Of a stretch of 64,000 nucleotides of DNA, positions 1-64,000 are shown one piece after another (within the stretch, counting starts at the first letter, position 1; every line of letters begins with the position of its first letter). The DNA is from Roseobacter fucihabitans. Lineage in GTDB: Bacteria > Pseudomonadota > Alphaproteobacteria > Rhodobacterales > Rhodobacteraceae. Below the pieces are notes generated by a model, which was not told the DNA's origin, searched no databases, and saw only the letters and a program-made list of their open reading frames with translations. The stretch is taken from positions 3,192,501 through 3,256,500 of the forward strand of contig NZ_CP143423.1 in the NCBI RefSeq assembly GCF_014337925.2, in the 5' to 3' direction. The translations under genes were made by a program, and so were the position numbers.

Positions 1-205
1 AGACCCGGCCCTCCAGCCGAGACTTTCCCAAGCCCTGAAGGCTGCGCCAGCGGCAGTTGCAAACGCCGCGCAGCAGCGCGCCACTGGCCAAAGCGCTAGA
101 GCGCATCCCGGTGCCAATCTAGTAGCAGCGGCCGCCTTTGATATTGAAAACGCGCAATTATTCGCTTCAACACCGTCATTCTCGGCCACCGACATAGACA
201 GATAA
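1..205 (+). CDS. C-terminal end of an unidentified protein (partial, runs off left edge)
   Basis: An open frame enters from the left edge and ends at TAA 203-205, giving about 67 residues. It is Ala/Gln-rich and then ends in a more polar segment (AFDIENAQLF, then SFSATDIDR). The other two plus-strand frames look less protein-like. The start lies outside the window and no family is recognisable. A non-coding origin cannot be excluded because the piece is short and of low complexity. Confidence 0.4.
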   Translation, partial: DPALQPRLSQALKAAPAAVANAAQQRATGQSARAHPGANLVAAAAFDIENAQLFASTPSFSATDIDR

Positions 206-224
206 CGAACCGGCCCCGCCTGGC

Positions 225-653
225 TCAGGCAATCGACATCAATTCGATATCAAAGATCAGATCCTGCCCGGCCAGGGCGTGATTGGCATCAATCGTGACC
301 GTCGCCTCATCCAGCGCAACGACCATCACCTGCATGGCCTGACCATCCGGGGTCTGCACGTTCAATGATGTGCCTATATCCAGCGGCACTTCCGCCGGGA
401 TGCCTTCGCGCGGGACGGCCTGGCGCATTTCGGGATTGATCGGGCCATAGGCCTGATCGCAAGGCACCTGCACGGTCTTTTTGTCACCAACCTTCATGCC
501 CGGTAACGCGACCTCCAATCCGGGGATGATATGCCCCGCGCCCACTTCGAATTCCAGCGGATCACGCCCTTCGGAGCTGTCGAATTTGGTGCCATCCAGC
601 AGGGTTCCGGTATAGTGAATGCCAACGGTATCGCCCGATTTCACTTCGGTCAT
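225..653 (-). CDS. FKBP-type peptidyl-prolyl isomerase, SlyD/SlpA-like
   Basis: Predicted 142-residue cytoplasmic proline isomerase and chaperone. The FKBP core is split by an inserted chaperone flap, as in SlyD and SlpA. Residues 11-27 carry HYTGTLLDGTKFDSS. A GHIIPGLEVALPGM stretch follows, and the C-terminus has NHALAGQDLIFDIEL, all typical of this group. The His-rich metal-binding tail of E. coli SlyD is absent, so it is nearer the short SlpA form. The start at 653 is chosen because a GGAG lies about 6 nt upstream and homology begins there. The frame stays open further upstream but has no FKBP character. It is a single gene, divergent from the haloacid dehalogenase gene. Confidence 0.88.
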   Translation of the reverse strand: MTEVKSGDTVGIHYTGTLLDGTKFDSSEGRDPLEFEVGAGHIIPGLEVALPGMKVGDKKTVQVPCDQAYGPINPEMRQAVPREGIPAEVPLDIGTSLNVQTPDGQAMQVMVVALDEATVTIDANHALAGQDLIFDIELMSIA

Positions 654-837
654 TGAAACTCCGATCATGTCTTGAAAATGGATGTGGGAGGCCACGGTCC
701 TGCGCGGGTTCTCCTGAGATGGCCCCATCGTGCCTGCGCTGCCTGCGTGAGTAAAGCCAAAAACCACGCATTTGGCCCTTTTCGCGCGCGCTGTGGCGTG
801 ACAGTCTCGCCCTTGATCTGGATAGCGGAGCACCCCC

Positions 838-1524
838 ATGCCCATCACCACCTGTGTCTTTGACGCCTACGGCACCCTGTTCGATGTAGCAGCCGCCGCG
901 CGTCAGGCCGCCTCGGAGCCGGATTTCCCCGATCTCGCCGGTACATGGCCCCTGCTTGCCGAACATTGGCGTCAAAAACAGTTGCAATACACCTGGCTGC
1001 GCGCCGTTACCCATGCCCATGGCGATTTCTGGGATGTGACGCAAGAAGGTCTCGACTGGGCGCTGGAAAAAACCGGGCTGGATGGGGATGCGGCGCTGCG
1101 CGAACGCCTGCTCGCACTTTATTGGGAATTGCAAAGCTACGCGGAGGTGCCCGATATGCTCAGGCGTCTCAAAGCGGGCGGCATGGCGACGGCGATACTC
1201 TCAAATGGATCGCCCGATATGTTGGGCGGTGCCGTCTCATCGGCAGGCATTCAGGACCTGCTGGAGGACACGCTCTCAGTGGAAAGCGTGGGCGTGTTCA
1301 AACCCGATGCGCGGGTCTATGACCTGGTGAGCAAGCGGTTTGGCTGCGCAAAAAGCGAGGTCCTGTTTGTGTCCTCAAATGGTTGGGATGCGGCCTGTGC
1401 GACAGGCTATGGCTTCACCTCGGCCTGGGTCAACCGCGCAGGCGATCCGGTGGACCGTTTACCCTGGCGGCCTGCGCATATTCTGCCCGACCTGACGGGC
1501 ATACCAGAACTGGCGGGGCTTTGA
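838..1524 (+). CDS. L-2-haloacid dehalogenase-like HAD hydrolase (type II)
   Basis: A 228-residue HAD-superfamily protein close to L-2-haloacid dehalogenases, which replace the halogen of 2-haloalkanoates through an aspartyl-ester intermediate. The nucleophile is Asp9 in VFDAYGTLFD. Arg45 lies in WRQKQLQYTW, Ser122-Asn123 in LSNGS, Lys155 in VGVFKPD, and SSNGWD around 179-184 completes the family-specific pocket. GGAG at 827-830 supports the ATG at 838. It is the first gene of a plus-strand run, and its stop overlaps the next start (TGATG). The true substrate could be another small acid, because HAD assignments transfer poorly. Confidence 0.85.
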   Translation: MPITTCVFDAYGTLFDVAAAARQAASEPDFPDLAGTWPLLAEHWRQKQLQYTWLRAVTHAHGDFWDVTQEGLDWALEKTGLDGDAALRERLLALYWELQSYAEVPDMLRRLKAGGMATAILSNGSPDMLGGAVSSAGIQDLLEDTLSVESVGVFKPDARVYDLVSKRFGCAKSEVLFVSSNGWDAACATGYGFTSAWVNRAGDPVDRLPWRPAHILPDLTGIPELAGL

Positions 1525-2348
1525 TGGCGCATTTCACCACCTCCGACGGGCTGAACCTGCATTATACGCAAAGCGGCGACGGCGTCCCGGTGCTCTGCCT
1601 TGCGGGCCTGACCCGAACCACCGCGGATTTCGATTACATGACACCGTTTTTGCCCGATGTCCGTCTGATCAAGATGGATTATCGCGGGCGTGGGGCCTCG
1701 GATTGGGACCCAACGTGGCAGAATTACGCCCTGCCCGTGGAATGTCGCGATGTGATCGAACTGCTTGACCACCTTGGCCTTGGACAGGTCGCCATCATCG
1801 GCACCTCGCGCGGGGGGCTGAATGCGATGGGTCTGGCGGCGGGCGCAAAGGACCGCCTGCTCGGGGTCGCGCTGAATGACATCGGGCCGCTGATTGATCC
1901 CGAAGGGTTGTCCTTCATTGCGGGCTATCTGGGGCGTAATCCGGCGGCAAAAACCCATGCCGATGCCGCGCTTGCCATGCAACGGGCCTATGGCGGGTTT
2001 GTGGGCGTGCCGATGTCGCGCTGGATGGAAGAAGCGCAAAAGCATTTTCGCGCAACACCAAGCGGGTTGGAGATCACCTATGACCCCAAACTGCGCGATG
2101 CCATTGAGGCCCTGGGTGCACAGGCGGCACCGGATCTGTGGCCCTATTTCGATGCGCTTGAGGGGTTGCCGCTGGCCTGTATTCGGGGGGAGAACTCTGA
2201 TCTGCTGAGTGCTCAGACGCTGGCCGAAATGGAACGCCGCAGACCAGATATGATCAGCGTCACCGTCCCCAATCGCGGCCACATCCCGTTTCTGGATGAA
2301 CCTGAAGCCGTTGCGGCATTGCAAACATGGGTTAAAAAGCTGTCATGA
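1524..2348 (+). CDS. alpha/beta hydrolase
   Basis: A 274-residue alpha/beta-hydrolase-fold protein. The nucleophile elbow is GTSRGG with Ser95. The oxyanion region is CLAGLTRT near residue 25, and the catalytic His sits in NRGHIPFLDEPEA near the C-terminus. Its start overlaps the dehalogenase stop (TGATG at 1522-1526), which suggests translational coupling. Its end overlaps the next gene by ATGA. No substrate-specific signature is visible; it could hydrolyse an ester, lactone or C-C bond. Its place just before a PLP lyase and pcaD hints at catabolism of a carboxylic acid, but that is inference. Confidence 0.82.
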   Translation: MAHFTTSDGLNLHYTQSGDGVPVLCLAGLTRTTADFDYMTPFLPDVRLIKMDYRGRGASDWDPTWQNYALPVECRDVIELLDHLGLGQVAIIGTSRGGLNAMGLAAGAKDRLLGVALNDIGPLIDPEGLSFIAGYLGRNPAAKTHADAALAMQRAYGGFVGVPMSRWMEEAQKHFRATPSGLEITYDPKLRDAIEALGAQAAPDLWPYFDALEGLPLACIRGENSDLLSAQTLAEMERRRPDMISVTVPNRGHIPFLDEPEAVAALQTWVKKLS

Positions 2349-3346
2349 ATATTGAAATGATCCGCGCCGCCGCTCTGCGCTTGCAAGGTCACGCCAGGCG
2401 CACGCCCCTACTCTCTTCGCCGTTTCTGGATGACATCGCAGGCCGTCGGGTCTGGATCAAACCGGAATGTCTGCAACATACCGGCAGCTTCAAATTTCGC
2501 GGCGCGTGGTCGGCAGTTTCCGCTCTGCCTAAGGATGCCCTTGCGCGCGGTGTCATCGCCTTTTCCAGCGGCAATCACGCACAGGGCGTGGCGCTGGCCG
2601 CCCGGAAACATAGCACTTCCGCCGTAATCATCATGCCGCAAGACGCGCCAAAGGTGAAAATCGACAACACCCGCAGCCTCGGCGCAGAGGTCGTGCTTTA
2701 TGATCGCGCGGCGGGCGAAGACCGCGATGCCATCGGAGCGCAAATTGTCGCCGAACGCGGTCTGACCTTGATCAAACCCTTTGATGATCCGCAAGTCATA
2801 GCAGGACAAGGCACCACGGGTCTTGAAATCGCCGCACAGGCGGCTGAGGTCGGCGTGCGCCAAGCCGATGTCATCGTGTGTTGTGGCGGCGGTGGGTTCT
2901 CCTCTGGTATCGCGCTGGCACTGGAAGCCGACGCGCCGGGCCTGCGCATGCGCCCGGCTGAACCCGAAGGCTTTGACGATGTGGCACGCTCGCTCAGATC
3001 GGGCAAGATCGAGCGCAACGCCAGCCTGTCGGGCAGCCTGTGTGACGCGATCATCACGCCGCAACCGGGGGATTTGACCTTTCCGATCCTCAAACGGCTG
3101 GCGGGTCCGGGAATGGTCGTAAGCGAAAATGAGGCGCTTATGGCGGTCGCACAGGCCTTCAACCGGTTGAAACTTGTGGCGGAACCCGGCGGGGCCGTTG
3201 CCCTTGCCGCCGCGCTTTTCCATTGTGCGGATATCAAGGGCGAAGACGTTATCGTCACGATATCGGGTGGCAATGTTGACGCCGCTGTGTTCCATCAAGC
3301 CTTGAAATCCACCGACCCGGCAACCCAACAAGGAGACGTCGCGTGA
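2345..3346 (+). CDS. threonine/serine dehydratase-like PLP enzyme
   Basis: A 333-residue fold-type II PLP enzyme of the IlvA / serine racemase / hydroxyaspartate dehydratase family. The cofactor lysine is Lys50 in TGSFKFRGA. The phosphate-binding GGGG loop is at 181-184, SSGNHAQG lies near residue 74, and SGGN is near the C-terminus. There is no ACT-type regulatory domain, so it is a catabolic or short form rather than biosynthetic IlvA. The frame overlaps both neighbours by 4 nt. It may deaminate threonine, serine or 3-hydroxyaspartate; sequence alone does not decide between these. Confidence 0.82.
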   Translation: MNIEMIRAAALRLQGHARRTPLLSSPFLDDIAGRRVWIKPECLQHTGSFKFRGAWSAVSALPKDALARGVIAFSSGNHAQGVALAARKHSTSAVIIMPQDAPKVKIDNTRSLGAEVVLYDRAAGEDRDAIGAQIVAERGLTLIKPFDDPQVIAGQGTTGLEIAAQAAEVGVRQADVIVCCGGGGFSSGIALALEADAPGLRMRPAEPEGFDDVARSLRSGKIERNASLSGSLCDAIITPQPGDLTFPILKRLAGPGMVVSENEALMAVAQAFNRLKLVAEPGGAVALAAALFHCADIKGEDVIVTISGGNVDAAVFHQALKSTDPATQQGDVA

Positions 3347-4131
3347 AACTGCTCGATCTCGGAGACGTCAGGCTGCATTACCGCGTGGACGGGCCGGATG
3401 ATGGTGCACCCGTGGTCTTCGCCAATTCGCTGGGCACCGACCTGCGCCTGTGGGACCCGATCATGCCCCATCTGCCCGAGGGGCTGCGCCTTATCCGCTT
3501 TGACAAACGCGGGCACGGGCTGTCGACCTGCCCGCCGAGCCCCTATTCCATGGGCGCGTTGGTGACGGATACCGAGGCGCTTTTGGATCATCTTGGCGTC
3601 AAGGACTGCGTTTTCGTTGGGCTCTCCATTGGGGGCATGATCGCACAGGGCCTCGCTGTCAAACGGCTCGATATGATCCGCGCGATGGTGCTCTCCAACA
3701 CCGCCGCCAAGATCGGCACGCCCGAGATCTGGCAGGATCGCATTGCGGGCGTGCAAAGCGGTGGTATCGAGAGCCTTGCCGATGCGGTCATGGAACGCTG
3801 GTTTTCCAAAGGGTTCCGCGCCACGCCGGAACTGGAACTGTGGCGCAATATGCTGACCCGACAGGAGGATCAGGGCTATATGGGCTGTTCGGCGGCGATT
3901 TCCGGCACGGATTTCTATGCCACCACGGCCAGCCTGCGCCTGCCCACGCTTGGCATCGCCGGTGCCGAGGACGGCTCCACCCCGCCCGATCTGGTGCGCG
4001 AAACCATCGATTTAATCCCCGGCAGCCAGTTTCACGTGATCCGCAAGGCCGGGCATTTGCCCTGCGTCGAACAGCCCGAAGAATACGCCGATATCCTGAC
4101 GCGGTTCCTCAGGGAGGTCGGTCATGTCTAA
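3343..4131 (+). CDS. pcaD: 3-oxoadipate enol-lactonase
   Basis: A 262-residue alpha/beta hydrolase matching PcaD, which opens 3-oxoadipate enol-lactone to 3-oxoadipate in the protocatechuate branch of the beta-ketoadipate pathway. The nucleophile elbow is GLSIGG with Ser95, FANSLGTDLRLWD contributes the oxyanion hole, and the catalytic His is in KAGHLPCVEQPEEYA. The start is GTG at 3343, inside the preceding stop, with AGGAG at 3331-3335. pcaB follows 31 nt later. The usual partners pcaC, pcaH and pcaG are not between them or elsewhere in the window. Confidence 0.87.
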   Translation: MKLLDLGDVRLHYRVDGPDDGAPVVFANSLGTDLRLWDPIMPHLPEGLRLIRFDKRGHGLSTCPPSPYSMGALVTDTEALLDHLGVKDCVFVGLSIGGMIAQGLAVKRLDMIRAMVLSNTAAKIGTPEIWQDRIAGVQSGGIESLADAVMERWFSKGFRATPELELWRNMLTRQEDQGYMGCSAAISGTDFYATTASLRLPTLGIAGAEDGSTPPDLVRETIDLIPGSQFHVIRKAGHLPCVEQPEEYADILTRFLREVGHV

Positions 4132-4162
4132 GCCCCTGCGCACAGCCGGAGCGCTCTGATCC

Positions 4163-5488
4163 ATGGCCGCCAGCGTTTTTGACAGCCCGCTTTACGCGCG
4201 CCTTTTCGACACGGGCGAGACGGGACGCTTGTTTTCGGATACTGCCGCCCTGCGCGCGATGCTGTTGGTGGAAGGCGCGCTCGCCAAGGCACAGGGCAAA
4301 CACGGCGTCATCCCCGAGATCAGCGCCGCCGCCATTCACCGCGCCACCCTTGAAATCCAGATCGATCCCGGTGCGCTGGCCAAAGCAACCGGCGAAAACG
4401 GGGTGTGCATTCCGGGGCTGGTCGCGGCGTTTCGCGCGGAAATGAACGCGCCCGAACATGCGCAATATGTGCATTGGGGCGCGACGTCACAGGACATCAT
4501 CGACACCGGTCTGATGCTGCGCCTGCGCCAGGCACTGGCTCTGGCCGAAGCCGATCTACGCACCATCCTCACCGCATTGGCCGATCAGGCCGAAAAACAT
4601 GCCGACCTGCCCATGCCCGCACGCACCTACGGCCAACAGGCCACACCCACCAGTTGGGGCGCGGTTCTGGCAAGCTGGGGGGCGGCGCTGCTGGACGCGG
4701 TGGACGCATTGCCGGGGCTCCGAGAGCAGGCCTTGTGGGTGTCGCTGTCCGGCGCATCCGGCACCTCGGCGGCCCTTGGCCCCAAGGCGGCGCAGATCAG
4801 GGCCGACCTGGCACAAGGCCTCGGCCTTCGCGATCCCCATCGTTCCTGGCACATAGATCGCGGGCCCATCCTGCGCATCATCGCATGGATGGCGCAGGTC
4901 TGCGCAACATTGGCCGCCATCGGGCAGACGGTGATTGGCCTCAGCGCCAGCGAGGTACAGGAAGTGAGCCTTGGCGCAGCGGGTGCATCATCGACCATGC
5001 CACAAAAGCAAAACCCGGTACGCGCCAGCACGCTTGTGGCCCTGTCCACCCAAATCAGCGGGTTGCAGAGCACCTTGCAGATCGCCGCCACCCATCAGCA
5101 TCAACGCGACGGGGCGGCCTGGTTCGCCGAATGGATGATCGTTCCACAAATCGCGCTGAGTACGGCTTGCGCCTTGCAACATGGCGTGGCGCTGGCACGG
5201 GACATACGCCCCAACCCCACGCGAATGGCGCAGGCCTTTGAACGGGGTCTCGATCTGGCGCATAGCGAGGCGCTCAGTTTTGCCCTGAGCCAGAGCATGT
5301 CCCGACCTAAAGCGCAGGCCGCCGTCAAAACCCTCTGCCAGGAAGCCCTGCGCTCCGGCACATCCCTGTCCAATTTGGCCCGCGCCCAATACCCCGATCT
5401 GCCTGCATCCCTGTTCGATCCACAAGCCCAACTCGGTGAAGCCCCCGCAGATACACGCGCTTTCGTGGCACGCGTCCGGGCGCTCTGA
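4163..5488 (+). CDS. pcaB: 3-carboxy-cis,cis-muconate cycloisomerase
   Basis: A 441-residue member of the fumarase/aspartase superfamily, near the usual PcaB length of about 450. The superfamily signature SSTMPQKQNP is at 276-285, and HWGATSQDIIDTG near 104 is characteristic of PcaB and related cycloisomerases. It converts 3-carboxy-cis,cis-muconate to 4-carboxymuconolactone. The gene starts 31 nt after pcaD and is followed at once by an exporter gene. The short interval before it holds only an 11-codon open stretch (from 4124) with no recognisable product. Confidence 0.88.
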   Translation: MAASVFDSPLYARLFDTGETGRLFSDTAALRAMLLVEGALAKAQGKHGVIPEISAAAIHRATLEIQIDPGALAKATGENGVCIPGLVAAFRAEMNAPEHAQYVHWGATSQDIIDTGLMLRLRQALALAEADLRTILTALADQAEKHADLPMPARTYGQQATPTSWGAVLASWGAALLDAVDALPGLREQALWVSLSGASGTSAALGPKAAQIRADLAQGLGLRDPHRSWHIDRGPILRIIAWMAQVCATLAAIGQTVIGLSASEVQEVSLGAAGASSTMPQKQNPVRASTLVALSTQISGLQSTLQIAATHQHQRDGAAWFAEWMIVPQIALSTACALQHGVALARDIRPNPTRMAQAFERGLDLAHSEALSFALSQSMSRPKAQAAVKTLCQEALRSGTSLSNLARAQYPDLPASLFDPQAQLGEAPADTRAFVARVRAL

Positions 5489-5492
5489 GGGA

Positions 5493-6713
5493 ATGCGCCC
5501 GGCAGTCGTTTTCATCATGCTCACGGTCATGCTCGACGCGATGGGCATCGGGTTGATCATCCCGGTCATGCCCGATCTGATACAGGAAATTCAAGGCACG
5601 GGCCTGAGCAACGCGGCCCTCTGGGGCGGCGTTCTATCGACCACTTTCGCGGTGATGCAATTCATCTTTGGCCCTATCATCGGCGGGCTGTCGGACCGTT
5701 TCGGGCGCCGGCCCATCTTGCTGACCTCGCTGGTAGTCATGGCGCTGGATTACCTCCTCATGGCGGTGGCGGGCAGCATCGCCCTGCTGCTCATTGGCCG
5801 CATCGTCGGGGGCATTACGGCGGCTACGCAATCCACCGCCAACGCCTATATGGCCGATATTTCACGCCCCGAGGACCGCGCCGCAAATTTCGGGCTGGTC
5901 GGTGCCGCCTTTGGTCTGGGGTTTGTGCTTGGCCCCTTGCTGGGTGGTTTTCTCGCGGAATACGGGACGCGCGCGCCGTTTTACGCCGCCGCCGCATTAG
6001 CCGCCCTCAATGCCCTGTTCGGCTATTTCGTCTTGCGCGAAACCGTCACAAAAGACACGCAACGCCCCTTCCGCTGGGCGCGCGCCAACCCCCTGGGCAG
6101 CATCCGCCAATTGGGCCGTTTGCCCGGTGTCGGCGCGCTGCTGATCGTCTTTTTCCTCTATCAGGTGGCCTTTATGGTCTATCCTGCGATCTGGGCGTTT
6201 TTTGGCAAGGAACGATTCGGCTGGGACCCCGCCACCATAGGGCTCAGCCTTGCTCTTTTCGGCATCATGCTGGCCATTGTTCAGGGCGGCCTGATCCGCC
6301 CCGTGCTGCGGCTGCTGGGGGAACGCGGCACGGTGATCTATGGCCACTTCTTTGATATCGTCGCCTTTCTGGCGCTGGCCTTCGTGACCAACGGAACGCT
6401 GGCGCTCATCCTGACACCGCTGGCGGGACTGGCCGCGGTCATTACCCCCGCATTGCAAGGGATCATGTCCAAAGCCGTGGCCGCGGATGCGCAGGGCGAA
6501 TTGCAAGGTGCGCTGACCTCTGCAAGCGCGCTGGCCATGATCCTCTCTCCCATGGTGATGACCAGCGTTTTCGCAAGTTTCACCAGCCCGGAGGCGACGG
6601 TATACCTGCCCGGCGCCCCGTTTATCCTATCCGCTGTGCTGATTGCTGCGGGGCTTGCGGTCTTCATCGCCTTCCCGCCCCGCCAATCGCCAAATCCAAA
6701 AGAGGTGCTTTAA
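5493..6713 (+). CDS. MFS exporter, TetA-like (12 TM)
   Basis: A 406-residue major facilitator of the TCR/Tet group. The N-terminus [20 protein letters not shown] begins TM1, and the motif A loop [11 protein letters not shown] lies near 64-74. About 12 hydrophobic segments follow. Length and N-terminus match TetA-type drug:H+ antiporters, but chromosomal Roseobacter members are common and their substrates are mostly unknown, so tetracycline resistance should not be assumed. ATG 5493 lies 4 nt after the pcaB stop; an upstream ATG at 5436 would overlap pcaB and adds no homologous sequence. Confidence 0.85.
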
Positions 6714-6802
6714 CGACACCTGATGTCGGATTGCGCCTTGCGCGTGCGATTGCGGCGCGGCACCTTCTGCAAAACGACACAAAACAGAAAGCCCGCGCCC
6801 CT

Positions 6803-7894
6803 ATGCAAACCATCAAAGCCGCCGTTTGCCATAGCTTTGGCACGCCCCTCCAGATCGAAGACATCCAGTTGCGCGCCCCTGAAATGGGCGAGGTCGAAGT
6901 GACACTGGACGCTGTTGCGATTTGTCATTCCGATATTTCCTACGCCGAGGGGGCCTGGGGCGGGTCCCTGCCCGCGGTCTATGGGCATGAAGCAGCGGGG
7001 ATCATCACCACCCTCGGTCCGGGTGTGCGGGGCTTGTCGCACGGCGATAGCGTCGTCGTCACCCTGATCCGCGCCTGTGGGACCTGCGGCAGTTGCGCGG
7101 GGGGTAAACCCACGCTGTGCGAAACGCCCTATGACGGCGATCATGGCCCGATCAAAACCGCAACGGGTGGCAAATTGCATCAGGCCATGGCCACCGGTGC
7201 CTTTGCGCAAAAGGTGGTGGTGGACCAAAAACAGGTGGTGCGGATCAGCCCCGATATCCCCAAGGACGCCGCCAGCCTGATTGCCTGCGGTGTTATCACC
7301 GGTGTGGGCGCCGTCGTGAACGCCGCCAACCTGCGCCCCGGCCAGGACGTCGTTGTGATCGGCGCGGGGGGTGTCGGCCTCAATGCGATCCAGGGTGCAC
7401 GCATCAGCGGTGCGCGCCGCATCATCGCTGTCGACATGAGCGCGGATAAGCTGGCCACGGCCAAGGAGTTCGGCGCAACCCACGGGGTGCTGGCCACGGA
7501 TGAAAAGCCTTGGAAACAAGCGATGAAGGCCTTGGGCGGGCGCGGCGCGGATGCCGTGATCGTGACCGTCGGGGCCATTCCCGCCTATGATCAGGCCCCG
7601 CGTTATCTGGCACAGGGGGGCAAGGTCGTCATGGTGGGCATGCCCCATTCGGACGCGTATTCCAGCTATGAGCCCGTTGTTCTGGCGGCTTTGGGTCAGG
7701 GGATGGTGGGCTCCAAGATGGGCGATGTCGTGATCCAGCGCGATATTCCCTGGATGGTCGATCTTTATGCGCAGGGACGCTTGAAACTGGATGAGCTGAT
7801 CTCGGGCCGCTGGTCGCTCGATCAAATCAACGAGGCGATTGCCGATACCAAATCAGGCGGAGCCCGCCGCAATGTCATCATTTTCGATAGGTAA
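6803..7894 (+). CDS. zinc-dependent alcohol dehydrogenase
   Basis: A 363-residue medium-chain zinc alcohol dehydrogenase. Catalytic zinc ligands are Cys41 (ICHSD) and His62-Glu63 (GHE). The structural zinc lobe is Cys92, Cys95, Cys98 and Cys106. The Rossmann fold carries GAGGVG near 183. The C-terminal RRNVIIFDR resembles the class III / mycothiol-type group. ATG 6803 is the first ATG of the frame; no strong ribosome site is visible and a TTG at 6731 is possible but unlikely. It sits between the exporter and a sugar-acid-dehydratase-like gene, so it may oxidise an alcohol or polyol. Confidence 0.85.
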   Translation: MQTIKAAVCHSFGTPLQIEDIQLRAPEMGEVEVTLDAVAICHSDISYAEGAWGGSLPAVYGHEAAGIITTLGPGVRGLSHGDSVVVTLIRACGTCGSCAGGKPTLCETPYDGDHGPIKTATGGKLHQAMATGAFAQKVVVDQKQVVRISPDIPKDAASLIACGVITGVGAVVNAANLRPGQDVVVIGAGGVGLNAIQGARISGARRIIAVDMSADKLATAKEFGATHGVLATDEKPWKQAMKALGGRGADAVIVTVGAIPAYDQAPRYLAQGGKVVMVGMPHSDAYSSYEPVVLAALGQGMVGSKMGDVVIQRDIPWMVDLYAQGRLKLDELISGRWSLDQINEAIADTKSGGARRNVIIFDR

Positions 7895-7908
7895 CGCGTG
7901 CGACACCA

Positions 7909-7944
7909 CGCCGTAAGGTGGGCTTTCAGGCCACCTTTGCGCCG
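7909..7944. repeat. REP-like dispersed repeat, copy 1
   Basis: The sequence around GTAAGGTGGGCTTTCAGGCC in this interval matches three other copies in the window (45371-45398, 61026-61051 and 61079-61105), apart from one extra T. It has a GGTGG...CCACC core that can fold on itself. It lies in the 65-nt gap between the alcohol dehydrogenase and enolase-superfamily genes. Confidence 0.7.
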
Positions 7945-7959
7945 CAAAAGGATCCCTCG

Positions 7960-9192
7960 ATGAAACTCACCGACCTCGACATCATCATCACCGCCCCCCC
8001 GGCACCGGGGTGGGGCGGGCGCTATTGGATCCTGGTCAAACTCACCACGGATAACGGGATCGTCGGCTGGGGCGAATGCTACGCAGCCTCGGTCGGCCCT
8101 GACGCCATGTGCGCGGTCATCGAGGATGTATTCAACCGCCACATGGCCCATGAAAACCCCGAAAACATCGAATTGATGTTCCGTCGCGCCTATTCCTCGG
8201 GCTTCACACAACGCCCCGATCTGACGGTGATGGGCGCGTTTTCCGGCCTTGAAATCGCCTGTTGGGACATCTTGGGCAAAGCGCGCGACCGCCCTGTCTG
8301 GGCGCTGCTGGGGGGGCAAATGAATGATCGCATCCGCGCCTATACCTACCTCTACCCTGAGGCCGGACATGACATGGCCGCCTTCTGGACCTCCCCCGAC
8401 ATGGCCGCACAAAGCGCCGCCGCGATGGTGGCAAAAGGCTATACGGCGGTCAAATTTGACCCTGCTGGCCCCTATACCATGCGCGGTGGCCATATGCCGG
8501 GCATGCGCGATATCTCTCAATCCGTCGCCTTTTGCAAAGCCATCCGGGAGGCTGTGGGCGACCGGGCCGACCTGCTCTTTGGCACCCATGGTCAATTCAG
8601 CACGGCAGGCGCAATCCGGCTGGGCCAAGCGCTGGAGCCCTTCTCACCCCTCTGGTATGAGGAGCCGATCCCGCCAGATGCCGTCGAGGAAATGGCCAAA
8701 GTCGCGCGGGCCGTGCGCATCCCCGTGGCCACCGGCGAACGCCTGACAACCAAGGCGGAATTTGCGTCCATCCTACGCGCCGGGGCCGCCCATATCCTGC
8801 AACCCGCTCTGGGGCGCGCGGGCGGCATCTGGGAGGCGAAAAAAATCGCCATCCTCGCCGAAACCCATAACGCACAAATGGCCCCGCATCTTTATGCCGG
8901 TCCCGTTGAATGGGCGGCGAACATCCACTTGGCCGCCTCCATCCCCAATCTGCTGATGGCCGAAACCATAGAGACGCCCTTTCACGCCGCGCTGATCAGG
9001 AACACGATCCGGGTCGAGAACGGGTTCGTCACCCCGCCCGAAGCGCCCGGGCTGGGCATTGAGGTCGACGAAGACCTCGCCCGCGCGCATCCCTATACGG
9101 GCACCGGGCTGCATCTGGAGATGCGCGACGCACCGTGTGATTATGTGAACGGAAACGCTTTTGAGGGCGGTGCACCCGCCCCCAAGACATGA
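7960..9192 (+). CDS. mandelate racemase/muconate lactonizing enzyme family protein (probable sugar-acid dehydratase)
   Basis: A 410-residue enolase-superfamily protein. The N-terminal capping domain spans residues 1-120 and a beta/alpha barrel follows. Candidate acid/base residues are Lys165 (AVKFD) and His310 (MAPHLYAGP). Metal-site positions read as GTHGQF (209-214), EEP (Glu234-Glu235) and GERL (Glu260). The first position is therefore His/Gln-like rather than the usual Asp. That pattern suits a dehydratase subgroup acting on a sugar acid or hydroxyacid; I cannot name the substrate. AAAGGA about 9 nt upstream supports the start. Its TGA stop abuts the stop of the convergent minus-strand operon with no spacer. 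Confidence 0.83.
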   Translation: MKLTDLDIIITAPPAPGWGGRYWILVKLTTDNGIVGWGECYAASVGPDAMCAVIEDVFNRHMAHENPENIELMFRRAYSSGFTQRPDLTVMGAFSGLEIACWDILGKARDRPVWALLGGQMNDRIRAYTYLYPEAGHDMAAFWTSPDMAAQSAAAMVAKGYTAVKFDPAGPYTMRGGHMPGMRDISQSVAFCKAIREAVGDRADLLFGTHGQFSTAGAIRLGQALEPFSPLWYEEPIPPDAVEEMAKVARAVRIPVATGERLTTKAEFASILRAGAAHILQPALGRAGGIWEAKKIAILAETHNAQMAPHLYAGPVEWAANIHLAASIPNLLMAETIETPFHAALIRNTIRVENGFVTPPEAPGLGIEVDEDLARAHPYTGTGLHLEMRDAPCDYVNGNAFEGGAPAPKT

Positions 9193-9888
9193 TCAGGTAC
9201 GCGACGCCTCAAAAGCCGCCCAAACCGCTTCGAACTGCGCGAAATCAATCTCTTTGCCCTTAACCGCGTCAAACACGATCTTTTCGGATTTGAACAGCTG
9301 CGCAATCGCATCGCTCAGACGCGGCACCACATCCGTTGGAATCACAACAGCCCCGTGCCGATCCGCATGCACCAACGCCCCCGGCGTAACCTTCATGCCG
9401 AAAATCTCCACCGGTTGATCATAATCGATCACATGCACGAACCCGTGGCTCGGACCAACCGAGCCAGCCACCACTGCAAACCCCTCCGGCAAATCGCCAA
9501 GGTCACGCATGACGCCATCCGTCAAAGCCCCCGATAAGCCAAACGCCTTGTGGATATTGGTGTTCACCTCACCCCAATAGGCACCGATCGCGTTTGGCAC
9601 ATCCATGTCCTGCACCACGGCCACGCCCGGACGCGGACCTTCGGCCATGTATTTATAATACCCCATACGGCGCGCCCGGATCACGTCGGGTGGCTCTTCG
9701 GGCGGGTTCACCGCCTGAATACGTGCCGTGCGGGCATAGCCGACCATCGCCGGGGCCGCAGGGTCCGAGGCGCGCATCGTGCCACGGGTGAAATCATCAA
9801 AACCCCGCTTGCCCTGCGCCACCTCAATCGCGTTGCAGACCGTCGGCGTATCCACCCGGCGCAGCAGGTCAAACAGCGGATCGGACAT
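9193..9888 (-). CDS. RraA-like aldolase/decarboxylase (HMG/CHA aldolase family)
   Basis: A 231-residue protein of the RraA / 4-hydroxy-4-methyl-2-oxoglutarate aldolase family, metal-dependent enzymes that cleave pyruvate from 2-oxo-4-hydroxy acids or decarboxylate oxaloacetate. GAYWGEVNT lies at 102-110, and the active-site Arg/Asp signature TDGVMRD is at 123-129. It is the last gene of the 13-gene minus-strand operon, and its ATG overlaps the preceding TGA (TGATG). An aldolase at the end of a catabolic operon would deliver pyruvate to central metabolism, but this is inference; RraA relatives also include inactive proteins. Confidence 0.82.
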   Translation of the reverse strand: MSDPLFDLLRRVDTPTVCNAIEVAQGKRGFDDFTRGTMRASDPAAPAMVGYARTARIQAVNPPEEPPDVIRARRMGYYKYMAEGPRPGVAVVQDMDVPNAIGAYWGEVNTNIHKAFGLSGALTDGVMRDLGDLPEGFAVVAGSVGPSHGFVHVIDYDQPVEIFGMKVTPGALVHADRHGAVVIPTDVVPRLSDAIAQLFKSEKIVFDAVKGKEIDFAQFEAVWAAFEASRT

Positions 9889-11015
9889 CACCGCGACCCC
9901 GCAAGTTTTGCCCCTTCCGAGAGGGCCTCCAGCTTGGCAAAGGCAATCTCGGGATCCACCGCACCGAACCCCGCAAAGGTCCCAAAGCCGCAATCCGATC
10001 CGGCGATCACCCGCTCGGCCCCCACGATCCCTGTGAAACGTTCAATCCGTTGAGCCACCAATTCGGGGTGTTCGACGAAATTGGTCGTGGTATCCACCAC
10101 ACCGGGCACCAATACCTTGGTGTCCGGAATATCGGCTTTGCGGTCGCGAAACACCGTCCATTCATGCGCGTGGCGCGGGTTGGAGGTTTCAAACAGCACA
10201 TAGCGCGCCTTGGCCGACATCAGCGTGTCGAACACCTTATCCATGCCGATGTCACAGACATGCGGACCCTCGTAATTGCCCCAGCAAATGTGAATGCGGA
10301 TGCACTCTTCGGGCACATCCTGCAAAGCATGGTTCAGCGCTTCGACATGCGCCCCGGCGATTTTCAGGAATTCCGCATCGCTCAGATCATTGAACAGCAT
10401 GTGCCGCGACAACGCCAGATCGGGACAATCCAGTTGCACATCCAGCCCGGCGGCCACGATGGTCTGATATTCCTCGCGCATGGCATCCGCTAGGGCGGCC
10501 AGATAGGCCTCGCGGGTCTTGTAGAAGTCGTTTTGCAAAAACAGCGAAATCACACCGGGGCTGGCCGCATTCATGAACCCGCGTGTCGCACCGTGCTCGG
10601 CCATACCTGCCTTGAGGTTATCAATATCCTTTTGCAACTCGCCCTGCCCTTTGGATTTCACCGCGCCGGTACACATCGGGCGCGCATATTTCGGCGTACC
10701 ACCATCATCGGCCAGGCGTTTGAGAAAGCTGGGGAATTTCTTGAGATCGGCCGGGGCGTTGCGCGGGCTATCTCCGGAAAAACCCGTATAGCGATCTTTG
10801 ACATAGGTGGCATAGGAGATCTTGGACGTCTCCCCATCGCTGACGATGTCGATACCCGCCGCGACCTGTTTGGCGACCGTGTCGGATACTGCCACCGTCA
10901 TCGCCGCATCGAATGCCGCCGGGTTATAGGGTTCCTCGCGCTCCCGCGCAAAAATGAAATCCACGGTTTCTTGTGTGCGGGGAAGGCTGCCGACGTGGGT
11001 GGTTGAGATACTCAT
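9888..11015 (-). CDS. MetE C-terminal-domain-like zinc protein (cobalamin-independent methionine synthase family)
   Basis: A 375-residue protein equivalent to the zinc-binding C-terminal half of MetE. The zinc ligands can be read as His242 and Cys244 (IHICWG), Glu276 (YVLFETSNP) and Cys342 (GSDCGFG). The N-terminus STTHVGSLPRT is also typical. Stand-alone relatives include epoxyalkane:coenzyme M transferases and putative methyltransferases, so thiol or methyl chemistry is likely, but folate-dependent methionine synthesis is not implied. ATG 11015 has GGAG 6 nt upstream and overlaps the bicupin stop; an in-frame ATG at 11027 is an alternative. Confidence 0.85.
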   Translation of the reverse strand: MSISTTHVGSLPRTQETVDFIFAREREEPYNPAAFDAAMTVAVSDTVAKQVAAGIDIVSDGETSKISYATYVKDRYTGFSGDSPRNAPADLKKFPSFLKRLADDGGTPKYARPMCTGAVKSKGQGELQKDIDNLKAGMAEHGATRGFMNAASPGVISLFLQNDFYKTREAYLAALADAMREEYQTIVAAGLDVQLDCPDLALSRHMLFNDLSDAEFLKIAGAHVEALNHALQDVPEECIRIHICWGNYEGPHVCDIGMDKVFDTLMSAKARYVLFETSNPRHAHEWTVFRDRKADIPDTKVLVPGVVDTTTNFVEHPELVAQRIERFTGIVGAERVIAGSDCGFGTFAGFGAVDPEIAFAKLEALSEGAKLAGSR

Positions 11016-11980
11016 GTGCCGCTCCATGTTGGGCCTGCCGGATCATCCGTGGCCAGAATATGAAAAAGGGATGCCTCGCCGGTCATGGACGGCACAGCCG
11101 TGTGCATCAACCCCGCCGGAACCGAGGCCGTGTCGCCCGGATTTAACGTCGCCTGCCCGCCTTCCCATATCAGTTTCCAATGCCCTTTCATCGGCATCAA
11201 AACGGAGGGTCGGTCATGCTGGTGCATCTCCTTGCTCGAGGACGCGCGGGTCAGAAAACCCACCTCGAACCCCGGTTTGTCCTGGATGATTCCTGTTTCG
11301 CCAATCACACAGCAAGGCGTTTTCTGCGCCATCGCCACCATGTCGTTGTAGCGGCGCACGCCAAATCCGACGACATCCATGGGGGAGAGTTCGGGATAAT
11401 TCTGCAACTCTGCATCGCTCAAAACCGGCATGGGCTGCACACCTTCGGGTAGGGTCGCGCCCTTTTTGCTGTCATAAAGCTTGCCGTTTTGCCCCAGGAT
11501 CAAGCCGTGATCTTTGGCGTCCTCGATCACCTGCGGTGCCCAGAGCACGCCGCCGCCCGCATCATCCCCGCCAAGAATGGCCATGATCATCCCATAATCC
11601 GTACCGATATTCTCAAAGCCGCGGAAAATGCCCGTGGGTATGTTGATGATATCGCCCTCTTCGAGGATTACCTCGCCCGCATCCCCCCACCGGCCCCAAA
11701 AAAACCGCCAACGCCCCTTGAGCACGAAAAACACCTCGGCTGTGCGGTGGCTGTGCAGCGAATTGCGGCATTTGGGCGGTTGCCCGGCGGCACCGATGTT
11801 GAACCCATGTGGGATGCCAATATGAACGTGCTGGTCGGGGCTTTCGGACACCCCGCCGCCGATGATCGTGAAGTTCTCCTTCTGATCGCTTCCGGGCGTA
11901 TGCGCATCGATAAAGGCGGTTTTGCAGGGCATCAGATCGCCGTATCGCACGATCCGTTTTTCCATTTCGGCAGGTGTCAT
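11012..11980 (-). CDS. bicupin protein
   Basis: A 322-residue protein with two cupin domains. The first carries LHSHRTAEVFF (His76, His78, Glu82) and a downstream GDIINIPTGIFRGFEN. The second carries MHQHDRPSV near 253 and GDTASVPAGLMHTAV. Both halves retain plausible metal ligands, as in gentisate-type dioxygenases and other bicupins. It overlaps the next gene by ATGA and sits between a SnoaL-like gene and the MetE-like gene. It could be a ring- or C-C-cleaving dioxygenase, an isomerase or a sugar-binding cupin. I see no DddL/Q/W DMSP-lyase signature. Confidence 0.8.
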   Translation of the reverse strand: MTPAEMEKRIVRYGDLMPCKTAFIDAHTPGSDQKENFTIIGGGVSESPDQHVHIGIPHGFNIGAAGQPPKCRNSLHSHRTAEVFFVLKGRWRFFWGRWGDAGEVILEEGDIINIPTGIFRGFENIGTDYGMIMAILGGDDAGGGVLWAPQVIEDAKDHGLILGQNGKLYDSKKGATLPEGVQPMPVLSDAELQNYPELSPMDVVGFGVRRYNDMVAMAQKTPCCVIGETGIIQDKPGFEVGFLTRASSSKEMHQHDRPSVLMPMKGHWKLIWEGGQATLNPGDTASVPAGLMHTAVPSMTGEASLFHILATDDPAGPTWSGT

Positions 11981-12032
11981 GTCGTCTCTCTTTCCAGTCT
12001 CTTCGCGCGCCAGCAGTGTTGCGAACGCGCGC

Positions 12033-13001
12033 TCATCCCGTGTGCAGCAAGATCTGTTTCCAGATCGTGGTTTCATCAAAAATCACATATTCCCGGCGCA
12101 GGCCCCAGGGCCCGAATTCCGCGTGACAGATGCCAAGCAGATAGATATCGGTCCCCGTGGGCGCACCGAACCGGCCCCACCCGCTGTGTTTGCCCGTGAG
12201 CGACCAGCGCAGCGCCGCACGCGGCGGCATCAAGGGATCATCGCGCCCGATCTGGTGGTCGATCTGAAATGTGGCATCGGGAAAAGACGCGCGCAGACCC
12301 ATCCAGAATTGATCGACATCGCCGTGGCTGTGCCCGGTCATCCCGCCGGGGTATTCCACCTGCACCGCGCGGTCATATTCCAACGGGATCGCCGCCATAT
12401 CCGCGCCCATGATACGGGTGATGATATCGGCGTATTTGGCACCCCATGCGTTGTCATTGCCGCGCCCTTTATAGGGTCCGGGCTGGTCCGTCGCGGGGTT
12501 TAGGGGCTGCGCGCAAGCCTCCGGGCCGCCTTCGCGCTCGATCAGGTCGGCGGCATAGGCCTTGGGCTCCCAGCCCAGTTGCCGCACAATCGCGCCCTGA
12601 TCACGGATCAGCCATTCATCGTTGATCTGATTGTTGATCGCATGGCAATCCGCCATGATCCGATAGGTCAACCGTTTGCCCGTCGCCTGACCGTACACGC
12701 CGTCATGCATATGGGTCGCGGTGCTGAGCAGACGGTGGGAGGATAACATCCCCTCCTCCGGCGTGCCGGACCAGATCACATCCTCGCCCATGAGCGTGCG
12801 GTCGGGGAATTCGGCAAGCGTGGCCATGGTCGCGCCGATGACGTTTTGATTGCCGATGACGACCGAGGCCGGGGAACGCACCACGATATCGTCAGAATAA
12901 TACTGGTGCAGGGTCGCGATACCGCGATCTTCCCAGATCTCGCGTGTGATCCCGATGATGTAATCGGGGAAATCCTTGAATTTCGGATCGAAGCCTTGCA
13001 T
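12033..13001 (-). CDS. SnoaL-like (NTF2-fold) protein A, two domains
   Basis: A 322-residue protein with a duplicated SnoaL/NTF2-like architecture. The first half contains TLHQYYSDDIVVRSP, followed by a beta-rich region ending near residue 145. The second half contains GDVDQFWMGLRASFPDATFQIDH and ends DETTIWKQILLHTG, typical of SnoaL-type ester-cyclase/aldol-condensation folds. It is one of three such proteins in the same operon, lying between the LacI regulator and bicupin genes. Members can be hydrolases, isomerases or cyclases, so only the fold can be assigned. A weak AAGG precedes the ATG. Confidence 0.75.
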   Translation of the reverse strand: MQGFDPKFKDFPDYIIGITREIWEDRGIATLHQYYSDDIVVRSPASVVIGNQNVIGATMATLAEFPDRTLMGEDVIWSGTPEEGMLSSHRLLSTATHMHDGVYGQATGKRLTYRIMADCHAINNQINDEWLIRDQGAIVRQLGWEPKAYAADLIEREGGPEACAQPLNPATDQPGPYKGRGNDNAWGAKYADIITRIMGADMAAIPLEYDRAVQVEYPGGMTGHSHGDVDQFWMGLRASFPDATFQIDHQIGRDDPLMPPRAALRWSLTGKHSGWGRFGAPTGTDIYLLGICHAEFGPWGLRREYVIFDETTIWKQILLHTG

Positions 13002-13007
13002 GGCGGG

Positions 13008-14018
13008 CTACCTTTTTGGTTTGCGGGCAGAGCTGCGGATAATCAACGGACCATCAAGCGTGATCCGGCGGGGGGCGGCATCCTCATCGGACAAGCGCGC
13101 CAGAAGAGCGGCGACGGTGGCGGCCACCATTTGGTTTGCGGGCTGTCGAACGGTCGTCAGATCATAGCTGGGCCAATGGGACAGCGTCACGTCATCATAC
13201 CCGACAACCGACACATCCTGCGGCACGCGCAAACCCAACTCATAACGCAACACATCCATCACGGCGAAGGCCATGTGGTCATTGGCCACGAATACCGCAT
13301 CGGGGCGTTCCGGGGCGACGAACATTTCGCGGGCGGCGTTCTTCGCGGTCTCAAAATTGAAATTGCCGACACCGCGCGCAAACAGCCTGTGACCGGCTGC
13401 CTTTAGCCCGGCCATAAAACCGGCCTCGCGGTCAATCTGGGTCGAGGCCCCTTCCCAGCCCGCGATATGGGCGATGCGTTCATGCCCGCCCGCAATCAGG
13501 AAGTCCGCCAGCTTGCGCCCGCCCGCGACATTGTCCGATGTGACACTTGTCAGCCGTTCGTCATATTGGTGCCGGTTGAACAAGACGATGGGGATGCCGA
13601 GCCCCTCGCAGCGTTTCGTCAGATCATTGGACAGGCCCACCGAGGCCGCAATGATCGCGTCCACCTGATAATCGAGCAATTCGTCGATCACTGTCTGGGT
13701 CGCCGCGTGATCATTGGAGGCCATGAAGACCAGCACGTGATACCCTTCGGCTTGCAAGGCCTTGGAGAGGCGTTCAATGGCTTCGGGGTAGAACTGGTTC
13801 TCCAGATAGGCGACCACAAGGCCGATGATCCGGCTGCGCCCGGTGATCAGCGAGCGCGCCAGCACGTTGGGGCGATACCCCAGCGCCGCCGCCGCCTTGC
13901 GCACCTTGGCGGCCGTGGTTTTACTGACCGAGGCACCGGGGGTGAACACGCGGCTGACTGCCGAGCGGCTGACGCCTGCTTTTTCGGCCACGTCCAGTGA
14001 GGTCACCTTGCCCATCAT
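13008..14018 (-). CDS. LacI-family transcriptional regulator
   Basis: A 336-residue LacI/GalR regulator. The N-terminal helix-turn-helix VTSLDVAEKAGVSRSAVSRVF is at about 5-25, with the hinge helix NVLARSL near 52. A periplasmic-binding-protein-like effector domain follows, and GYDDVTLS near 277 is typical. It is encoded inside the operon it probably controls; its first codons overlap the SDR stop. The best operator candidate is the perfect palindrome at 22550-22567 ahead of the first transporter gene. The effector is probably the transported compound or an intermediate, which is not identifiable. Confidence 0.92.
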   Translation of the reverse strand: MMGKVTSLDVAEKAGVSRSAVSRVFTPGASVSKTTAAKVRKAAAALGYRPNVLARSLITGRSRIIGLVVAYLENQFYPEAIERLSKALQAEGYHVLVFMASNDHAATQTVIDELLDYQVDAIIAASVGLSNDLTKRCEGLGIPIVLFNRHQYDERLTSVTSDNVAGGRKLADFLIAGGHERIAHIAGWEGASTQIDREAGFMAGLKAAGHRLFARGVGNFNFETAKNAAREMFVAPERPDAVFVANDHMAFAVMDVLRYELGLRVPQDVSVVGYDDVTLSHWPSYDLTTVRQPANQMVAATVAALLARLSDEDAAPRRITLDGPLIIRSSARKPKR

Positions 14019-14773
14019 CCCGCTGTCCAGCCGCCGTCGATCTTCAGCGATGTTCCGGTGATCATCCCCGAGGCATCCGAGGCCAGAAACAGCGCCGCCC
14101 CCATGATGTCCTCGACCTCGCCGACACGCGGCAATTTGATCTTCTCCATGATCCAGGCCAGCCGCTCAGGGTTGTTGAAAGTCACCGCAGACAATGGCGT
14201 GCGAATGAACGTCGGGCAGATGGTATTGATGCGGATGCCGGATTTGCCCCACTCGATGGCCATTGATTTGATCATACCTTCAAGCGCGTGTTTGGAGGCG
14301 CAATAGACCGCGCGATCAATGCCGCCGACATGGCCCATCTGGCTGGAAATGTGAATGATCGAGCCGGATTTTCCCGCCGCCATCAAGGCTTTGGCCGCAT
14401 GGGCCGACAGGAAATAGGCCCCGCGCAGATTGACACCCATCACCGCATCGAAGTCTTCTGGCGTGGTCTCGATGGCGGGCGCATGGCGGGCGAGACCGGC
14501 CGAGTTGATGACGATATCAAACGGCTGCTCGAAGGCGGCGGGCAAGGCACCAGGATCCGCCTGATCCAGCGGCATCGCCTCCGCGGACCAGCCTTGAGCG
14601 GTCATTGCGCTCACGGAGGCCTCTAAAACATCCACGCGGCGCGCCGCACAAACCACATGCGCGCCCGCCTCGGCCAGCGCCACCGCACAGCCCAGACCGA
14701 TGCCCGAGGACGCCCCCGTCACCAAGGCACGTTTGCCCTTCAGATCGAAAGTCGGTGTTCTTGGCAAATCCAT
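14015..14773 (-). CDS. short-chain dehydrogenase/reductase (SDR)
   Basis: A 252-residue classical SDR. The cofactor motif TGASSGIG lies at 19-26, NSAG near 90, the catalytic Ser in HISSQMG and Tyr-Lys in YCASK near 156, and DGGWTAG is at the C-terminus. The basic residues after the second strand (AARR) favour NADP(H), though NAD(H) is possible. Its start abuts the stop of the SnoaL-like protein B gene and its end overlaps the LacI gene. It probably oxidises or reduces a hydroxyl group of the imported substrate in concert with the HisD-like enzyme. Confidence 0.9.
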   Translation of the reverse strand: MDLPRTPTFDLKGKRALVTGASSGIGLGCAVALAEAGAHVVCAARRVDVLEASVSAMTAQGWSAEAMPLDQADPGALPAAFEQPFDIVINSAGLARHAPAIETTPEDFDAVMGVNLRGAYFLSAHAAKALMAAGKSGSIIHISSQMGHVGGIDRAVYCASKHALEGMIKSMAIEWGKSGIRINTICPTFIRTPLSAVTFNNPERLAWIMEKIKLPRVGEVEDIMGAALFLASDASGMITGTSLKIDGGWTAG

Positions 14774-15819
14774 TACAGAACCCTCCCCGTTTCGGGATCA
14801 AACCCAGCGCGGGCCTTGTTGAACTCGCGCAGACGCGCGAACACATCCACCCCGATCTGATCATACATGTGCAACAGGTCCACCAGCACCCAGTTTTCGC
14901 GGATCAGCCCGTTTTCGAGGCGCCAGAAATCCAAGGAGCGCATGGCGATCTTCTTGCCAGTCGGTGCGATGCCAAGCCACCCGCCGTGGGTTATGGATTG
15001 ATACATGTCCGGCCAACCGGTGACGGCGGCGTAATTATGATCACCAAAGAAGTGGTATTCGATCTCATCCACACATTGCCCCCGATCCGGCATCCCGTTG
15101 AGAAACGGGATCTGGTGCCATTTACGAAACCCTTCGATGCCGCGCCCGGTACCAATGCCCGACGGTCCATACCAGCTCATGCGCGGATGCCAGAAGCGCT
15201 CCATCTCCATGACCTCCGCGCCACCTTGCGAGGGGTGGCGTTTGAGATGTTCCAGCATATCGATGATGTGCTCGCAAGTGGCGCGCCCTGCGGCATCGTC
15301 ATAAGGCGCGGTAATGATACCGTCACAGGTGGCCGGTCCGGGGATATGCCATTCGCGCCCCAGGCTTGGGGTCATGGGCCAGGCGCGCGCCTGCATCATC
15401 ACCTCGGGGATGTCCCAGAGCGCCTGCATCTCGACGAGCTTGCCGTCTTCGATCCGGTAAAACTCGTGAAACCGCATATGCGCGGCGTGACCGGTCGGGG
15501 GGATGTCGAGCCACGGTCCGGTGAATGTTCCAAGGTAAAACCCGCCGCATCCCACCCAATTCGCCCCTTCAGGCGTGGGTCCGGCCATGACGATGTGATC
15601 ACGCCGTTCCAGATCTGGAAAGGCGCGTTCCAGCGGCGCGTAGACCCGGTCGACATAGGCATCCACTCCTTTGATGGTCTCAAAGGGAAAGGCGAGGTGA
15701 AACACCACCTCGGGGGCGCAAATATCATGCAGAACCACGCGTAGCTTGGCGAGGTCGAAGTCATACATCGCCGCCCGCAACGGCGCGATGCGCTCTTTCA
15801 GGTTTGAATAATGGTCCAT
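14773..15819 (-). CDS. SnoaL-like (NTF2-fold) protein B, two domains
   Basis: A 348-residue tandem SnoaL-like protein. The N-terminal copy includes DICAPEVVFHLAFPFETIKG and FHEFYRIEDGKLVEM. The C-terminal copy includes FWHPRMSWYGPSGIGTGRG and LDFWRLENGLIRENWVLVDLLHM. The closing pattern of a W/F-x-x-x-x-G-x-I/L-x-x-x-W-V-x-V-D strand is the same as in protein C of this operon. Each half has the acidic and aromatic positions seen in ester cyclases. The reaction is unknown. A GC-rich double hairpin separates it from the HisD-like gene upstream. Confidence 0.78.
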   Translation of the reverse strand: MDHYSNLKERIAPLRAAMYDFDLAKLRVVLHDICAPEVVFHLAFPFETIKGVDAYVDRVYAPLERAFPDLERRDHIVMAGPTPEGANWVGCGGFYLGTFTGPWLDIPPTGHAAHMRFHEFYRIEDGKLVEMQALWDIPEVMMQARAWPMTPSLGREWHIPGPATCDGIITAPYDDAAGRATCEHIIDMLEHLKRHPSQGGAEVMEMERFWHPRMSWYGPSGIGTGRGIEGFRKWHQIPFLNGMPDRGQCVDEIEYHFFGDHNYAAVTGWPDMYQSITHGGWLGIAPTGKKIAMRSLDFWRLENGLIRENWVLVDLLHMYDQIGVDVFARLREFNKARAGFDPETGRVL

Positions 15820-15826
15820 GTCTTCT

Positions 15827-15882
15827 TTTGGCTCAAATACTCCGGGGGAGATGCCCTCCGGGCATCGGGGGCAGCGCCCCTA
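15827..15882 (-). terminator. two tandem GC-rich hairpins between HisD-like and SnoaL B genes
   Basis: GATGCCC (15850-15856) pairs with GGGCATC (15860-15866), and GGGGC (15868-15872) pairs with GCCCC (15876-15880), which overlaps the HisD-like stop codon. The flanking TTTTGGCTCAAATACTCC resembles a hairpin sequence common between Roseobacter genes. There is no clear T-tract, so it may stabilise or attenuate the mRNA rather than terminate it fully. Confidence 0.55.
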
Positions 15883-17208
15883 CTCCGCTGCTTCTTGTGC
15901 CGGCGCGCCTGTCCCATAGGGGACGTTGATCCCGCCATAGCGTCTGACCCGCAGGTTGCATTGTTCCGCGTGGCCAACGAAGCCTTCGAGCATGCAAAGC
16001 CGCGAGCCATAGGCCCCGATTTCCGCCGCCGCCTCATCGGTCAGAATTTTCTGATAGCTGTGGGTTTTGAGGAATTTCCCGACCCAAAGCCCGCCGGTAT
16101 AGCGCCCGGCCTTCTTGGTGGGGAGCGTGTGGTTCGTGCCGATCACCTTGTCACCATTCGCCACATTGGTGCGCGCCCCAAGAAACAGCGCGCCGTAACA
16201 GGTCATCTTCTCCAGAAACCAGTCATCGCGGTCGGTCATGACCTGCACGTGCTCAGAGGCGATGTCATCGGCAACAGTCAGCATCTCGTCATAGGTGTCA
16301 CAGAGGATCACCTCTCCGTAATCTTCCCAGCTGACCTTCGCGGTATCCGCCGTCGGCAGGATTTCGAGGATACGGTCGATTTCCGTGAGCGTCGTATCCG
16401 CCAATTTGCGCGAGTTGGTGAGCAAGACAGCCGGGGAATTATACCCATGCTCCGCCTGCCCTAACAGGTCGGTGGCACAGATTTCAGCGTCCACCGTGTC
16501 ATCCGCGATCACCATGGTTTCTGTCGGGCCCGCAAACAGATCAATGCCCACGCGCCCGAACAATTGCCGCTTGGCCTCAGCGACATAGGCGTTGCCCGGC
16601 CCTACGATCATATGCACCGGCTCGATTGTATCCGTGCCGATGGCCATCGCGCCAACGGCCTGAATACCGCCCATGACGTAGATCTCATGCGCGCCCCCCA
16701 GATGCATCGCGGCGATCACGGCTGGGTTCGGCTTGCCCTTGAAGGGCGGCGTGCAAGCGATGATGCGCGGCACTTTGGCGACGCTGGCGGTGGCCACTGA
16801 CATATGTGCGCTGGCCACCATCGGGAATTTGCCGCCTGGCACATAACAGCCGACCGATTGCACCGGAATATTTTTATGTCCGAGGATCACGCCGGGCATG
16901 GTTTCGACCTCGATGTCGAGCATGCTGTCGCGTTGGGCCTGAGCGAAATTACGCACCTGTTCCTGCGCAAAGCGAATGTCCGCCATCTCGCGCGGGGTTA
17001 GCTGTGCCATCAGCTCATCGATCTCTGCCGCGCTGAGCTTGAAAGAGGGCGGGGAATAGGCGTCGAATTTCTCTGACAATTCCCGCACAGCCGCATCCCC
17101 GCGCGCCTCAATATCCGCCAGTATCGCTTCGACCGAAGCACGCGTCTTGGCATCATCATCGGCGCGTTCAGACGCAGGTTTGCCGGTTTTCAAATACTCA
17201 ATGGTCAC
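15880..17208 (-). CDS. histidinol-dehydrogenase-like NAD-dependent dehydrogenase (HpsN-related)
   Basis: A 442-residue HisD-family enzyme. Zinc ligands correspond to Gln251 and His254 (GQAEHGYNS), Asp353 ([10 protein letters not shown]) and His413 (VGHAEQC). The catalytic pair is Glu319-His320 (ASEHVQ). All are intact. No other his gene is nearby; it sits in an operon with an ABC importer, an SDR and SnoaL-like proteins. This is the pattern of HisD paralogues such as sulfopropanediol 3-dehydrogenase (HpsN), which oxidise other polyols. I infer a two-step alcohol-to-acid oxidation of the imported substrate. The start is GTG 17208 with GGAG 8 nt upstream overlapping the preceding stop. Confidence 0.87.
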
Positions 17209-17220
17209 TTTGCAAACTCC

Positions 17221-17751
17221 TTATTGCTCAGGGCGTGGTGGCGTTTTTTCGCCCCGGTCAAAGGCCTCCCAGCCCTCCCCCTGAAAGACATCGCGACCCA
17301 GTTGGGCCAATACATGCGGGAAATCGACCATCACCCAATTGTCGGTAATGCGTCCTTCCTCGACCTTCCAGAAATCCATATAAAGGATTTCGATACGTTT
17401 GCCGGTGGGGGCGATCCCCATGAATTCACCGGCATGGGTCGCCTCCTGCCGTCCGAAAGCCGCCGCCCATTCGCCCATGTAAAGGCGTGCTTCATCAACA
17501 CAAACCTTGTCCGAAAACGCCGCCTGAAACGGGCGTTGCCAGTTGTCTTGGAACTCTTGCACGCCGGTTTTGCGGCCACAGCCCTGGTTGCCCATCCAGC
17601 GGAAGCTTTCGGCAAAAAACGCGCCAATGTCGTCGATACGGTGATCGTTCAACCCATCCACCATGCCCTCGATGACAGCACGGGTTTGATCGGTCTTGCT
17701 CATATCCGTGTCGCGGGTCAGGGTGGCTTGCTCGGGGCGGGATCCCTTCAT
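17221..17751 (-). CDS. SnoaL-like (NTF2-fold) protein C, single domain
   Basis: A 176-residue SnoaL-like protein. It has an N-terminal helix pair (MVDGLNDHRIDDIGAFFAESF), then RWMGNQGCGRKTGVQEFQDNW, GEFMGIAPTGKRIEI and FWKVEEGRITDNWVMVDFPHVL, which is the standard single-domain pattern. It resembles the C-terminal half of protein B. ATG 17751 is preferred because GGAG lies 10 nt upstream; MSKTD at 17703 is an alternative. It links the ABC transporter genes to the HisD-like gene, with a 12-nt gap to the latter. Confidence 0.78.
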   Translation of the reverse strand: MKGSRPEQATLTRDTDMSKTDQTRAVIEGMVDGLNDHRIDDIGAFFAESFRWMGNQGCGRKTGVQEFQDNWQRPFQAAFSDKVCVDEARLYMGEWAAAFGRQEATHAGEFMGIAPTGKRIEILYMDFWKVEEGRITDNWVMVDFPHVLAQLGRDVFQGEGWEAFDRGEKTPPRPEQ

Positions 17752-17799
17752 GATGGTATCACTCCAAAAGTGCATATTTGAGGAACAATGAAGAACAGG

Positions 17800-18957
17800 T
17801 CATCCTTTGACTGCGCCTGCCGTTAGTCCGGAGACGATCTGGCGTTGGAACACCATGACCAGGAGGAACAGGGGAGCGGTGATCGAGACCGCCGCGGCCA
17901 CCGCTTCGACCTGATCCGTGGTGGTAGTTTCGCGGTTGAAATACCCCGCAATGGCCGGGACCATCGTCTGGTTTTGCGCATCCAGCAGCAGAGAGGTGAC
18001 GAGGAAATCATTGTAGCCCAGAAGGAAGCTGAACAGACCCGTGGTGATGACGCCCGGCCACATCACCGGCATGATCACCCGGCGAAAGGCCTGGAAATGG
18101 CTACATCCATCCACGCGGGCGGCCTCATCAAGTTCGGCGGGGATGTTCTGAAAAAACGAGCGCAGCATCCAGATGGTGAAGGGCTGGTTGATCGAGACCA
18201 ACACCGCGATGACGGCCCAGGGTTGACCGTAGAGCGTTGGGGCACCGTCGCCAAAGAAGGGGCGCAGGATTTCCGAAGAGTTGATGAAAACCGGCAGGTA
18301 TCCGGCCACAAGAACGGAGTGTGGCAAGGCGCGGAACACAAGCGCGAGGATCAGCAGCCAGAACGCCAGGTCAGAGCCGGAGCGGGCCAGACCGTAGCCC
18401 GCCAATGTCCCGACGGTCAGGGAGATAGTAACAACGCCCGCCGTGACCAGCATGGAATTCAGGAAGTTGCGGTAGAATTCGTTTTCGCCCCAGACCGCCA
18501 CGTAATGTTGCGTTGTCAGCCCCAGCACGGGGGTCCCCAGCGGGCCAAGGAGGCTGTTCAGCGCACCAAGGATCAGCGGCAGAAGGCCAAAGAAGATCAA
18601 GACAAAAGCGACCGCATAGAGTACCGCACCAAAGACCCATCCGAGGATTATCAGGCTCGGCGGGCTGAATTTTTGCACAAGTGCTGGTAATTTGGTGAAG
18701 GTCCAGCGGATGGCGAAGAATATCACCATAAGACCGAGGGCAATGTCGATCACCGACAACCCATCGCCTCCGGCGCGCGTGGCGGGGCCAAAGATCACAT
18801 CCCAAGGGCTCGCGGCGAATGCGTCCACGGGGGATTTAAAGCTCATCACCGCGATCCAGAAGATCGGGAAGGCCGCGAGTACACACCAGAAGGCGAGAAA
18901 GGCACCCGAGGAAAGACGCAGTGCGAGCGATTGCTGCATGGCTTTGGAGGTGGACAT
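17800..18957 (-). CDS. ABC transporter permease, MalG type, with extra N-terminal segments
   Basis: A 385-residue inner-membrane permease of the carbohydrate ABC importer family (MalG/UgpE side). The ATPase-contacting EAA loop reads EAARVDGCSHFQAFRRVIMPVMWPG near 290. MalG proteins are usually about 280-300 residues. The excess lies between TM1 and the core, where two additional hydrophobic stretches occur at about 68-85 and 100-135. The ATG overlaps the stop of the MalF-type gene (TGATG). Confidence 0.9.
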   Translation of the reverse strand: MSTSKAMQQSLALRLSSGAFLAFWCVLAAFPIFWIAVMSFKSPVDAFAASPWDVIFGPATRAGGDGLSVIDIALGLMVIFFAIRWTFTKLPALVQKFSPPSLIILGWVFGAVLYAVAFVLIFFGLLPLILGALNSLLGPLGTPVLGLTTQHYVAVWGENEFYRNFLNSMLVTAGVVTISLTVGTLAGYGLARSGSDLAFWLLILALVFRALPHSVLVAGYLPVFINSSEILRPFFGDGAPTLYGQPWAVIAVLVSINQPFTIWMLRSFFQNIPAELDEAARVDGCSHFQAFRRVIMPVMWPGVITTGLFSFLLGYNDFLVTSLLLDAQNQTMVPAIAGYFNRETTTTDQVEAVAAAVSITAPLFLLVMVFQRQIVSGLTAGAVKG

Positions 18958-19982
18958 CAGTGTGCGCTCCCTTTGTGGTCACGCCAGGTGCGGCGCAGTG
19001 GCAGGATCAGCAAAAATACGATCCCGATCATCGTTAGCATAGCCGAGGCCGAAGCGCGGCTGATCGCGCGGTTGCCTGCATCATCCGGTGTCATGAAATC
19101 ATAGGTCAGCCATTGCAGCGAGATCACATGCGCCTGACTGCGGAAGCCGACGATCTCCTCGAACACGCGGTAACAATCCATCAGGTGGATCAGCGCGATG
19201 AATACAATGAGCGGCATCAGATGCGGTATGATGACATGGCGCAGGCGCTCCCAGCGGCTGGCCCCATCGATCACCGCGGATTCCAGCGTGTCCATATTCA
19301 CGGTTTGCAAACCCGCGTAGAAGATCACAAAAGCAAAAGGAGCGACGTGCCAGACCCGGTAGAAATACATCAGTAGTTCGATGGTCCAGGCCTGGGCGAA
19401 CATGGAGATATTCGTGCCCGTCCAACGCTCCATCATGGCGGTCAGGATACCGTCACCCACAAACAGCCAGTAGATTGAGAGCGACCCGATCACCGGCGTG
19501 ATAATGAAGGGCAGCAGCGACACGAAAATGACGGGACCGCGGATCGTGCGGCTGGCATTGTTGACGGCCAGCGCGATCGCCAGCCCCACACCGATCACCA
19601 GCGGCAAGGTCAGCAGCGTAAAAGAGAGCGTGAATCGCAGGGCCTTCCAGAAATCGATCTGCATGATGTCATTCCAGCTGCCGTTACCCACGGCCTCCCA
19701 GAATTTATCCATTTGCAAAACGTTGCGATAGCTTTGCAAACCCACCCAGGCCGTTTGGGTCATGGTTTTGCCATTGTCATCCAGCACCGGGATGGTTTTG
19801 GTCTCGGTCGTGCAGGTCTGTGTGAGGAATCCGGGCGTGCAGGTTTCAACCTCCACCCGTTCCAGAATGGGCTGCGTGACCTGAAAACTCTGGATGAAAA
19901 CACTGACCAAGGGGGCCGCGATGAACAGCAACATCATAAAGACTGACGGGCCGACGAAGGCTGCGAATGTCTTGAACTTCAT
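18957..19982 (-). CDS. ABC transporter permease, MalF/UgpA type
   Basis: A 341-residue permease of the carbohydrate ABC importer family, the partner of the MalG-type gene it overlaps. The EAA loop is DGASRWERLRHVIIPHLMPL near 245. After TM1 there is a polar insertion of about 50 residues with two cysteines (CTPGFLTQTC), probably periplasmic. GAGGAG 7 nt upstream supports the ATG at 19982. The gene follows the binding-protein gene after a gap of about 125 nt that holds two hairpins. Confidence 0.9.
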   Translation of the reverse strand: MKFKTFAAFVGPSVFMMLLFIAAPLVSVFIQSFQVTQPILERVEVETCTPGFLTQTCTTETKTIPVLDDNGKTMTQTAWVGLQSYRNVLQMDKFWEAVGNGSWNDIMQIDFWKALRFTLSFTLLTLPLVIGVGLAIALAVNNASRTIRGPVIFVSLLPFIITPVIGSLSIYWLFVGDGILTAMMERWTGTNISMFAQAWTIELLMYFYRVWHVAPFAFVIFYAGLQTVNMDTLESAVIDGASRWERLRHVIIPHLMPLIVFIALIHLMDCYRVFEEIVGFRSQAHVISLQWLTYDFMTPDDAGNRAISRASASAMLTMIGIVFLLILPLRRTWRDHKGSAH

Positions 19983-20025
19983 GGGGCGCTCCTCGCGGCA
20001 AACCGCATTGGGATGGGTCCGGAAT

Positions 20026-20063
20026 GGCTTTGCAAACTGTGCATTTACAGGTTTTGCAAAGCC
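20026..20063 (-). promoter_or_regulatory. stem-loop between binding-protein and permease genes, containing two TTTGCAAA boxes
   Basis: GGCTTTGCAAA (20026-20036) is the exact complement of TTTGCAAAGCC (20053-20063), and CTGT/ACAG (20037-20040, 20047-20050) extends the stem over a 6-nt loop. The octamer TTTGCAAA in each arm recalls the half-sites of the palindrome at 22550. It could be an internal LacI operator, an mRNA-stabilising hairpin behind the binding-protein gene, or both. Confidence 0.55.
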
Positions 20064-20077
20064 TTCAAAGGGGCACC

Positions 20078-20099
20078 GGCCGGGATGTTTACCCCGGCC
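20078..20099 (-). terminator. GC-rich hairpin downstream of binding-protein gene
   Basis: GGCCGGG (20078-20084) pairs with CCCGGCC (20093-20099) over an 8-nt loop, 10 nt after the binding-protein stop. No T-tract follows. Hairpins here commonly let the binding protein be made in excess over the permeases. Confidence 0.5.
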
Positions 20100-20109
20100 A
20101 GCGCGGTTG

Positions 20110-21330
20110 TTATTTCAAGACACCCGCTTCCTTGGCGGAGGTCGTATAGGCTTCCTCAATGGCCACCAATGTCGCCTCTGCGTCACGATCTCCGGTCAAA
20201 AAGGCAGGTAGTTCGTTGCCAAGCGCCGTGTGCATCAGACCCATCTGCGTGGTCGAGGGATAGGCCGGTGGCGCGGGTGTTGCCATCGCTGTGGCAATCG
20301 CACCTGCGGCGATGTCCGTGGGCTCGTAGCCCTGCACCAGCCAGATCGCCGCTTCATTTGCGCCCTGCACGGTCTCCGCGTCCAGCCCTTCCATGGCCAA
20401 GCGGAAAGCCGCGTCGGCCTCTTCATCTGAGATGTTCTTGGCGATCACGATACCGTCCCACCAGAGCGTCGTCGCGGGCGCGCCGCCCGCAACGGCCGTG
20501 GGTGCTGCGGCCATGGCGACCTTGCCGACAACCTGGCTTTCAGCGGCATCATCCATCGCACCGGCACGGCTTGCCCAGAGGTTCGCCATGGCGATCTTGC
20601 CTTGTTGAAACTGCTGCTGCACATAGGTGGAGTCGCTTACCAGCACTTCGGGATCGGTAAAGGCGAGCGCCTTCTGCATTGTCGCCAGCGCCTGCAAACC
20701 CGCCTCGGAATTCACCGCCGCCGTATTGTCATCGTTGAAGAACTTCCCGCCAAAACCCGGATACATGTTCACGAATTCCTGGGCGATATTCCACCCGGAT
20801 TTCATCGTTGCCCCCAGCGGGTAATCGACCACGCCTGCCGCCTGGATCTTTTCCGCCGCGGCATATACCTCGTCCCAACTTGTCGGCACCTCAATGCCAA
20901 GATCGGCCAGAATGTCAGAGCGGTACATCAAATGCTGCGTATTCACCATCATGGCGACGGCCATGATCTCGCCGTTAATGCGGATCAATTGGTTCGGCGT
21001 CAGGTTCTGGCCATATTTGGCGACCAGATCGTCAAGCGGACGGATTGTTCCGGCATTGATCAGCGGCGTGATCGTCCCGTTTGAGACACCTCCGATTTGA
21101 TAAAGCGATGGGTTCGCCTCAAAGGCGGCAGGCTGTTTCGTACGAAATTCCTGATCCAGTTCGGCCTGGAAATTTCCACATTCGGCCATAGCATCCGTGA
21201 CGGCCTTCCAGGCTTCAAAGCCTGCCGACAGCGATTTGATCGGCACGGTATTCTCATATGAACAGGCTGCAAATGCAGCCCCGCCCATGAGCGAAAACGC
21301 CCCCGCCAGTGCGATTTTCTTCAAAAACAT
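20110..21330 (-). CDS. ABC transporter substrate-binding protein (carbohydrate type)
   Basis: A 406-residue periplasmic binding protein. A signal peptide spans residues 1-22 (basic MFLKK, hydrophobic core, AFA cleavage site) ahead of ACSYENTV. The mature part resembles family 1 (MalE/UgpB-like) solute-binding proteins, with GGVSNGTITPLINAGTIRPLDDL and a C-terminal TTSAKEAGV. Its ligand is not readable from sequence. ATG 21330 has GGGAG 7 nt upstream. It lies between the ATPase gene and the permease genes, and a stem-loop follows it. Confidence 0.9.
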   Translation of the reverse strand: MFLKKIALAGAFSLMGGAAFAACSYENTVPIKSLSAGFEAWKAVTDAMAECGNFQAELDQEFRTKQPAAFEANPSLYQIGGVSNGTITPLINAGTIRPLDDLVAKYGQNLTPNQLIRINGEIMAVAMMVNTQHLMYRSDILADLGIEVPTSWDEVYAAAEKIQAAGVVDYPLGATMKSGWNIAQEFVNMYPGFGGKFFNDDNTAAVNSEAGLQALATMQKALAFTDPEVLVSDSTYVQQQFQQGKIAMANLWASRAGAMDDAAESQVVGKVAMAAAPTAVAGGAPATTLWWDGIVIAKNISDEEADAAFRLAMEGLDAETVQGANEAAIWLVQGYEPTDIAAGAIATAMATPAPPAYPSTTQMGLMHTALGNELPAFLTGDRDAEATLVAIEEAYTTSAKEAGVLK

Positions 21331-21413
21331 ATGCAAACTCCCTCTTGCGTATTACTTGGGTGCATCTTGCAAGGCTGCACCCTCTTGTTGGCCCCGCTTT
21401 GGGGGGTCACTTT

Positions 21414-22469
21414 TCAGGTCGCGTCGATGCGCGTCCCACTCTCCTTGTCGAACAAATGACAGATCGCGACCGGCACGTTGAACGAGATCATATCCCCGAT
21501 TTTGGCGCGAAACTCCTTATGTGCTTTGACCGACACCAACTGCCCGCCGGCGCGCACCGTGAGCATCGTCGCATCGCCCAGAAGCTCGATGGTGTAGATT
21601 GGTGCCATGATCTGACCCGCGCTGCCTTCGGCCAGGGTCGCATCTTCGGCCCGAAACCCAAGCGTCACTGGGCCGTCTGCGCCCGGCAACCCCGCAATCG
21701 ACACCTTGTCGCCGCTGAATGTCCCTCCGCTCAGCGTGCCATCCATCAGGTTCATCGCCGGGCTGCCGATAAAGCTGGCCACAAATGTATTTGCCGGGTG
21801 ATCGTAAATATCTGTCGGCGTGCCGACCTGCTGCACCTTGCCCTGCTTCATCACGACAACCCGGTCGGCCAGCGTCATGGCTTCGATCTGGTCATGGGTC
21901 ACATAAACGGTGGTCACTTTGAGCTCGTGACTGAGGTTCTTGATCTGCGCGCGTGTGGAGACGCGCAGCTTTGCGTCAAGGTTCGAAAGCGGCTCATCCA
22001 TCAGGAACACATTGGGCTCACGCACAATCGCCCGCGCAAGGGCCACTCGCTGGCGTTGGCCTCCAGAAAGTTCTGCCGGTTTGCGGTGCAGGAATTCGTC
22101 AAGCTCCACCATGGCGGAGGCCCGGCGGACCCGCTCGTCATGTTCGTTTTCCGGTACTTTCCGGACCTTCAGCGGAAAACGAATATTGTCGTAAACATTC
22201 ATGTTCGGGTAAAGGCCATAGGATTGGAACACCATAGCGACATCGCGGTCCTTTGGGTCCAGATCGTTGACCACCTTACCATCAATGATGATCTCACCCT
22301 CTGTGGCGTCCTCAAGACCCGCAATCATCCGCATCGTCGTCGTCTTGCCGCATCCCGAAGGACCGAGCAGCACGAGGAATTCCTGGTCTGCAATCGTGAG
22401 GTCGAAATTGTCCACCCCGACAAAGCTACCCCACCGCTTGTTGATGTTTCGCAGTTGAATTTCGGCCAT
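21414..22469 (-). CDS. ABC transporter ATP-binding protein, MalK/UgpC type
   Basis: A 351-residue ATPase energising the importer. Walker A is GPSGCGKTT (36-44), the Q-loop region VFQSYGLYPNMNVYDN, the signature LSGGQRQRVALARA, Walker B VFLMDEPLSNLD and the H-loop VYVTHDQIEA. A C-terminal OB-type regulatory domain (from about 240) is present, as in MalK/UgpC. It is the first gene of the 13-gene operon; GGGGAC precedes the ATG. The putative LacI operator lies 81-98 nt upstream. Confidence 0.93.
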   Translation of the reverse strand: MAEIQLRNINKRWGSFVGVDNFDLTIADQEFLVLLGPSGCGKTTTMRMIAGLEDATEGEIIIDGKVVNDLDPKDRDVAMVFQSYGLYPNMNVYDNIRFPLKVRKVPENEHDERVRRASAMVELDEFLHRKPAELSGGQRQRVALARAIVREPNVFLMDEPLSNLDAKLRVSTRAQIKNLSHELKVTTVYVTHDQIEAMTLADRVVVMKQGKVQQVGTPTDIYDHPANTFVASFIGSPAMNLMDGTLSGGTFSGDKVSIAGLPGADGPVTLGFRAEDATLAEGSAGQIMAPIYTIELLGDATMLTVRAGGQLVSVKAHKEFRAKIGDMISFNVPVAICHLFDKESGTRIDAT

Positions 22470-22929
22470 GATGTCCCCGCTGTCGCAGGCCTGCCTGGTG
22501 CAGGCTTTCGTTAACGCTAGTCAATCACGATATCGTTTGGCAAGGCTTTTTTGCACACGTGTGCAAAGCAATCTTCGGACTGTTGGAGTTTTGCGCAGTG
22601 GCTCGCATCACACACCCAAACCGCGTTTTTGAAGCATGTCTCCGCCAGGGAGCCATGGATGATTTTAGATCACAGAGTTACGGTAAAATACTGTTTTTAA
22701 ATTGTTTAAGTGAAACACTTCTTTTACCTCTACGCCGTGAGGCGGTGGCATAAGCTCTGGTGGGCTTCCCGCCGTATGTGTGATTTTACGGCGATTTCAG
22801 CCATTTTAATTGGATGTGTATGGCATTCTGTGCGGCATGCTCTTGTCACGACAAATCGCTCCTCGCCACAGGGCACAGCGTAACCTAAAGGCGAATCGTT
22901 TGAGTTACGCAGGCCTGCAGACGCGTTGG
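22470..22929. other. intergenic control region between the ABC-operon start and the E1 gene end
   Basis: No convincing gene is present. The left part holds a 10-bp palindrome (ACGATATCGT, 22527-22536) and the 18-bp palindrome at 22550-22567, both suited to controlling the minus-strand operon. The stretch 22660-22735 is markedly AT-richer than its surroundings and may contain promoter elements. Short open frames here have no recognisable product. Confidence 0.6.
22550..22567. promoter_or_regulatory. candidate LacI-family operator
   Basis: TTTGCACACGTGTGCAAA is a perfect 18-bp palindrome with the central CG typical of LacI-family operators. It lies 81-98 nt upstream of the first gene of the operon that encodes a LacI regulator. 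Binding by that regulator is inferred from position and symmetry. Confidence 0.7.
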
Positions 22930-25110
22930 TCAGACAAAAAGAGCTTTGGCGGCGGCAACGATCCCATCCCGCGACGGCAGAGTGGCGGCATAGGCCGGGC
23001 CAGTTGCGATAAAACTATCCGCGCCGGTCAGGCGGGCGGCGTTTTTGATATCATTTTCGAGCATCAACGCCATGAGGGCTTCGGCCTGACCTCCGGTGCG
23101 GCGACATTCATCCACGATCAGAACCCGCGCGCATCCGCTTATTGCCTCCAGCAGCGCCGCCTCGGGCAGCGGGGCCAGCCATCGCAGATCAACCACCCGC
23201 GTCTTGATGTTATCGGCATCCAACAGCGCCTGGGCCTGACGCGACAGATAGTGACCATTCCCGTAGGTCACGATCGCGAGGTCGCTGCCGCGCCCATGAA
23301 CGCCCACGGACCCCAGCGGCAAGCGCGCATCAGGGGCCGGATATTGCGTCATCCACCCCCCATCCCCGTCTTTGTGCAGATCCCGCATGGGATAAAGCGC
23401 AATCGGCTCGACAAAGACGCAAACACGCTGCTCTTCGCGCGCCAGCCGGTGACATTCGCGCAGCATCTGCGCCGCCTCCGCCCCGCTGGACGGGCAGGCG
23501 ATGATCAACCCCGGAATATCGCGCAGCACGGCCAGCGAGTTGTCATTGTGAAAATGCCCGCCGAACCCTTTTTGATACCCCAGCCCTGCAATACGCAGCA
23601 CCATCGGATTGCTCCACTGGCCATTGGAGAAAAACGGCAGGGTCGCCGCTTCGCCGCGCAGCTGATCCTCGGCGTTATGCAAATAGGCGAGGAACTGGAT
23701 TTCCGGCATCGGAATGAACCCGTTATGCGCCATGCCGATGGCCAGCCCCAGAATGGATTGTTCATCCAGAAGCGTGTCGATCACTCGGTCCGGGCCAAAG
23801 CGCGCCTGCAGCTTTTGCGTCACGCCGTAAACGCCGCCCTTGCGGCCAACGTCTTCGCCCATCACCAATGTCTCGGAGTGTTCCAGCATCAGATCGTGCA
23901 GCGCCCAGTTGATGAGGCGCGACATCGGTTGGGGTGTTTCCATCTGGGCGATATCCGCACCAAGGATGTCGCGGCGCGCCTTGGGGTCGGGACCGTTGGT
24001 GGGCGCACAAACGCGGGGGGTCGGGACAATGCTGGACATCACGTCTTGCGCAGATTTCAGATGGGGGCGTTTCGCAACGCCGCGGGCCTCGGCCTGGACC
24101 GCCGCCAATGTGTCCTGATATATTTGCAACAAGGTTTCGGGCTTGGCGGCCTGCATCGCGACAAGCAATCGCGCCGTGTGCAGCAGCGGGTCATTGGCCT
24201 CATCCGCTTCCACTTCGGCGCGCGGCAGATAACTGGTGGCGACATCAGCCCCCGCATGCCCATAAAGCCGCACCATGCGCAGGTGCAAAAACGCAGGCTT
24301 TCGCTTGGTTCTGACAAACTCTGCGGCCTCGGTTGTCACAGCGTAGGTGTCGCAAATGTCCAGACCATCGGCTTCGAAATACCGGATACCGGGGCGGTGC
24401 TGCGTGGAGGATTTGATCCAACCCGTCGGCGTCTTTGTTGAAATGCCGATCCCGTTATCTTCACAGACCATCAACAGCGGCAACGGCACACCCTGCACCG
24501 ATGTCCAGCCCGCCGCATTGATCATCCCCTGCGCGGTCGAGTGATTGGCCGAGGCATCGCCAAAGGACACCATCGCAAGACCGTCGCGCGGCAAGATTTG
24601 ATGCTCTGGCGCGCGGCGACGTGCAAGACCTATGCTGTAGGCCGCACCAAGGGCTTTGGGCAGATGGCTGGCGATGGTGGAGGTCTGCGGCGGGATCATC
24701 AGCGCGCGGCTGCCCAGCACCTTATGCCGCCCGCCGCTTGTGGGGTCCTCAGACGAACAGGCGAAACTCAACAGCATGTCGCGCATCATTCCCGCCTGCC
24801 CCGCCTGCGCCGCCCGTGCGATCTGAAACGCGGCGTCGCGGTAGTGCAGGAACGCGATATCATCGGGGCGCAGAGCCTGCGCCACCCCGGCCATGCCTTC
24901 ATGACCCGAAGAGCCGATGGTGTAAAACCCCTGCCCCGCCCGCTGCATCGCACGGCTTTCGATGTCCAGCGCCCGGCTGAGCACCTGCGATTGATAGAGA
25001 CTGCGCGCAACGTCATCGTCCAGTCCGCCTGTCGGCGCACGCCCTTCGGGAAAATCCTGTGCCGCGATACGGCGCAGGAAATTGTCATGAACGATCTGAA
25101 CGCGGTCCAT
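22930..25110 (-). CDS. 2-oxoacid dehydrogenase E1, fused alpha and beta subunits
   Basis: A 726-residue fusion of E1-alpha (about 1-375) and E1-beta (about 385-726) of a thiamine-diphosphate-dependent 2-oxoacid dehydrogenase, most like branched-chain/2-oxoisovalerate types. The alpha half has the ThDP motif starting SFGDASANHSTAQGMINAA. The beta half starts SRLINWALHDLMLEHSETLVMGEDVG and contains FPEI-like PMPEIQFLAY. No E2 or E3 gene is adjacent, so it must use subunits encoded elsewhere or act alone. It is on the same strand as gcdH, 44 nt downstream of it, so cotranscription is possible. Confidence 0.85.
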   Translation of the reverse strand: MDRVQIVHDNFLRRIAAQDFPEGRAPTGGLDDDVARSLYQSQVLSRALDIESRAMQRAGQGFYTIGSSGHEGMAGVAQALRPDDIAFLHYRDAAFQIARAAQAGQAGMMRDMLLSFACSSEDPTSGGRHKVLGSRALMIPPQTSTIASHLPKALGAAYSIGLARRRAPEHQILPRDGLAMVSFGDASANHSTAQGMINAAGWTSVQGVPLPLLMVCEDNGIGISTKTPTGWIKSSTQHRPGIRYFEADGLDICDTYAVTTEAAEFVRTKRKPAFLHLRMVRLYGHAGADVATSYLPRAEVEADEANDPLLHTARLLVAMQAAKPETLLQIYQDTLAAVQAEARGVAKRPHLKSAQDVMSSIVPTPRVCAPTNGPDPKARRDILGADIAQMETPQPMSRLINWALHDLMLEHSETLVMGEDVGRKGGVYGVTQKLQARFGPDRVIDTLLDEQSILGLAIGMAHNGFIPMPEIQFLAYLHNAEDQLRGEAATLPFFSNGQWSNPMVLRIAGLGYQKGFGGHFHNDNSLAVLRDIPGLIIACPSSGAEAAQMLRECHRLAREEQRVCVFVEPIALYPMRDLHKDGDGGWMTQYPAPDARLPLGSVGVHGRGSDLAIVTYGNGHYLSRQAQALLDADNIKTRVVDLRWLAPLPEAALLEAISGCARVLIVDECRRTGGQAEALMALMLENDIKNAARLTGADSFIATGPAYAATLPSRDGIVAAAKALFV

Positions 25111-25154
25111 CAGGTACTCACTCTTGCCGTAAAACTCTTACGCGCCCGTCGTTC

Positions 25155-26378
25155 TTAGAAAAACGCCTGAATGCCGGTTTGCGCACGCCCCAGGATCAGC
25201 GCATGCACATCATGCGTGCCCTCATAGGTGTTCACCGTTTCAAGGTTCATCATATGACGCATCACCTGGAATTCACCGCTGATGCCGTTGCCTCCATGCA
25301 TGTCACGTGACATCCGCGCGATGTCCAACGCCTTGCCGCAGTTGTTGCGCTTGATGATGCTGACCATCTCCGGCGCGGCATTCGCCTGATCCATCAGACG
25401 CCCCACCTGGAGCGAGGCTTGCAGCCCGAGAGAGATTTCCGTCATCATATCCGCCAGTTTCTTCTGGAATAACTGCGTGCCGGCCAGCGGCTTGCCGAAT
25501 TGATGCCGGTCCAGCCCATATTGCCGCGCCGCATGCCAGCAGAATTCCGCAGCCCCCATCACGCCCCAGCTGATGCCGTAGCGCGCCCGGTTCAGACAGC
25601 CAAACGGCCCCTTGAGCCCTTGGACGTTGGGCAAAAGCGCCTCTTCGCTGACCTCAACACCGTCCATCACGATTTCACCGGTGATCGAGGCGCGTAAGGA
25701 CAGTTTATTGCCGACCTTCGGCGCACTCAGACCCTTCATGCCTTTTTCAAGCACGAAGCCACGGATTTTGCCGCCATGCTCTTCGGACTTGGCCCAGACC
25801 ACAAAAACATCCGCAATCGGTGAATTGGAAATCCACATCTTGGAGCCGGTCAGCTTATACCCGGTCGCCGTTTTCACAGCGCGGGTTTTCATACCCGCCG
25901 GGTCCGAGCCCGCATCCGGTTCGGTCAACCCGAAACAGCCGATCCATTCGCCCGAGCAGAGTTTGGGCAGGTATTTCTTGCGCTGCGCCTCTGAGCCATA
26001 TGCGTAAATCGGATAGATCACGAGGCTCGATTGCACCGACATCATCGAGCGATACCCCGAATCGACGCGTTCGACCTCACGCGCCACGAGCCCGTAGGAC
26101 ACATAGGAGCCGCCAAGCCCGCCGTATTCTTCGGGGCAGGTCACCCCAAGCAAGCCCATGTCGCCCATTTCACGGAAAATCGACGCGTCAGTGGTTTCAT
26201 TGGCAAAGGCATCAATGATGCGCGGTTGCAGCTTTTCCTGCGCATAAGCACGCGCGGAATCCTCGATCATGCGCTCGTCTTCTTCTAGTTGTTCTGACAA
26301 ACGCAGCGGGTCAGACCACTCAAATGCCCCCAGATCGGGCGCGTCCTTGGCTTTCAAAATCGGGCTCTCGGCGTTCAT
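25155..26378 (-). CDS. gcdH: glutaryl-CoA dehydrogenase
   Basis: A 407-residue acyl-CoA dehydrogenase matching GcdH, which oxidatively decarboxylates glutaryl-CoA to crotonyl-CoA in lysine/tryptophan degradation. [15 protein letters not shown] and [16 protein letters not shown] are the flavin/substrate motifs. The catalytic glutamate lies in [16 protein letters not shown] near the C-terminus, the GcdH-specific version of this segment. The gene is divergent from a LysR regulator, the usual gcdH arrangement in proteobacteria. Confidence 0.92.
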
Positions 26379-26472
26379 TTTCGATCCTCTCGATAGATGG
26401 GGCCAACGTCGGCGTTGCTGTATTATTGCAAACCGGAAGGCAAAAGACTAACGATGCTTTATCCTGCAATTC

Positions 26473-27408
26473 ATGAGAAAAAATCATATGACCGTGCCGC
26501 GTCGCTATTTGCCCTCCATCTCGGCGCTTGTCGCCTTCGAGGCCGTCGCGCGCCTTGGCAGCGCCACGCTGGCCGCCCGGGAACTCTCACTGACGCAGAG
26601 TGCGATCAGCCGACAACTCAAGGCACTCGAGGACCAGATCGGTGTCACTCTCCTGCTGCGTCAGGGTCGCGGGTTTGCGCTCACGCCAAAAGGACATGAC
26701 TACCTGCGCGATGTTCGCAACGTTCTGCAACGCTTGGGGCAGGCCACAATTTCGGCGCAAAGCGATACCGAAAGCGGCATGCTGAACCTCGCGATCCTGC
26801 CCGCTTTCGGGATGCATTGGCTGGCACCGCGACTGCGCGATTTCGCGCGCCGTCATCCCGAAGTGACGGTGAATCTCTCGACGCGATTGGCACCCTTTGA
26901 TTTTCACGCCACCTCCTTTGACGCAGCGATCCATTTCGGACGCAGGGATTGGCCAAAGGTCAGCTATCTGCCGCTACTGCCCGAAACGGTGGTCCCGGTC
27001 TGCGCGCCCGCCCTGATCGCCACACCGCTGAGCGACCCACATGATATCCTGCAATACGATCTGTTGCACCTTGACACACGCCCCCAGGGCTGGGTCCGCT
27101 GGATGCGCGCCTTGGGCCTGGAGGCCAACCTGCCGCCGGGGATGGTCTTTGATCAGTTCTCGACCATGGCGCAGGCGGCCATCCATGGGCTGGGCATCGC
27201 GCTTTTGCCGACCTTCGTCGCCGAACCTTACCTTTCCAGCGGGCAATTGGCCCTGGCGTCCCAGCGTACATCCGAGAGCATCGGAAGCTATTATCTGGTC
27301 TGGCCAAAGGACCGGCAGGACGCAAAGGCATTGACGTCTTTTCGCGACTGGTTGGCGGGCGCGCCAGACAGCCCCGCGGACCGCCCGGATCCATCTGGCC
27401 GCGACTGA
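26473..27408 (+). CDS. LysR-family transcriptional regulator (probable regulator of gcdH)
   Basis: A 311-residue LysR regulator. The helix-turn-helix is at about 23-45 (FEAVARLGSATLAARELSLTQSAISRQLKALE), followed by a substrate-binding domain of the GcvA-like type (PAFGMHWLAPRLRDF). It is transcribed away from gcdH across a 94-nt gap, which would hold the operator. ATG 26473 and ATG 26488 are both possible; neither has a strong ribosome site. Control of gcdH by glutarate or a lysine catabolite is inferred from position. Confidence 0.9.
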   Translation: MRKNHMTVPRRYLPSISALVAFEAVARLGSATLAARELSLTQSAISRQLKALEDQIGVTLLLRQGRGFALTPKGHDYLRDVRNVLQRLGQATISAQSDTESGMLNLAILPAFGMHWLAPRLRDFARRHPEVTVNLSTRLAPFDFHATSFDAAIHFGRRDWPKVSYLPLLPETVVPVCAPALIATPLSDPHDILQYDLLHLDTRPQGWVRWMRALGLEANLPPGMVFDQFSTMAQAAIHGLGIALLPTFVAEPYLSSGQLALASQRTSESIGSYYLVWPKDRQDAKALTSFRDWLAGAPDSPADRPDPSGRD

Positions 27409-27435
27409 GGGCATCAAGACGTCAAAGGCGGGGGA

Positions 27436-28122
27436 TCAGCAGGCATCGCTCTGCGCCACCAATGGCACGATCAAGGCAGATCCGGCGGCACGATTCGAGT
27501 TCACCGCTCGATCCACGCGATGCATTTTCAAGCCCCCCTCATCCGTCGCCCGCATCAGCCTGGCAGCACCATGCCCGGCTTCGCCCAGCCACAGCGGCCA
27601 ATCTTCTGGCTGTACGATCACCGGCATGCGGTGGTGGATTTTGGCCATGTCCCGATTCGCCGCCGTTGTGACCAGCGCACAACTGCGCAGGGCCTCCCCT
27701 TCGGGGTTTTGCCATTCCTGCCAGATCGCCGCCATCACCAGCACATCGCCTTGGGCTGGTGACATATACCAGGGGTTGCGTTGCCCGTCAGGAGACTTCG
27801 TCCACTCATAAAACCCACTGGCGATCACCAAAGCCCGGCGCCTGCGCGCGGCTTGCGAAAAGGCGGGCTTTTCGGCGATGGTTTCAGCCCGCGCATTGAT
27901 CAGCAACGGGCCATCGTTGAGCGTCTTGTACCAATGCGGCACGAAGCCCCAGCGCATGGAGGTCAAACGGCGTGGCCCGTCCAAGGCACCACAGACCACA
28001 TGGATTTGATCGGTCGGGCAGATATTGTAATTGGGCACCGATGGCAGGTCATTGCCCGGTTGCGCGCCAAACATTTGCGCCATCGCATCGCTGGGCAGGG
28101 TCAGGGCAAGCCGTCCGCACAT
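27436..28122 (-). CDS. SOS response-associated peptidase-like protein (YedK/HMCES)
   Basis: A 228-residue SRAP-domain protein. It begins MCGRLALT; Cys2, exposed after removal of Met1, forms the thiazolidine crosslink with abasic sites in single-stranded DNA. NARAET, SGFYEW and the HHRMPVIV segment complete the active site. The start at 28122 is required to place Cys at position 2, although the frame extends 12 codons upstream. It is a stand-alone gene following the nucleotidase gene terminator. Confidence 0.92.
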   Translation of the reverse strand: MCGRLALTLPSDAMAQMFGAQPGNDLPSVPNYNICPTDQIHVVCGALDGPRRLTSMRWGFVPHWYKTLNDGPLLINARAETIAEKPAFSQAARRRRALVIASGFYEWTKSPDGQRNPWYMSPAQGDVLVMAAIWQEWQNPEGEALRSCALVTTAANRDMAKIHHRMPVIVQPEDWPLWLGEAGHGAARLMRATDEGGLKMHRVDRAVNSNRAAGSALIVPLVAQSDAC

Positions 28123-28172
28123 GATTGAAACCTCGCCAGTTCGCGTGCTCTTGTTCACAGCTCCGATAAGTC

Positions 28173-28203
28173 AAAAAACGCGCCCAAAACAGATGTGGGC
28201 GCG
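28173..28203 (-). terminator. Rho-independent terminator of the nucleotidase gene
   Basis: On the minus strand an 8-bp stem (CGCGCCCA 28179-28186 with TGGGCGCG 28196-28203) and a 9-nt loop are followed by six Ts (28173-28178). It starts 23 nt after the nucleotidase stop codon. Confidence 0.85.
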
Positions 28204-28226
28204 CCGCAGTGGTCAAATCGCCCCTG

Positions 28227-29783
28227 TTATTTTTCCGTAATGCGCCCGTCGGTGTAGGGCGTGTAGGGTCCCTTGGCGGCCAGGAATTCCGCCGTCACAT
28301 CCGCCAGATCCGGTCCGAAATCATATGCGTTTTCGGCCGTCTTGAACATATCATACCCATCCCCACCGTTGCGGACATAGTCATTGGACACAACGGAATA
28401 GACCTTGGCCGGATCGATCGGCGCACCGCCAACCATCACATCGCTGATCCGGCTGCCCGCGGGTTGGGACACATCAAAGGCAAAGCTCATGCCCGCCACT
28501 TGCGGGAAGCGTCCGGCCCCCTCTTCATGCTCGCTGACACCGTTTTCCAGGGCCGCGATGATCGTTTCACCGGTGACGTCGAATGTGCTCAACGTGTTCT
28601 GAAACGGCAAAACCGTCAGGACTTCGCCCATGGTCACCTTGCCGGCATCAATGCTCGCACGGATTCCGCCACTGTTCTGAAACGCGATTTGGACGCCCTG
28701 ATCCTTGACCCGCGCCAGCATGGCATCGGCAATCAGATTGCCCATGGCACATTCGCGCGCGCGGCAATCCTCGCGCACACCCACGATTTCAGCCGCGGTT
28801 TCCGCGACGACCTGATTGCGGATCTTTTCGAGCGGTTCGGCGGCCTGTGCGATACGGGCCTGCGTATCGGCATCAGGTGTGATCGTGGCATCCATGATGA
28901 TCGGCTCGCCCACGGCCTGCGTGATGTTGCCAGCCTCATCAAAGGTAACGTTCAATTCACCCAGAAACTTGCCATAGGCATAGGCCTGCACAATGGCCGT
29001 TTCGCCCACCATCGTCGGATAGGGACCCGCCGCGCGGTCATTGGTGTTGGACAGCAGAGAATTGGAATGCCCGCCCACGATCACATCCACACCCGTCGTC
29101 TCAGCCGCCACGCGCTGATCCGTGCGATAGCCCGAATGGCTCAGCACGATGATCTTGTTGATGCCCTCAGTCGTGAGCCGATCAACCTCGCCCTGTACCG
29201 CCGCAACCGGATCGGAGAAGGTGATGTTATCGCCCGGAGAGGCCAGTTCGTCCGTATCCTCGGGGGTCAGCCCGATCAGGCCGATCTTTTCGCCGCCCCG
29301 TTCGATCACCGTCGATTTCGCCAGCTTATCGGCCAAAAGCGGTTCGCGCGACACATCCGCGTTGGACATCAGCACCGGGAAGTTCACCGCATCCATGAAC
29401 CCGCGCAGCACTTCGGGGCCATCATCGAACTCGTGATTACCCACGGTCATGCCGTCATAGCCAAGCTTGTTCATCATCTCGGCGGCCAAGGCCCCCTTGT
29501 AATAGGTGTAAAACAGCGTGCCCTGGAACTGATCGCCCCCATCCACGAGGATGGCATTGTCCGAACGCGCACGTGCCTCGGCAATGGCCGTCACAAGCCG
29601 CGCCGAGCCGCCGAAACATTCGCCCGCCACGTCATCCTCGGATGAACAGCCGCTGTCATATTTGCTGATCGGTTCAAAGCGTGCGTGGAAATCATTCGTG
29701 TGCAGGATCGTCAGCTTGTATTCTGCAGCTGCCATCCCGCTGGTGAGCGCAAGTGCGGCCGTGGCCGTCAGGAATCGTTTCAT
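28227..29783 (-). CDS. periplasmic 5'-nucleotidase / 2',3'-cyclic phosphodiesterase (UshA-like)
   Basis: A 518-residue secreted metallophosphoesterase. The signal peptide covers residues 1-20 (MKRFLTATAALALTSGMAAA). The N-terminal metallophosphatase domain has LHTNDFHARFEP, DGGDQFQGT, GNHEFDDGPE and VGGHSNSLL. The C-terminal nucleotidase domain has FQNSGGIRASID and the aromatic nucleotide-stacking region YSVVSNDYVRNGGDGYDMF. Cys45 and Cys56, and a later Cys pair, may form disulfides. It would release phosphate and nucleosides in the periplasm, fitting the nucleoside-salvage genes farther along. It has its own terminator. Confidence 0.92.
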   Translation of the reverse strand: MKRFLTATAALALTSGMAAAEYKLTILHTNDFHARFEPISKYDSGCSSEDDVAGECFGGSARLVTAIAEARARSDNAILVDGGDQFQGTLFYTYYKGALAAEMMNKLGYDGMTVGNHEFDDGPEVLRGFMDAVNFPVLMSNADVSREPLLADKLAKSTVIERGGEKIGLIGLTPEDTDELASPGDNITFSDPVAAVQGEVDRLTTEGINKIIVLSHSGYRTDQRVAAETTGVDVIVGGHSNSLLSNTNDRAAGPYPTMVGETAIVQAYAYGKFLGELNVTFDEAGNITQAVGEPIIMDATITPDADTQARIAQAAEPLEKIRNQVVAETAAEIVGVREDCRARECAMGNLIADAMLARVKDQGVQIAFQNSGGIRASIDAGKVTMGEVLTVLPFQNTLSTFDVTGETIIAALENGVSEHEEGAGRFPQVAGMSFAFDVSQPAGSRISDVMVGGAPIDPAKVYSVVSNDYVRNGGDGYDMFKTAENAYDFGPDLADVTAEFLAAKGPYTPYTDGRITEK

Positions 29784-29935
29784 GTTTTTCCCCTGGTTTG
29801 AATTCTGCGGATATGGTGGCGTTTGAGGGTGCCGGTGTCAAAGCCTCTATGCGGTGTGACCCAGCGTCAGGGTGCGGCGATTAAGCTTTGAGCGCGCCCT
29901 TGACCGCGCCGGGTGTGCAGGGCATCACAAATCCC

Positions 29936-30286
29936 ATGATGATATACAAGATTTTCCGCGCCGGTGAATGGGCCGCCCTGCGTGACAACGGGCAAACTGC
30001 CGGTGCTCCGATTGATATTGCCGATGGCTATGTGCATTTTTCGACCGCTGCGCAGGCGGCTCAAACGGCGGCGAAACATTTTGCCGGTGAGAAAGATTTG
30101 ATGCTTCTGGCCGTCGAGACAGAGCGGCTGGCGGATGATCTGAAATGGGAAAAATCGCGGGGCGATCAATTGTTCCCCCATCTCTATCGTGCGTTGCAGA
30201 TGGGGGATGTTTCATGGGCGCAACCGTTGCCGCTCAAGGGTGGGATGCACCAATTCCCGGCAGGCCTTGAAGATGCCAGCACATGA
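29936..30286 (+). CDS. DUF952 family protein
   Basis: A 116-residue protein with the pattern of DUF952: [11 protein letters not shown] at the start, [21 protein letters not shown], and a central [27 protein letters not shown]. It resembles an ADP-ribosyltransferase-like fold, but function is unknown. ATGs at 29936 and 29939 are adjacent. It overlaps pyrD by ATGA and is probably cotranscribed. Confidence 0.85.
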
Positions 30287-31326
30287 AACAGGTTCTGGAA
30301 CAGATCGGCCTGCGCGCCCTGCGCCGGATGGACCCGGAGGACGCTCATGGTTGGGCGATCAAGGCCTTGCAAAACCGGCTCGCGCCTGCACCCGGACCCT
30401 TGACGTCGGATCGTTTGAAAACGCGTGTGGCCGGGATCGATATGCCCAACCCGATTGGTCTGGCCGCAGGGTTTGACAAGAACGCAGAGGCCGTCACGCC
30501 CTTGTCGAAGGCGGGTTTCGGGTTTCTGGAGGTCGGTGCGGCCACACCGCAACCGCAACCGGGCAATGAAAAACCGCGGCTGTTTCGTCTGGGCGCGGAC
30601 GGCGCGGCGATCAACCGCTTCGGCTTCAACAACGACGGTATGGAGACCATCGGCGCGCGGCTGAAATCTGCGTGCGCGGCGGTGCCCGTGGGCATCAATC
30701 TGGGTGCAAATAAAACCAGCGCGGACCGCGCGGCGGATTTTGCCACAGTCATGGCACATCTGGGCGCAGATGTGGATTTCGCCACGGTGAACGTCTCCTC
30801 GCCCAACACTGAAAAACTGCGTGACTTGCAGGGGCCCGCAGCCCTTGCAGCACTACTTGATGGCGTCATGCAGGTGCGCGGTACCACACCGGTGTTTTTG
30901 AAAATCGCGCCCGACCTCAGCGAGAGCGAGATCGCCGATATTGCCGTCGTGGCGCGCGATGCAAGGGTCGATGCGATCATCGCGACCAATACGACGCTGT
31001 CGCGCGAGGGTCTGCGCAGTGAGCATGCACCCCAGGCCGGGGGGCTGTCTGGACAGCCGCTGTTTATCCGCTCTACGCGTGTGCTGGCGCAGCTGTCCGC
31101 GCAAACCGATATCCCGCTGATCGGGGTTGGTGGTGTGGGCTCAGCCCAGCAGGCCTATGCCAAGATCTGCGCAGGGGCGAGCGCCGTGCAGCTTTACACC
31201 GCACTGGTTTATGGCGGGTTGTCGTTGGTTGGCGATATCGTCACCGGTCTGGATCGCCTTTTGGCGCGCGATGGGTTTGCTTCGGTTCAAGACGCTGTGG
31301 GCAGCCGCCGCGCGGATTGGCTCTGA
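30283..31326 (+). CDS. pyrD: dihydroorotate dehydrogenase (quinone), class 2
   Basis: A 347-residue class 2 PyrD, a membrane-associated flavoprotein passing electrons from dihydroorotate to quinone in UMP synthesis. The N-terminal amphipathic extension is present (residues 1-40). [15 protein letters not shown] and [20 protein letters not shown] form the FMN site, [14 protein letters not shown] carries the catalytic Ser, and [28 protein letters not shown] binds FMN phosphate. The ATG overlaps the DUF952 stop. Confidence 0.95.
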
Positions 31327-31329
31327 GCG

Positions 31330-32664
31330 CTACCGCGCTTGTGCCGACGCCTCCAAAGCCGGATATCGCAGCCCCAATGTGACCCCGCGCGCGACAAAGG
31401 AAATCAACAGCGCCATCCACAGACCGTGATTGCCAAAAAGCGGCAACAGCATGAAAATCGCCGCCCAATAGATGACAAAGCTGAGCGCCATCATGTTGCG
31501 CATGTCCTTGCTGCGCGTGGCCCCGATGAAGATACCATCCAGCATCCAGGCCGCGCAGCCCGCAAGGGGGGCCGCGACCATATAGGGCAGGAATTGACGG
31601 GCCGATGCCTGAACCTCGGGGTCTTTGGCCATCACATCGATCAGCCAGCCGCCCGCGAGCGCAAAACCGACGGCCATCAGAACGCAGATCGCCAGGCCCC
31701 ACATCGACGTCAAAAGCGCACTGCGCCTGACATAGGCCGGGTCCCCGCGACCAATCGCACGCGCAATCAGGGTTTCGGCAGCAAAGGCAAAACCATCCAT
31801 CGCATAGGCTGTGATATACATGAATTGCACCAGTACCGCATTGCCCGCGAGGGTCACGTCGCCAAATTTTGCACCGAGGAAGTTGATCGACAGAAAAATG
31901 ATCATCAGCATCGCCGAGCGCAGCAGGATGTCGGTGTTCAGCACGGCCATGCGGATCAATTTCACCCGGTCCAGAACACGCGGCCAGTCACGCCAGTCGG
32001 GCCTTTGAAAGGCGCTGCGGCAGAACCACAGCCCCAAGGCGGCGCCGGTCAATTCCGCAATGACGGTGGCAATGGCGACGCCCGGCACACCCCACTCAAA
32101 CACCAGCACAAACAGCAGATCGAGCAGGATGTTGGTGCCGTTCATCACCAGTTGCACCCAGAACACGCCCGCCGTGCGTTCCATCGCCACCAGCCAGCCG
32201 GTCAGCGCATAGACGGCGATGGCAGCGGGGGCCGTCCAGATGCGAATGGTCAAATACGTCCAGGCGAGGCTTTCCACCTCTTCACTGGCAGGTGCCAGGC
32301 GCAAAGCCCCCCAGAAAATCAGGGGTTGCAAGATGATCAGCATGAAACCGCCCGCCAATGCAACCAGCAGGGCGCGGGTCAGCCAGGCGGAAACCTCCGC
32401 TTTGTCCCCCGCCCCCTCGGCCTGCCCGACAAGGCCAACCGTCCCCATGCGCAGGAAACCGAATATCCAATAGATGGTGGTCAGGATGATCGCACCCAGG
32501 GCAACGGCCCCGATGGGCGCGGCCTCGCCCAATTGCCCGACCACGCCCACATCAACCGCCCCAAGGATCGGCACCGTCGCATTGGACAAGACGATGGGCA
32601 GGGCAATTTTCAAAACCCGCCGATGGGTAATGGCCATGGGCGGGTTTGTCGCGCTGTCAGTCAC
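31330..32664 (-). CDS. MATE family efflux transporter (DinF-like)
   Basis: A 444-residue integral membrane protein with about 12 hydrophobic segments. Two homologous halves begin RVLKIALPIVLSNATVPILGAVDVGVVGQLG and RMAVLNTDILLRSAMLMIIFLS. The N-terminal pattern and VGLVGQAEGAGD match the DinF subgroup of Na+/H+-coupled MATE exporters. Substrate unknown. It converges with pyrD (3-nt gap) and overlaps the upstream thioesterase gene. Confidence 0.9.
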   Translation of the reverse strand: MTDSATNPPMAITHRRVLKIALPIVLSNATVPILGAVDVGVVGQLGEAAPIGAVALGAIILTTIYWIFGFLRMGTVGLVGQAEGAGDKAEVSAWLTRALLVALAGGFMLIILQPLIFWGALRLAPASEEVESLAWTYLTIRIWTAPAAIAVYALTGWLVAMERTAGVFWVQLVMNGTNILLDLLFVLVFEWGVPGVAIATVIAELTGAALGLWFCRSAFQRPDWRDWPRVLDRVKLIRMAVLNTDILLRSAMLMIIFLSINFLGAKFGDVTLAGNAVLVQFMYITAYAMDGFAFAAETLIARAIGRGDPAYVRRSALLTSMWGLAICVLMAVGFALAGGWLIDVMAKDPEVQASARQFLPYMVAAPLAGCAAWMLDGIFIGATRSKDMRNMMALSFVIYWAAIFMLLPLFGNHGLWMALLISFVARGVTLGLRYPALEASAQAR

Positions 32665-33172
32665 GACGTTGAGGCATCAGAAAGTGACCCGTCGCCTGGG
32701 CGAACAGGCGATTGCGATTATCCTGCCACGCCTCGACATGAACCGAAGCGTAACGCCGCCCAGACCGGTTGATCCGCGCCCGCGCATAGGCGTCGCGCGG
32801 CAATCCCGATCGAAGGTAATCCGTTGAAAAGTCGATTGTTTTCGGTAGCCGTGGCAGACCACCTGATTTGAGCGTATCGGTATCGATCGCGCCGGACTCG
32901 ACGTCCTCCCACAGATAGGTCCAGCTCAGCGTGATAATTGAGGTGACTTCCAGAAAGGCCGCCGTGACGCCGCCGTGGATCGCCGGCAGCATCGGATTTC
33001 CAATCAACTTTTGGTCAAACGGCAAAACGCCGGTCAATTCATCGCCTTTACGCTCAAATTGCATGCCCAGATATTGAATATAGGGCACCCCCTCAACGAG
33101 CGCGCGCAGCGTCGCATCGCGGCGTTGCTTGATCACCTGAACCGGTTCGGGCGGGCGTCGCGGCGCTTTCAT
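32657..33172 (-). CDS. PaaI-family hotdog thioesterase A
   Basis: A 171-residue hotdog-fold protein. LPAIHGGVTAAFLE carries the His-Gly-Gly signature of PaaI-type thioesterases; the usual downstream aspartate region is replaced by LEVTSIITLSW. Its start overlaps the stop of thioesterase B by ATGA, and its end overlaps the MATE gene. It likely hydrolyses an acyl-CoA; the neighbouring fatty-acid oxidation locus on the other strand fits that role. Confidence 0.82.
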   Translation of the reverse strand: MKAPRRPPEPVQVIKQRRDATLRALVEGVPYIQYLGMQFERKGDELTGVLPFDQKLIGNPMLPAIHGGVTAAFLEVTSIITLSWTYLWEDVESGAIDTDTLKSGGLPRLPKTIDFSTDYLRSGLPRDAYARARINRSGRRYASVHVEAWQDNRNRLFAQATGHFLMPQRRD

Positions 33173-33591
33173 CGGGTGCCCTCCACGGTGAAGGCGCCGG
33201 TGGCGGCTGCGACCGGATTGCCAGTATCCGCATCCGTCGCCGTGGCACGCACAAAGGCCACGGTGCGGGTCACATGATAACAAGTTGCACGAGCCGTGAT
33301 CGCCTGTCCGGGGGTCGCCGCACGCATGTAATCGATGCGTAAATCGATGGTGGCCGTGCCGCCGGGGCTTGCCGGGTGGCTCATCACCGCCGCGCCACAA
33401 CAGGTATCCATCAGCGCCGATACCGCACCGCCGTGGATCACACCCGTTTCCGGATCCCCAACCAGCTTGTCATCATAGGGCATTTCGATCTCGGCAGTGC
33501 CTTCCCCCATATCGGTCAAGCGCATCCCCAAGGCCTTGCTATGCGGGATCGCCTCAATGAACTGTCTTGCGATGTCGGTTTTAGTTGCCAT
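33169..33591 (-). CDS. PaaI-family hotdog thioesterase B
   Basis: A 140-residue hotdog thioesterase of the PaaI type. DPETGVIHGGAVSALMDTCCGAAV contains the conserved His-Gly-Gly and the Asp of the helix, and DLRIDYMRAATPGQAI follows. GGAG 8 nt upstream supports ATG 33591. It is distantly related to protein A next to it, so the pair may derive from duplication. It is transcribed divergently from the first MerR gene. Confidence 0.88.
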   Translation of the reverse strand: MATKTDIARQFIEAIPHSKALGMRLTDMGEGTAEIEMPYDDKLVGDPETGVIHGGAVSALMDTCCGAAVMSHPASPGGTATIDLRIDYMRAATPGQAITARATCYHVTRTVAFVRATATDADTGNPVAAATGAFTVEGTR

Positions 33592-33723
33592 GGTCTGTGC
33601 TCCGATCAGGCTGGTCCCGGATGTTGCTGCGCCCCTTATCGTCCCAGACTGGCATGGAGAGCAAGAGTGACGGTTGCGCTCGACAAGATAGCGTCCTAGC
33701 CTGCGCATAGGGAGACAGATCGC

Positions 33724-34098
33724 ATGACAGAGCCGCGCCTGACATTCAAGGAAATGTGCGCCAAGTTTGAGGTGACCCCGCGGACTTTGCGTTACTACGA
33801 ATACATCGAATTGCTGCAACCCGAACGGGACGGCCGTGCGCGGTACTACGGTCCCCGAGAGAGCGCACGCATGAAGCTTATCCTGCGGGGACGAAAATTC
33901 GGATTTCAGCTCGAAGATATCCGGCAGTGGCTGCTGATCTATGAAAATGAAGGCACGGCGGCGCAGATGTCGGCCTGGGTCGATCTGGCCGATGGTCAGC
34001 TCAGAGAACTGGCGGAGCAACGCGCGCAATTGGACGAAGCCATGCAGGAGTTGCGCGATCTGCGCGAAGAGGTCGCGGGCGAAATAAACAAGACCTGA
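33724..34098 (+). CDS. MerR-family transcriptional regulator 1
   Basis: A 124-residue MerR-type regulator. The DNA-binding domain spans 6-75 ([32 protein letters not shown], then ARMKLILRGRKFGFQLEDIRQWL), followed by a short dimerisation coiled coil. No C-terminal metal- or drug-binding domain is present. It resembles regulators of branched-chain and fatty-acid degradation (LiuR-like). A second, similar regulator follows after 212 nt, and both precede the acyl-CoA dehydrogenase gene. Confidence 0.9.
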   Translation: MTEPRLTFKEMCAKFEVTPRTLRYYEYIELLQPERDGRARYYGPRESARMKLILRGRKFGFQLEDIRQWLLIYENEGTAAQMSAWVDLADGQLRELAEQRAQLDEAMQELRDLREEVAGEINKT

Positions 34099-34218
34099 CA
34101 CCTTCGGGCTTACTGTTTACCCTCCTATTGATAACGACATCAGCGCCGCGATTGAGTGCAAACAGAGTGTTTTGAATCGCCATTATCTCATTTTCTCCTA
34201 GTCACGGCCAAAGTGACG

Positions 34219-34243
34219 TGACGTTCGGGTTACGTAAACGTCA
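34219..34243. promoter_or_regulatory. candidate MerR/LiuR-type operator
   Basis: TGACGTT (34219-34225) and AACGTCA (34237-34243) are exact inverted repeats, with TTACGTAAACGT overlapping the right arm. This is similar to the TTTACGT-ACGTAAA type of site reported for LiuR-like MerR regulators. It sits 68-92 nt upstream of MerR gene 2, suggesting auto- and pathway control. Confidence 0.55.
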
Positions 34244-34310
34244 GCGAATATTGTAGCCCAGAGTGCAGACCCTATCTGTGCCGCGACCCGATAGTGAAGT
34301 GAGAGTAAAG

Positions 34311-34712
34311 ATGACCGAAGAATTTATGACCATCCGCCAGATGTGTGACGCCTTCGAGGTAACCCCGCGGACGTTGCGCTTTTACGAATCCAAGGAATTG
34401 CTGTTTCCGATCCGCGAAGGCCAGAAGCGGCTGTTCACACGGCGCGATCGCGCGCGCCTGAAGCTGATCCTGCGTGGCAAACGTTTCGGCATCAGCCTCG
34501 AAGAACTGCGCCAGCTGCTGGATCTTTATGATCTGGGCGATCAACAGCAGACCCAGGTCCAGGCCTCCTATGACGTAGGGTGCAAACGCCTTGCCGAACT
34601 GGAAAGCCAGCGCGATGCGTTGAACGACGCAATTGAAGATTTGAAAAAACAGCTCGAATGGGGTGCCGAGATGATCGCCTCCATGCAAGCCCCGCGCAGC
34701 GCCGCCGAATAA
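34311..34712 (+). CDS. MerR-family transcriptional regulator 2
   Basis: A 133-residue MerR-type regulator closely resembling regulator 1: [32 protein letters not shown] then [26 protein letters not shown], and a longer coiled coil. GAGAG shortly upstream supports ATG 34311. It is followed by the DmdC-type acyl-CoA dehydrogenase gene, with 35 nt between. Control of the beta-oxidation genes in response to an acyl-CoA is inferred from context. Confidence 0.9.
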
Positions 34713-34747
34713 CGCCAACCCATTTCGATTTCAGGGAGATAAACCAG

Positions 34748-36529
34748 ATGCCCCGTTACACCGCCCCGACCAAAGACATGCAATTCGTTCTCCATGATGT
34801 GCTCAAAGTCGCAGAGCAAAACATCCCGGGTTACGAGGATCTGGAGGCCGATTTCACCGCCGCCATTCTGGAAGAGGCCGGAAGGCTGACCTCAGAAGTG
34901 GTCGCGCCGTTGAACCGCATCGGTGATACCGAAGGCTGCACTCTGGAAAACGGTATCGTGCGCACGCCCACCGGGTTCAAGGACGCCTTCGCAAAGGTCA
35001 AAGAGGGCGGCTGGCCCGGTCTGGACATGCCCGAAGAATACGGCGGGCAAAACATGCCGATCGTCATCGGCACGGCTGTGGGCGAGATGTTCTCCTCCGC
35101 CAATATGGCCTTCACCATGTATCAGGGCCTGACGCACGGCGCGGCCTCGGCGATCCTGGCGCATGGCAGTGACGCACAGAAAGACACTTACCTGCCCAAT
35201 ATGGTGTCCTGTGACTGGACCGGCACGATGAACCTAACCGAACCGCATTGCGGCACCGATCTCGGCCTGATGCGCACCAAGGCCGAACCCCAAGAGGACG
35301 GCAGCTATAAAATCACCGGACAGAAAATCTTCATCTCCGCGGGTGAACATGACATGGCCGATAACATCATCCACCTGGTGCTCGCCAAAATCACCGGTGC
35401 CCCCGATGGCATCAAGGGCGTCTCCCTCTTCATTGTTCCAAAAATATGCGTGAACGACGATGGCTCCCTCGGCGCACGTAATGCTGTCGCGGTCGGCAAC
35501 ATCGAAGAAAAAATGGGCATCCACGGCAATTCCACCTGCGTGATGAACTACGACGGGGCTACCGGATATCTGCTGGGCGAAGAGCACAAAGGCATGCGCG
35601 CCATGTTCACCATGATGAACGAAGCCCGTCTCGGTGTCGGCATGCAAGGCATGTCCCAGGCCGAAGCCGCCTATCAGAACGCGCTGGATTACGCCAAGGA
35701 CCGGCTTCAGGGCCGCGACGTGACGGGCGAGAAAAACCCCGACGGGCCCGCCGATCCGCTGATCGTGCATCCCGACATCCGCCGGTCGCTGATGGATCAA
35801 AAGAGCTTTGCCGAGGGCGCGCGCGCCTTTATCCTCTGGGGCTCGACGCTGCTGGATGCCTCACACCGCGCTGATGATGCGGCCGCCGAAGGGCTGGTGT
35901 CGCTACTGACACCCGTGATCAAGGGTTTCCTGACCGACCAGGGATATGACATGACCATCAAGGCCCAGCAGGTTTACGGCGGACATGGTTACATCGAGGA
36001 ATGGGGTATGTCGCAATTCACCCGCGATAGCCGCATCGCCATGATCTATGAGGGAGCAAACGGCGTGCAGGCGCTGGACCTTGTGGGCCGCAAACTGGCG
36101 CAGGACGGGGGCAAACATGTCATGGCTTTCTTTGATCTGGTCAAAACCTTCATCAAGGAAAACGCCGGACAGGACGCGGATTTCGACGCGCAGTTCCTCG
36201 AACCGCTCAAGACCGCGAGCAAAGATTTGCAAGCGGCGGGGATGTATTTCATGCAAAACGGTATGAAGAACCCTAATAATGCACTCTCGGGCTCCTATGA
36301 TTTCATGCATATGTTCGGGCATGTTTGTCTTGGTCTGATGTGGGCGAGGATGGGCAAGGCCGCGATGGTGGCGCTTGAAGGCGGCGCATCCGACGTCGCG
36401 TTCTATGAGACAAAGCTGCATACCGGGCGCTATTACATGGCACGTCAATTGCCTGCGACGGCCCTGCATCTGAGCCGGATCCAGAGCGGTGCCGAAACCG
36501 TCATGGCGCTGGAAGCGGCGCATTTTTGA
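34748..36529 (+). CDS. acyl-CoA dehydrogenase, long form with C-terminal domain (DmdC/FadE-like)
   Basis: A 593-residue acyl-CoA dehydrogenase with the extra C-terminal domain found in the roughly 600-residue subgroup that includes methylthiopropionyl-CoA dehydrogenase (DmdC). [31 protein letters not shown] and [38 protein letters not shown] form the flavin site; the Glu of YEG is the likely base. The N-terminal [19 protein letters not shown] matches the subgroup. Gene context (thiolase, FadJ) favours fatty-acid oxidation, but a DMSP-derived substrate cannot be excluded. GGGAG 9 nt upstream sets the start. Confidence 0.88.
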
Positions 36530-36688
36530 ACGACGGAACTATGCCTACCCGTTGATCACGCGGGACGCGCCCATGACGCCTCTAGTTGAGAGGTCTGGAG
36601 GTGCAAAGGCCAGCATCACGACACTCATTGGCTGGCGCGCAAGCCGCGCCGGCGCAGATAAAGACGACACACACGGGGGGGGTAGCGG

Positions 36689-37846
36689 ATGCACGACGGT
36701 TCACATGGCACTTCCGGCTGGATGACCGAAGAACACAGCATGATTGCGCAGATGACCGCGCAATTCATCACCAATGAATGGGCTCCCAAATTCGACAAAT
36801 GGCGCAAGCAGGGCCAGATGGACCGGGACACCTGGGCACAGGCCGGTGAGTTGGGCCTTCTATGTCCGTCCGTGCCCGAAGAATACGGCGGACCGGGGGG
36901 CGATTTCGGCCATGAAGCCGCAATCCTGATCGAGGCCTCGCGCGCCAATCTGGCCAGTTGGGGGCACGGCATCCATTCGGGCATCGTGGCACATTATGTG
37001 CTGGCCTATGGCACGGAAGATCAGAAAAAACGCTGGTTGCCCAAAATGATATCGGGCGAGTTGGTCGGCGCGCTGGCCATGACCGAACCCTCGACCGGCT
37101 CGGATGTGCAGCGCATCAAGACCCGCGCGATCCGCGATGGCAATGCCTACCGTCTGTCGGGGCAAAAGACCTTCATCACCAACGGGCAACACGCCAATCT
37201 GATCATCGTCGCCGCCAAAACAGACCCCGCCGAGGGCTCCAAGGGCGTGTCGCTGGTGATCGTTGAAACCGACGAAGCGCAGGGCTTCGCGCGGGGGCGC
37301 AACCTCGAAAAAATCGGCCTGCATGCCGCCGATACCTCTGAGCTGTTTTTCGATGACGTCGAAATCCCACCCGAAAACATCCTTGGCGGCGAGGAAGGCC
37401 AGGGCTTTTATCAGATGATGCGGCAACTCCCCCAGGAGCGGTTGATCATCGGGTGCGGCGCGGTCGGTGCCATGGAAGGGGCCGTTGCGCGCACCATCGC
37501 CTATTGCAAGGAGCGCGAAGCTTTTGGCGGGCCGTTGACACAATTCCAGAACACCCGGTTCAAACTGGCGGAATGCAAAACCCGCACCACCGTGGCGCGT
37601 GCTTTCCTTGATCAATGCATCCAAGAGCATCTGCGCGGTGAATTGAGCGTCGAAAAGGCCGCCATGAGCAAATATTGGCTCACCGATACGCAATGCGAAG
37701 TGCTGGATGAATGCGTGCAGTTGCACGGCGGCTATGGTTTCATGCAGGAATATGCGGTGGCAGAAATGTGGGCCGACGCGCGCGTGCAGCGGATTTACGG
37801 CGGGACGAATGAAATCATGAAAGAACTGATTGCGAGGACCCTATGA
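36689..37846 (+). CDS. acyl-CoA dehydrogenase, short form
   Basis: A 385-residue canonical acyl-CoA dehydrogenase. [50 protein letters not shown] and the C-terminal [39 protein letters not shown] are all present. The family usually has its catalytic Glu in the YEGT-like or IxxGTxE motif; here YGGTNE supplies the standard pattern of medium/long-chain enzymes. The start codon lies just after a G-rich run. Its end overlaps the glutathione transferase gene (ATGA). Confidence 0.9.
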
Positions 37847-38481
37847 CGATCAAACTCTATTGCTTTGGTGAAAGCGGCAACGCCTATAAGGCGGCGCTGG
37901 CGCTTGAATTGTCGGGTCTCGACTGGAACGCGATCAAGGTCGATTTCTTTGGCGGGGAATCCCGCACGCCCGAGTACCGCGCAGAGATCAACAGCATGGG
38001 CGAAGTCCCGGTGATGGTGGATGGCGATATCCGTTTGACACAATCGGGTGTTATTCAGGATTACGTGGCCGAGAAGTCGGGCAAGTTCGGCGGCAAGGAC
38101 GCGCAGGAACGGCGGGAAATTCTGCGCTGGGTGCTGTGGGACAATCACAAGCTCAGTTCGGTCATTGGGCCGACCCGCTTTCTGATGCACTTCCTGCCCG
38201 AGGACAAGCGCCCGCAGGAGGTCATCACCTTTAATCAGGGTCGTCTGAAGGCCGCTTACGCCGTTCTCAACGACCACCTTGAGGGGCGTGACTGGATCGT
38301 GGGTAACGGGATCACCAACGCGGATCTCAGCTGCTGCGGCTATCTCTATTACCCGGAACACTTCGGGTTTGAGCGCGCCGACTGGCCCCATATTGATGCC
38401 TGGCTGACGCGACTTTCCGATACGCCGGGCTGGAAACACCCCTATGATCTGATGCCCGGCAGCCCTGCTGATAGGAAATAG
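37843..38481 (+). CDS. glutathione S-transferase family protein
   Basis: A 212-residue GST. The thioredoxin-like N-terminal domain carries [19 protein letters not shown] and the cis-proline segment [10 protein letters not shown]. The all-helical C-terminal domain has [16 protein letters not shown], the N-capping motif with Asp. The Ser/Asn near residue 10-12 is the likely thiol-activating residue. The 4-nt overlap with the acyl-CoA dehydrogenase gene implies coexpression. Its role in the pathway is unclear, perhaps removal of reactive enoyl or electrophilic intermediates. Confidence 0.87.
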
Positions 38482-38820
38482 AAAGATGTCATTGGTTTAC
38501 TGCTGCGAACGCTCACATCTCTCAATTCGAGTCCTTTGCTTGGACCCGGGTAATCTAAGACAGCGGCTGCCGCTTGCATGGGAAGCAGGGCATTGCGCCA
38601 TTTCCGAAAATGAACTGCCGGAGACCGCATTGCAAGGGCGCAAAAACATCCCGTCTTTGCGCCAATTCTTTACCCAAAAACAGTCCTCGATTTTCGGATC
38701 AGCCCGTGCCAGCGTGCGCAGGAAACACGAAACAACTTTGATCCAAGTTGCACAACAAATGCTCCAACCCGACACAATTATCCGTGACGCGTTTGATAGC
38801 CAGTTACAGGAAGAAACGTT
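38482..38820. other. intergenic region before the thiolase gene, with a doubtful 112-codon frame
   Basis: A frame from 38486 to 38824 is open and overlaps the thiolase ATG. Its codon choice is unlike the neighbours (many A/T third positions) and the product resembles nothing I recognise. It more probably contains the promoter or leader of the thiolase-FadJ genes. No tRNA or strong hairpin is seen. Confidence 0.45.
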
Positions 38821-40032
38821 ATGACCGAAGCCTATATCTATGACGCCCTGCGCACCCCCCGCGGCAAGGGTCGCAAGGACGGCAGCCTGCATGAGGTGAC
38901 ATCGTTGCGCCTCTCCGCGCTGACGTTGAACGCATTGAAAACGCGCAACAATCTGGAAGGACACGCCGTAGAAGACGTGATCTGGGGCAATGTCACGCAG
39001 GTCATGGAACAGGGCGGGTGCCTGGCGCGTTCTGCCGTGCTGGCCTCCGATCTGGACGAACGCATCCCCGGTCTGGCGATCAACCGGTTTTGCGCGTCGG
39101 GCATGGAGGCCGTCAATCTGGCCGCCAATCAGGTGCGCGGCGGTGCCGGTGACGCCTATATCGCAGGCGGCGTCGAGATGATGGGTCGCGTGGCGATGGG
39201 GGCGGACGGCGCGGCGATTGCCGTGGACCCGACGCTGGCGATGGAAAAATACTTCGTCCCGCAAGGCATCAGCGCGGATATCATCGCGACGGAATACGGG
39301 TTCAGCCGGGATGATGCGGACCAATTGGCCGTGGAATCGCAACGCCGCGCCAAAGCCGCCTGGGACGACAAACGGTTCGCTAAATCCGTGATCGCCATTC
39401 ACGACCAAAACGGCCTGCCCATTCTGGATCACGACGAATACATGCGCCCGCAGACCGACATGCAAAGCCTCGGCGCTTTGAATCCCGCGTTTCAGGCCAT
39501 GGGCGAGGTCATGCCCGGTTTCGACAAGGTCGCGCTGATGAAATATCCCCACCTTGAGAAGATCAACCACATCCACCACGCAGGCAATTCATCCGGCATC
39601 GTGGACGGTGCCGCGGCCATTTTGATCGGGTCCAAAGCCTTTGGCGAGAAATACGGCCTTAAACCGCGCGCGCGCATACGTGCCACAGCAAAAATCGGCA
39701 CCGATCCGACGATCATGTTGACCGGACCGGTGCCAGTGACGGAAAAAATCCTCGCTGACAACGGCATGAGCATCAAGGACATCGACCTGTTTGAGGTCAA
39801 TGAGGCCTTTGCCGCGGTCGTCTTGCGCTTCATGCAGGCCTTTGATGTCGAAAGCGAAAAGGTGAACGTCAATGGGGGGTCGATTGCAATGGGCCACCCG
39901 CTGGGGGCAACTGGTGCAATGATCATCGGCACATTGCTGGATGAAATGGAACGCGCGGATAAGGCAGTGGGGCTGGCCACGCTTTGTATCGCATCGGGGA
40001 TGGGAGCCGCGACAATTATTGAGCGGGTCTGA
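38821..40032 (+). CDS. acetyl-CoA C-acyltransferase (beta-ketothiolase, FadA type)
   Basis: A 403-residue thiolase. The acylated cysteine is Cys91 in NRFCASGMEAVN, the His is in MGHPLGATGA near 360, and the second cysteine is in LCIASGMGAATIIERV near the end. FEVNEAFAA is also present. It cleaves 3-ketoacyl-CoA with CoA. It is the first of three genes, thiolase, NTF2-like protein and FadJ, with 3- and 4-nt junctions. Confidence 0.93.
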   Translation: MTEAYIYDALRTPRGKGRKDGSLHEVTSLRLSALTLNALKTRNNLEGHAVEDVIWGNVTQVMEQGGCLARSAVLASDLDERIPGLAINRFCASGMEAVNLAANQVRGGAGDAYIAGGVEMMGRVAMGADGAAIAVDPTLAMEKYFVPQGISADIIATEYGFSRDDADQLAVESQRRAKAAWDDKRFAKSVIAIHDQNGLPILDHDEYMRPQTDMQSLGALNPAFQAMGEVMPGFDKVALMKYPHLEKINHIHHAGNSSGIVDGAAAILIGSKAFGEKYGLKPRARIRATAKIGTDPTIMLTGPVPVTEKILADNGMSIKDIDLFEVNEAFAAVVLRFMQAFDVESEKVNVNGGSIAMGHPLGATGAMIIGTLLDEMERADKAVGLATLCIASGMGAATIIERV

Positions 40033-40035
40033 ACC

Positions 40036-40986
40036 ATGACCGGGGACGATGCCAAAGCTATCTATCAGGAAACGCTGGATGTTTTGTCGGGCGCCGTCAT
40101 GTGTGGCGATACGGATATGGCGCTGGCACGGATCAAGCTGCCGCATTTGTTGCGCACGCTCAGCAGTGAAACAATCGTTGAGACAAAAGACGATCTGATC
40201 ACAGAGTTGGCGACCTTTGTCGCGGCCCTCAAAGGGCAAGGCACGACCAATCTGGTACGCTTGGTGGTTGATGCGGAGTTTCTGAGTGACAACTATATCG
40301 CCGGACATCACATGACCCATACGTTGCGCGATGCCACCCCCGTGATGGCAAGTTATGCCAGCCGGATGGTGCTCGCGCGCGACAAGAACGTTTGGAAAGT
40401 CCTGGAGGTCGACAGCATGTTGAACAACCTCCACTGGCCGATCTATATTCCGCGCGTCAGGCAGGATGCAGCGAATAAAACCCCTCCACCGCGACCCCAA
40501 AACGACATACGCAGCCAGGGCATTGACCCTTTGACGTTTTATCAGAGGTTCATAGACGCGCTTTCTTTGGCCAATAATCAGAATGACTTCGAGCTTTATT
40601 GCAGCCATCTGATGTTTCCTCATTCCTCCCACACGGAAGCGTCAGACACGATTATTTCTTGTCCCGAAGACGTGAGGCCGTTCTTTGATATGCTTCAGGA
40701 AACGCTCCGGGCTAAGGGTTGCGATCGCCTCGAGCGGCGCGGCGAAAGTGCAGAATTCATCTCAAACGATCTGATCTGTGGCTATCACAGCACGGAAATG
40801 ATGGCGGGTGACGTGCTGCGGTTTGGGCCGGTCAGATCCCGCATGGTGTTGCAGCGCATCGCCGGCCGTTGGCATCTGAAATCTGTGACCTATTCCCTGC
40901 AAAATTCGACATTCCCCTATAACGAGCCGGTGCCATCTGATGCGCTGGTGACCCTTAGAACAATTCAGGAAAGGACCCGGCTATGA
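40036..40986 (+). CDS. tandem NTF2-like protein of unknown function
   Basis: A 316-residue protein made of two similar halves, about 8-138 and 168-303. Each starts with a helix (YQETLDVLSGAV; FYQRFIDALSLA). Each has a beta segment SDNYIAGHHMTH or SNDLICGYHSTE and ends SRMVLARDKNVWKVLEVDSMLNNLHWP or SRMVLQRIAGRWHLKSVTYSLQNSTFP. This is the NTF2/SnoaL pattern, duplicated. It sits between thiolase and FadJ, overlapping FadJ by ATGA. A structural or regulatory partner of the beta-oxidation enzymes is possible; no catalytic residues are assignable. Confidence 0.75.
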   Translation: MTGDDAKAIYQETLDVLSGAVMCGDTDMALARIKLPHLLRTLSSETIVETKDDLITELATFVAALKGQGTTNLVRLVVDAEFLSDNYIAGHHMTHTLRDATPVMASYASRMVLARDKNVWKVLEVDSMLNNLHWPIYIPRVRQDAANKTPPPRPQNDIRSQGIDPLTFYQRFIDALSLANNQNDFELYCSHLMFPHSSHTEASDTIISCPEDVRPFFDMLQETLRAKGCDRLERRGESAEFISNDLICGYHSTEMMAGDVLRFGPVRSRMVLQRIAGRWHLKSVTYSLQNSTFPYNEPVPSDALVTLRTIQERTRL

Positions 40987-43184
40987 CCGAGTTTACCATG
41001 ACAACCGACGGCGACGGCATTGCCACCATCACCTGGGACGTGCCCGGCAAATCCATGAATGTGATGTCCTTTGAAGGGCTGGCGCAGATCGAGGATCTGA
41101 TGGACCAGGCCATCGGGGATGAGGCAGTGAAGGGCATCATTCTGACCTCCGGCAAGGAGGGTTCTTTTGCCGGTGGCATGGACCTCAACCTGATCGCGAA
41201 AATGCGCGATGAAGCCGGTGACAACCCGGCCAAGGGTCTTTTTGAAGGTACGATGAAAATGCACGCCCTGCTGCGCAAAATCGAACGCGCAGGCATGGAC
41301 CCCAAGACGCTCAAAGGCGGCAAGCCGATTGCAACAGTCCTGCCGGGTACGGCTCTGGGCATTGGTTTGGAACTGCCACTTTCGACGCATCGCATTTTTG
41401 CGGCCACCAACCCCAAGGCCAAGATCGGGTTGCCCGAAATCATGGTCGGGATTTTCCCCGGAGCGGGCGGGACGACCCGTCTGGTGCGTAAACTGGGGGC
41501 CATGGGAGCCTCGCCCTTCCTGCTGGAGGGCAAGCTGGTGGCCCCAACCGCAGCCAAGGCCGCAGGTCTGATCGACGCCGTGTCCGATGATCCGATGGCG
41601 GATGCGCGCGCATGGGTGTTGAACGCCAAGGACGCCGATCTGGTCAAACCCTGGGATGCCAAGGGCTATAAAATGCCCGGCGGTGCGCCCTATCACCCGG
41701 CGGGTTTCATGACCTTTGTCGGTGCCTCCGCCATGGTGAACGGCAAGACGCAAGGGGTTTACCCGGCGGCCAAGGCGCTGCTCTCTGCGGTCTATGAGGG
41801 GGCGATGGTTCCGTTTGATACCGCGCTCAAGATCGAGGCGCGTTGGTTCACCTCTGTTCTGCTCAACCCCTCTTCCGAGGCGATGATCCGTTCGCTTTTT
41901 ATCAACAAGGAAGCGTTGGAAAAAGGTGCAGTCCGCCCTGCGGATGTGGCGGATCAGCGCGTCAGGAAACTGGGTGTTCTGGGCGCGGGCATGATGGGGG
42001 CGGGCATCACATTGGTGTCGGTTCAGGCTGGCATCGAAGTGGTGCTGATCGACCAGAACCAGGAAGCTGCTGAGCGTGGCAAGGCCTATACGGCGAATTT
42101 TGCCGACAAAGGCATCGCGCGCAGGAAGACCACGCCGGAAAAGAAAGAGCAGTTGCTTAATCTGATCACCGCGACCACGGATCTTAATGCGCTCAAAGGA
42201 TGCGATCTGATCATCGAGGCGGTGTTTGAGGACCCCAAGGTCAAGGCCGAGATGACCCAAAAAGTCGAAGCGGTGATCCCAGAGGATTGCATCTTTGCCT
42301 CCAACACCTCCACCCTGCCGATCACCGAATTGGCCAAGGCCTCCAGCCGCCCCGAGCAATTCATCGGCATCCATTTTTTCTCCCCTGTTGAAAAAATGCT
42401 GCTGGTCGAAATCATCAAGGGTAAGGGCACCGGGGACCGCGCCGTCGCCAAGGCCCTCGATTATGTGCGCCAGATCCGCAAGACGCCGATTGTCGTCAAT
42501 GACGCGCGGTTCTTTTATGCCAACCGCTGCATCATCCCCTATATCAACGAGGGCATTCGCATGGTGGCCGAGGGCGTGGCCCCCGCGCTCATCGAAAACG
42601 CCGCGCGTCTGGTGGGCATGCCGCTGGGGCCGTTGCAACTGGTCGATGAAACCTCGATTGATCTGGGAGCAAAAATCGCCCGCGCCACCAAGGCCGCGAT
42701 GGGCGATGCGTATCCCGACGGGGCCGTGGATGATGTCATCTTCTGGATGGAGGGTGAAAACCGTCTGGGGCGCAAAACAGCTGCTGGGTTTTATACCTAT
42801 GACGAAAAGGGCAAGCGTCAGGTTCTGTGGAGCGGGCTTGGCGAGAAGTACCCGCTCGCAGACGGGCAGCCCGATCTGATCGACGTTCAACACCGGCTGC
42901 TGTTCTCGCAGACACTTGAAGCCGTGCGCGCCTTGGAAGAAGGCGTGTTGATGGACATCCGCGAAGGCGATGTCGGCGCCATTCTGGGCTGGGGGTTTGC
43001 GCCCTGGTCCGGGGGGCCGCTGAGCTGGCTCGATATGATCGGCGCACCCTACGCCGCCGAACGGTGTGATCAGTTGAGCGCGGCACATGGGTCCCGCTTT
43101 ACTTGCCCGGACCTGCTGCGCGACGTAGCGGCCAAGGGACAAAGCTTCTACGGGCGTTTTGGCAAGACATCCGTCGCAGCCTGA
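40983..43184 (+). CDS. fadJ: FadJ-type multifunctional 3-hydroxyacyl-CoA dehydrogenase / enoyl-CoA hydratase
   Basis: A 733-residue fusion. The crotonase domain (1-about 290) has GSFAGGMDLNL for the oxyanion hole, and glutamates in ALGIGLELPLS and GLPEIMVGIFPGAGGTT. The NAD domain starts KLGVLGAGMMGAGITLVS near 325. IEAVFEDPKVK, SNTSTLPITELA and GIHFFSPVEKM follow, with catalytic His in HFFSP. C-terminal dehydrogenase repeats run to the end. It catalyses hydration and oxidation of enoyl-CoA, feeding the thiolase encoded upstream. Confidence 0.93.
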   Translation: MTEFTMTTDGDGIATITWDVPGKSMNVMSFEGLAQIEDLMDQAIGDEAVKGIILTSGKEGSFAGGMDLNLIAKMRDEAGDNPAKGLFEGTMKMHALLRKIERAGMDPKTLKGGKPIATVLPGTALGIGLELPLSTHRIFAATNPKAKIGLPEIMVGIFPGAGGTTRLVRKLGAMGASPFLLEGKLVAPTAAKAAGLIDAVSDDPMADARAWVLNAKDADLVKPWDAKGYKMPGGAPYHPAGFMTFVGASAMVNGKTQGVYPAAKALLSAVYEGAMVPFDTALKIEARWFTSVLLNPSSEAMIRSLFINKEALEKGAVRPADVADQRVRKLGVLGAGMMGAGITLVSVQAGIEVVLIDQNQEAAERGKAYTANFADKGIARRKTTPEKKEQLLNLITATTDLNALKGCDLIIEAVFEDPKVKAEMTQKVEAVIPEDCIFASNTSTLPITELAKASSRPEQFIGIHFFSPVEKMLLVEIIKGKGTGDRAVAKALDYVRQIRKTPIVVNDARFFYANRCIIPYINEGIRMVAEGVAPALIENAARLVGMPLGPLQLVDETSIDLGAKIARATKAAMGDAYPDGAVDDVIFWMEGENRLGRKTAAGFYTYDEKGKRQVLWSGLGEKYPLADGQPDLIDVQHRLLFSQTLEAVRALEEGVLMDIREGDVGAILGWGFAPWSGGPLSWLDMIGAPYAAERCDQLSAAHGSRFTCPDLLRDVAAKGQSFYGRFGKTSVAA

Positions 43185-43728
43185 GCACGTCTCAAAAGGA
43201 GACACGGCCTGTTTCATTGCTACAAATACCTGATGTTTGCTGATAGGCAGACATCGGGGGTGGTGATCGCTACCGCAAAATCGCTTTCGAACAGTGGCAC
43301 GATCCGCGAAGAATGCTCAATCGGATCTCGTCAGATGTCGCGTGATCCCTTACTGATACGCTTCTAAAAGGCCCGTTGTTTTAGGGAGCCTGCGTTGCCT
43401 TCAGCGCCCTGGCCCTGAGCCACTCTGATCACTAAGGGCCTGGCGTAGAAAGACACAGACCGGATGAGCTCGCCCCGTTTGGCGCGACAAGTGCCGCCGC
43501 CTCATCCCTGTCACATCTCAGGCAGCATAAAGCCTCATTCGCGAAGAAATCACTGCCTAAGCCTCCTTGCGTTATGGAAGGTCCCGGGATCAACAGGATG
43601 CATTCCCTCCTTCACGACCTCATGTCGAAAAAGTCTCCGCAATTGTATGACAATTCGCTTTTCAAATTTCCCAAATCCAATATCCTGCGTTCTGCGATGG
43701 GGTGACACGGGAAGCGAAGGGAAATCAA
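43185..43728. other. 544-nt intergenic region between fadJ and the acyl-CoA synthetase gene
   Basis: No recognisable gene. A weak hairpin follows fadJ (GTCTC...GAGAC, about 43189-43203). GGCCCT (43411-43416) could pair with AGGGCC (43435-43440). A stretch of about 30 codons after 43250 reads GGGDRYRKIAFEQWHDPRRM before a stop; it may be a decayed gene fragment, but I cannot name it. The right end should hold the promoter of the synthetase gene. Confidence 0.4.
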
Positions 43729-45363
43729 ATGGGCTGGATGAGTGACGAAAACGGCTTGGACAAATGCGCCGCGAATTACACCCCCCTGACACCCTTGTCC
43801 CATCTGCGACGCGCATCGCATGTTTTTGCCCAGCGGCTTGCCATGGTTTACGGGGAGGAGCACCGCGTTACTTATGCGCAATATCACGAACGCTGTACGC
43901 GGCTGGCGTGCGCATTGTCCGGCAAGGGCATCGCGCCCGGCGATGTGGTTGCCACCCTGATCCCGAATGTCCCCGCGCAGATCGAGGCGCATTTTGGCGT
44001 TCCCGCCTGTGGTGGCGTGCTCAATACCATCAACACCCGGCTGGATGTGGACACGGTCGCTTATATTCTGAGGCATGGCGAAGCTAAGCTTATTCTGGTC
44101 GATAGCCAGTTTCTGCAATTGGCCGAAGCCGCTTGTGCGCAAATGGACGGTCCCAAACCGACCTTAATCGAGGTCCCCGACGTTGCAGCCGGACATCCCG
44201 CTTCGGGGCGTTTTGAAACCTATGAGGACATGTTGGCGGGCGCTGATCCGAGTTTTGAGTGGATCATGCCGCAAGACGAATGGGAAAGCCTTGCGCTGAA
44301 TTATACCTCCGGGACCACCGGGCGCCCCAAGGGGGTCGTGTACCATCATCGCGGGGCTTACCTTATGACGATGGGGACGGTGGTCAGCTGGCGCATGGTG
44401 CTGCATCCGATCTATCTGACCATCGTACCGCTGTTTCACTGCAACGGTTGGAACCATAGCTGGATGATGCCGCTGATCGGCGGCACGGTCGTATGCTGCC
44501 GTGACATTACCGCACCCGCCATCTTTGATGCCATCGCCGATGAAGGCGTCACGCATCTTGGCGGTGCCCCTATTGTGTTGAATATGCTGGTGAACGCGCC
44601 GGAAACCGAGCGGCGCAAGTTCGATCATCAGGTGGAGGTGTTCACCGCCGGCGCCCCGCCCGCCCCGGCCACCTTGAGCAAGATTGAAACCCTCGGGTTT
44701 AATGTGACGCAGGTTTACGGGCTAACCGAAACCTATGGCCATGTGACCGAATGCATATGGCGCGGGGAGGACTGGGACGCGCTGGAAAAACCCGCGCGTG
44801 CGGCGATCAAAGCCCGCCAGGGTGTGGCATTCCCGATGATGGAAGACATCACCGTGATGGACGCACAGATGCGCCAGATTCCGATGGATGGGACGTGCAA
44901 GGGAGAGATCATGATCCGGGGGAATTCGGTCATGAAGGGGTATTTCAAGAACCCTGACGCCACGCGGGAGGCCTTTGAGGGGGGGTATTTTCATTCCGGT
45001 GACATCGCCGTTCAGCATGGCGATGGGTATATGCAGATTGCGGATCGCGCCAAGGACATCATCATTTCGGGAGGAGAAAATATTTCATCCGTTGAGGTTG
45101 AGGGGGTGTTGATGGAGCATGATGATGTGTTGCTGGCAGCCGTCGTGGCCAAACCGGATGACAAATGGGGCGAGGTGCCTTGCGCCTTTGTCGAGTTGAA
45201 GCCCGGAACAAGGCCGGATGCGGCGGCGCTGATTGCCTTTGCGCGTGGCAAGCTCGCCGGTTTCAAGGCGCCAAAGGCGATTGTATTTGAGGAGTTGCCC
45301 AAGACTTCCACCGGCAAGATCCAGAAATTCGAATTGCGCAAGAAGGCGCAGATGTTGGATTAG
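43729..45363 (+). CDS. acyl-CoA synthetase (AMP-forming)
   Basis: A 544-residue adenylate-forming ligase, length and pattern like medium-chain acyl-CoA / DmdB-type synthetases. The P-loop is YTSGTTGRPKG near 193, QVYGLTET and YFHSGDIAV are the A5 and A7 motifs, DRAKDIIISGGENISS follows, and the C-terminal lysine lies in KTSTGKIQK. AAGGGA 7 nt upstream supports ATG 43729 over an in-frame codon at 43702. It activates a fatty or short thio-acid for the oxidation genes upstream; the substrate is not defined. Confidence 0.9.
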   Translation: MGWMSDENGLDKCAANYTPLTPLSHLRRASHVFAQRLAMVYGEEHRVTYAQYHERCTRLACALSGKGIAPGDVVATLIPNVPAQIEAHFGVPACGGVLNTINTRLDVDTVAYILRHGEAKLILVDSQFLQLAEAACAQMDGPKPTLIEVPDVAAGHPASGRFETYEDMLAGADPSFEWIMPQDEWESLALNYTSGTTGRPKGVVYHHRGAYLMTMGTVVSWRMVLHPIYLTIVPLFHCNGWNHSWMMPLIGGTVVCCRDITAPAIFDAIADEGVTHLGGAPIVLNMLVNAPETERRKFDHQVEVFTAGAPPAPATLSKIETLGFNVTQVYGLTETYGHVTECIWRGEDWDALEKPARAAIKARQGVAFPMMEDITVMDAQMRQIPMDGTCKGEIMIRGNSVMKGYFKNPDATREAFEGGYFHSGDIAVQHGDGYMQIADRAKDIIISGGENISSVEVEGVLMEHDDVLLAAVVAKPDDKWGEVPCAFVELKPGTRPDAAALIAFARGKLAGFKAPKAIVFEELPKTSTGKIQKFELRKKAQMLD

Positions 45364-45370
45364 GACAAGG

Positions 45371-45398
45371 AAGGTGGCCTGAAGCCCACCTTACGGCG
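45371..45398. repeat. REP-like dispersed repeat, copy 2
   Basis: AAGGTGGCCTGAAGCCCACC (45371-45390) followed by TTACGGCG is the reverse complement of copy 1 apart from one T, and matches copy 3. It starts 8 nt after the stop codon of the acyl-CoA synthetase gene. Confidence 0.7.
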
Positions 45399-45467
45399 CC
45401 CCATTGTATGACCCGGTGCAAGTGGTAAGTTGTCGTCAAAGTAAAATGAGCAGTATCAGCATCCGTC

Positions 45468-46481
45468 ATGACGGCTTTGAAGAAATACGACCGGCTTGAG
45501 GCCAGCGGTCTGTGGCGCGCGTCACCGCAGAGCCAGCGGCGTGAGGTCATCGTGTCCATCGGCGATGCCACCCTGATGATTTCTGATTTGCGGGATCGGC
45601 CAATCACCCATTGGTCATTGGCGGCGATCGAGCGGGCCAATCCAGGCAAGCGACCGGCGCTTTACCATCCCGATGGGGACCCTGGTGAGACGCTTGAGTT
45701 GGACGCAGGCGAGCATCAGATGATCGATGCCATCGAAAAGCTGCGCCGTGCGGTCGAGCGCGCCCGGCCCCGGCCCGGTCGGTTGCGCTGGTTTGGTATG
45801 ACGCTTTCGATGGCGCTTGTTCTGGCAGCGGGCATTTTCTGGCTGCCGCAGGCGTTGATCACCCACACGCTGAGTGTTGTCCCCCAGGTCAAGCGCGTCG
45901 AGATCGGCAACGCGTTGCTGGCCCGTATCGAGCGCATGACCGGGCCTGCCTGTGCCAACCCCGCGGGGCTCCGAGCATTGACAACCCTGCGTGCCAGGCT
46001 TGGCACGGACCGGCTGAGTATCATGCCCGGTGCCACACAAACGAGCTTGTACCTGCCCGGCGGGCACATCCTTTTGAACCGCGCCCTGGTCGAGGATTTT
46101 GAGGAACCCGATGTGGTGGCGGGCTATGCGGTGGTAGCCCAGAGCCAGTCACGGTTGCACGATCCGTTGCGCGACCTGCTGGAAGTCAGCGGCACCTGGG
46201 CGAGTTTTCAATTGGTGACCACAGGCGCATTGCAACGCGAAACACTGGACGCCTATGCGGAATATCTGCTGACACAGGCGCGGGTCGAACCGGAGCCAGA
46301 GGTGCTTGTGGGGGTATTCTCGCAGGCGCAGGTCAGAAGCACGCCCTATGCCTATGCCCGCGACATCAGCGGGGAAAGCGTGCTGCCCCTGATCGAGGCG
46401 GACCCCTTGGCGGGCAAGCCTGCCAAGGCGCTGTTGAGTGATGCGGATTGGTTGCGACTACAAGGCATTTGCGGCGGCTGA
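45468..46481 (+). CDS. membrane-anchored protein resembling an M48 peptidase without the HExxH motif
   Basis: A 337-residue protein. One transmembrane segment lies at about 107-127 (MTLSMALVLAAGIFWLPQAL), preceded by a cytoplasmic domain of about 100 residues and followed by a periplasmic domain. LPGGHILLNRALVEDFEEPDVVAGYAVVAQSQSRLHD matches in layout the strand-helix segment of M48 peptidases (LPGGxIfvn...lxxxdElaaVLAHEIGHv), but the metal-binding His-Glu-x-x-His is replaced by AVVAQSQ. So it is probably a catalytically dead relative. No operon partner is evident. Confidence 0.72.
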   Translation: MTALKKYDRLEASGLWRASPQSQRREVIVSIGDATLMISDLRDRPITHWSLAAIERANPGKRPALYHPDGDPGETLELDAGEHQMIDAIEKLRRAVERARPRPGRLRWFGMTLSMALVLAAGIFWLPQALITHTLSVVPQVKRVEIGNALLARIERMTGPACANPAGLRALTTLRARLGTDRLSIMPGATQTSLYLPGGHILLNRALVEDFEEPDVVAGYAVVAQSQSRLHDPLRDLLEVSGTWASFQLVTTGALQRETLDAYAEYLLTQARVEPEPEVLVGVFSQAQVRSTPYAYARDISGESVLPLIEADPLAGKPAKALLSDADWLRLQGICGG

Positions 46482-46718
46482 TCTGGCACAGGTGGTGGTG
46501 TTTATCGCTTAGAACAGCGTCTGGTTTTGCCCGCTTTATCTGAGTAGGTGGGATCGATACCCTACAAAGGTCGCCGGGTGTCGGGCAGAAACTGTAGGGA
46601 CCATGATCACCCACGGACCTGCAAATGCGCTTTCGACGCGATGCGCGCAAAGCAGGCCCCATTCCCGGATCCAACACAAAGGCCCCGACACGCGCTGGGT
46701 CAAGACGCAGGCGAAGAC

Positions 46719-47351
46719 CTACTTGGTCCCGAACATCCGATCACCCGCATCGCCAAGACCCGGCACTATATAGCCCACTTCATTGAGTTTTTCATCCACC
46801 GCAGCCGTGACGATCGGCACATCGGGATGCGCCTGCTGCATCCGCGCGATCCCTTCAGGGGCCGCCAGAAGGCAGAGAAAACGGATATTTGTCGCGCCCG
46901 CCTGTTTGAGCAGATCAATCGCCGCCACAGATGAATTCCCGGTCGCCAGCATCGGATCAACAGCAATGACCAGACGGTCATCCAGACCTTCGGGCACCTT
47001 GAAATAATATTGCACCGGTTGGAGCGTCTTTTCATCGCGGTAAAGCCCGACGAACCCCACGCGTGCCGATGGGATCAACTCCAGAACACCGTCCAGCAAC
47101 CCATTCCCCGCCCGCAGGATCGAAATCAACGCCAGTTTCTTGCCGTCCAATGTCGGAGCATGCATCTTCTGCATCGGCGTTTCGATTTCCTTGGTGGTCA
47201 TCGGCAGACCGCGCGTGACCTCATAGGCAAGCAACTGGCTGATCTCGCGCAGCAATTGCCGGAAAACCGCGGTCGGCGTGTCCTTGTCGCGCATGATGGT
47301 GAGTTTGTGCTGCACCAACGGGTGATCAACAACGGTGACGTGGTCGGTCAT
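46719..47351 (-). CDS. upp: uracil phosphoribosyltransferase
   Basis: A 210-residue Upp making UMP from uracil and PRPP. The N-terminus [19 protein letters not shown], the [32 protein letters not shown] segment, the PRPP loop [13 protein letters not shown] and C-terminal [18 protein letters not shown] are diagnostic. It is the last gene of the cdd-deoA-deoB-upp run, separated from deoB by 66 nt. Confidence 0.95.
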
Positions 47352-47417
47352 AACAAGCCTCTTTTTAATTCTGGTCCGGTTTAGACCTGAAAACGATTGC
47401 GCTGCAACCCGCAGATG

Positions 47418-48629
47418 TCATCTGCGCACCGATGCGCTTTCGGGAACCGCAACGCCGAGGTGGCGTGCGACAATGCCAGCAACATCACTGAAACCGATAT
47501 GCCCCAATGCCTTACACCCCGCCCCCGCGATCAGCACCGGCACCCGTTCACGCGTATGATCGGTCCCGACCCAAGTCGGATCATTGCCGTGATCCGCCGT
47601 CAGCACCATAATGTCACCGGGGCGCAACCGCGGGATCAATTTGCCGATTTCTGCGTCAAACCACTCGAGCGCACGCGCATAGCCAGACACGTCACGTCGA
47701 TGGCCATAAAGGCTGTCAAACTCCACGAAATTGGCGAATGTCAGGCTCCCCTCCTCGGCGGTATCAACCAGATTGCCAAGGTGTTTCATCAACATCTCAT
47801 CATTGCCTTTACGCACTGCATCAATGCCCTGCATGGAGAAAATATCGCCGATTTTGCCGACAGCATACACCTTTTGCCCCGCATCCTGGACCCAGTTGGT
47901 CAGAATGGGCTTAGGCGGCGACATGGCAAAATCGCGTCGGTTGCCCGTGCGCGCAAACCCGATGTCGGCATCCCCCAGAAACGGGCGGGCGATCACCCGT
48001 CCAACCCGCATGTCATGCAAGGTGGGGGCCAGCGCCGCACAGAGGTCCATGAGGCGATCTAAGCCAAAGGTCTCCTCATGTGCGGCGATCTGAAACACCG
48101 AATCCGCTGATGTGTAACAGATCGGATGACCGCTGCGCATGTGCTCTGCGCCATGCTGATCCACAATCACCGTCCCGGAGGCGTGGCAATTGCCCAGAAT
48201 GCCGCTGACGCCCGCCTGCGCGCATATTTGATCCACAATCTCTGCGGGGAATGCGCGCTCCTGGTCAGGGAAGTAATGCCACTCCCAAGGCACCGGAACA
48301 CCGGCCAGTTCCCAATGTCCGGAGGGTGTATCCTTGCCCTGGGACACTTCGGTGGCCACACCCCAGACGCCTTCAGGCTCGCGCCCCAGTCCAAGGGCGA
48401 AGGTATCGCTGGCCAGTTGCACGGCGCGCCCCAGTCCCAGCCGATCCAGAGTGGGCAAGCGCAAAGGCCCCACGCGCCCCGTTGCTGCCTGCCCCTGCGC
48501 ACAGGCGCGCGCGATATGGGCGAGCGTGTTGGCCCCCTCATCCGGAACGGAGCCGTTGAAAAAGCAATGCGCATCCGGCGCACCGCCAATGCCGACCGAA
48601 TCCATCACCACCAGAAACGCGCGTACCAT
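47418..48629 (-). CDS. deoB: phosphopentomutase
   Basis: A 403-residue DeoB of the alkaline phosphatase superfamily, interconverting (deoxy)ribose 1- and 5-phosphates. FLVVMDSVGIGGAPDA carries the first metal Asp. DTPSGHWELAG contains the phosphothreonine region. ADHGNDPTWVGTDHTRERVPVL supplies the C-terminal metal ligands. It overlaps the deoA stop by 1 nt and acts after DeoA in deoxynucleoside breakdown. Confidence 0.95.
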   Translation of the reverse strand: MVRAFLVVMDSVGIGGAPDAHCFFNGSVPDEGANTLAHIARACAQGQAATGRVGPLRLPTLDRLGLGRAVQLASDTFALGLGREPEGVWGVATEVSQGKDTPSGHWELAGVPVPWEWHYFPDQERAFPAEIVDQICAQAGVSGILGNCHASGTVIVDQHGAEHMRSGHPICYTSADSVFQIAAHEETFGLDRLMDLCAALAPTLHDMRVGRVIARPFLGDADIGFARTGNRRDFAMSPPKPILTNWVQDAGQKVYAVGKIGDIFSMQGIDAVRKGNDEMLMKHLGNLVDTAEEGSLTFANFVEFDSLYGHRRDVSGYARALEWFDAEIGKLIPRLRPGDIMVLTADHGNDPTWVGTDHTRERVPVLIAGAGCKALGHIGFSDVAGIVARHLGVAVPESASVRR

Positions 48630-49945
48630 CAGATGATCCTTTCCCGGATCAGTTCCGGTGTTTTGGGCGGTGGTGTATCCGCCAGTTCGATTGCCGCCTG
48701 CACCTGCGCCACCGCTCTGTCGGCCGCATCCGGGCGTGCTGCGTGGATTAATGCAAGCGGCTGGCCCCGCGCGATCCTGTCGCCCAGACGCACGACCTGC
48801 GCAATGCCGACGGCGGGATCGATCAAATCGCTTTCTACGGTACGCCCACCGCCCAGGGTGACCACGGCCATGCCCAGAGCTTCGCCGTTGATGGCGTGCA
48901 CATACCCCGAACCGCGCGCGTGCACGGCGCGGATCACCGTGGCCTCGGGCAGGAACCGCGCCCAGTTTTCCACAAAACGCACGGGGCCGCCCATGGCGGC
49001 GATCATTTTCCCGAAACGCTGCGCCGCGCGGCCATCGCGTAATGTGGCATCTATGGCCTCCTCCCCGGCTTTGATATTTGCGGCCAGACCCGCGTTCGCG
49101 AGCAAAGCCCCGCCAAGCGCCACTGAAATCTCGACCAGCGGGCCGATGGCCTCCCCGCTCAGCACGCGCATCACCTCGGCCACTTCAAGCGCATTGCCAA
49201 GGCAGGGTGCCAGCGGCTGGTTCATATCGCTGATCATGGCCATGGTTTTGCACCCCGCCGCATTGGCTGTCTGCACGAGTGAGCCCGCCAAATCACGGGC
49301 AGCCTCCATGTCTTTCATGAACGCTCCGCTGCCGACCTTCACATCCAATATCAAACCGTCCAGCCCTCCAGCCAGTTTTTTGGACAGGATGGAGGCCGTG
49401 ATCAGATCGAGGCTATCGACCGTAGAGGTCACATCGCGCACCGCATAAAGCCGCTTATCCGCTGGCGCGATGTCTGCGCTGGCACCCACAATCGCGCATC
49501 CCGCCTGCGCGACCACAGCCCGAAACCGCGCCTCGTCCAGTTGCGTGCTGACACCGGGGATCGCGTCAAGTTTATCCAGCGTGCCGCCGGTATGGCCCAA
49601 CCCGCGCCCCGAAATCATCGGCACATAAGCCCCGCAAGCCGCCAGGGCAGGCGCAAGTATCAGCGATACACAATCCCCGACCCCGCCGGTCGAATGCTTG
49701 TCCAGAACCGGGCCATCGAGGTCCCATTTCAACACCTTGCCACTGTCGCGCATGGCCAGTGTCAGCGCCACGCGCCCCTCAGCGCTCAGACCCCGCAGGC
49801 AAATCCCCATGGCAAAGGCACCCGCCTGCGCATCACTGATCGCGCCATCAGCAAGCCCCTGCGCGAGCCAGGTCAACTCTTCGCCGTCCAGTGGGGCCCC
49901 GCGGCGCAGCTGCGCCAGAAGCATCCGCGCGCTCAATTGGCTCAT
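48629..49945 (-). CDS. deoA: thymidine phosphorylase
   Basis: A 438-residue pyrimidine nucleoside phosphorylase. LDKHSTGGVGD is the phosphate-binding signature at about 83-93. MISGRGLGHTGGTLDKLDAIPG follows, with SILSKKLAGGLDGLILDVKVGSGAFMK near 190, and a C-terminal beta domain. It converts thymidine plus phosphate to thymine and deoxyribose 1-phosphate. Its ATG overlaps the end of cdd and its stop overlaps deoB. Confidence 0.95.
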   Translation of the reverse strand: MSQLSARMLLAQLRRGAPLDGEELTWLAQGLADGAISDAQAGAFAMGICLRGLSAEGRVALTLAMRDSGKVLKWDLDGPVLDKHSTGGVGDCVSLILAPALAACGAYVPMISGRGLGHTGGTLDKLDAIPGVSTQLDEARFRAVVAQAGCAIVGASADIAPADKRLYAVRDVTSTVDSLDLITASILSKKLAGGLDGLILDVKVGSGAFMKDMEAARDLAGSLVQTANAAGCKTMAMISDMNQPLAPCLGNALEVAEVMRVLSGEAIGPLVEISVALGGALLANAGLAANIKAGEEAIDATLRDGRAAQRFGKMIAAMGGPVRFVENWARFLPEATVIRAVHARGSGYVHAINGEALGMAVVTLGGGRTVESDLIDPAVGIAQVVRLGDRIARGQPLALIHAARPDAADRAVAQVQAAIELADTPPPKTPELIRERII

Positions 49946-50331
49946 GTCGACATATGATCCGCGTTAAAGACACCCGGCAACAAATCCCCCATCGTCATGA
50001 CCTGCTCGATGCCCGTGAGCGTCGCCATGGTCACGCGCATGTCACTGGTTGCAAATTCCGCGAGCTTCTGGCGACATCCACCACAGGGCGTCACCGGAGT
50101 CGGCGATCCGGCAACAACATAGGCCTCGATCACGCTGGTCTCTCCGGCAGCAACCATGGCGGCAATCGCCCCGGCTTCGGCGCAGGTGCCCTCCGGGTAG
50201 GCGACGTTTTCCACGTTGCACCCGACATAGACCGCGCCCGAGGCGGCCCGGATTGCCGCCCCCACCTTGAACCCGGAATAGGGCGCATGGGCATTTTCGC
50301 GCACGGTTGTTGCGGCCTCTTTGAGCGACAT
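49942..50331 (-). CDS. cdd: cytidine deaminase
   Basis: A 129-residue homotetrameric zinc cytidine deaminase. The zinc/proton-shuttle motif is CAEAGAIAAM (Cys-Ala-Glu) and the second zinc pair is PCGGCRQ. NAPYSGF-like HAPYSGFKVGAA starts the core. The start at MSLKE (AGAGG 5 nt upstream) gives the usual length; ATGs at 50352/50349 are alternatives with their own G-rich site. First gene of the nucleoside salvage run. Confidence 0.93.
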   Translation of the reverse strand: MSLKEAATTVRENAHAPYSGFKVGAAIRAASGAVYVGCNVENVAYPEGTCAEAGAIAAMVAAGETSVIEAYVVAGSPTPVTPCGGCRQKLAEFATSDMRVTMATLTGIEQVMTMGDLLPGVFNADHMST

Positions 50332-50403
50332 ATGAACCTCTTGTGACATCATGCTGTCCCCCAGCGTGTCCTCAGTGACGCGCGTTTGCAAGAGGCAGGG
50401 CGC

Positions 50404-51498
50404 TCAAACTGCCCCGCCCGGTGTGGTGTTGAAAACACCCGGCAAGGAGACCTCAAGCAGTTCAAGATCATCCGAGGGGTCCCCGTAGCGCACCGGCATG
50501 CCCGGCGGGATCACAAATGCATCCCCCGCTTCCAACTTATGCGGTGCGCGCCCTTCGCCCTCCAAAACCATGTGACCTGCCATGACAAAAGTGAACAGAA
50601 TATCTCCATCATGCTGCGTCCAAACGCTTTTCTCGGCGGTAGCGCGCACCACATGCACGCCCGCTACATTGCCGGTATGGGCGGCAATCGTCGTATCACG
50701 GCTCTCGAAACCGGGGATGCGGAACGGCCCCCATGTCGCCGCATCGGCCTTGTGATGCACGAACCGCTGGCCGGAGAACACCCGCTCCGGATTGGCAGGG
50801 CCATTGGGCAGTTCCATATCGTGATCAATCGTCGTGACATGCTCTGCCGGCACGCCAATTTCGATCACTTCGATGTTGTCAGAGGCAAAAAGGACGCGGT
50901 GCCGGATCTGGGGCGGTTGGATCACGCAATTGCCCGCGTGCAGGCGGAAGGGTTCGCCTTGGTCTTCATAGACCAGATCAACCCAGCCGCGATAGCAGAA
51001 GATCAGCTGAAACCCGACCGTGTGGTAATGCACCATATCAGGCACCGGCCCGCCGTCGGGAATGCGGATGTGGCTGGCAATGATCGACCCGCCCAGACGG
51101 TCGGGAATAAGATCACGGTAATGCATACCTGCCCGCCCGATCACCCAGGGGGCCTGATCCGCCAGGCGGCGCACCACAAAGCTATGCACCGTTTCGGGCA
51201 TCACCAGCGGTTCGTACAGCGGGGCGATGTCGATCTGCGTGCCGTTGGGGGCCTTAAGGCGTGTCTTACCATCGGCAAACCCATCTGGATCCTCACAAAG
51301 GATGCGCAAATGCCCCGGCGCGACTGCGACGTCTTTTTCGATACGGACACGCAAACCATGCCCGGAAAATACCGCGACCGTAGGGTCATCCGCGGGATAT
51401 ATCATATCCATCCGCATCCCCAAAACCTTGGTATAAAAAGGAATATCGTCACGCAACTCCTGCGTTGGCAACAAAACCTCAGCTTTGATCTCGCCCAT
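50404..51498 (-). CDS. glyoxalase-domain/cupin fusion protein
   Basis: A 364-residue protein with an N-terminal glyoxalase/VOC-like domain (about 4-115: VLLPTQELRDDIPFYTKVLGMRMDMI, then GHLRILCEDPDG) and two cupin regions. The first cupin (about 150-245) has VHYHTVGFQLIFCYRG and GNCVIQPPQIRHRV. The second (about 285-355) has HDGDILFTFVMAGHMVLEGEG and GDAFVIPPGMPVRYG. GAGAGG supports the ATG. The arrangement suggests a metal enzyme or sensor for a small organic acid. It is divergent from maeB. No substrate can be read from sequence. Confidence 0.75.
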   Translation of the reverse strand: MGEIKAEVLLPTQELRDDIPFYTKVLGMRMDMIYPADDPTVAVFSGHGLRVRIEKDVAVAPGHLRILCEDPDGFADGKTRLKAPNGTQIDIAPLYEPLVMPETVHSFVVRRLADQAPWVIGRAGMHYRDLIPDRLGGSIIASHIRIPDGGPVPDMVHYHTVGFQLIFCYRGWVDLVYEDQGEPFRLHAGNCVIQPPQIRHRVLFASDNIEVIEIGVPAEHVTTIDHDMELPNGPANPERVFSGQRFVHHKADAATWGPFRIPGFESRDTTIAAHTGNVAGVHVVRATAEKSVWTQHDGDILFTFVMAGHMVLEGEGRAPHKLEAGDAFVIPPGMPVRYGDPSDDLELLEVSLPGVFNTTPGGAV

Positions 51499-51641
51499 GA
51501 CACCTCTCTTGCTTGCACCCGCATCCTGCGGTGCGCCCCACAGATTTACAAGACATCACCAAGGACCCGCGCGCAAACGACCCCTACCCCGCGCCCGTCG
51601 CAGGCGCACAAAAAAACAGCACCTTGGCGCGCACCCTTGAG

Positions 51642-51659
51642 TAGTTTAATGCTAAACTA
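51642..51659. promoter_or_regulatory. palindrome upstream of maeB (MarR-like operator candidate)
   Basis: TAGTTTA (51642-51648) and TAAACTA (51653-51659) are exact inverted repeats around ATGC, ending 25 nt before the maeB ATG. The AGTTTA-n4-TAAACT form resembles operators of MarR-type regulators of aromatic and acid catabolism. The regulator is not in this window. Confidence 0.5.
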
Positions 51660-51684
51660 TTCCGATCGGAGGAGCTTCCACGTC

Positions 51685-53958
51685 ATGACTGAATCCAAGA
51701 ACCTGCGCCAGGCGGCACTTGATTACCACGAGTTCCCAAAGCCGGGAAAACTCGAAATTCGTGCCACGAAACCACTGGCCAATGGGCGTGATCTTGCGCG
51801 GGCCTATTCTCCGGGCGTGGCCGAGGCCTGTTTGGAAATCAAACAAGAGCCTTCAACGGCGGCGCGCTATACCGCGCGCGGTAACCTGGTCGGCGTTGTG
51901 ACCAATGGCACGGCCGTTTTGGGGCTTGGAAACATCGGCGCGCTGGCCTCCAAACCGGTGATGGAGGGCAAGGCCGTTCTGTTCAAGAAATTCGCAAACA
52001 TTGATTGCTTTGACATTGAAGTAGACGAAAGCGATCCGGAAAAACTGGCCGACATCGTTTGTGCTTTGGAACCGACGTTCGGTGCGATCAACCTTGAAGA
52101 CATCAAGGCCCCGGATTGTTTCACCGTGGAGCGCATTTGCCGCGAGCGGATGAACATCCCTGTCTTTCATGATGACCAGCATGGCACCGCCATTGTCGTG
52201 GGTGCCGCTGTGACCAACGCGCTTTATGTGGCGGGCAAGACCTTTGAGGACATCAAGATCGTCTCGACAGGGGGCGGGGCTGCGGGCATCGCCTGTCTGA
52301 ACATGCTGCTCAAACTGGGCGTGAAGCGCGAGAATGTGTGGCTCTGCGACATTCACGGCCTTGTCTATGAGGGCCGCGAGATCGACATGAACCCCAGCAA
52401 AACCCAATTTGCGCAAAACTCCGATCTGCGCACGCTGGAGGACGTCATCGGGCAGGCTGATCTGTTCCTCGGGCTCTCCGGACCGGGCGTTTTGCAGCCC
52501 GAAATGGTCTCGAAAATGGCAGAGCGCCCGATCGTTTTTGCACTGGCCAACCCGACCCCGGAAATCCTCCCCGACCTCGTGCGCAGCGTCGCACCCGATG
52601 CGATCATCGCCACCGGGCGGTCCGATTTTCCCAATCAGGTCAACAATGTACTCTGCTTCCCCTTTATTTTTCGCGGCGCGCTTGATGTGGGTGCGACCAC
52701 CATCAACGACGAAATGGAGCTGGCCTGTATCGACGGAATTGCAGAATTGGCGCGTGCCACGACATCCGCAGAGGCCGCCGCCGCATATCAGGGTGAACAG
52801 CTGACGTTCGGTCCCGATTACCTCATCCCAAAACCGTTTGATCCGCGTCTTGTCGGTGTTGTTTCCTCCGCCGTGGCGCGCGCGGCAATGGAAACCGGTG
52901 TCGCCACTCGGCCCATCGAAGATCTGGAGGTCTATCGTCAAAAACTGGACGGGTCGGTCTTCAAATCCGCGCTATTGATGCGCCCGGTCTTTCAGGCGGC
53001 CCGCATGGCCCCGCGCAAGATCGTGTTTGCAGAGGGCGAAGACGAGCGTGTGCTGCGCTGCGCACAAGCTGTGCTGGAAGAAACTACCGAGAAACCCATT
53101 CTGATCGGGCGCCCCGATGTGATCGAAACCCGCATCGAGCGCGCCGGCCTCACCATTCGTCTGGGCAAGGACGTCGATCTGGTGAACCCGGAAAATGACC
53201 CGCGTTACCGGGATTATTGGGAAACCTATCACGCCCTGATGGCGCGCCGCGGTGCCACGCCGGACATCGCGCGGGCCATCATGCGTACCAATACCACCGC
53301 CATTGGCGCGGTCATGGTACAGCGCCAGGAAGCAGATAGCCTGATCTGCGGCACCTTTGGTGAATTCCGTTGGCATCTGAATTACCTGCAACAGATTCTC
53401 GGGCGGGACGGACGCAAACCCGATGGTGCGCTGTCGATGATGATCCTTGAGGACGGGCCATTGTTCATTGCGGATACGCAGGTGCATTTGCATCCAGACC
53501 CCGAACAGATTGCGACAATCGCCATGGGGGCTGCGCGCCATGTGCGCCGATTTGGCATCGAGCCTAAGGTTGCGTTTTGCTCGCAGTCGCAATTCGGCAA
53601 TCAGGGCGAAGGCACCGGAGGGCGTTTGCGTGCTGCGATCAAACTGCTGGATGCGCGCAGCCCTGATTTCTGCTATGAGGGCGAGATGAATATCGACACC
53701 GCGCTCGATGCAGAATTGCGCGCGCGGGTTATGCCCTCCAACCGGATGGAAGGGGCGGCCAATGTTCTGGTCTTTGCCCATGCGGATGCGGCATCGGGCG
53801 TGCGTAACATTCTCAAAATGAAAGGCGGCGGGCTGGAAGTCGGGCCCATTCTGATGGGCATGGGCAATAAGGCGCATATCGTTTCCCCCTCCATCACCGC
53901 GCGCGGGCTTCTCAATATGGCGGCCATCTCCGGGACGCCGGTGGATCAATACGGCTAA
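51685..53958 (+). CDS. maeB: NADP-dependent malic enzyme with phosphotransacetylase-like domain
   Basis: A 757-residue MaeB. The malic enzyme part (1-about 430) has [11 protein letters not shown], NFEDIxxPx-like [15 protein letters not shown] with the catalytic Lys, [11 protein letters not shown] and the NADP fold [11 protein letters not shown]. The remaining 320 residues are phosphotransacetylase-like, which in MaeB proteins is regulatory. It decarboxylates malate to pyruvate with NADPH formation, useful during growth on acetyl-CoA-yielding substrates. AGGAG precedes ATG 51685; earlier in-frame codons lack ribosome sites. Confidence 0.93.
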
Positions 53959-54121
53959 GAGAAACGCGATCTCAAGCGGGGTTTCAGTGTCTTGCAGTTT
54001 TAGCAGACTAAACCGCAGTGGTCATTAGGATGACTTCTTCTTGATTTTGATTTCGACCAGCAAACACCCTATGTTCTTTCTAAGACAACCGTTCGCTTCA
54101 TTCATCTTTCGGAGTTGCCCC

Positions 54122-54388
54122 GTGATCCAAAAAATGGCCTTCATATCCGCAACCGCCCTGCTGGCCTTGGGTGCATGCGCCACAGTGTCGAGCGAGACAA
54201 TCAGCACGGTCGTGGTGGATGGGGAGGCCTATGACGTTCGCACCCGCACGATCGAGGGCGCAAACGGGTCTTATGAGACGTCGAGCGTTCGGGTAAATGC
54301 CCGGTATTACCTGTGCATCCTTGACAGCCCCGGCGATTGCGAAGCTGCCGCGCGCAGGGGGCTGGAAGACCCGATTGACCGCTTTTGA
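54122..54388 (+). CDS. small lipoprotein A
   Basis: An 88-residue predicted lipoprotein. The signal peptide ends in the lipobox LALGAC, acylating the Cys near residue 20. The mature part VVVDGEAYDVRTRTIEG ... RYYLCILDSPGDCEAAARRG has two cysteines that may bridge. The start is GTG 54122 with GGAG 7 nt upstream; ATG 54134 is an alternative. The product is similar to lipoprotein B 200 nt downstream. Function unknown. Confidence 0.75.
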   Translation: MIQKMAFISATALLALGACATVSSETISTVVVDGEAYDVRTRTIEGANGSYETSSVRVNARYYLCILDSPGDCEAAARRGLEDPIDRF

Positions 54389-54587
54389 GCCGCCGCGCCT
54401 GTGCCACCCGGCGTTTCTGACCGGCTCACGCTTCATCCGGTTGCCGCTACGTATCATCCGCCCCCTTCGGATCGCAGATGCACCAAACCATTGCGTCATG
54501 GCGCGGGGGACCTGAAGCGTCGAAACCTTCACCCCCCCCGGTCGTCGCAATAATTCACAATAATTCGCAATAAGGAGACCTCATCAC

Positions 54588-54914
54588 ATGCAGCGTTTGA
54601 TCGGGATAGCCGCCTTGAGCGCATGTTGTGTTCTTGCGGCCTGCACGAGCGCGACGCAGGAAAAAACCGGCTTGCTGAGCGTGGATGGGAAAGCCTACCC
54701 GCTCAAAACCCGCAGTTTCCAGACCGACCAAGGGAGCCGCGCGCAGCGGTATGAGCGCACATCCGTCGCCGTCGGCGCAACCCGTGTGGTGTGCGATCTT
54801 GAAGAGCCGGGACAATGCGAAAAGATGATTCGCCGCGCCGAGCTGGGGGACCTGCGGCGCACCGTCGACAGCCCCGTTAACGCAAACATCTTCGATTTCC
54901 CTTTCGGGCTTTGA
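54588..54914 (+). CDS. small lipoprotein B (paralogue of A)
   Basis: A 108-residue predicted lipoprotein with lipobox VLAAC at about 15-19. The mature part shares with lipoprotein A the order VDGxAYxxxTR, then a Ser-rich strand, then C-x-L/D...P-G-x-C-E (CDLEEPGQCEKMIRRAE). AAGGAG about 11 nt upstream supports the ATG. The downstream prpE gene begins 69 nt later and may be read from the same message. Confidence 0.75.
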   Translation: MQRLIGIAALSACCVLAACTSATQEKTGLLSVDGKAYPLKTRSFQTDQGSRAQRYERTSVAVGATRVVCDLEEPGQCEKMIRRAELGDLRRTVDSPVNANIFDFPFGL

Positions 54915-54982
54915 TCTCAGCCTCTTGCGGTTCGCCCCGCCGCGCGGCTACACCAAGGGAGGTGCAAGGCCGGGAGGGACAT

Positions 54983-56887
54983 ATGGGCTATCAGGAAATA
55001 TACGCTGCCAGCATGGCGGATCCCGAGAAATTCTGGATGGAAGCCGCTGAGGCTATTGCGTGGAGCAAACCTCCGAGTAAGGCTCTGTTTGATCGTGGCG
55101 ACGACCTTTATGAATGGTACGCGGATGGGTTGACCAACGGGTGTTACAACGCCGTTGACCGCCATGTGGCGGACGGTCGCGGCGATCAGGTCGCAATCAT
55201 CCATGACAGCCCGATTACCGGTTCCAAATCGCACCTGACCTACTCTGAGTTGCAAACACGGGTGGCCGCGCTGGCCGGGGCGCTCGTTGCGCAGGGTGTG
55301 AGCAAGGGCGACCGGGTGATCATCTATATGCCCATGGTGCCGGAGGCGTTGGAGGCGATGCTGGCCTGCGCGCGCATCGGGGCGGTTCATTCCGTGGTTT
55401 TCGGCGGGTTCGCGGCCAATGAATTGGCGGTTCGGATCGATGATTGCGAGCCCAAGGCGATCCTTGCGGCCTCCTGCGGGTTGGAGCCGGGCCGGGTGAT
55501 CCATTACAAGCCCCTGCTGGACGGCGCGATTGACATGGCGCGGCATAAACCAAAGGTCTGCCTGATCCTGCAACGGGATCAGGAACGCGCCGACTTGATC
55601 CCCGGACGTGATCTGGATTGGCACGCCGCACAGGACGGCGTAACCCCTGCGGAATGTGTGCCGGTTGAAGGCAATCATCCGGCCTATATCCTCTATACTT
55701 CTGGCACGACCGGCGCACCCAAGGGTGTTGTGCGCCACACTGGCGGGCATCTGGTGGCGCTCCACTGGACGATGAAAAACATCTACCAATGCGATCCCGG
55801 TGATGTCTTCTGGGCCGCATCCGACGTGGGCTGGGTCGTGGGGCACAGCTATATCTGTTACGCACCACTGATCCACGGCAACACCACCATCGTGTTTGAG
55901 GGCAAGCCCGTCGGCACCCCTGATGCGGGCACGTTCTGGCGGGTGATTTCCGAACATAACGTGCGCAGTTTCTTTACCGCACCGACGGCGATCCGGGCGG
56001 TCAAACGCGAGGACCCCAAGGGGCTGGAGCGGCAGAGATACGACCTGTCGTGTTTGCGCGCGCTTTACCTTGCTGGGGAACGCGCCGACCCTGATACCAT
56101 CGAGTGGGCCGGTGATACCCTCGGCGTGCCGGTCTATGATCACTGGTGGCAGACGGAGACCGGCTATACCATCGCGGGTAACCCGGCCGGGCTCGAAGCC
56201 TTGCCGGTCAAGATCGGCTCTCCCACCGTCGCCATGCCAGGCTATGACGTGCAGATTCTCGATGAGGCCGGGCATCCGCAAAAGCCCGGTGAATTGGGCG
56301 CAATCGCAATCAAACTGCCGCTGCCCCCCGGAACCCTGCCGACGCTCTGGAATGCCACGGATCGATTTCGCAAAAGCTATCTCACGCATTTCCCCGGCTA
56401 TTACGAAACCGGCGACGCGGGCATGATCGACGCGGATGGGTATCTTTATATCATGGCGCGCACGGATGACGTGATCAATGTTGCCGGGCACCGTCTGAGC
56501 ACCGGCGCGATGGAAGAGATCCTGGCCGCCCATCCGGATGTCGCGGAATGCGCGGTAGTGGGTGTGTCGGATGCGCTTAAGGGGCAGGCACCCTTGGGTC
56601 TTTTATGTCTGACCAAGGGGGTGAACCGAGCGCATGGTGAGATCACCTCGGAATGCGTGAAGCTGGTGCGCGAGAAAATCGGCCCCGTGGCGGCCTTCAA
56701 GAATGCGCTGGTCGTGGAGCGTCTGCCCAAAACACGCTCGGGTAAAATCTTGCGCGCAACGGTGGTTAAAATCGCAGATAACGAACCCTTCAAGATGCCC
56801 GCGACAATAGACGACCCCGCAATTCTGGATGAAATAAAGAACGCATTGCAAACTATTGGTTACGCAAAAGATAAAGGGTCGGAATGA
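54983..56887 (+). CDS. prpE: propionyl-CoA synthetase
   Basis: A 634-residue AMP-forming ligase of the acetyl/propionyl-CoA synthetase group. The N-terminus YQEIYAASMADPEKFWMEAAE and YNAVDRHV match PrpE. The P-loop is ILYTSGTTGAPKG, WWQTETGY, YETGDAGMID and DDVINVAGHRLSTGAMEE follow, and the acetylatable lysine lies in PKTRSGKILRATV. GGGAGG supports the start. It activates propionate, complementing the odd-chain products of the beta-oxidation genes. A terminator follows. Confidence 0.93.
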   Translation: MGYQEIYAASMADPEKFWMEAAEAIAWSKPPSKALFDRGDDLYEWYADGLTNGCYNAVDRHVADGRGDQVAIIHDSPITGSKSHLTYSELQTRVAALAGALVAQGVSKGDRVIIYMPMVPEALEAMLACARIGAVHSVVFGGFAANELAVRIDDCEPKAILAASCGLEPGRVIHYKPLLDGAIDMARHKPKVCLILQRDQERADLIPGRDLDWHAAQDGVTPAECVPVEGNHPAYILYTSGTTGAPKGVVRHTGGHLVALHWTMKNIYQCDPGDVFWAASDVGWVVGHSYICYAPLIHGNTTIVFEGKPVGTPDAGTFWRVISEHNVRSFFTAPTAIRAVKREDPKGLERQRYDLSCLRALYLAGERADPDTIEWAGDTLGVPVYDHWWQTETGYTIAGNPAGLEALPVKIGSPTVAMPGYDVQILDEAGHPQKPGELGAIAIKLPLPPGTLPTLWNATDRFRKSYLTHFPGYYETGDAGMIDADGYLYIMARTDDVINVAGHRLSTGAMEEILAAHPDVAECAVVGVSDALKGQAPLGLLCLTKGVNRAHGEITSECVKLVREKIGPVAAFKNALVVERLPKTRSGKILRATVVKIADNEPFKMPATIDDPAILDEIKNALQTIGYAKDKGSE

Positions 56888-56962
56888 ACCGCCAAAGCAG
56901 TGCTTTGGGACATTTTTCATGGCCTGTGAATAAAACCGCAATGCCCCCGTTGCGCACAACAT

Positions 56963-56998
56963 AAAAAGGACGACCCCCGCAGGCATCGCCCTTTTTTT
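56963..56998. terminator. bidirectional terminator between prpE and csbD-like gene
   Basis: AAAAAGG (56963-56969) pairs with CCTTTTT (56990-56996), and CGA (56971-56973) with TCG (56986-56988), one mismatch apart. A-rich and T-rich flanks allow use on both strands for these convergent genes. Confidence 0.75.
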
Positions 56999-57020
56999 AA
57001 ATCGGTCGCTACGAGGTAAT

Positions 57021-57230
57021 TCAAGCGGCCGATTTATATTCTGCGACAAAGCTGTCGATCTGACGCTCAGCTTCATCCTTGGCGATGCCATAGCGTTCCT
57101 GGATCAGACCCGCAAGTCGGTCGCGGTCGCCCTCAAGCATATCGACCTCGTCATCGGTCAACTCGCCCCATTTGGATTGCACCTGACCGGCCATCTGTTT
57201 CCAGTTACCTTTGATAATGTCCCAGTTCAT
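57021..57230 (-). CDS. CsbD family stress-response protein
   Basis: A 69-residue CsbD-like protein: [22 protein letters not shown] then [26 protein letters not shown], the full-length pattern of this small helical family, often induced by general stress. GGAGAG about 5 nt upstream supports ATG 57230. Biochemical function is unknown. It ends near the shared terminator. Confidence 0.92.
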
Positions 57231-57512
57231 TGGTCTCTCCTTTACCAGTTGATCTCTTTGAACCAAGCACATGCGCTTCATATGCTCTTGCAAATACAAC
57301 ACCGCAGGGAACCAGAAAGTTCCCGAAGAAACCGTATTTCTGAAAATCCATTCAAATCGCGATTGGAGCCATGTGGCGGCTACGGACACAAACCAACGTC
57401 ACAACAGCTCAAACACCGCGCCGCTCTTTGGCAGGCCAAAGCCATGCCGGGGAGCGCGCGTTGCAGGTCAGGTGAGATGAAATTCACCACGCCTTCCCGC
57501 GGCGTAGCACCG

Positions 57513-58742
57513 TCATTCCGGCTTGTGCCGGTCTGGTTCATCCGTTGGAGGTTGCTCGCCCGCACCGGGCACCAGCCCATAGGGTTTTGCGATCTGCCAG
57601 ACGTGATCGGGGATCATGTTCTTCATCTTTGCCGGCACTTCACGGCGCAGATGCAGGACCGTCTCGGCGGCCTTCATCTCCACACGCGCGCGCGCAAACT
57701 CCAACCCGCGCGGCCCGATGCGCGGTTGCAGCCAACTCACGATAGGGCGCAGCCAGTCGGGCATCCGCCGCAGGGGCAACCCGCCCGCCGCGCGTTCTGT
57801 ATTGGCCACGAACCCCTTGACGGCACCGGCACGTTTGCCCGCTGAGCCCGGCGCGCTCACCCGGATGTCATCCGCGATCGTATCGAGGATTTCGGCGCCG
57901 CGTGCATTGCGCACGATCACCCATTGCTCCCCCTGCCCGCCCATATACCCCACCGTGATATCGGCCAGCGCGTTGGTGTAATCCACACAGCTGCGGCAGG
58001 TCAGCGGGAAAAAGTCACGCGGCAGATCAGAGATCGGCAGCGATAGAAACGGGATCAAACGCTGGCGTCCGTCATTATAGCGCAGCTCGACTTTGAAATC
58101 GGTGCGAAACTCAAGATAGGTGATCGCGGCGGGGTCTTCATCCAGCAGGTTCAGGAACTGGTGGAAGTTCTCGGTCGTCGTATTGTCCGAACAGGGCGTG
58201 CCGATCACATAGAGCCGCTCCAGCCCCAGGTCTGCCTCCAAGGCGCGCAGCGCATAGATCTGGCAGGGGATCCCGATTACGGCCAGTCGGGTAAACCCCT
58301 GCGCCTGCGCCGTTTCCAGCAGAGCGAGCAGCGGCGCATAGCCCATCCGCATCCCCCGCGCCTGCGCCATGTCCTGCGCCTGCGTGATCAGCGCCGGTTT
58401 GGGCCGCCAGACGTCATCCGGGTCCGCCACCATGCATAAAACGGCCTGCACCTTGCCGGTTTCCAGCAGACGCGCGCCCAGCGATGTGGTGATCCCGCTC
58501 CATTGTGCACCGGGTTTGGGCGTTTTCATCTCGGCACGGTACATCGCCTGAAACGGGCCAAAAAACACCTCGTCGCCAACCTCACGCGTACGCCCATGCA
58601 CCCGCCCCTCAAAACGCGGATAATCCGGCGCAATGAACTGGCAGGCGCGCCCGCAAGCCTTGGCGTCTTTCATCCGGGATACGCCGCAATCTGTGCAAAG
58701 GCCACGCGGCTCAGCAGGGCCAATATCAGGCGTCTGGATCAT
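57513..58742 (-). CDS. FrhB/BciB-like iron-sulfur flavoprotein reductase
   Basis: A 409-residue member of the coenzyme F420 hydrogenase/dehydrogenase beta-subunit family. An N-terminal cysteine cluster (CTDCG ... CGRACQF, residues 16-35) and a later [25 protein letters not shown] suit [4Fe-4S] centres; [14 protein letters not shown] and [14 protein letters not shown] are also conserved. Bacterial relatives include the divinyl-chlorophyllide 8-vinyl reductase BciB and 7-hydroxymethyl chlorophyll reductase, but non-phototrophs carry homologues of unknown role. No bch or puf genes are present here. It overlaps nadK by ATGA. Confidence 0.8.
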
Positions 58743-59500
58743 GTGAATTGCTCGCTGATCAGGCGCTCTTCAAGACCATGACCGGGATCAAACAGGATAC
58801 GGTGCACGGTCTGCGTATCGGATCGGATTTCGACACTGATGACCCCCATGACCGAATTCGCATCCGCCTCCGCCATCACCGGTCGTTTTTCCGGTTCCAG
58901 CACATCAAAGCGTACCACCGCCTTTTTGGGCAGCAATGCCCCACGCCAGCGTCGCGGGCGAAAAGCGCTCATGGCCGTGAGCGCCAGCACTTCCGAACCG
59001 ATGGGAATAATCGGGCCATGCGCTGAGTAATTATAGGCGGTGGAGCCTGCGGGCGTGCACACCAGCGCGCCGTCACAGACCAATTCCTGCATGCGCAACC
59101 GTCCATCCACGGTGATCTTCAGTTTCGCCGCCTGTGGCCCGGCGCGCAACAAAGAGACCTCATTGATCGCAAGCGCCTTGGTGGTCGAGCCATCCGCGCA
59201 GGTCGCGGTCATGCTGAGTGGGTTGATCTCGGCTTCCTCCGCCGCCTCCAACCGGTCCAGCAGATCGGTTTCAGAGTAGGTGTTCATCAAAAAGCCGATG
59301 GTGCCGCGGTTCATACCATAAACCGGCGTCGCCAGTTTTTGCACATCATGCAACGTTTGCAGCATGAAGCCGTCCCCGCCTAGCGCGACAATGGCATCCG
59401 CATCTTCCAGAGGCGCATTTCCATATCGGGTGATCAACGCAGCCCGCGCAGTTTGTGCAACCTCCGCTCGGCTGGCGGTAAAGGCGATCTTGAGGGGCAT
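58739..59500 (-). CDS. nadK: NAD kinase
   Basis: A 253-residue NadK phosphorylating NAD to NADP. The GGDG motif is in [14 protein letters not shown] at about 39-52, GTIGFLMN near 66, and [19 protein letters not shown] near 150 forms the NAD pocket. The length is the short alphaproteobacterial form. It overlaps the iron-sulfur reductase gene downstream by 4 nt, so the two are expressed together. Confidence 0.93.
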
Positions 59501-59721
59501 TGGTCATTTCCGATCCGGGTCTTTGTGATCCGAAACAAGCACATATCACCCGCCAAGGCCAGCGTCGCAGCACATACCACCTTTCGGCTGAATTGCCCCG
59601 CTGTGCCCTTCGCCCTATCAACGCCGCAGAGAACGGTTCACGGGTCGCTTTACACTCTTTGCGCGCGACTTAGTTTACTGTAGAAATCTTTAACTTTGAT
59701 CACTCGATAGGGAGACCCCTC

Positions 59722-61017
59722 ATGAACGCCCCGCACCGTGCCCCCGGCTTTTTCACCACATCGCTGGCCGACAGCGACCCGGAAATCTTTGCCTCCATCA
59801 CCGATGAATTGGGACGCCAGCGCGATGAGATCGAACTGATCGCGTCCGAAAACATCGTGTCGGCGGCCGTGCTGGAAGCCCAAGGCTCCATCATGACCAA
59901 TAAATACGCCGAAGGATATCCGGGGCGGCGCTATTACGGTGGATGCCAGTTCGTCGACGTGGCCGAAGAGCTCGCGATCGAACGCGCCTGCAAGCTGTTT
60001 GAGTGCGGTTTTGCGAATGTCCAACCAAACTCCGGCAGCCAGGCAAACCAGGGCGTATTTCAGGCGCTGTTGCAACCGGGTGATACGATTCTGGGCATGT
60101 CCCTGGATGCGGGCGGCCATTTGACCCACGGGGCCAAGCCAAACCAGTCCGGCAAGTGGTTCAACGCGGTGCAATATGGTGTGCGGCGCGAAGACAACCT
60201 GTTGGATTACGATCAGGTCGAGGCCCTTGCAAAAGAGCACAATCCCAAGATGATCATCGCAGGCGGTTCTGCCATTCCGCGCCAGATCGATTTCGCCCGG
60301 ATGCGCGAGATCGCCGATATGGTGGGGGCCTATCTGCATGTGGACATGGCGCATTTTGCGGGTCTTGTCGCGGCAGGGGAACACCCCTCGCCCTTCCCCC
60401 ACGCACATGTGGCGACGACAACGACCCATAAAACCCTGCGCGGGCCACGCGGTGGAATGATCCTGACGAATGATGAGGCGCTGGCGAAGAAATTCAACTC
60501 CGCGATTTTTCCGGGCATTCAGGGTGGACCCTTGATGCATGTCATCGCCGGCAAGGCCGTGGCCTTTGGCGAAGCATTGCGGCCCGACTTCAAGGACTAC
60601 ATCAAACAGGTCATCACCAATGCGCAGGCTCTGAGCGATCAGTTGATCAAGGGCGGTCTCGACACTGTCACACATGGCACGGATACACATGTGCTGCTTG
60701 TCGATTTGCGCCCTAAAAGCGTGAAGGGCAACGCGACCGAGAAGGCGCTCGGGCGGGCGCATATCACATGCAACAAGAACGGCGTGCCGTTTGATCCGGA
60801 AAAGCCGATGGTGACGTCTGGCATCCGCCTGGGATCGCCCGCCGGCACGACCCGTGGGTTTGGTGAGCCAGAGTTCCGCCAAATCGCCGATTGGATCATC
60901 GAAGTCGTCGATGGGCTTGCGGCAACCGGCGAAGAAGGCAACGCAGCGGTTGAGGCCAAGGTCAAGTCAGAGGTACAGCAGATGTGCGCCCGTTTCCCGA
61001 TGTATCCCAACCTTTAG
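59722..61017 (+). CDS. glyA: serine hydroxymethyltransferase
   Basis: A 431-residue PLP enzyme interconverting serine and glycine with tetrahydrofolate. [34 protein letters not shown], and the PLP-lysine segment [17 protein letters not shown] near 235 are diagnostic. The C-terminal [14 protein letters not shown] fits. GGAGAC precedes the ATG. The 221-nt gap upstream to nadK should hold its promoter; downstream lies an inverted pair of REP-like repeats that could end transcription. Confidence 0.95.
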
Positions 61018-61025
61018 CGCGGGGT

Positions 61026-61105
61026 AAAGGTGGCCTGAAGCCCACCCTACGTCGATACCAACCGGCGATGTGACATGCCGTAGGGTGGGCTTCAGGCCAC
61101 CCTTT
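61026..61105. repeat. inverted pair of REP-like repeats (copies 3 and 4)
   Basis: Copy 3 (61026-61051) and copy 4 (61079-61105) are inverted: 23 bases at 61079-61101 are the exact complement of 61029-61051. A 27-nt spacer separates them. Each arm also has its own GGTGG/CCACC core. The pair can form a long hairpin at the 3' end of glyA. The layout is like a REPIN, and an IS200-type transposase gene lies 470 bp away. Confidence 0.75.
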
Positions 61106-61130
61106 CGGACCTCTAAAGGGCAGTAACGGT

Positions 61131-61547
61131 ATGAAGATAACACGTTCAGGCACCGCACAATCCGCAGACGGGCCATCCGCGTATTTCACCGGCGCGGTGC
61201 ACATCGCCCCTCTGCTTAATGCACCCGACCCTTCGCGCCTGCGTGCCGCCTTGGTGACTTTCGAGGCCGGAGCACGTACGGCGTGGCATACCCATCCGCT
61301 CGGTCAAACACTAATCATCACGTCTGGATCCGGTTACGCTCAAAGCGAAGCTGGACCGGTGCAGGCCCTTCACCCAGGGGATGTTGTATGGTTTCCCCCT
61401 GATGAAAGACACTGGCACGGCGCAACCGCCGAGGAAGCTATGAGCCACATCGCTCTTCAGGAAGCGCTCGACGGGGAAACGGTGGCATGGCACGAGCTGG
61501 TGAGCGATGCCCAATACACACAAGAGCCCTCGCGCACAGAGAAGTGA
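61131..61547 (+). CDS. small metal cupin, (R)-mandelonitrile lyase-like
   Basis: A 138-residue single-domain cupin. Metal ligands are in AWHTHPLGQT (His, His, Gln) and ERHWHGA (His). The sequence order FTGAVHIAPLLNAPDPSRL, VTFEAGARTAWHTHPLGQTLI and VWFPPDERHWHGATAEEAMSHIALQEALDG matches the bacterial cupin group in which Mn-dependent hydroxynitrile lyases were found. Physiological substrate is unknown in most members. It is followed 4 nt later by the end hairpin of the IS200 element. Confidence 0.82.
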   Translation: MKITRSGTAQSADGPSAYFTGAVHIAPLLNAPDPSRLRAALVTFEAGARTAWHTHPLGQTLIITSGSGYAQSEAGPVQALHPGDVVWFPPDERHWHGATAEEAMSHIALQEALDGETVAWHELVSDAQYTQEPSRTEK

Positions 61548-61573
61548 AGGACTACCGGCTGACGCCGGTAGCA

Positions 61574-61972
61574 TCATTTGGAGGAATGTAATTCCAGATA
61601 CTGCGTGATGATGTCGTCGGTGACATTGCCGGAGGTGGTTGAGAAGTATCCCCGGGCCCAGAACCGCCTCCCCCAGTAGCGCTTCTTCAACTCCGGGAAC
61701 TCCATCTGTATCCGTCGCGACGAGCGGCCTTTGATGCGCTGCATGACTTTGGACAGGGAGAGCTTTGGTGGGCTCGACAGGAACATATGGACATGGTCGC
61801 GACCCAACACGCCTTTCACAATATGGACGCCCATTTCAGCACAGGTTTGCATGATAATCTCTCGGATACGCTCCCGCATCGGCCCTTGCAAAACCTTGTA
61901 GCGATATTTTGTGGCCCACACGACGTGAAACCTGTGGTAAAATCGCGTGTGAGCGGATTTCGAATAACGCAT
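61574..61972 (-). CDS. tnpA: IS200-type TnpA transposase (HUH/Y1)
   Basis: A 132-residue single-strand transposase. RFYHRFHVVWATKYRYKVL starts the fold, the metal-binding His-x-His is in GRDHVHMFLSS, and RRFWARGYFSTTSGN precedes the catalytic Tyr in DDIITQYLELH. Length and motifs are complete, so it looks active. The ATG at 61972 is directly next to one arm of a 26-bp perfect hairpin, so its ribosome site lies inside the stem. A TTG at 62020 is in frame but reads through the hairpin and adds no homologous sequence. Confidence 0.92.
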   Translation of the reverse strand: MRYSKSAHTRFYHRFHVVWATKYRYKVLQGPMRERIREIIMQTCAEMGVHIVKGVLGRDHVHMFLSSPPKLSLSKVMQRIKGRSSRRIQMEFPELKKRYWGRRFWARGYFSTTSGNVTDDIITQYLELHSSK

Positions 61973-62038
61973 GATCTTCTCTCTTGAATTTTGAAACCAC
62001 ACCGCCTCAGCGGGTTTCAAAATTCAAGAGAGAAGATC
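61973..62038 (-). promoter_or_regulatory. 26-bp perfect hairpin upstream of tnpA (translation/transcription block)
   Basis: Bases 61973-61998 are the exact complement of 62013-62038, with a 14-nt loop. On the transcript, the purine-rich GAGAGAAGATC just before the tnpA ATG is inside the stem. IS200 elements are known to hide the tnpA ribosome site this way and to block read-through from outside. Confidence 0.85.
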
Positions 62039-62077
62039 AAAGACAGCTTCGCTGAAGCGGACCGGCTAGAAGCCGGT

Positions 62078-62382
62078 GGCTTAAATCCATTAGGTGGAAA
62101 GTAAACTGTGTCGGAACATTTTGAGCGGTGCCAAGGCATCAAAACAAATACCGGGATGCTCAACTCAAAAAACGCATCAAGCCGGTGCCGTCAAATCCGC
62201 GATCTATCTTCATTGCCCAGCGTGGGAAACAACCGCCAACCAGTGCCTGGTTGCCGTAAAAGCCGGCACCTCATGTCTTAAAGTTGAATTCAAACACGCC
62301 GCGACCGCCCCTGACCTCAACGAGGTTTTACCCCCGATGAGTGCATCCCTCCGAAGCGTCCAACTGCCCCTGCCTCCAGATT
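62078..62382. other. intergenic region right of the IS200 element
   Basis: About 300 nt with no recognisable gene. A plus-strand open frame from 62094 has unusual composition and no similarity I recognise. No hairpin or known motif stands out. Confidence 0.4.
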
Positions 62383-62757
62383 TCAAATCGTGCCGTTCAG
62401 ACGCAACCAAATGATCACTGCCACACAGACCACTATGAAATTGAACGCAAGCGCGGCCAGCACGGAAATCACACGACCCCGGCGCGCATCCGCACGGTCG
62501 ATCTTGCTCAGATGTTGCGTGACATCGTCAAAAGAGCGGTCAATCTCATGAGCGTCAAACTGCCGGGTCAATTTGATATTACCCCGCAACGCATCAACAT
62601 CCGCCACCAAAACCGCCTGCCGGTACAAACGTTTTGGCAAGCGGCGCCGCGCCCGCCCGACGCTGTGTGCGAGCGTTTGCCCTTTGATCCCGAGATGTTT
62701 TTCAAACGCGGCGTTCAGGGTTTCGGCTTTTGTTTCGATGTCTAGTGAAGCCTGCAT
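62383..62757 (-). CDS. small protein with C-terminal transmembrane segment, unknown
   Basis: A 124-residue protein. The N-terminal 85 residues are helical and charged (ETKAETLNAAFEKHLGIKG, DVDALRGNIKLTRQFDAHEIDRSFDDV). A basic stretch and one hydrophobic segment follow (VISVLAALAFNFIVVCVAVIIWL). This suggests a tail-anchored inner-membrane protein with a coiled coil. ATG 62757 is preferred; the frame is open to 62808. It is divergent from the hydrolase gene. No family recognised. Confidence 0.6.
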   Translation of the reverse strand: MQASLDIETKAETLNAAFEKHLGIKGQTLAHSVGRARRRLPKRLYRQAVLVADVDALRGNIKLTRQFDAHEIDRSFDDVTQHLSKIDRADARRGRVISVLAALAFNFIVVCVAVIIWLRLNGTI

Positions 62758-62834
62758 GGGCAGAGCATAATCATCCTGATGGCGCAGACACAATAGCACT
62801 GGCACCACGCGTTCAAATCCATTAGCCCGTTGTT

Positions 62835-63596
62835 ATGCTCAGCTATTCTGAATTTGGCGCGCCGGACGCCCCCAAACTGGTCATCGTGCATGGTCTTTAC
62901 GGATCCGGGCGCAATTGGGGCGTGATCGCCAAACGCCTCTGCGATGTCGCGCGCGTTATCACGGTGGATCAGCGCAACCACGGTCAAAGTGCTTGGACCA
63001 AAACCCATACCTACAGCGACATGGCGGATGATCTGGTTGAATTGATCCAGCATCTTGGCGGGCCGGTCGATGTGATCGGCCATTCCATGGGGGGTAAGGC
63101 CGCAATGGTTCTGGCTGTGCAAAACCCCGAACTAATACGTCGTCTGATCGTGGGCGATATCGCCCCGGTGCCCTATACGCATAGCCAGATGCAATTCATC
63201 ACGGCAATGCGCGCGGTGGATTTGTCAAACCTGTCCCGCCGGTCGGATGCGGAAGCGCAGCTTGGTGCTTTGGGCGTCGAACCAGCCTTGCAAAGCTTTT
63301 TCACCCAATCTCTGGATGTCGCGGAAAGGCGTTGGCGTCTTAACCTTGATGTTCTTGCCCTGGAGATGGACCGCATATTGTCCTTTCCGACCTTGAGCGG
63401 CGCGTTCGAAGGCCCAACGCTGTTTTTATCCGGCGCTGCATCCGATTACGTTACGGCTGAACACCGCCCTGCGATCAAGTCGTTGTTTCCAAAGGCGCGT
63501 TTTGCCAAACTGCCCCAAGCCGGGCACTGGTTACATGCCGAAAAACCACGGGAATTCGAAGCCGCGGTACGCGCATTTCTGGCTCTGCAAACGTAA
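62835..63596 (+). CDS. alpha/beta hydrolase (YbfF/ABHD11-like esterase)
   Basis: A 253-residue esterase-type alpha/beta hydrolase. IVHGLYGSGRNW gives the oxyanion hole, DQRNHGQS is family-typical, the nucleophile Ser is in VIGHSMGGKAAM near 93, and the catalytic His is in LPQAGHWLHAEKP near the C-terminus. The pattern matches E. coli YbfF and mitochondrial ABHD11. Acyl-CoA or ester hydrolysis is likely; the physiological substrate is unclear. Confidence 0.88.
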   Translation: MLSYSEFGAPDAPKLVIVHGLYGSGRNWGVIAKRLCDVARVITVDQRNHGQSAWTKTHTYSDMADDLVELIQHLGGPVDVIGHSMGGKAAMVLAVQNPELIRRLIVGDIAPVPYTHSQMQFITAMRAVDLSNLSRRSDAEAQLGALGVEPALQSFFTQSLDVAERRWRLNLDVLALEMDRILSFPTLSGAFEGPTLFLSGAASDYVTAEHRPAIKSLFPKARFAKLPQAGHWLHAEKPREFEAAVRAFLALQT

Positions 63597-63768
63597 CGCT
63601 GCTATGTGTTGAAAATGGCATAAATCCCAAGAGCCAGCCCAGGCAAAATATTAAATCCAACTCTGGGTTGTTTACCAATTTCCACTTAATTTATTGCTTT
63701 TTCAATCGTTTGGGACGAAATTTGAACTCTGGGCAGGGGTGTCTTGGTATAGTTGTAATGGTGTTGGT

Positions 63769-64000
63769 ATGCGTGGTTTTCTTACGCTCGCAGTGGCAAT
63801 CGTGCTCGCTGCAACGGTCGCTTTCGGAGCCTCCTCAATCAGTATGCGCGGCCTGCCGGGCATCGCTTTTCTGAACGATAGAATTGACGTTCAGGCTGAG
63901 GTTCTGAACGCCTCTTTCGGGATTGCGGATGCGGATCTGGACAGGGTGATCCTACAGTCACCGAAACCGGTAGTGCCGTTTTCCGACGCGGCGGTGCGTT
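63769..64000 (+). CDS. secreted or membrane-anchored protein, N-terminal part (truncated by window edge)
   Basis: An open frame starts at ATG 63769 and is still open at the right edge (77 codons). MRGFLTLAVAIVLAATVAFGAS looks like a signal peptide or anchor, followed by SMRGLPGIAFLNDRIDVQAEVLN. No family can be named from this part. No strong ribosome site is seen directly upstream, so the exact start is uncertain. Confidence 0.55.
   Translation, partial: MRGFLTLAVAIVLAATVAFGASSISMRGLPGIAFLNDRIDVQAEVLNASFGIADADLDRVILQSPKPVVPFSDAAVR

What the first reader, a model, noticed from the sequence alone, without database searches (positions are those of the whole stretch)
9193..22567. Thirteen-gene LacI-controlled catabolic operon of unknown substrate
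Seen: ABC importer genes, three SnoaL-like proteins, HisD-like dehydrogenase, SDR, LacI, bicupin, MetE-like protein and RraA-like aldolase all lie on one strand, many joined by TGATG/ATGA overlaps. Known: HisD paralogues such as HpsN oxidise polyols to acids, RraA relatives release pyruvate, and MetE C-terminal relatives act on thiol or methyl groups. Inferred: the operon imports and degrades a polyol-, sugar- or sulfonate-like compound, possibly methylated, by a route I do not recognise. The combination of SnoaL proteins with HisD and MetE-like enzymes is the most novel content of the window.
Basis: partly seen in the sequence, partly recalled or inferred. Interest (0 to 1): 0.78.

Follow-up and report, generated by a model that had tools for sequence, protein, structure and literature searches.

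The report
LacI-controlled catabolic operon, substrate unknown
A conserved set of thirteen genes appears to let many bacteria, most of them marine, import and break down a compound that has not been identified, possibly a methylated ring compound such as an algal sunscreen (mycosporine), and the gene set points to experiments that could name it.

Summary
In detail: 13 minus-strand genes, 9193-22469, gaps at most 127 bp, five stop/start overlaps. Of 80 related loci 60 carry all 13 and 58 of those are collinear. The bicupin occurs in 79 of 198 family genomes. A perfect LacI-type palindrome at 22550-22567 is unique in the genome at up to 2 mismatches and kept upstream in 76 of 81 loci.

The HisD-like enzyme is neither histidinol dehydrogenase nor the sulfonate enzyme HpsN: the published HpsN signature GRYA/SH is GKFPM here, and the genome has a separate hps cluster. 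Distant relatives hint at the chemistry: in 6 of 23 an HpcH/HpaI aldolase stands in for RraA, and one each has a homocysteine S-methyltransferase or a VanA-type oxygenase beside HisD. So the substrate probably bears a methyl and a hydroxymethyl group and ends as pyruvate.

My leading substrate class is the mycosporines: oxidising the CH2OH, removing the methyl and opening the ring gives 4-carboxy-4-hydroxy-2-oxoadipate, a substrate of an RraA-fold aldolase. All reactions are inferred; a methylated sugar is not excluded. Ten paper searches found no account of this operon.

The parts
22550..22567 (.). LacI-type operator, perfect palindrome TTTGCACACGTGTGCAAA with central CG, 80 bp upstream of the ATPase start
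   Evidence: 1 site in the window at up to 3 mismatches, 0.01 expected; 76 of 81 loci within 4 mismatches; unique in own genome at up to 2 mismatches
21414..22469 (-). ABC importer ATPase, first gene of the operon
20110..21330 (-). solute-binding protein, CUT1 type (SBP_bac_1)
   Evidence: PDB matches to sugar binders and SmoF
18957..19982 (-). ABC permease F
   Evidence: homologues annotated 'sugar ABC transporter permease'
17800..18957 (-). ABC permease G
   Evidence: homologues annotated 'carbohydrate ABC transporter permease'
17221..17703 (-). SnoaL_C, single SnoaL domain
   Evidence: PF07366; start from relatives
15880..17208 (-). HisD-family dehydrogenase of a subfamily with GKFPM signature
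14773..15819 (-). SnoaL_B, two SnoaL matches
14015..14773 (-). SDR dehydrogenase; best NCBIfam models PRK07060 group and KduD, the 25 shown all below cut-off
13008..14018 (-). LacI-family regulator
12033..13001 (-). SnoaL_A, two NTF2-like domains
   Evidence: model pLDDT 94.2; Foldseek hits to SnoaL-type proteins
11012..11980 (-). bicupin; N-terminal cupin with H76, H78, E82 and R120 invariant, C-terminal site not conserved
9888..11015 (-). MetE C-terminal-like protein with the zinc set H, C, E, C
9193..9888 (-). RraA-family protein with conserved Arg-Asp pair
22930..25110 (-). neighbour, membership uncertain: fused E1 2-oxo acid dehydrogenase, on the far side of the operator
   Evidence: found in 17 of 80 related loci
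7918..9192 (+). neighbour, membership uncertain: enolase-superfamily protein nearest to gluconate/galactonate dehydratases, convergent
   Evidence: found in 30 of 80 related loci

Best explanation
The genes form one LacI-type regulated operon that imports a small methylated compound with a hydroxymethyl carbinol and C-N bonds, and breaks it down to pyruvate. Leading substrate class: mycosporines / mycosporine-like amino acids (MAAs). Proposed route: the CUT1 importer brings it in; the SnoaL proteins hydrolyse the ring C-N bonds (several paralogues because the amino substituents vary); the HisD-like enzyme, helped by the SDR, oxidises C5-CH2OH to COOH in a four-electron step with the vicinal C5-OH on the zinc; the MetE-like protein takes the C2 O-methyl onto a thiol such as homocysteine (where an alpha/beta hydrolase is present, the methyl could instead leave as a methyl ester after ring cleavage); the cupin cleaves the resulting 2-hydroxy-1,3-dione (a reductone) with O2; the product, 4-carboxy-4-hydroxy-2-oxoadipate (CHA), is split by the RraA-family protein into pyruvate and oxaloacetate. 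Shown: operon, operator, conservation, families, conserved residues, replacements in relatives. Inferred: every reaction and the substrate. About 0.7 for the frame (methylated substrate, hydroxymethyl oxidation, pyruvate-releasing end); about 0.3 for mycosporines.
For: Operator and conservation. The HisD subfamily keeps the zinc and catalytic residues (QAEH, EH, GDK, HA) but not the sulfonate His (signature from PMC11382572, passages). Aldolase end: among 23 diverse loci RraA is in 4 and HpcH/HpaI in 6, never both; the RraA profile reaches the CHA aldolase structure 3noj at E 1e-4 with the Arg-Asp pair aligned. Methyl chemistry: MetE-like in 6 of the 23, a homocysteine S-methyltransferase right after HisD-SDR in L130, a VanA-type oxygenase in L134. 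Ring chemistry: L134 also has a PF04199 cyclase, an FAA hydrolase and two GST-like ORFs (seen by eye); the bicupin's best Foldseek hits are 3-hydroxyanthranilate and quercetin dioxygenases and its one PDB profile hit at E up to 0.01 is acireductone dioxygenase, a reductone enzyme, E 9e-4. The alpha/beta hydrolase of relatives resembles PcaD and BioH. The carbon-by-carbon match of the oxidised mycosporine core to CHA rests on structures recalled from general knowledge.
Against: No biochemical or expression data. I know of no NTF2-like protein that hydrolyses such C-N bonds; that role is guessed. The bicupin matches are superfamily-level (TM about 0.45; vicilins and oxalate decarboxylase also match; the acireductone dioxygenase hit has no stretch that passes alone), and Arg replaces the fourth metal ligand. 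RraA and MetE-like score far below curated cut-offs, and the RraA profile hits two other proteins better than 3noj: 3k4i (uncharacterized) and 5ir2 (labelled cellulase). Of the 23 diverse loci, 13 show neither aldolase, 15 neither MetE-like, HMT nor VanA, and 11 no bicupin in the stretch held, so HisD can serve other pathways. CUT1, LacI, KduD/GarL-like scores and the sugar-acid dehydratase neighbour fit a sugar at least as well. Rhizobia carry versions. The MetE/hydrolase exchange is weak: hydrolase in 34 of 68 loci with MetE-like and 9 of 12 without, two genomes counted twice. One paper calls algal mycosporine conjugates recalcitrant (PMC11599910, passages).
Confidence: 0.35

Rival explanations
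1. The substrate is an O-methylated sugar, uronate or polyol. SDR and HisD oxidise it to a sugar acid, an alpha/beta hydrolase opens a lactone, cupin or SnoaL proteins isomerise or dehydrate it, MetE-like demethylates it and RraA/HpaI cleaves a 2-keto-3-deoxy acid.
For: LacI and CUT1 importer; SDR near KduD and gluconate dehydrogenases; the L117 HpcH/HpaI protein scores best against GarL, a sugar-acid aldolase, below cut-off; gluconate/galactonate dehydratase-like neighbour in 30 of 80 loci.
Against: Gives no clear job to three or more SnoaL proteins; the dehydratase and Zn-ADH neighbours have no operator within 3 mismatches; L134 and L137/L138 surround HisD-SDR with Rieske, FAA-hydrolase, cyclase and CO-dehydrogenase-type flavoprotein genes, more like ring or N-compound chemistry.
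Confidence: 0.25
2. The substrate is a methoxylated aromatic (lignin-like). Ring cleavage follows a gallate/3-O-methylgallate-like route to CHA and an RraA-fold aldolase.
For: MetE-like relatives (51-54%) in two sphingomonads sit beside an NTF2 protein, an aminomethyltransferase-type gene, metF, purU, folD and, in Novosphingobium, ligAB; a SnoaL-like protein is a putative tautomerase in syringate catabolism (PMC12314914, passages).
Against: A HisD-type alcohol oxidation and a LacI/CUT1 pair are not expected for aromatic acids; no ring hydroxylase or extradiol dioxygenase among the 13 genes.
Confidence: 0.12
3. The operon degrades a sulfonate such as DHPS or a near analogue, with the HisD-like enzyme acting as HpsN.
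For: Best solved relatives are HpsN (PDB 8v35, E 1e-115); the Lys that contacts the sulfonate is kept (GDK).
Against: The sulfonate-recognising His126 (PMC11382572, passages) is Met, Leu or Ile in 113 of 113 GK/GR-x-P rows, while the genome's own HpsN has it; that HpsN lies in an hps-like cluster with SDR, Zn-dehydrogenase, TRAP-like and LacI genes (recognised by homology and by eye); no desulfonating enzyme among the 13 genes.
Confidence: 0.06
4. Two linked modules with different substrates: an ABC plus SnoaL uptake/trimming module, and a HisD-SDR-bicupin-aldolase core that also works with TRAP or SSS transporters.
For: L120 has the core with a TRAP transporter and no SnoaL; L121/L122 have HisD, SDR, HpaI, LacI and TRAP; Vibrio pelagius and Halobellus limi have ABC and SnoaL genes without HisD or bicupin in the stretch held.
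Against: The modules share one promoter and operator in 76 of 81 loci and one gene order; the same operator form fronts HisD/SDR in L136 and the bicupin in L098. It may be a refinement of the main reading.
Confidence: 0.2

Closest known systems
HpsN, DHPS 3-dehydrogenase (Cupriavidus pinatubonensis, Ruegeria pomeroyi)
   Same: HisD fold; zinc ligands, catalytic Glu-His pair and the GDK lysine kept; best solved relatives
   Different: GKFPM instead of GRYA/SH, so the sulfonate His is absent; different operon partners
HMG/CHA aldolase (LigK, GalC, ProA; PDB 3noj)
   Same: RraA family, Arg-Asp pair aligned, profile E 1e-4
   Different: far below the ligK_PcmE and PRK09262 cut-offs (25.2 of 304.5 and 22.3 of 179 bits); not the best PDB hit
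Cobalamin-independent methionine synthase (MetE)
   Same: catalytic-domain family with the H, C, E, C zinc set
   Different: about 375 aa, below the MetE-type cut-offs (best 88.6 of 406 bits), operon-borne
Bicupin dioxygenases (3-hydroxyanthranilate 3,4-dioxygenase, quercetinase, salicylate/gentisate dioxygenase) and acireductone dioxygenase
   Same: cupin fold, N-terminal HxH-x3-E site
   Different: an invariant Arg at the fourth ligand position; similarity only at superfamily level
Syringate / 3-O-methylgallate catabolism (Sphingobium SYK-6, Pseudomonas NGC7)
   Same: methyl removal, methylester hydrolase, CHA aldolase end, a SnoaL-like putative tautomerase (PMC12314914, passages)
   Different: aromatic substrate; HisD, LacI and CUT1 importer not mentioned in the passages seen

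Membership tests
HpsN (DHPS 3-dehydrogenase) | signature G-R-Y-A/S-H, last His recognising the sulfonate | tested here: not met
   GKFPM in the window; own HpsN GRYSH
HpsN (DHPS 3-dehydrogenase) | catalytic Glu-His pair, zinc-ligand Asp and adjacent Lys | tested here: met
   SEH and GDK kept
HpsN (DHPS 3-dehydrogenase) | oxidises R-DHPS | not testable with these tools
   needs an enzyme assay
Histidinol dehydrogenase (HisD) | is the genome's histidine-pathway copy | tested here: inconclusive
   another, 38% identical copy of GLASY/GDY type at G000:C1:601491 is the likelier one; but the window protein passes the NCBIfam hisD domain cut-off, 429.8 of 243.8 bits
CHA/HMG aldolase (RraA fold) | Arg-Asp active-site pair | tested here: met
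   75 of 75 rows; aligned with 3noj
CHA/HMG aldolase (RraA fold) | reaches the curated cut-off of ligK_PcmE or PRK09262 | tested here: not met
   25.2 of 304.5 and 22.3 of 179 bits
Cobalamin-independent methionine synthase | zinc set H, C, E, C of the catalytic domain | tested here: met
   invariant in 17 aligned rows and 90 of 90 rows
Cobalamin-independent methionine synthase | curated MetE-type score | tested here: not met
   best 88.6 bits against a cut-off of 406
Ring-cleaving bicupin dioxygenase | cupin metal site | tested here: inconclusive
   H, H, E invariant but Arg at the fourth position
LacI-type regulon | palindromic operator with central CG at the promoter, conserved with the operon | tested here: met
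   binding by this LacI protein not tested
CUT1 ABC importer | SBP_bac_1 protein, two permeases and an ATPase together | tested here: met
   SBP by Pfam; the others by homology to annotated genes
Mycosporine catabolism | growth on, or binding of, a mycosporine or MAA | not testable with these tools
   needs culture or ligand assay

The most novel reading that the evidence does not exclude
Probability: 0.3. Interest if true: 0.9.

Novelty: new variant of a known kind. Interest (0 to 1): 0.7.

Why it matters
The bicupin gene is in 79 of 198 genomes of the family, each from its own genus by the tool's tally, and the HisD subfamily in 54 of 385 genomes of the class sample, among them three genomes of 1.4-2.2 Mb whose fetched stretches have 30-31% G+C. 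A pathway that common, with no substrate assigned in the papers I could search, is a gap in our picture of what these bacteria eat. The operator, the binding protein and the HisD-like enzyme make the substrate directly testable. If it is a mycosporine, the fate of a widespread class of UV screens would be explained.

Tried and rejected
DHPS/HpsN reading: rejected on the signature residue and on the separate hps-like cluster. Homarine, an early guess: the listing of one search linked it to nothing here, and homarine (recalled) has no hydroxymethyl group. Pantoate and cysteinolate were considered and dropped from memory of their chemistry, untested. Clean exchange of MetE-like for the alpha/beta hydrolase: counts too weak. 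wrongly showed no MetE-like gene in L120; the tblastn table corrects it. The downstream enolase-type protein and Zn-ADH and the upstream E1/acyl-CoA dehydrogenase were considered as members: linked in some relatives, but no operator of their own within 3 mismatches. Sarcosine oxidase beside the Vibrio cluster was not used, since it could belong to a glycine betaine operon. The operator form was found in 20 of 39 relatives, 1-3 sites each, mostly of two core types; the genes at those sites were not checked. Control: 44 of 2000 random stretches of the same loci also match within 4 mismatches, but that draw includes the real sites. The chance figure printed (0.08) used slightly wrong base counts; about 0.1 is right. 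In the tree the own HpsN is one long branch, so the relation of the HisD branches is unresolved. Paper searches (all ten) listed no description of this operon or of mycosporine breakdown genes; several used broad terms (in 53 and 55 most listed papers did not mention mycosporine). Passages, not whole texts, were read of PMC11382572, PMC11131964, PMC12314914, PMC11599910 and PMC9629503.
Full report
OBSERVATION. The window holds 13 minus-strand genes between 9193 and 22469: ATPase, binding protein, two permeases, SnoaL_C, HisD-like, SnoaL_B, SDR, LacI, SnoaL_A, bicupin, MetE-like and RraA-like, in order of transcription. Pfam agrees for the ten proteins given to it. Gaps do not exceed 127 bp and five junctions overlap by 1 or 4 bases. 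The window lies at C1:3192501-3256500 of a 4.85-Mb genome in six contigs.

CONSERVATION. A scan of reference genomes with SnoaL_B found 330 relatives; the best 80 loci were kept. By tblastn, 60 of 80 hold all 13 genes and 58 of those 60 are collinear; counts per gene run from 66 (RraA) to 80, and many misses lie at locus ends. The titles include Roseobacter, Tateyamaria, Sulfitobacter, Ruegeria and Roseibium. Plasmid-borne versions occur in Paracoccus, Ruegeria, Octadecabacter, Martelella and Alloyangia and in Ensifer, Rhizobium and Sinorhizobium medicae. The bicupin (E up to 1e-60) is in 79 of 198 family genomes and 19 of 398 genomes of the phylum sample, own genome included in both. The HisD subfamily (E up to 1e-175) is in 54 of 385 genomes of the class sample.

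REGULATION. Upstream of the ATPase lies a perfect palindrome TTTGCACACGTGTGCAAA, 22550-22567. It is the only site in the genome at up to two mismatches. Of 81 loci with an upstream stretch, 76 have a match within four mismatches and 71 a central-CG palindrome with at least 14 of 18 symmetric positions; 44 of 2000 random stretches of the same loci, real sites included, match as well. The form TTGCANNCGNNTGCAA occurs 108 times in 2.57 Mb of fetched loci (some overlapping), 96 of them beside the ATPase and/or a divergent SnoaL gene; single sites front HisD/SDR in L136 and the bicupin in L098. In the genus, 17 of 19 genomes have a site of the window's core type (adjoining genes not checked). So the operon looks like one regulatory unit; that this LacI protein binds the site is inferred.

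HISD-LIKE ENZYME. Its best solved relatives are HpsN. The published HpsN signature is G-R-Y-A/S-H, whose His contacts the sulfonate (PMC11382572, passages). Of 118 aligned rows 96 have GKFPM (the window gene is among them twice), 17 a related GK/GR-F/Y-P-M/L/I form, 2 GRYSH (the own HpsN, fetched twice) and 3 GLASY (the own HisD twice and one relative); none of the 113 GK/GR-x-P rows has the His. Two of those 113, in Martelella and L135, are more distant paralogues (44-46%). The own HpsN sits in an hps-like cluster. The zinc and catalytic residues of the window protein are intact. It therefore looks like a further branch that oxidises another alcohol; its place relative to HpsN is unresolved.

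REPLACEMENTS IN RELATIVES. I examined 23 diverse loci outside the 80 (L115-L117, L120-L139); all hold the HisD-like gene, 18 an SDR, 13 a LacI, 12 the bicupin. RraA is present in 4, an HpcH/HpaI aldolase in 6 (two checked by Pfam; four by similarity), never both; 13 show neither in the stretch held. Both families include enzymes that release pyruvate from 4-hydroxy-2-oxo acids (established knowledge). The MetE-like protein is in 6; L130 instead has a homocysteine S-methyltransferase (PF02574) about 35 bp after the SDR, and L134 a VanA-type Rieske oxygenase next to a PF04199 cyclase. These two are single examples, and 15 of 23 show no such enzyme. The transporter is TRAP-type in L117, L120-L122, L137 and L138 and SSS-type in L115 and L116. 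L126 and L127, from genomes of 1.4 and 1.6 Mb, keep the MetE-like, bicupin, SnoaL and HisD set, L126 also RraA and SDR.

BICUPIN. H76, H78, E82 and R120 are invariant in 27 rows and still in nine relatives at 30-46% identity; L137 and L138 have only the N-terminal cupin. The model (pLDDT 77.8) matches 3-hydroxyanthranilate and quercetin dioxygenases best, but also vicilins and oxalate decarboxylase. The only PDB sequence hit of the profile at E up to 0.01 is acireductone dioxygenase, E 9e-4.

RRAA AND METE-LIKE. The RraA profile reaches the CHA/HMG aldolase 3noj at E 1e-4, Arg-Asp aligned, after 3k4i (uncharacterized) and 5ir2 (labelled cellulase); Arg and Asp are kept in 75 of 75 rows. The MetE-like zinc set is invariant in 17 rows down to 37% identity. 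Relatives of the MetE-like protein in two sphingomonads lie beside an NTF2 protein, an aminomethyltransferase-type gene, metF, purU and folD.

MECHANISM. From these families the last enzyme should act on a 4-hydroxy-2-oxo acid. I looked for a natural compound with a methyl group, C-N bonds, a hydroxymethyl next to a hydroxyl, and a skeleton that ends in such an acid. The mycosporine core (recalled: cyclohexenone, C2 methoxy, C5 with OH and CH2OH, C4 and C6 as CH2) fits carbon for carbon: oxidise CH2OH to COOH, free C2 and C3, cleave the C2-C3 bond, and the result is HOOC-CO-CH2-C(OH)(COOH)-CH2-COOH, which is CHA. If the methyl is still on C2 at cleavage, a methyl ester results, which could explain the PcaD/BioH-like hydrolase found in 35 of 80 loci. 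This is inference; no call tested a substrate.

LIMITS. The sugar reading is not excluded. SnoaL function is a guess from the fold: the SnoaL_A model (pLDDT 94.2) matches an epoxide-hydrolase complex (MonBI-MonBII), IdmH, AclR and SnoaL2. The MetE/hydrolase exchange is weak. A paper calls mycosporine conjugates recalcitrant (PMC11599910, passages). The absence of a published account rests on ten searches of one open-access library, several of them broad.

Noticed in passing
G000:C1:24696-25628 (L100, 10197-11126): A second, broken copy of the HisD-like gene: 78% identical, matching only residues 133-442 and with two stops; a transposase-looking ORF lies a few kb away (by eye, not family-searched).
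   Followed up: partly
G000:C1:1605237 and 1609541: A different palindrome, TTTGCAACCGGTTGCAAA, occurs twice 4.3 kb apart; 12 of 19 genomes of the genus have it: perhaps a second, separate regulon.
   Followed up: no
window 22930-26378: Fused E1 2-oxo acid dehydrogenase and acyl-CoA dehydrogenase genes lie upstream on the same strand and are linked to the operon in several Sulfitobacter and Roseobacter loci, Ruegeria (L089) and, in another arrangement, Shimia (L067).
   Followed up: partly
L086 (Vibrio pelagius plasmid) and L085 (Halobellus limi plasmid): Importer plus four or five SnoaL-type genes without HisD or bicupin in the stretch held; Vibrio has sarcosine oxidase and purU nearby, Halobellus a MetE-like and an aminomethyltransferase gene. 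Possibly organisms that trim the substrate without degrading the core.
   Followed up: partly
L137, L138: HisD-SDR beside PF04199 cyclase genes, a single-domain cupin, a TRAP transporter and CO-dehydrogenase-type flavoprotein and 2Fe-2S subunits: a distinct pathway variant.
   Followed up: partly
L093, L094: Sphingomonad clusters pairing the MetE-like protein with an overlapping NTF2-like gene, IclR, an aminomethyltransferase-type gene, metF, purU and folD, in Novosphingobium next to ligAB.
   Followed up: no
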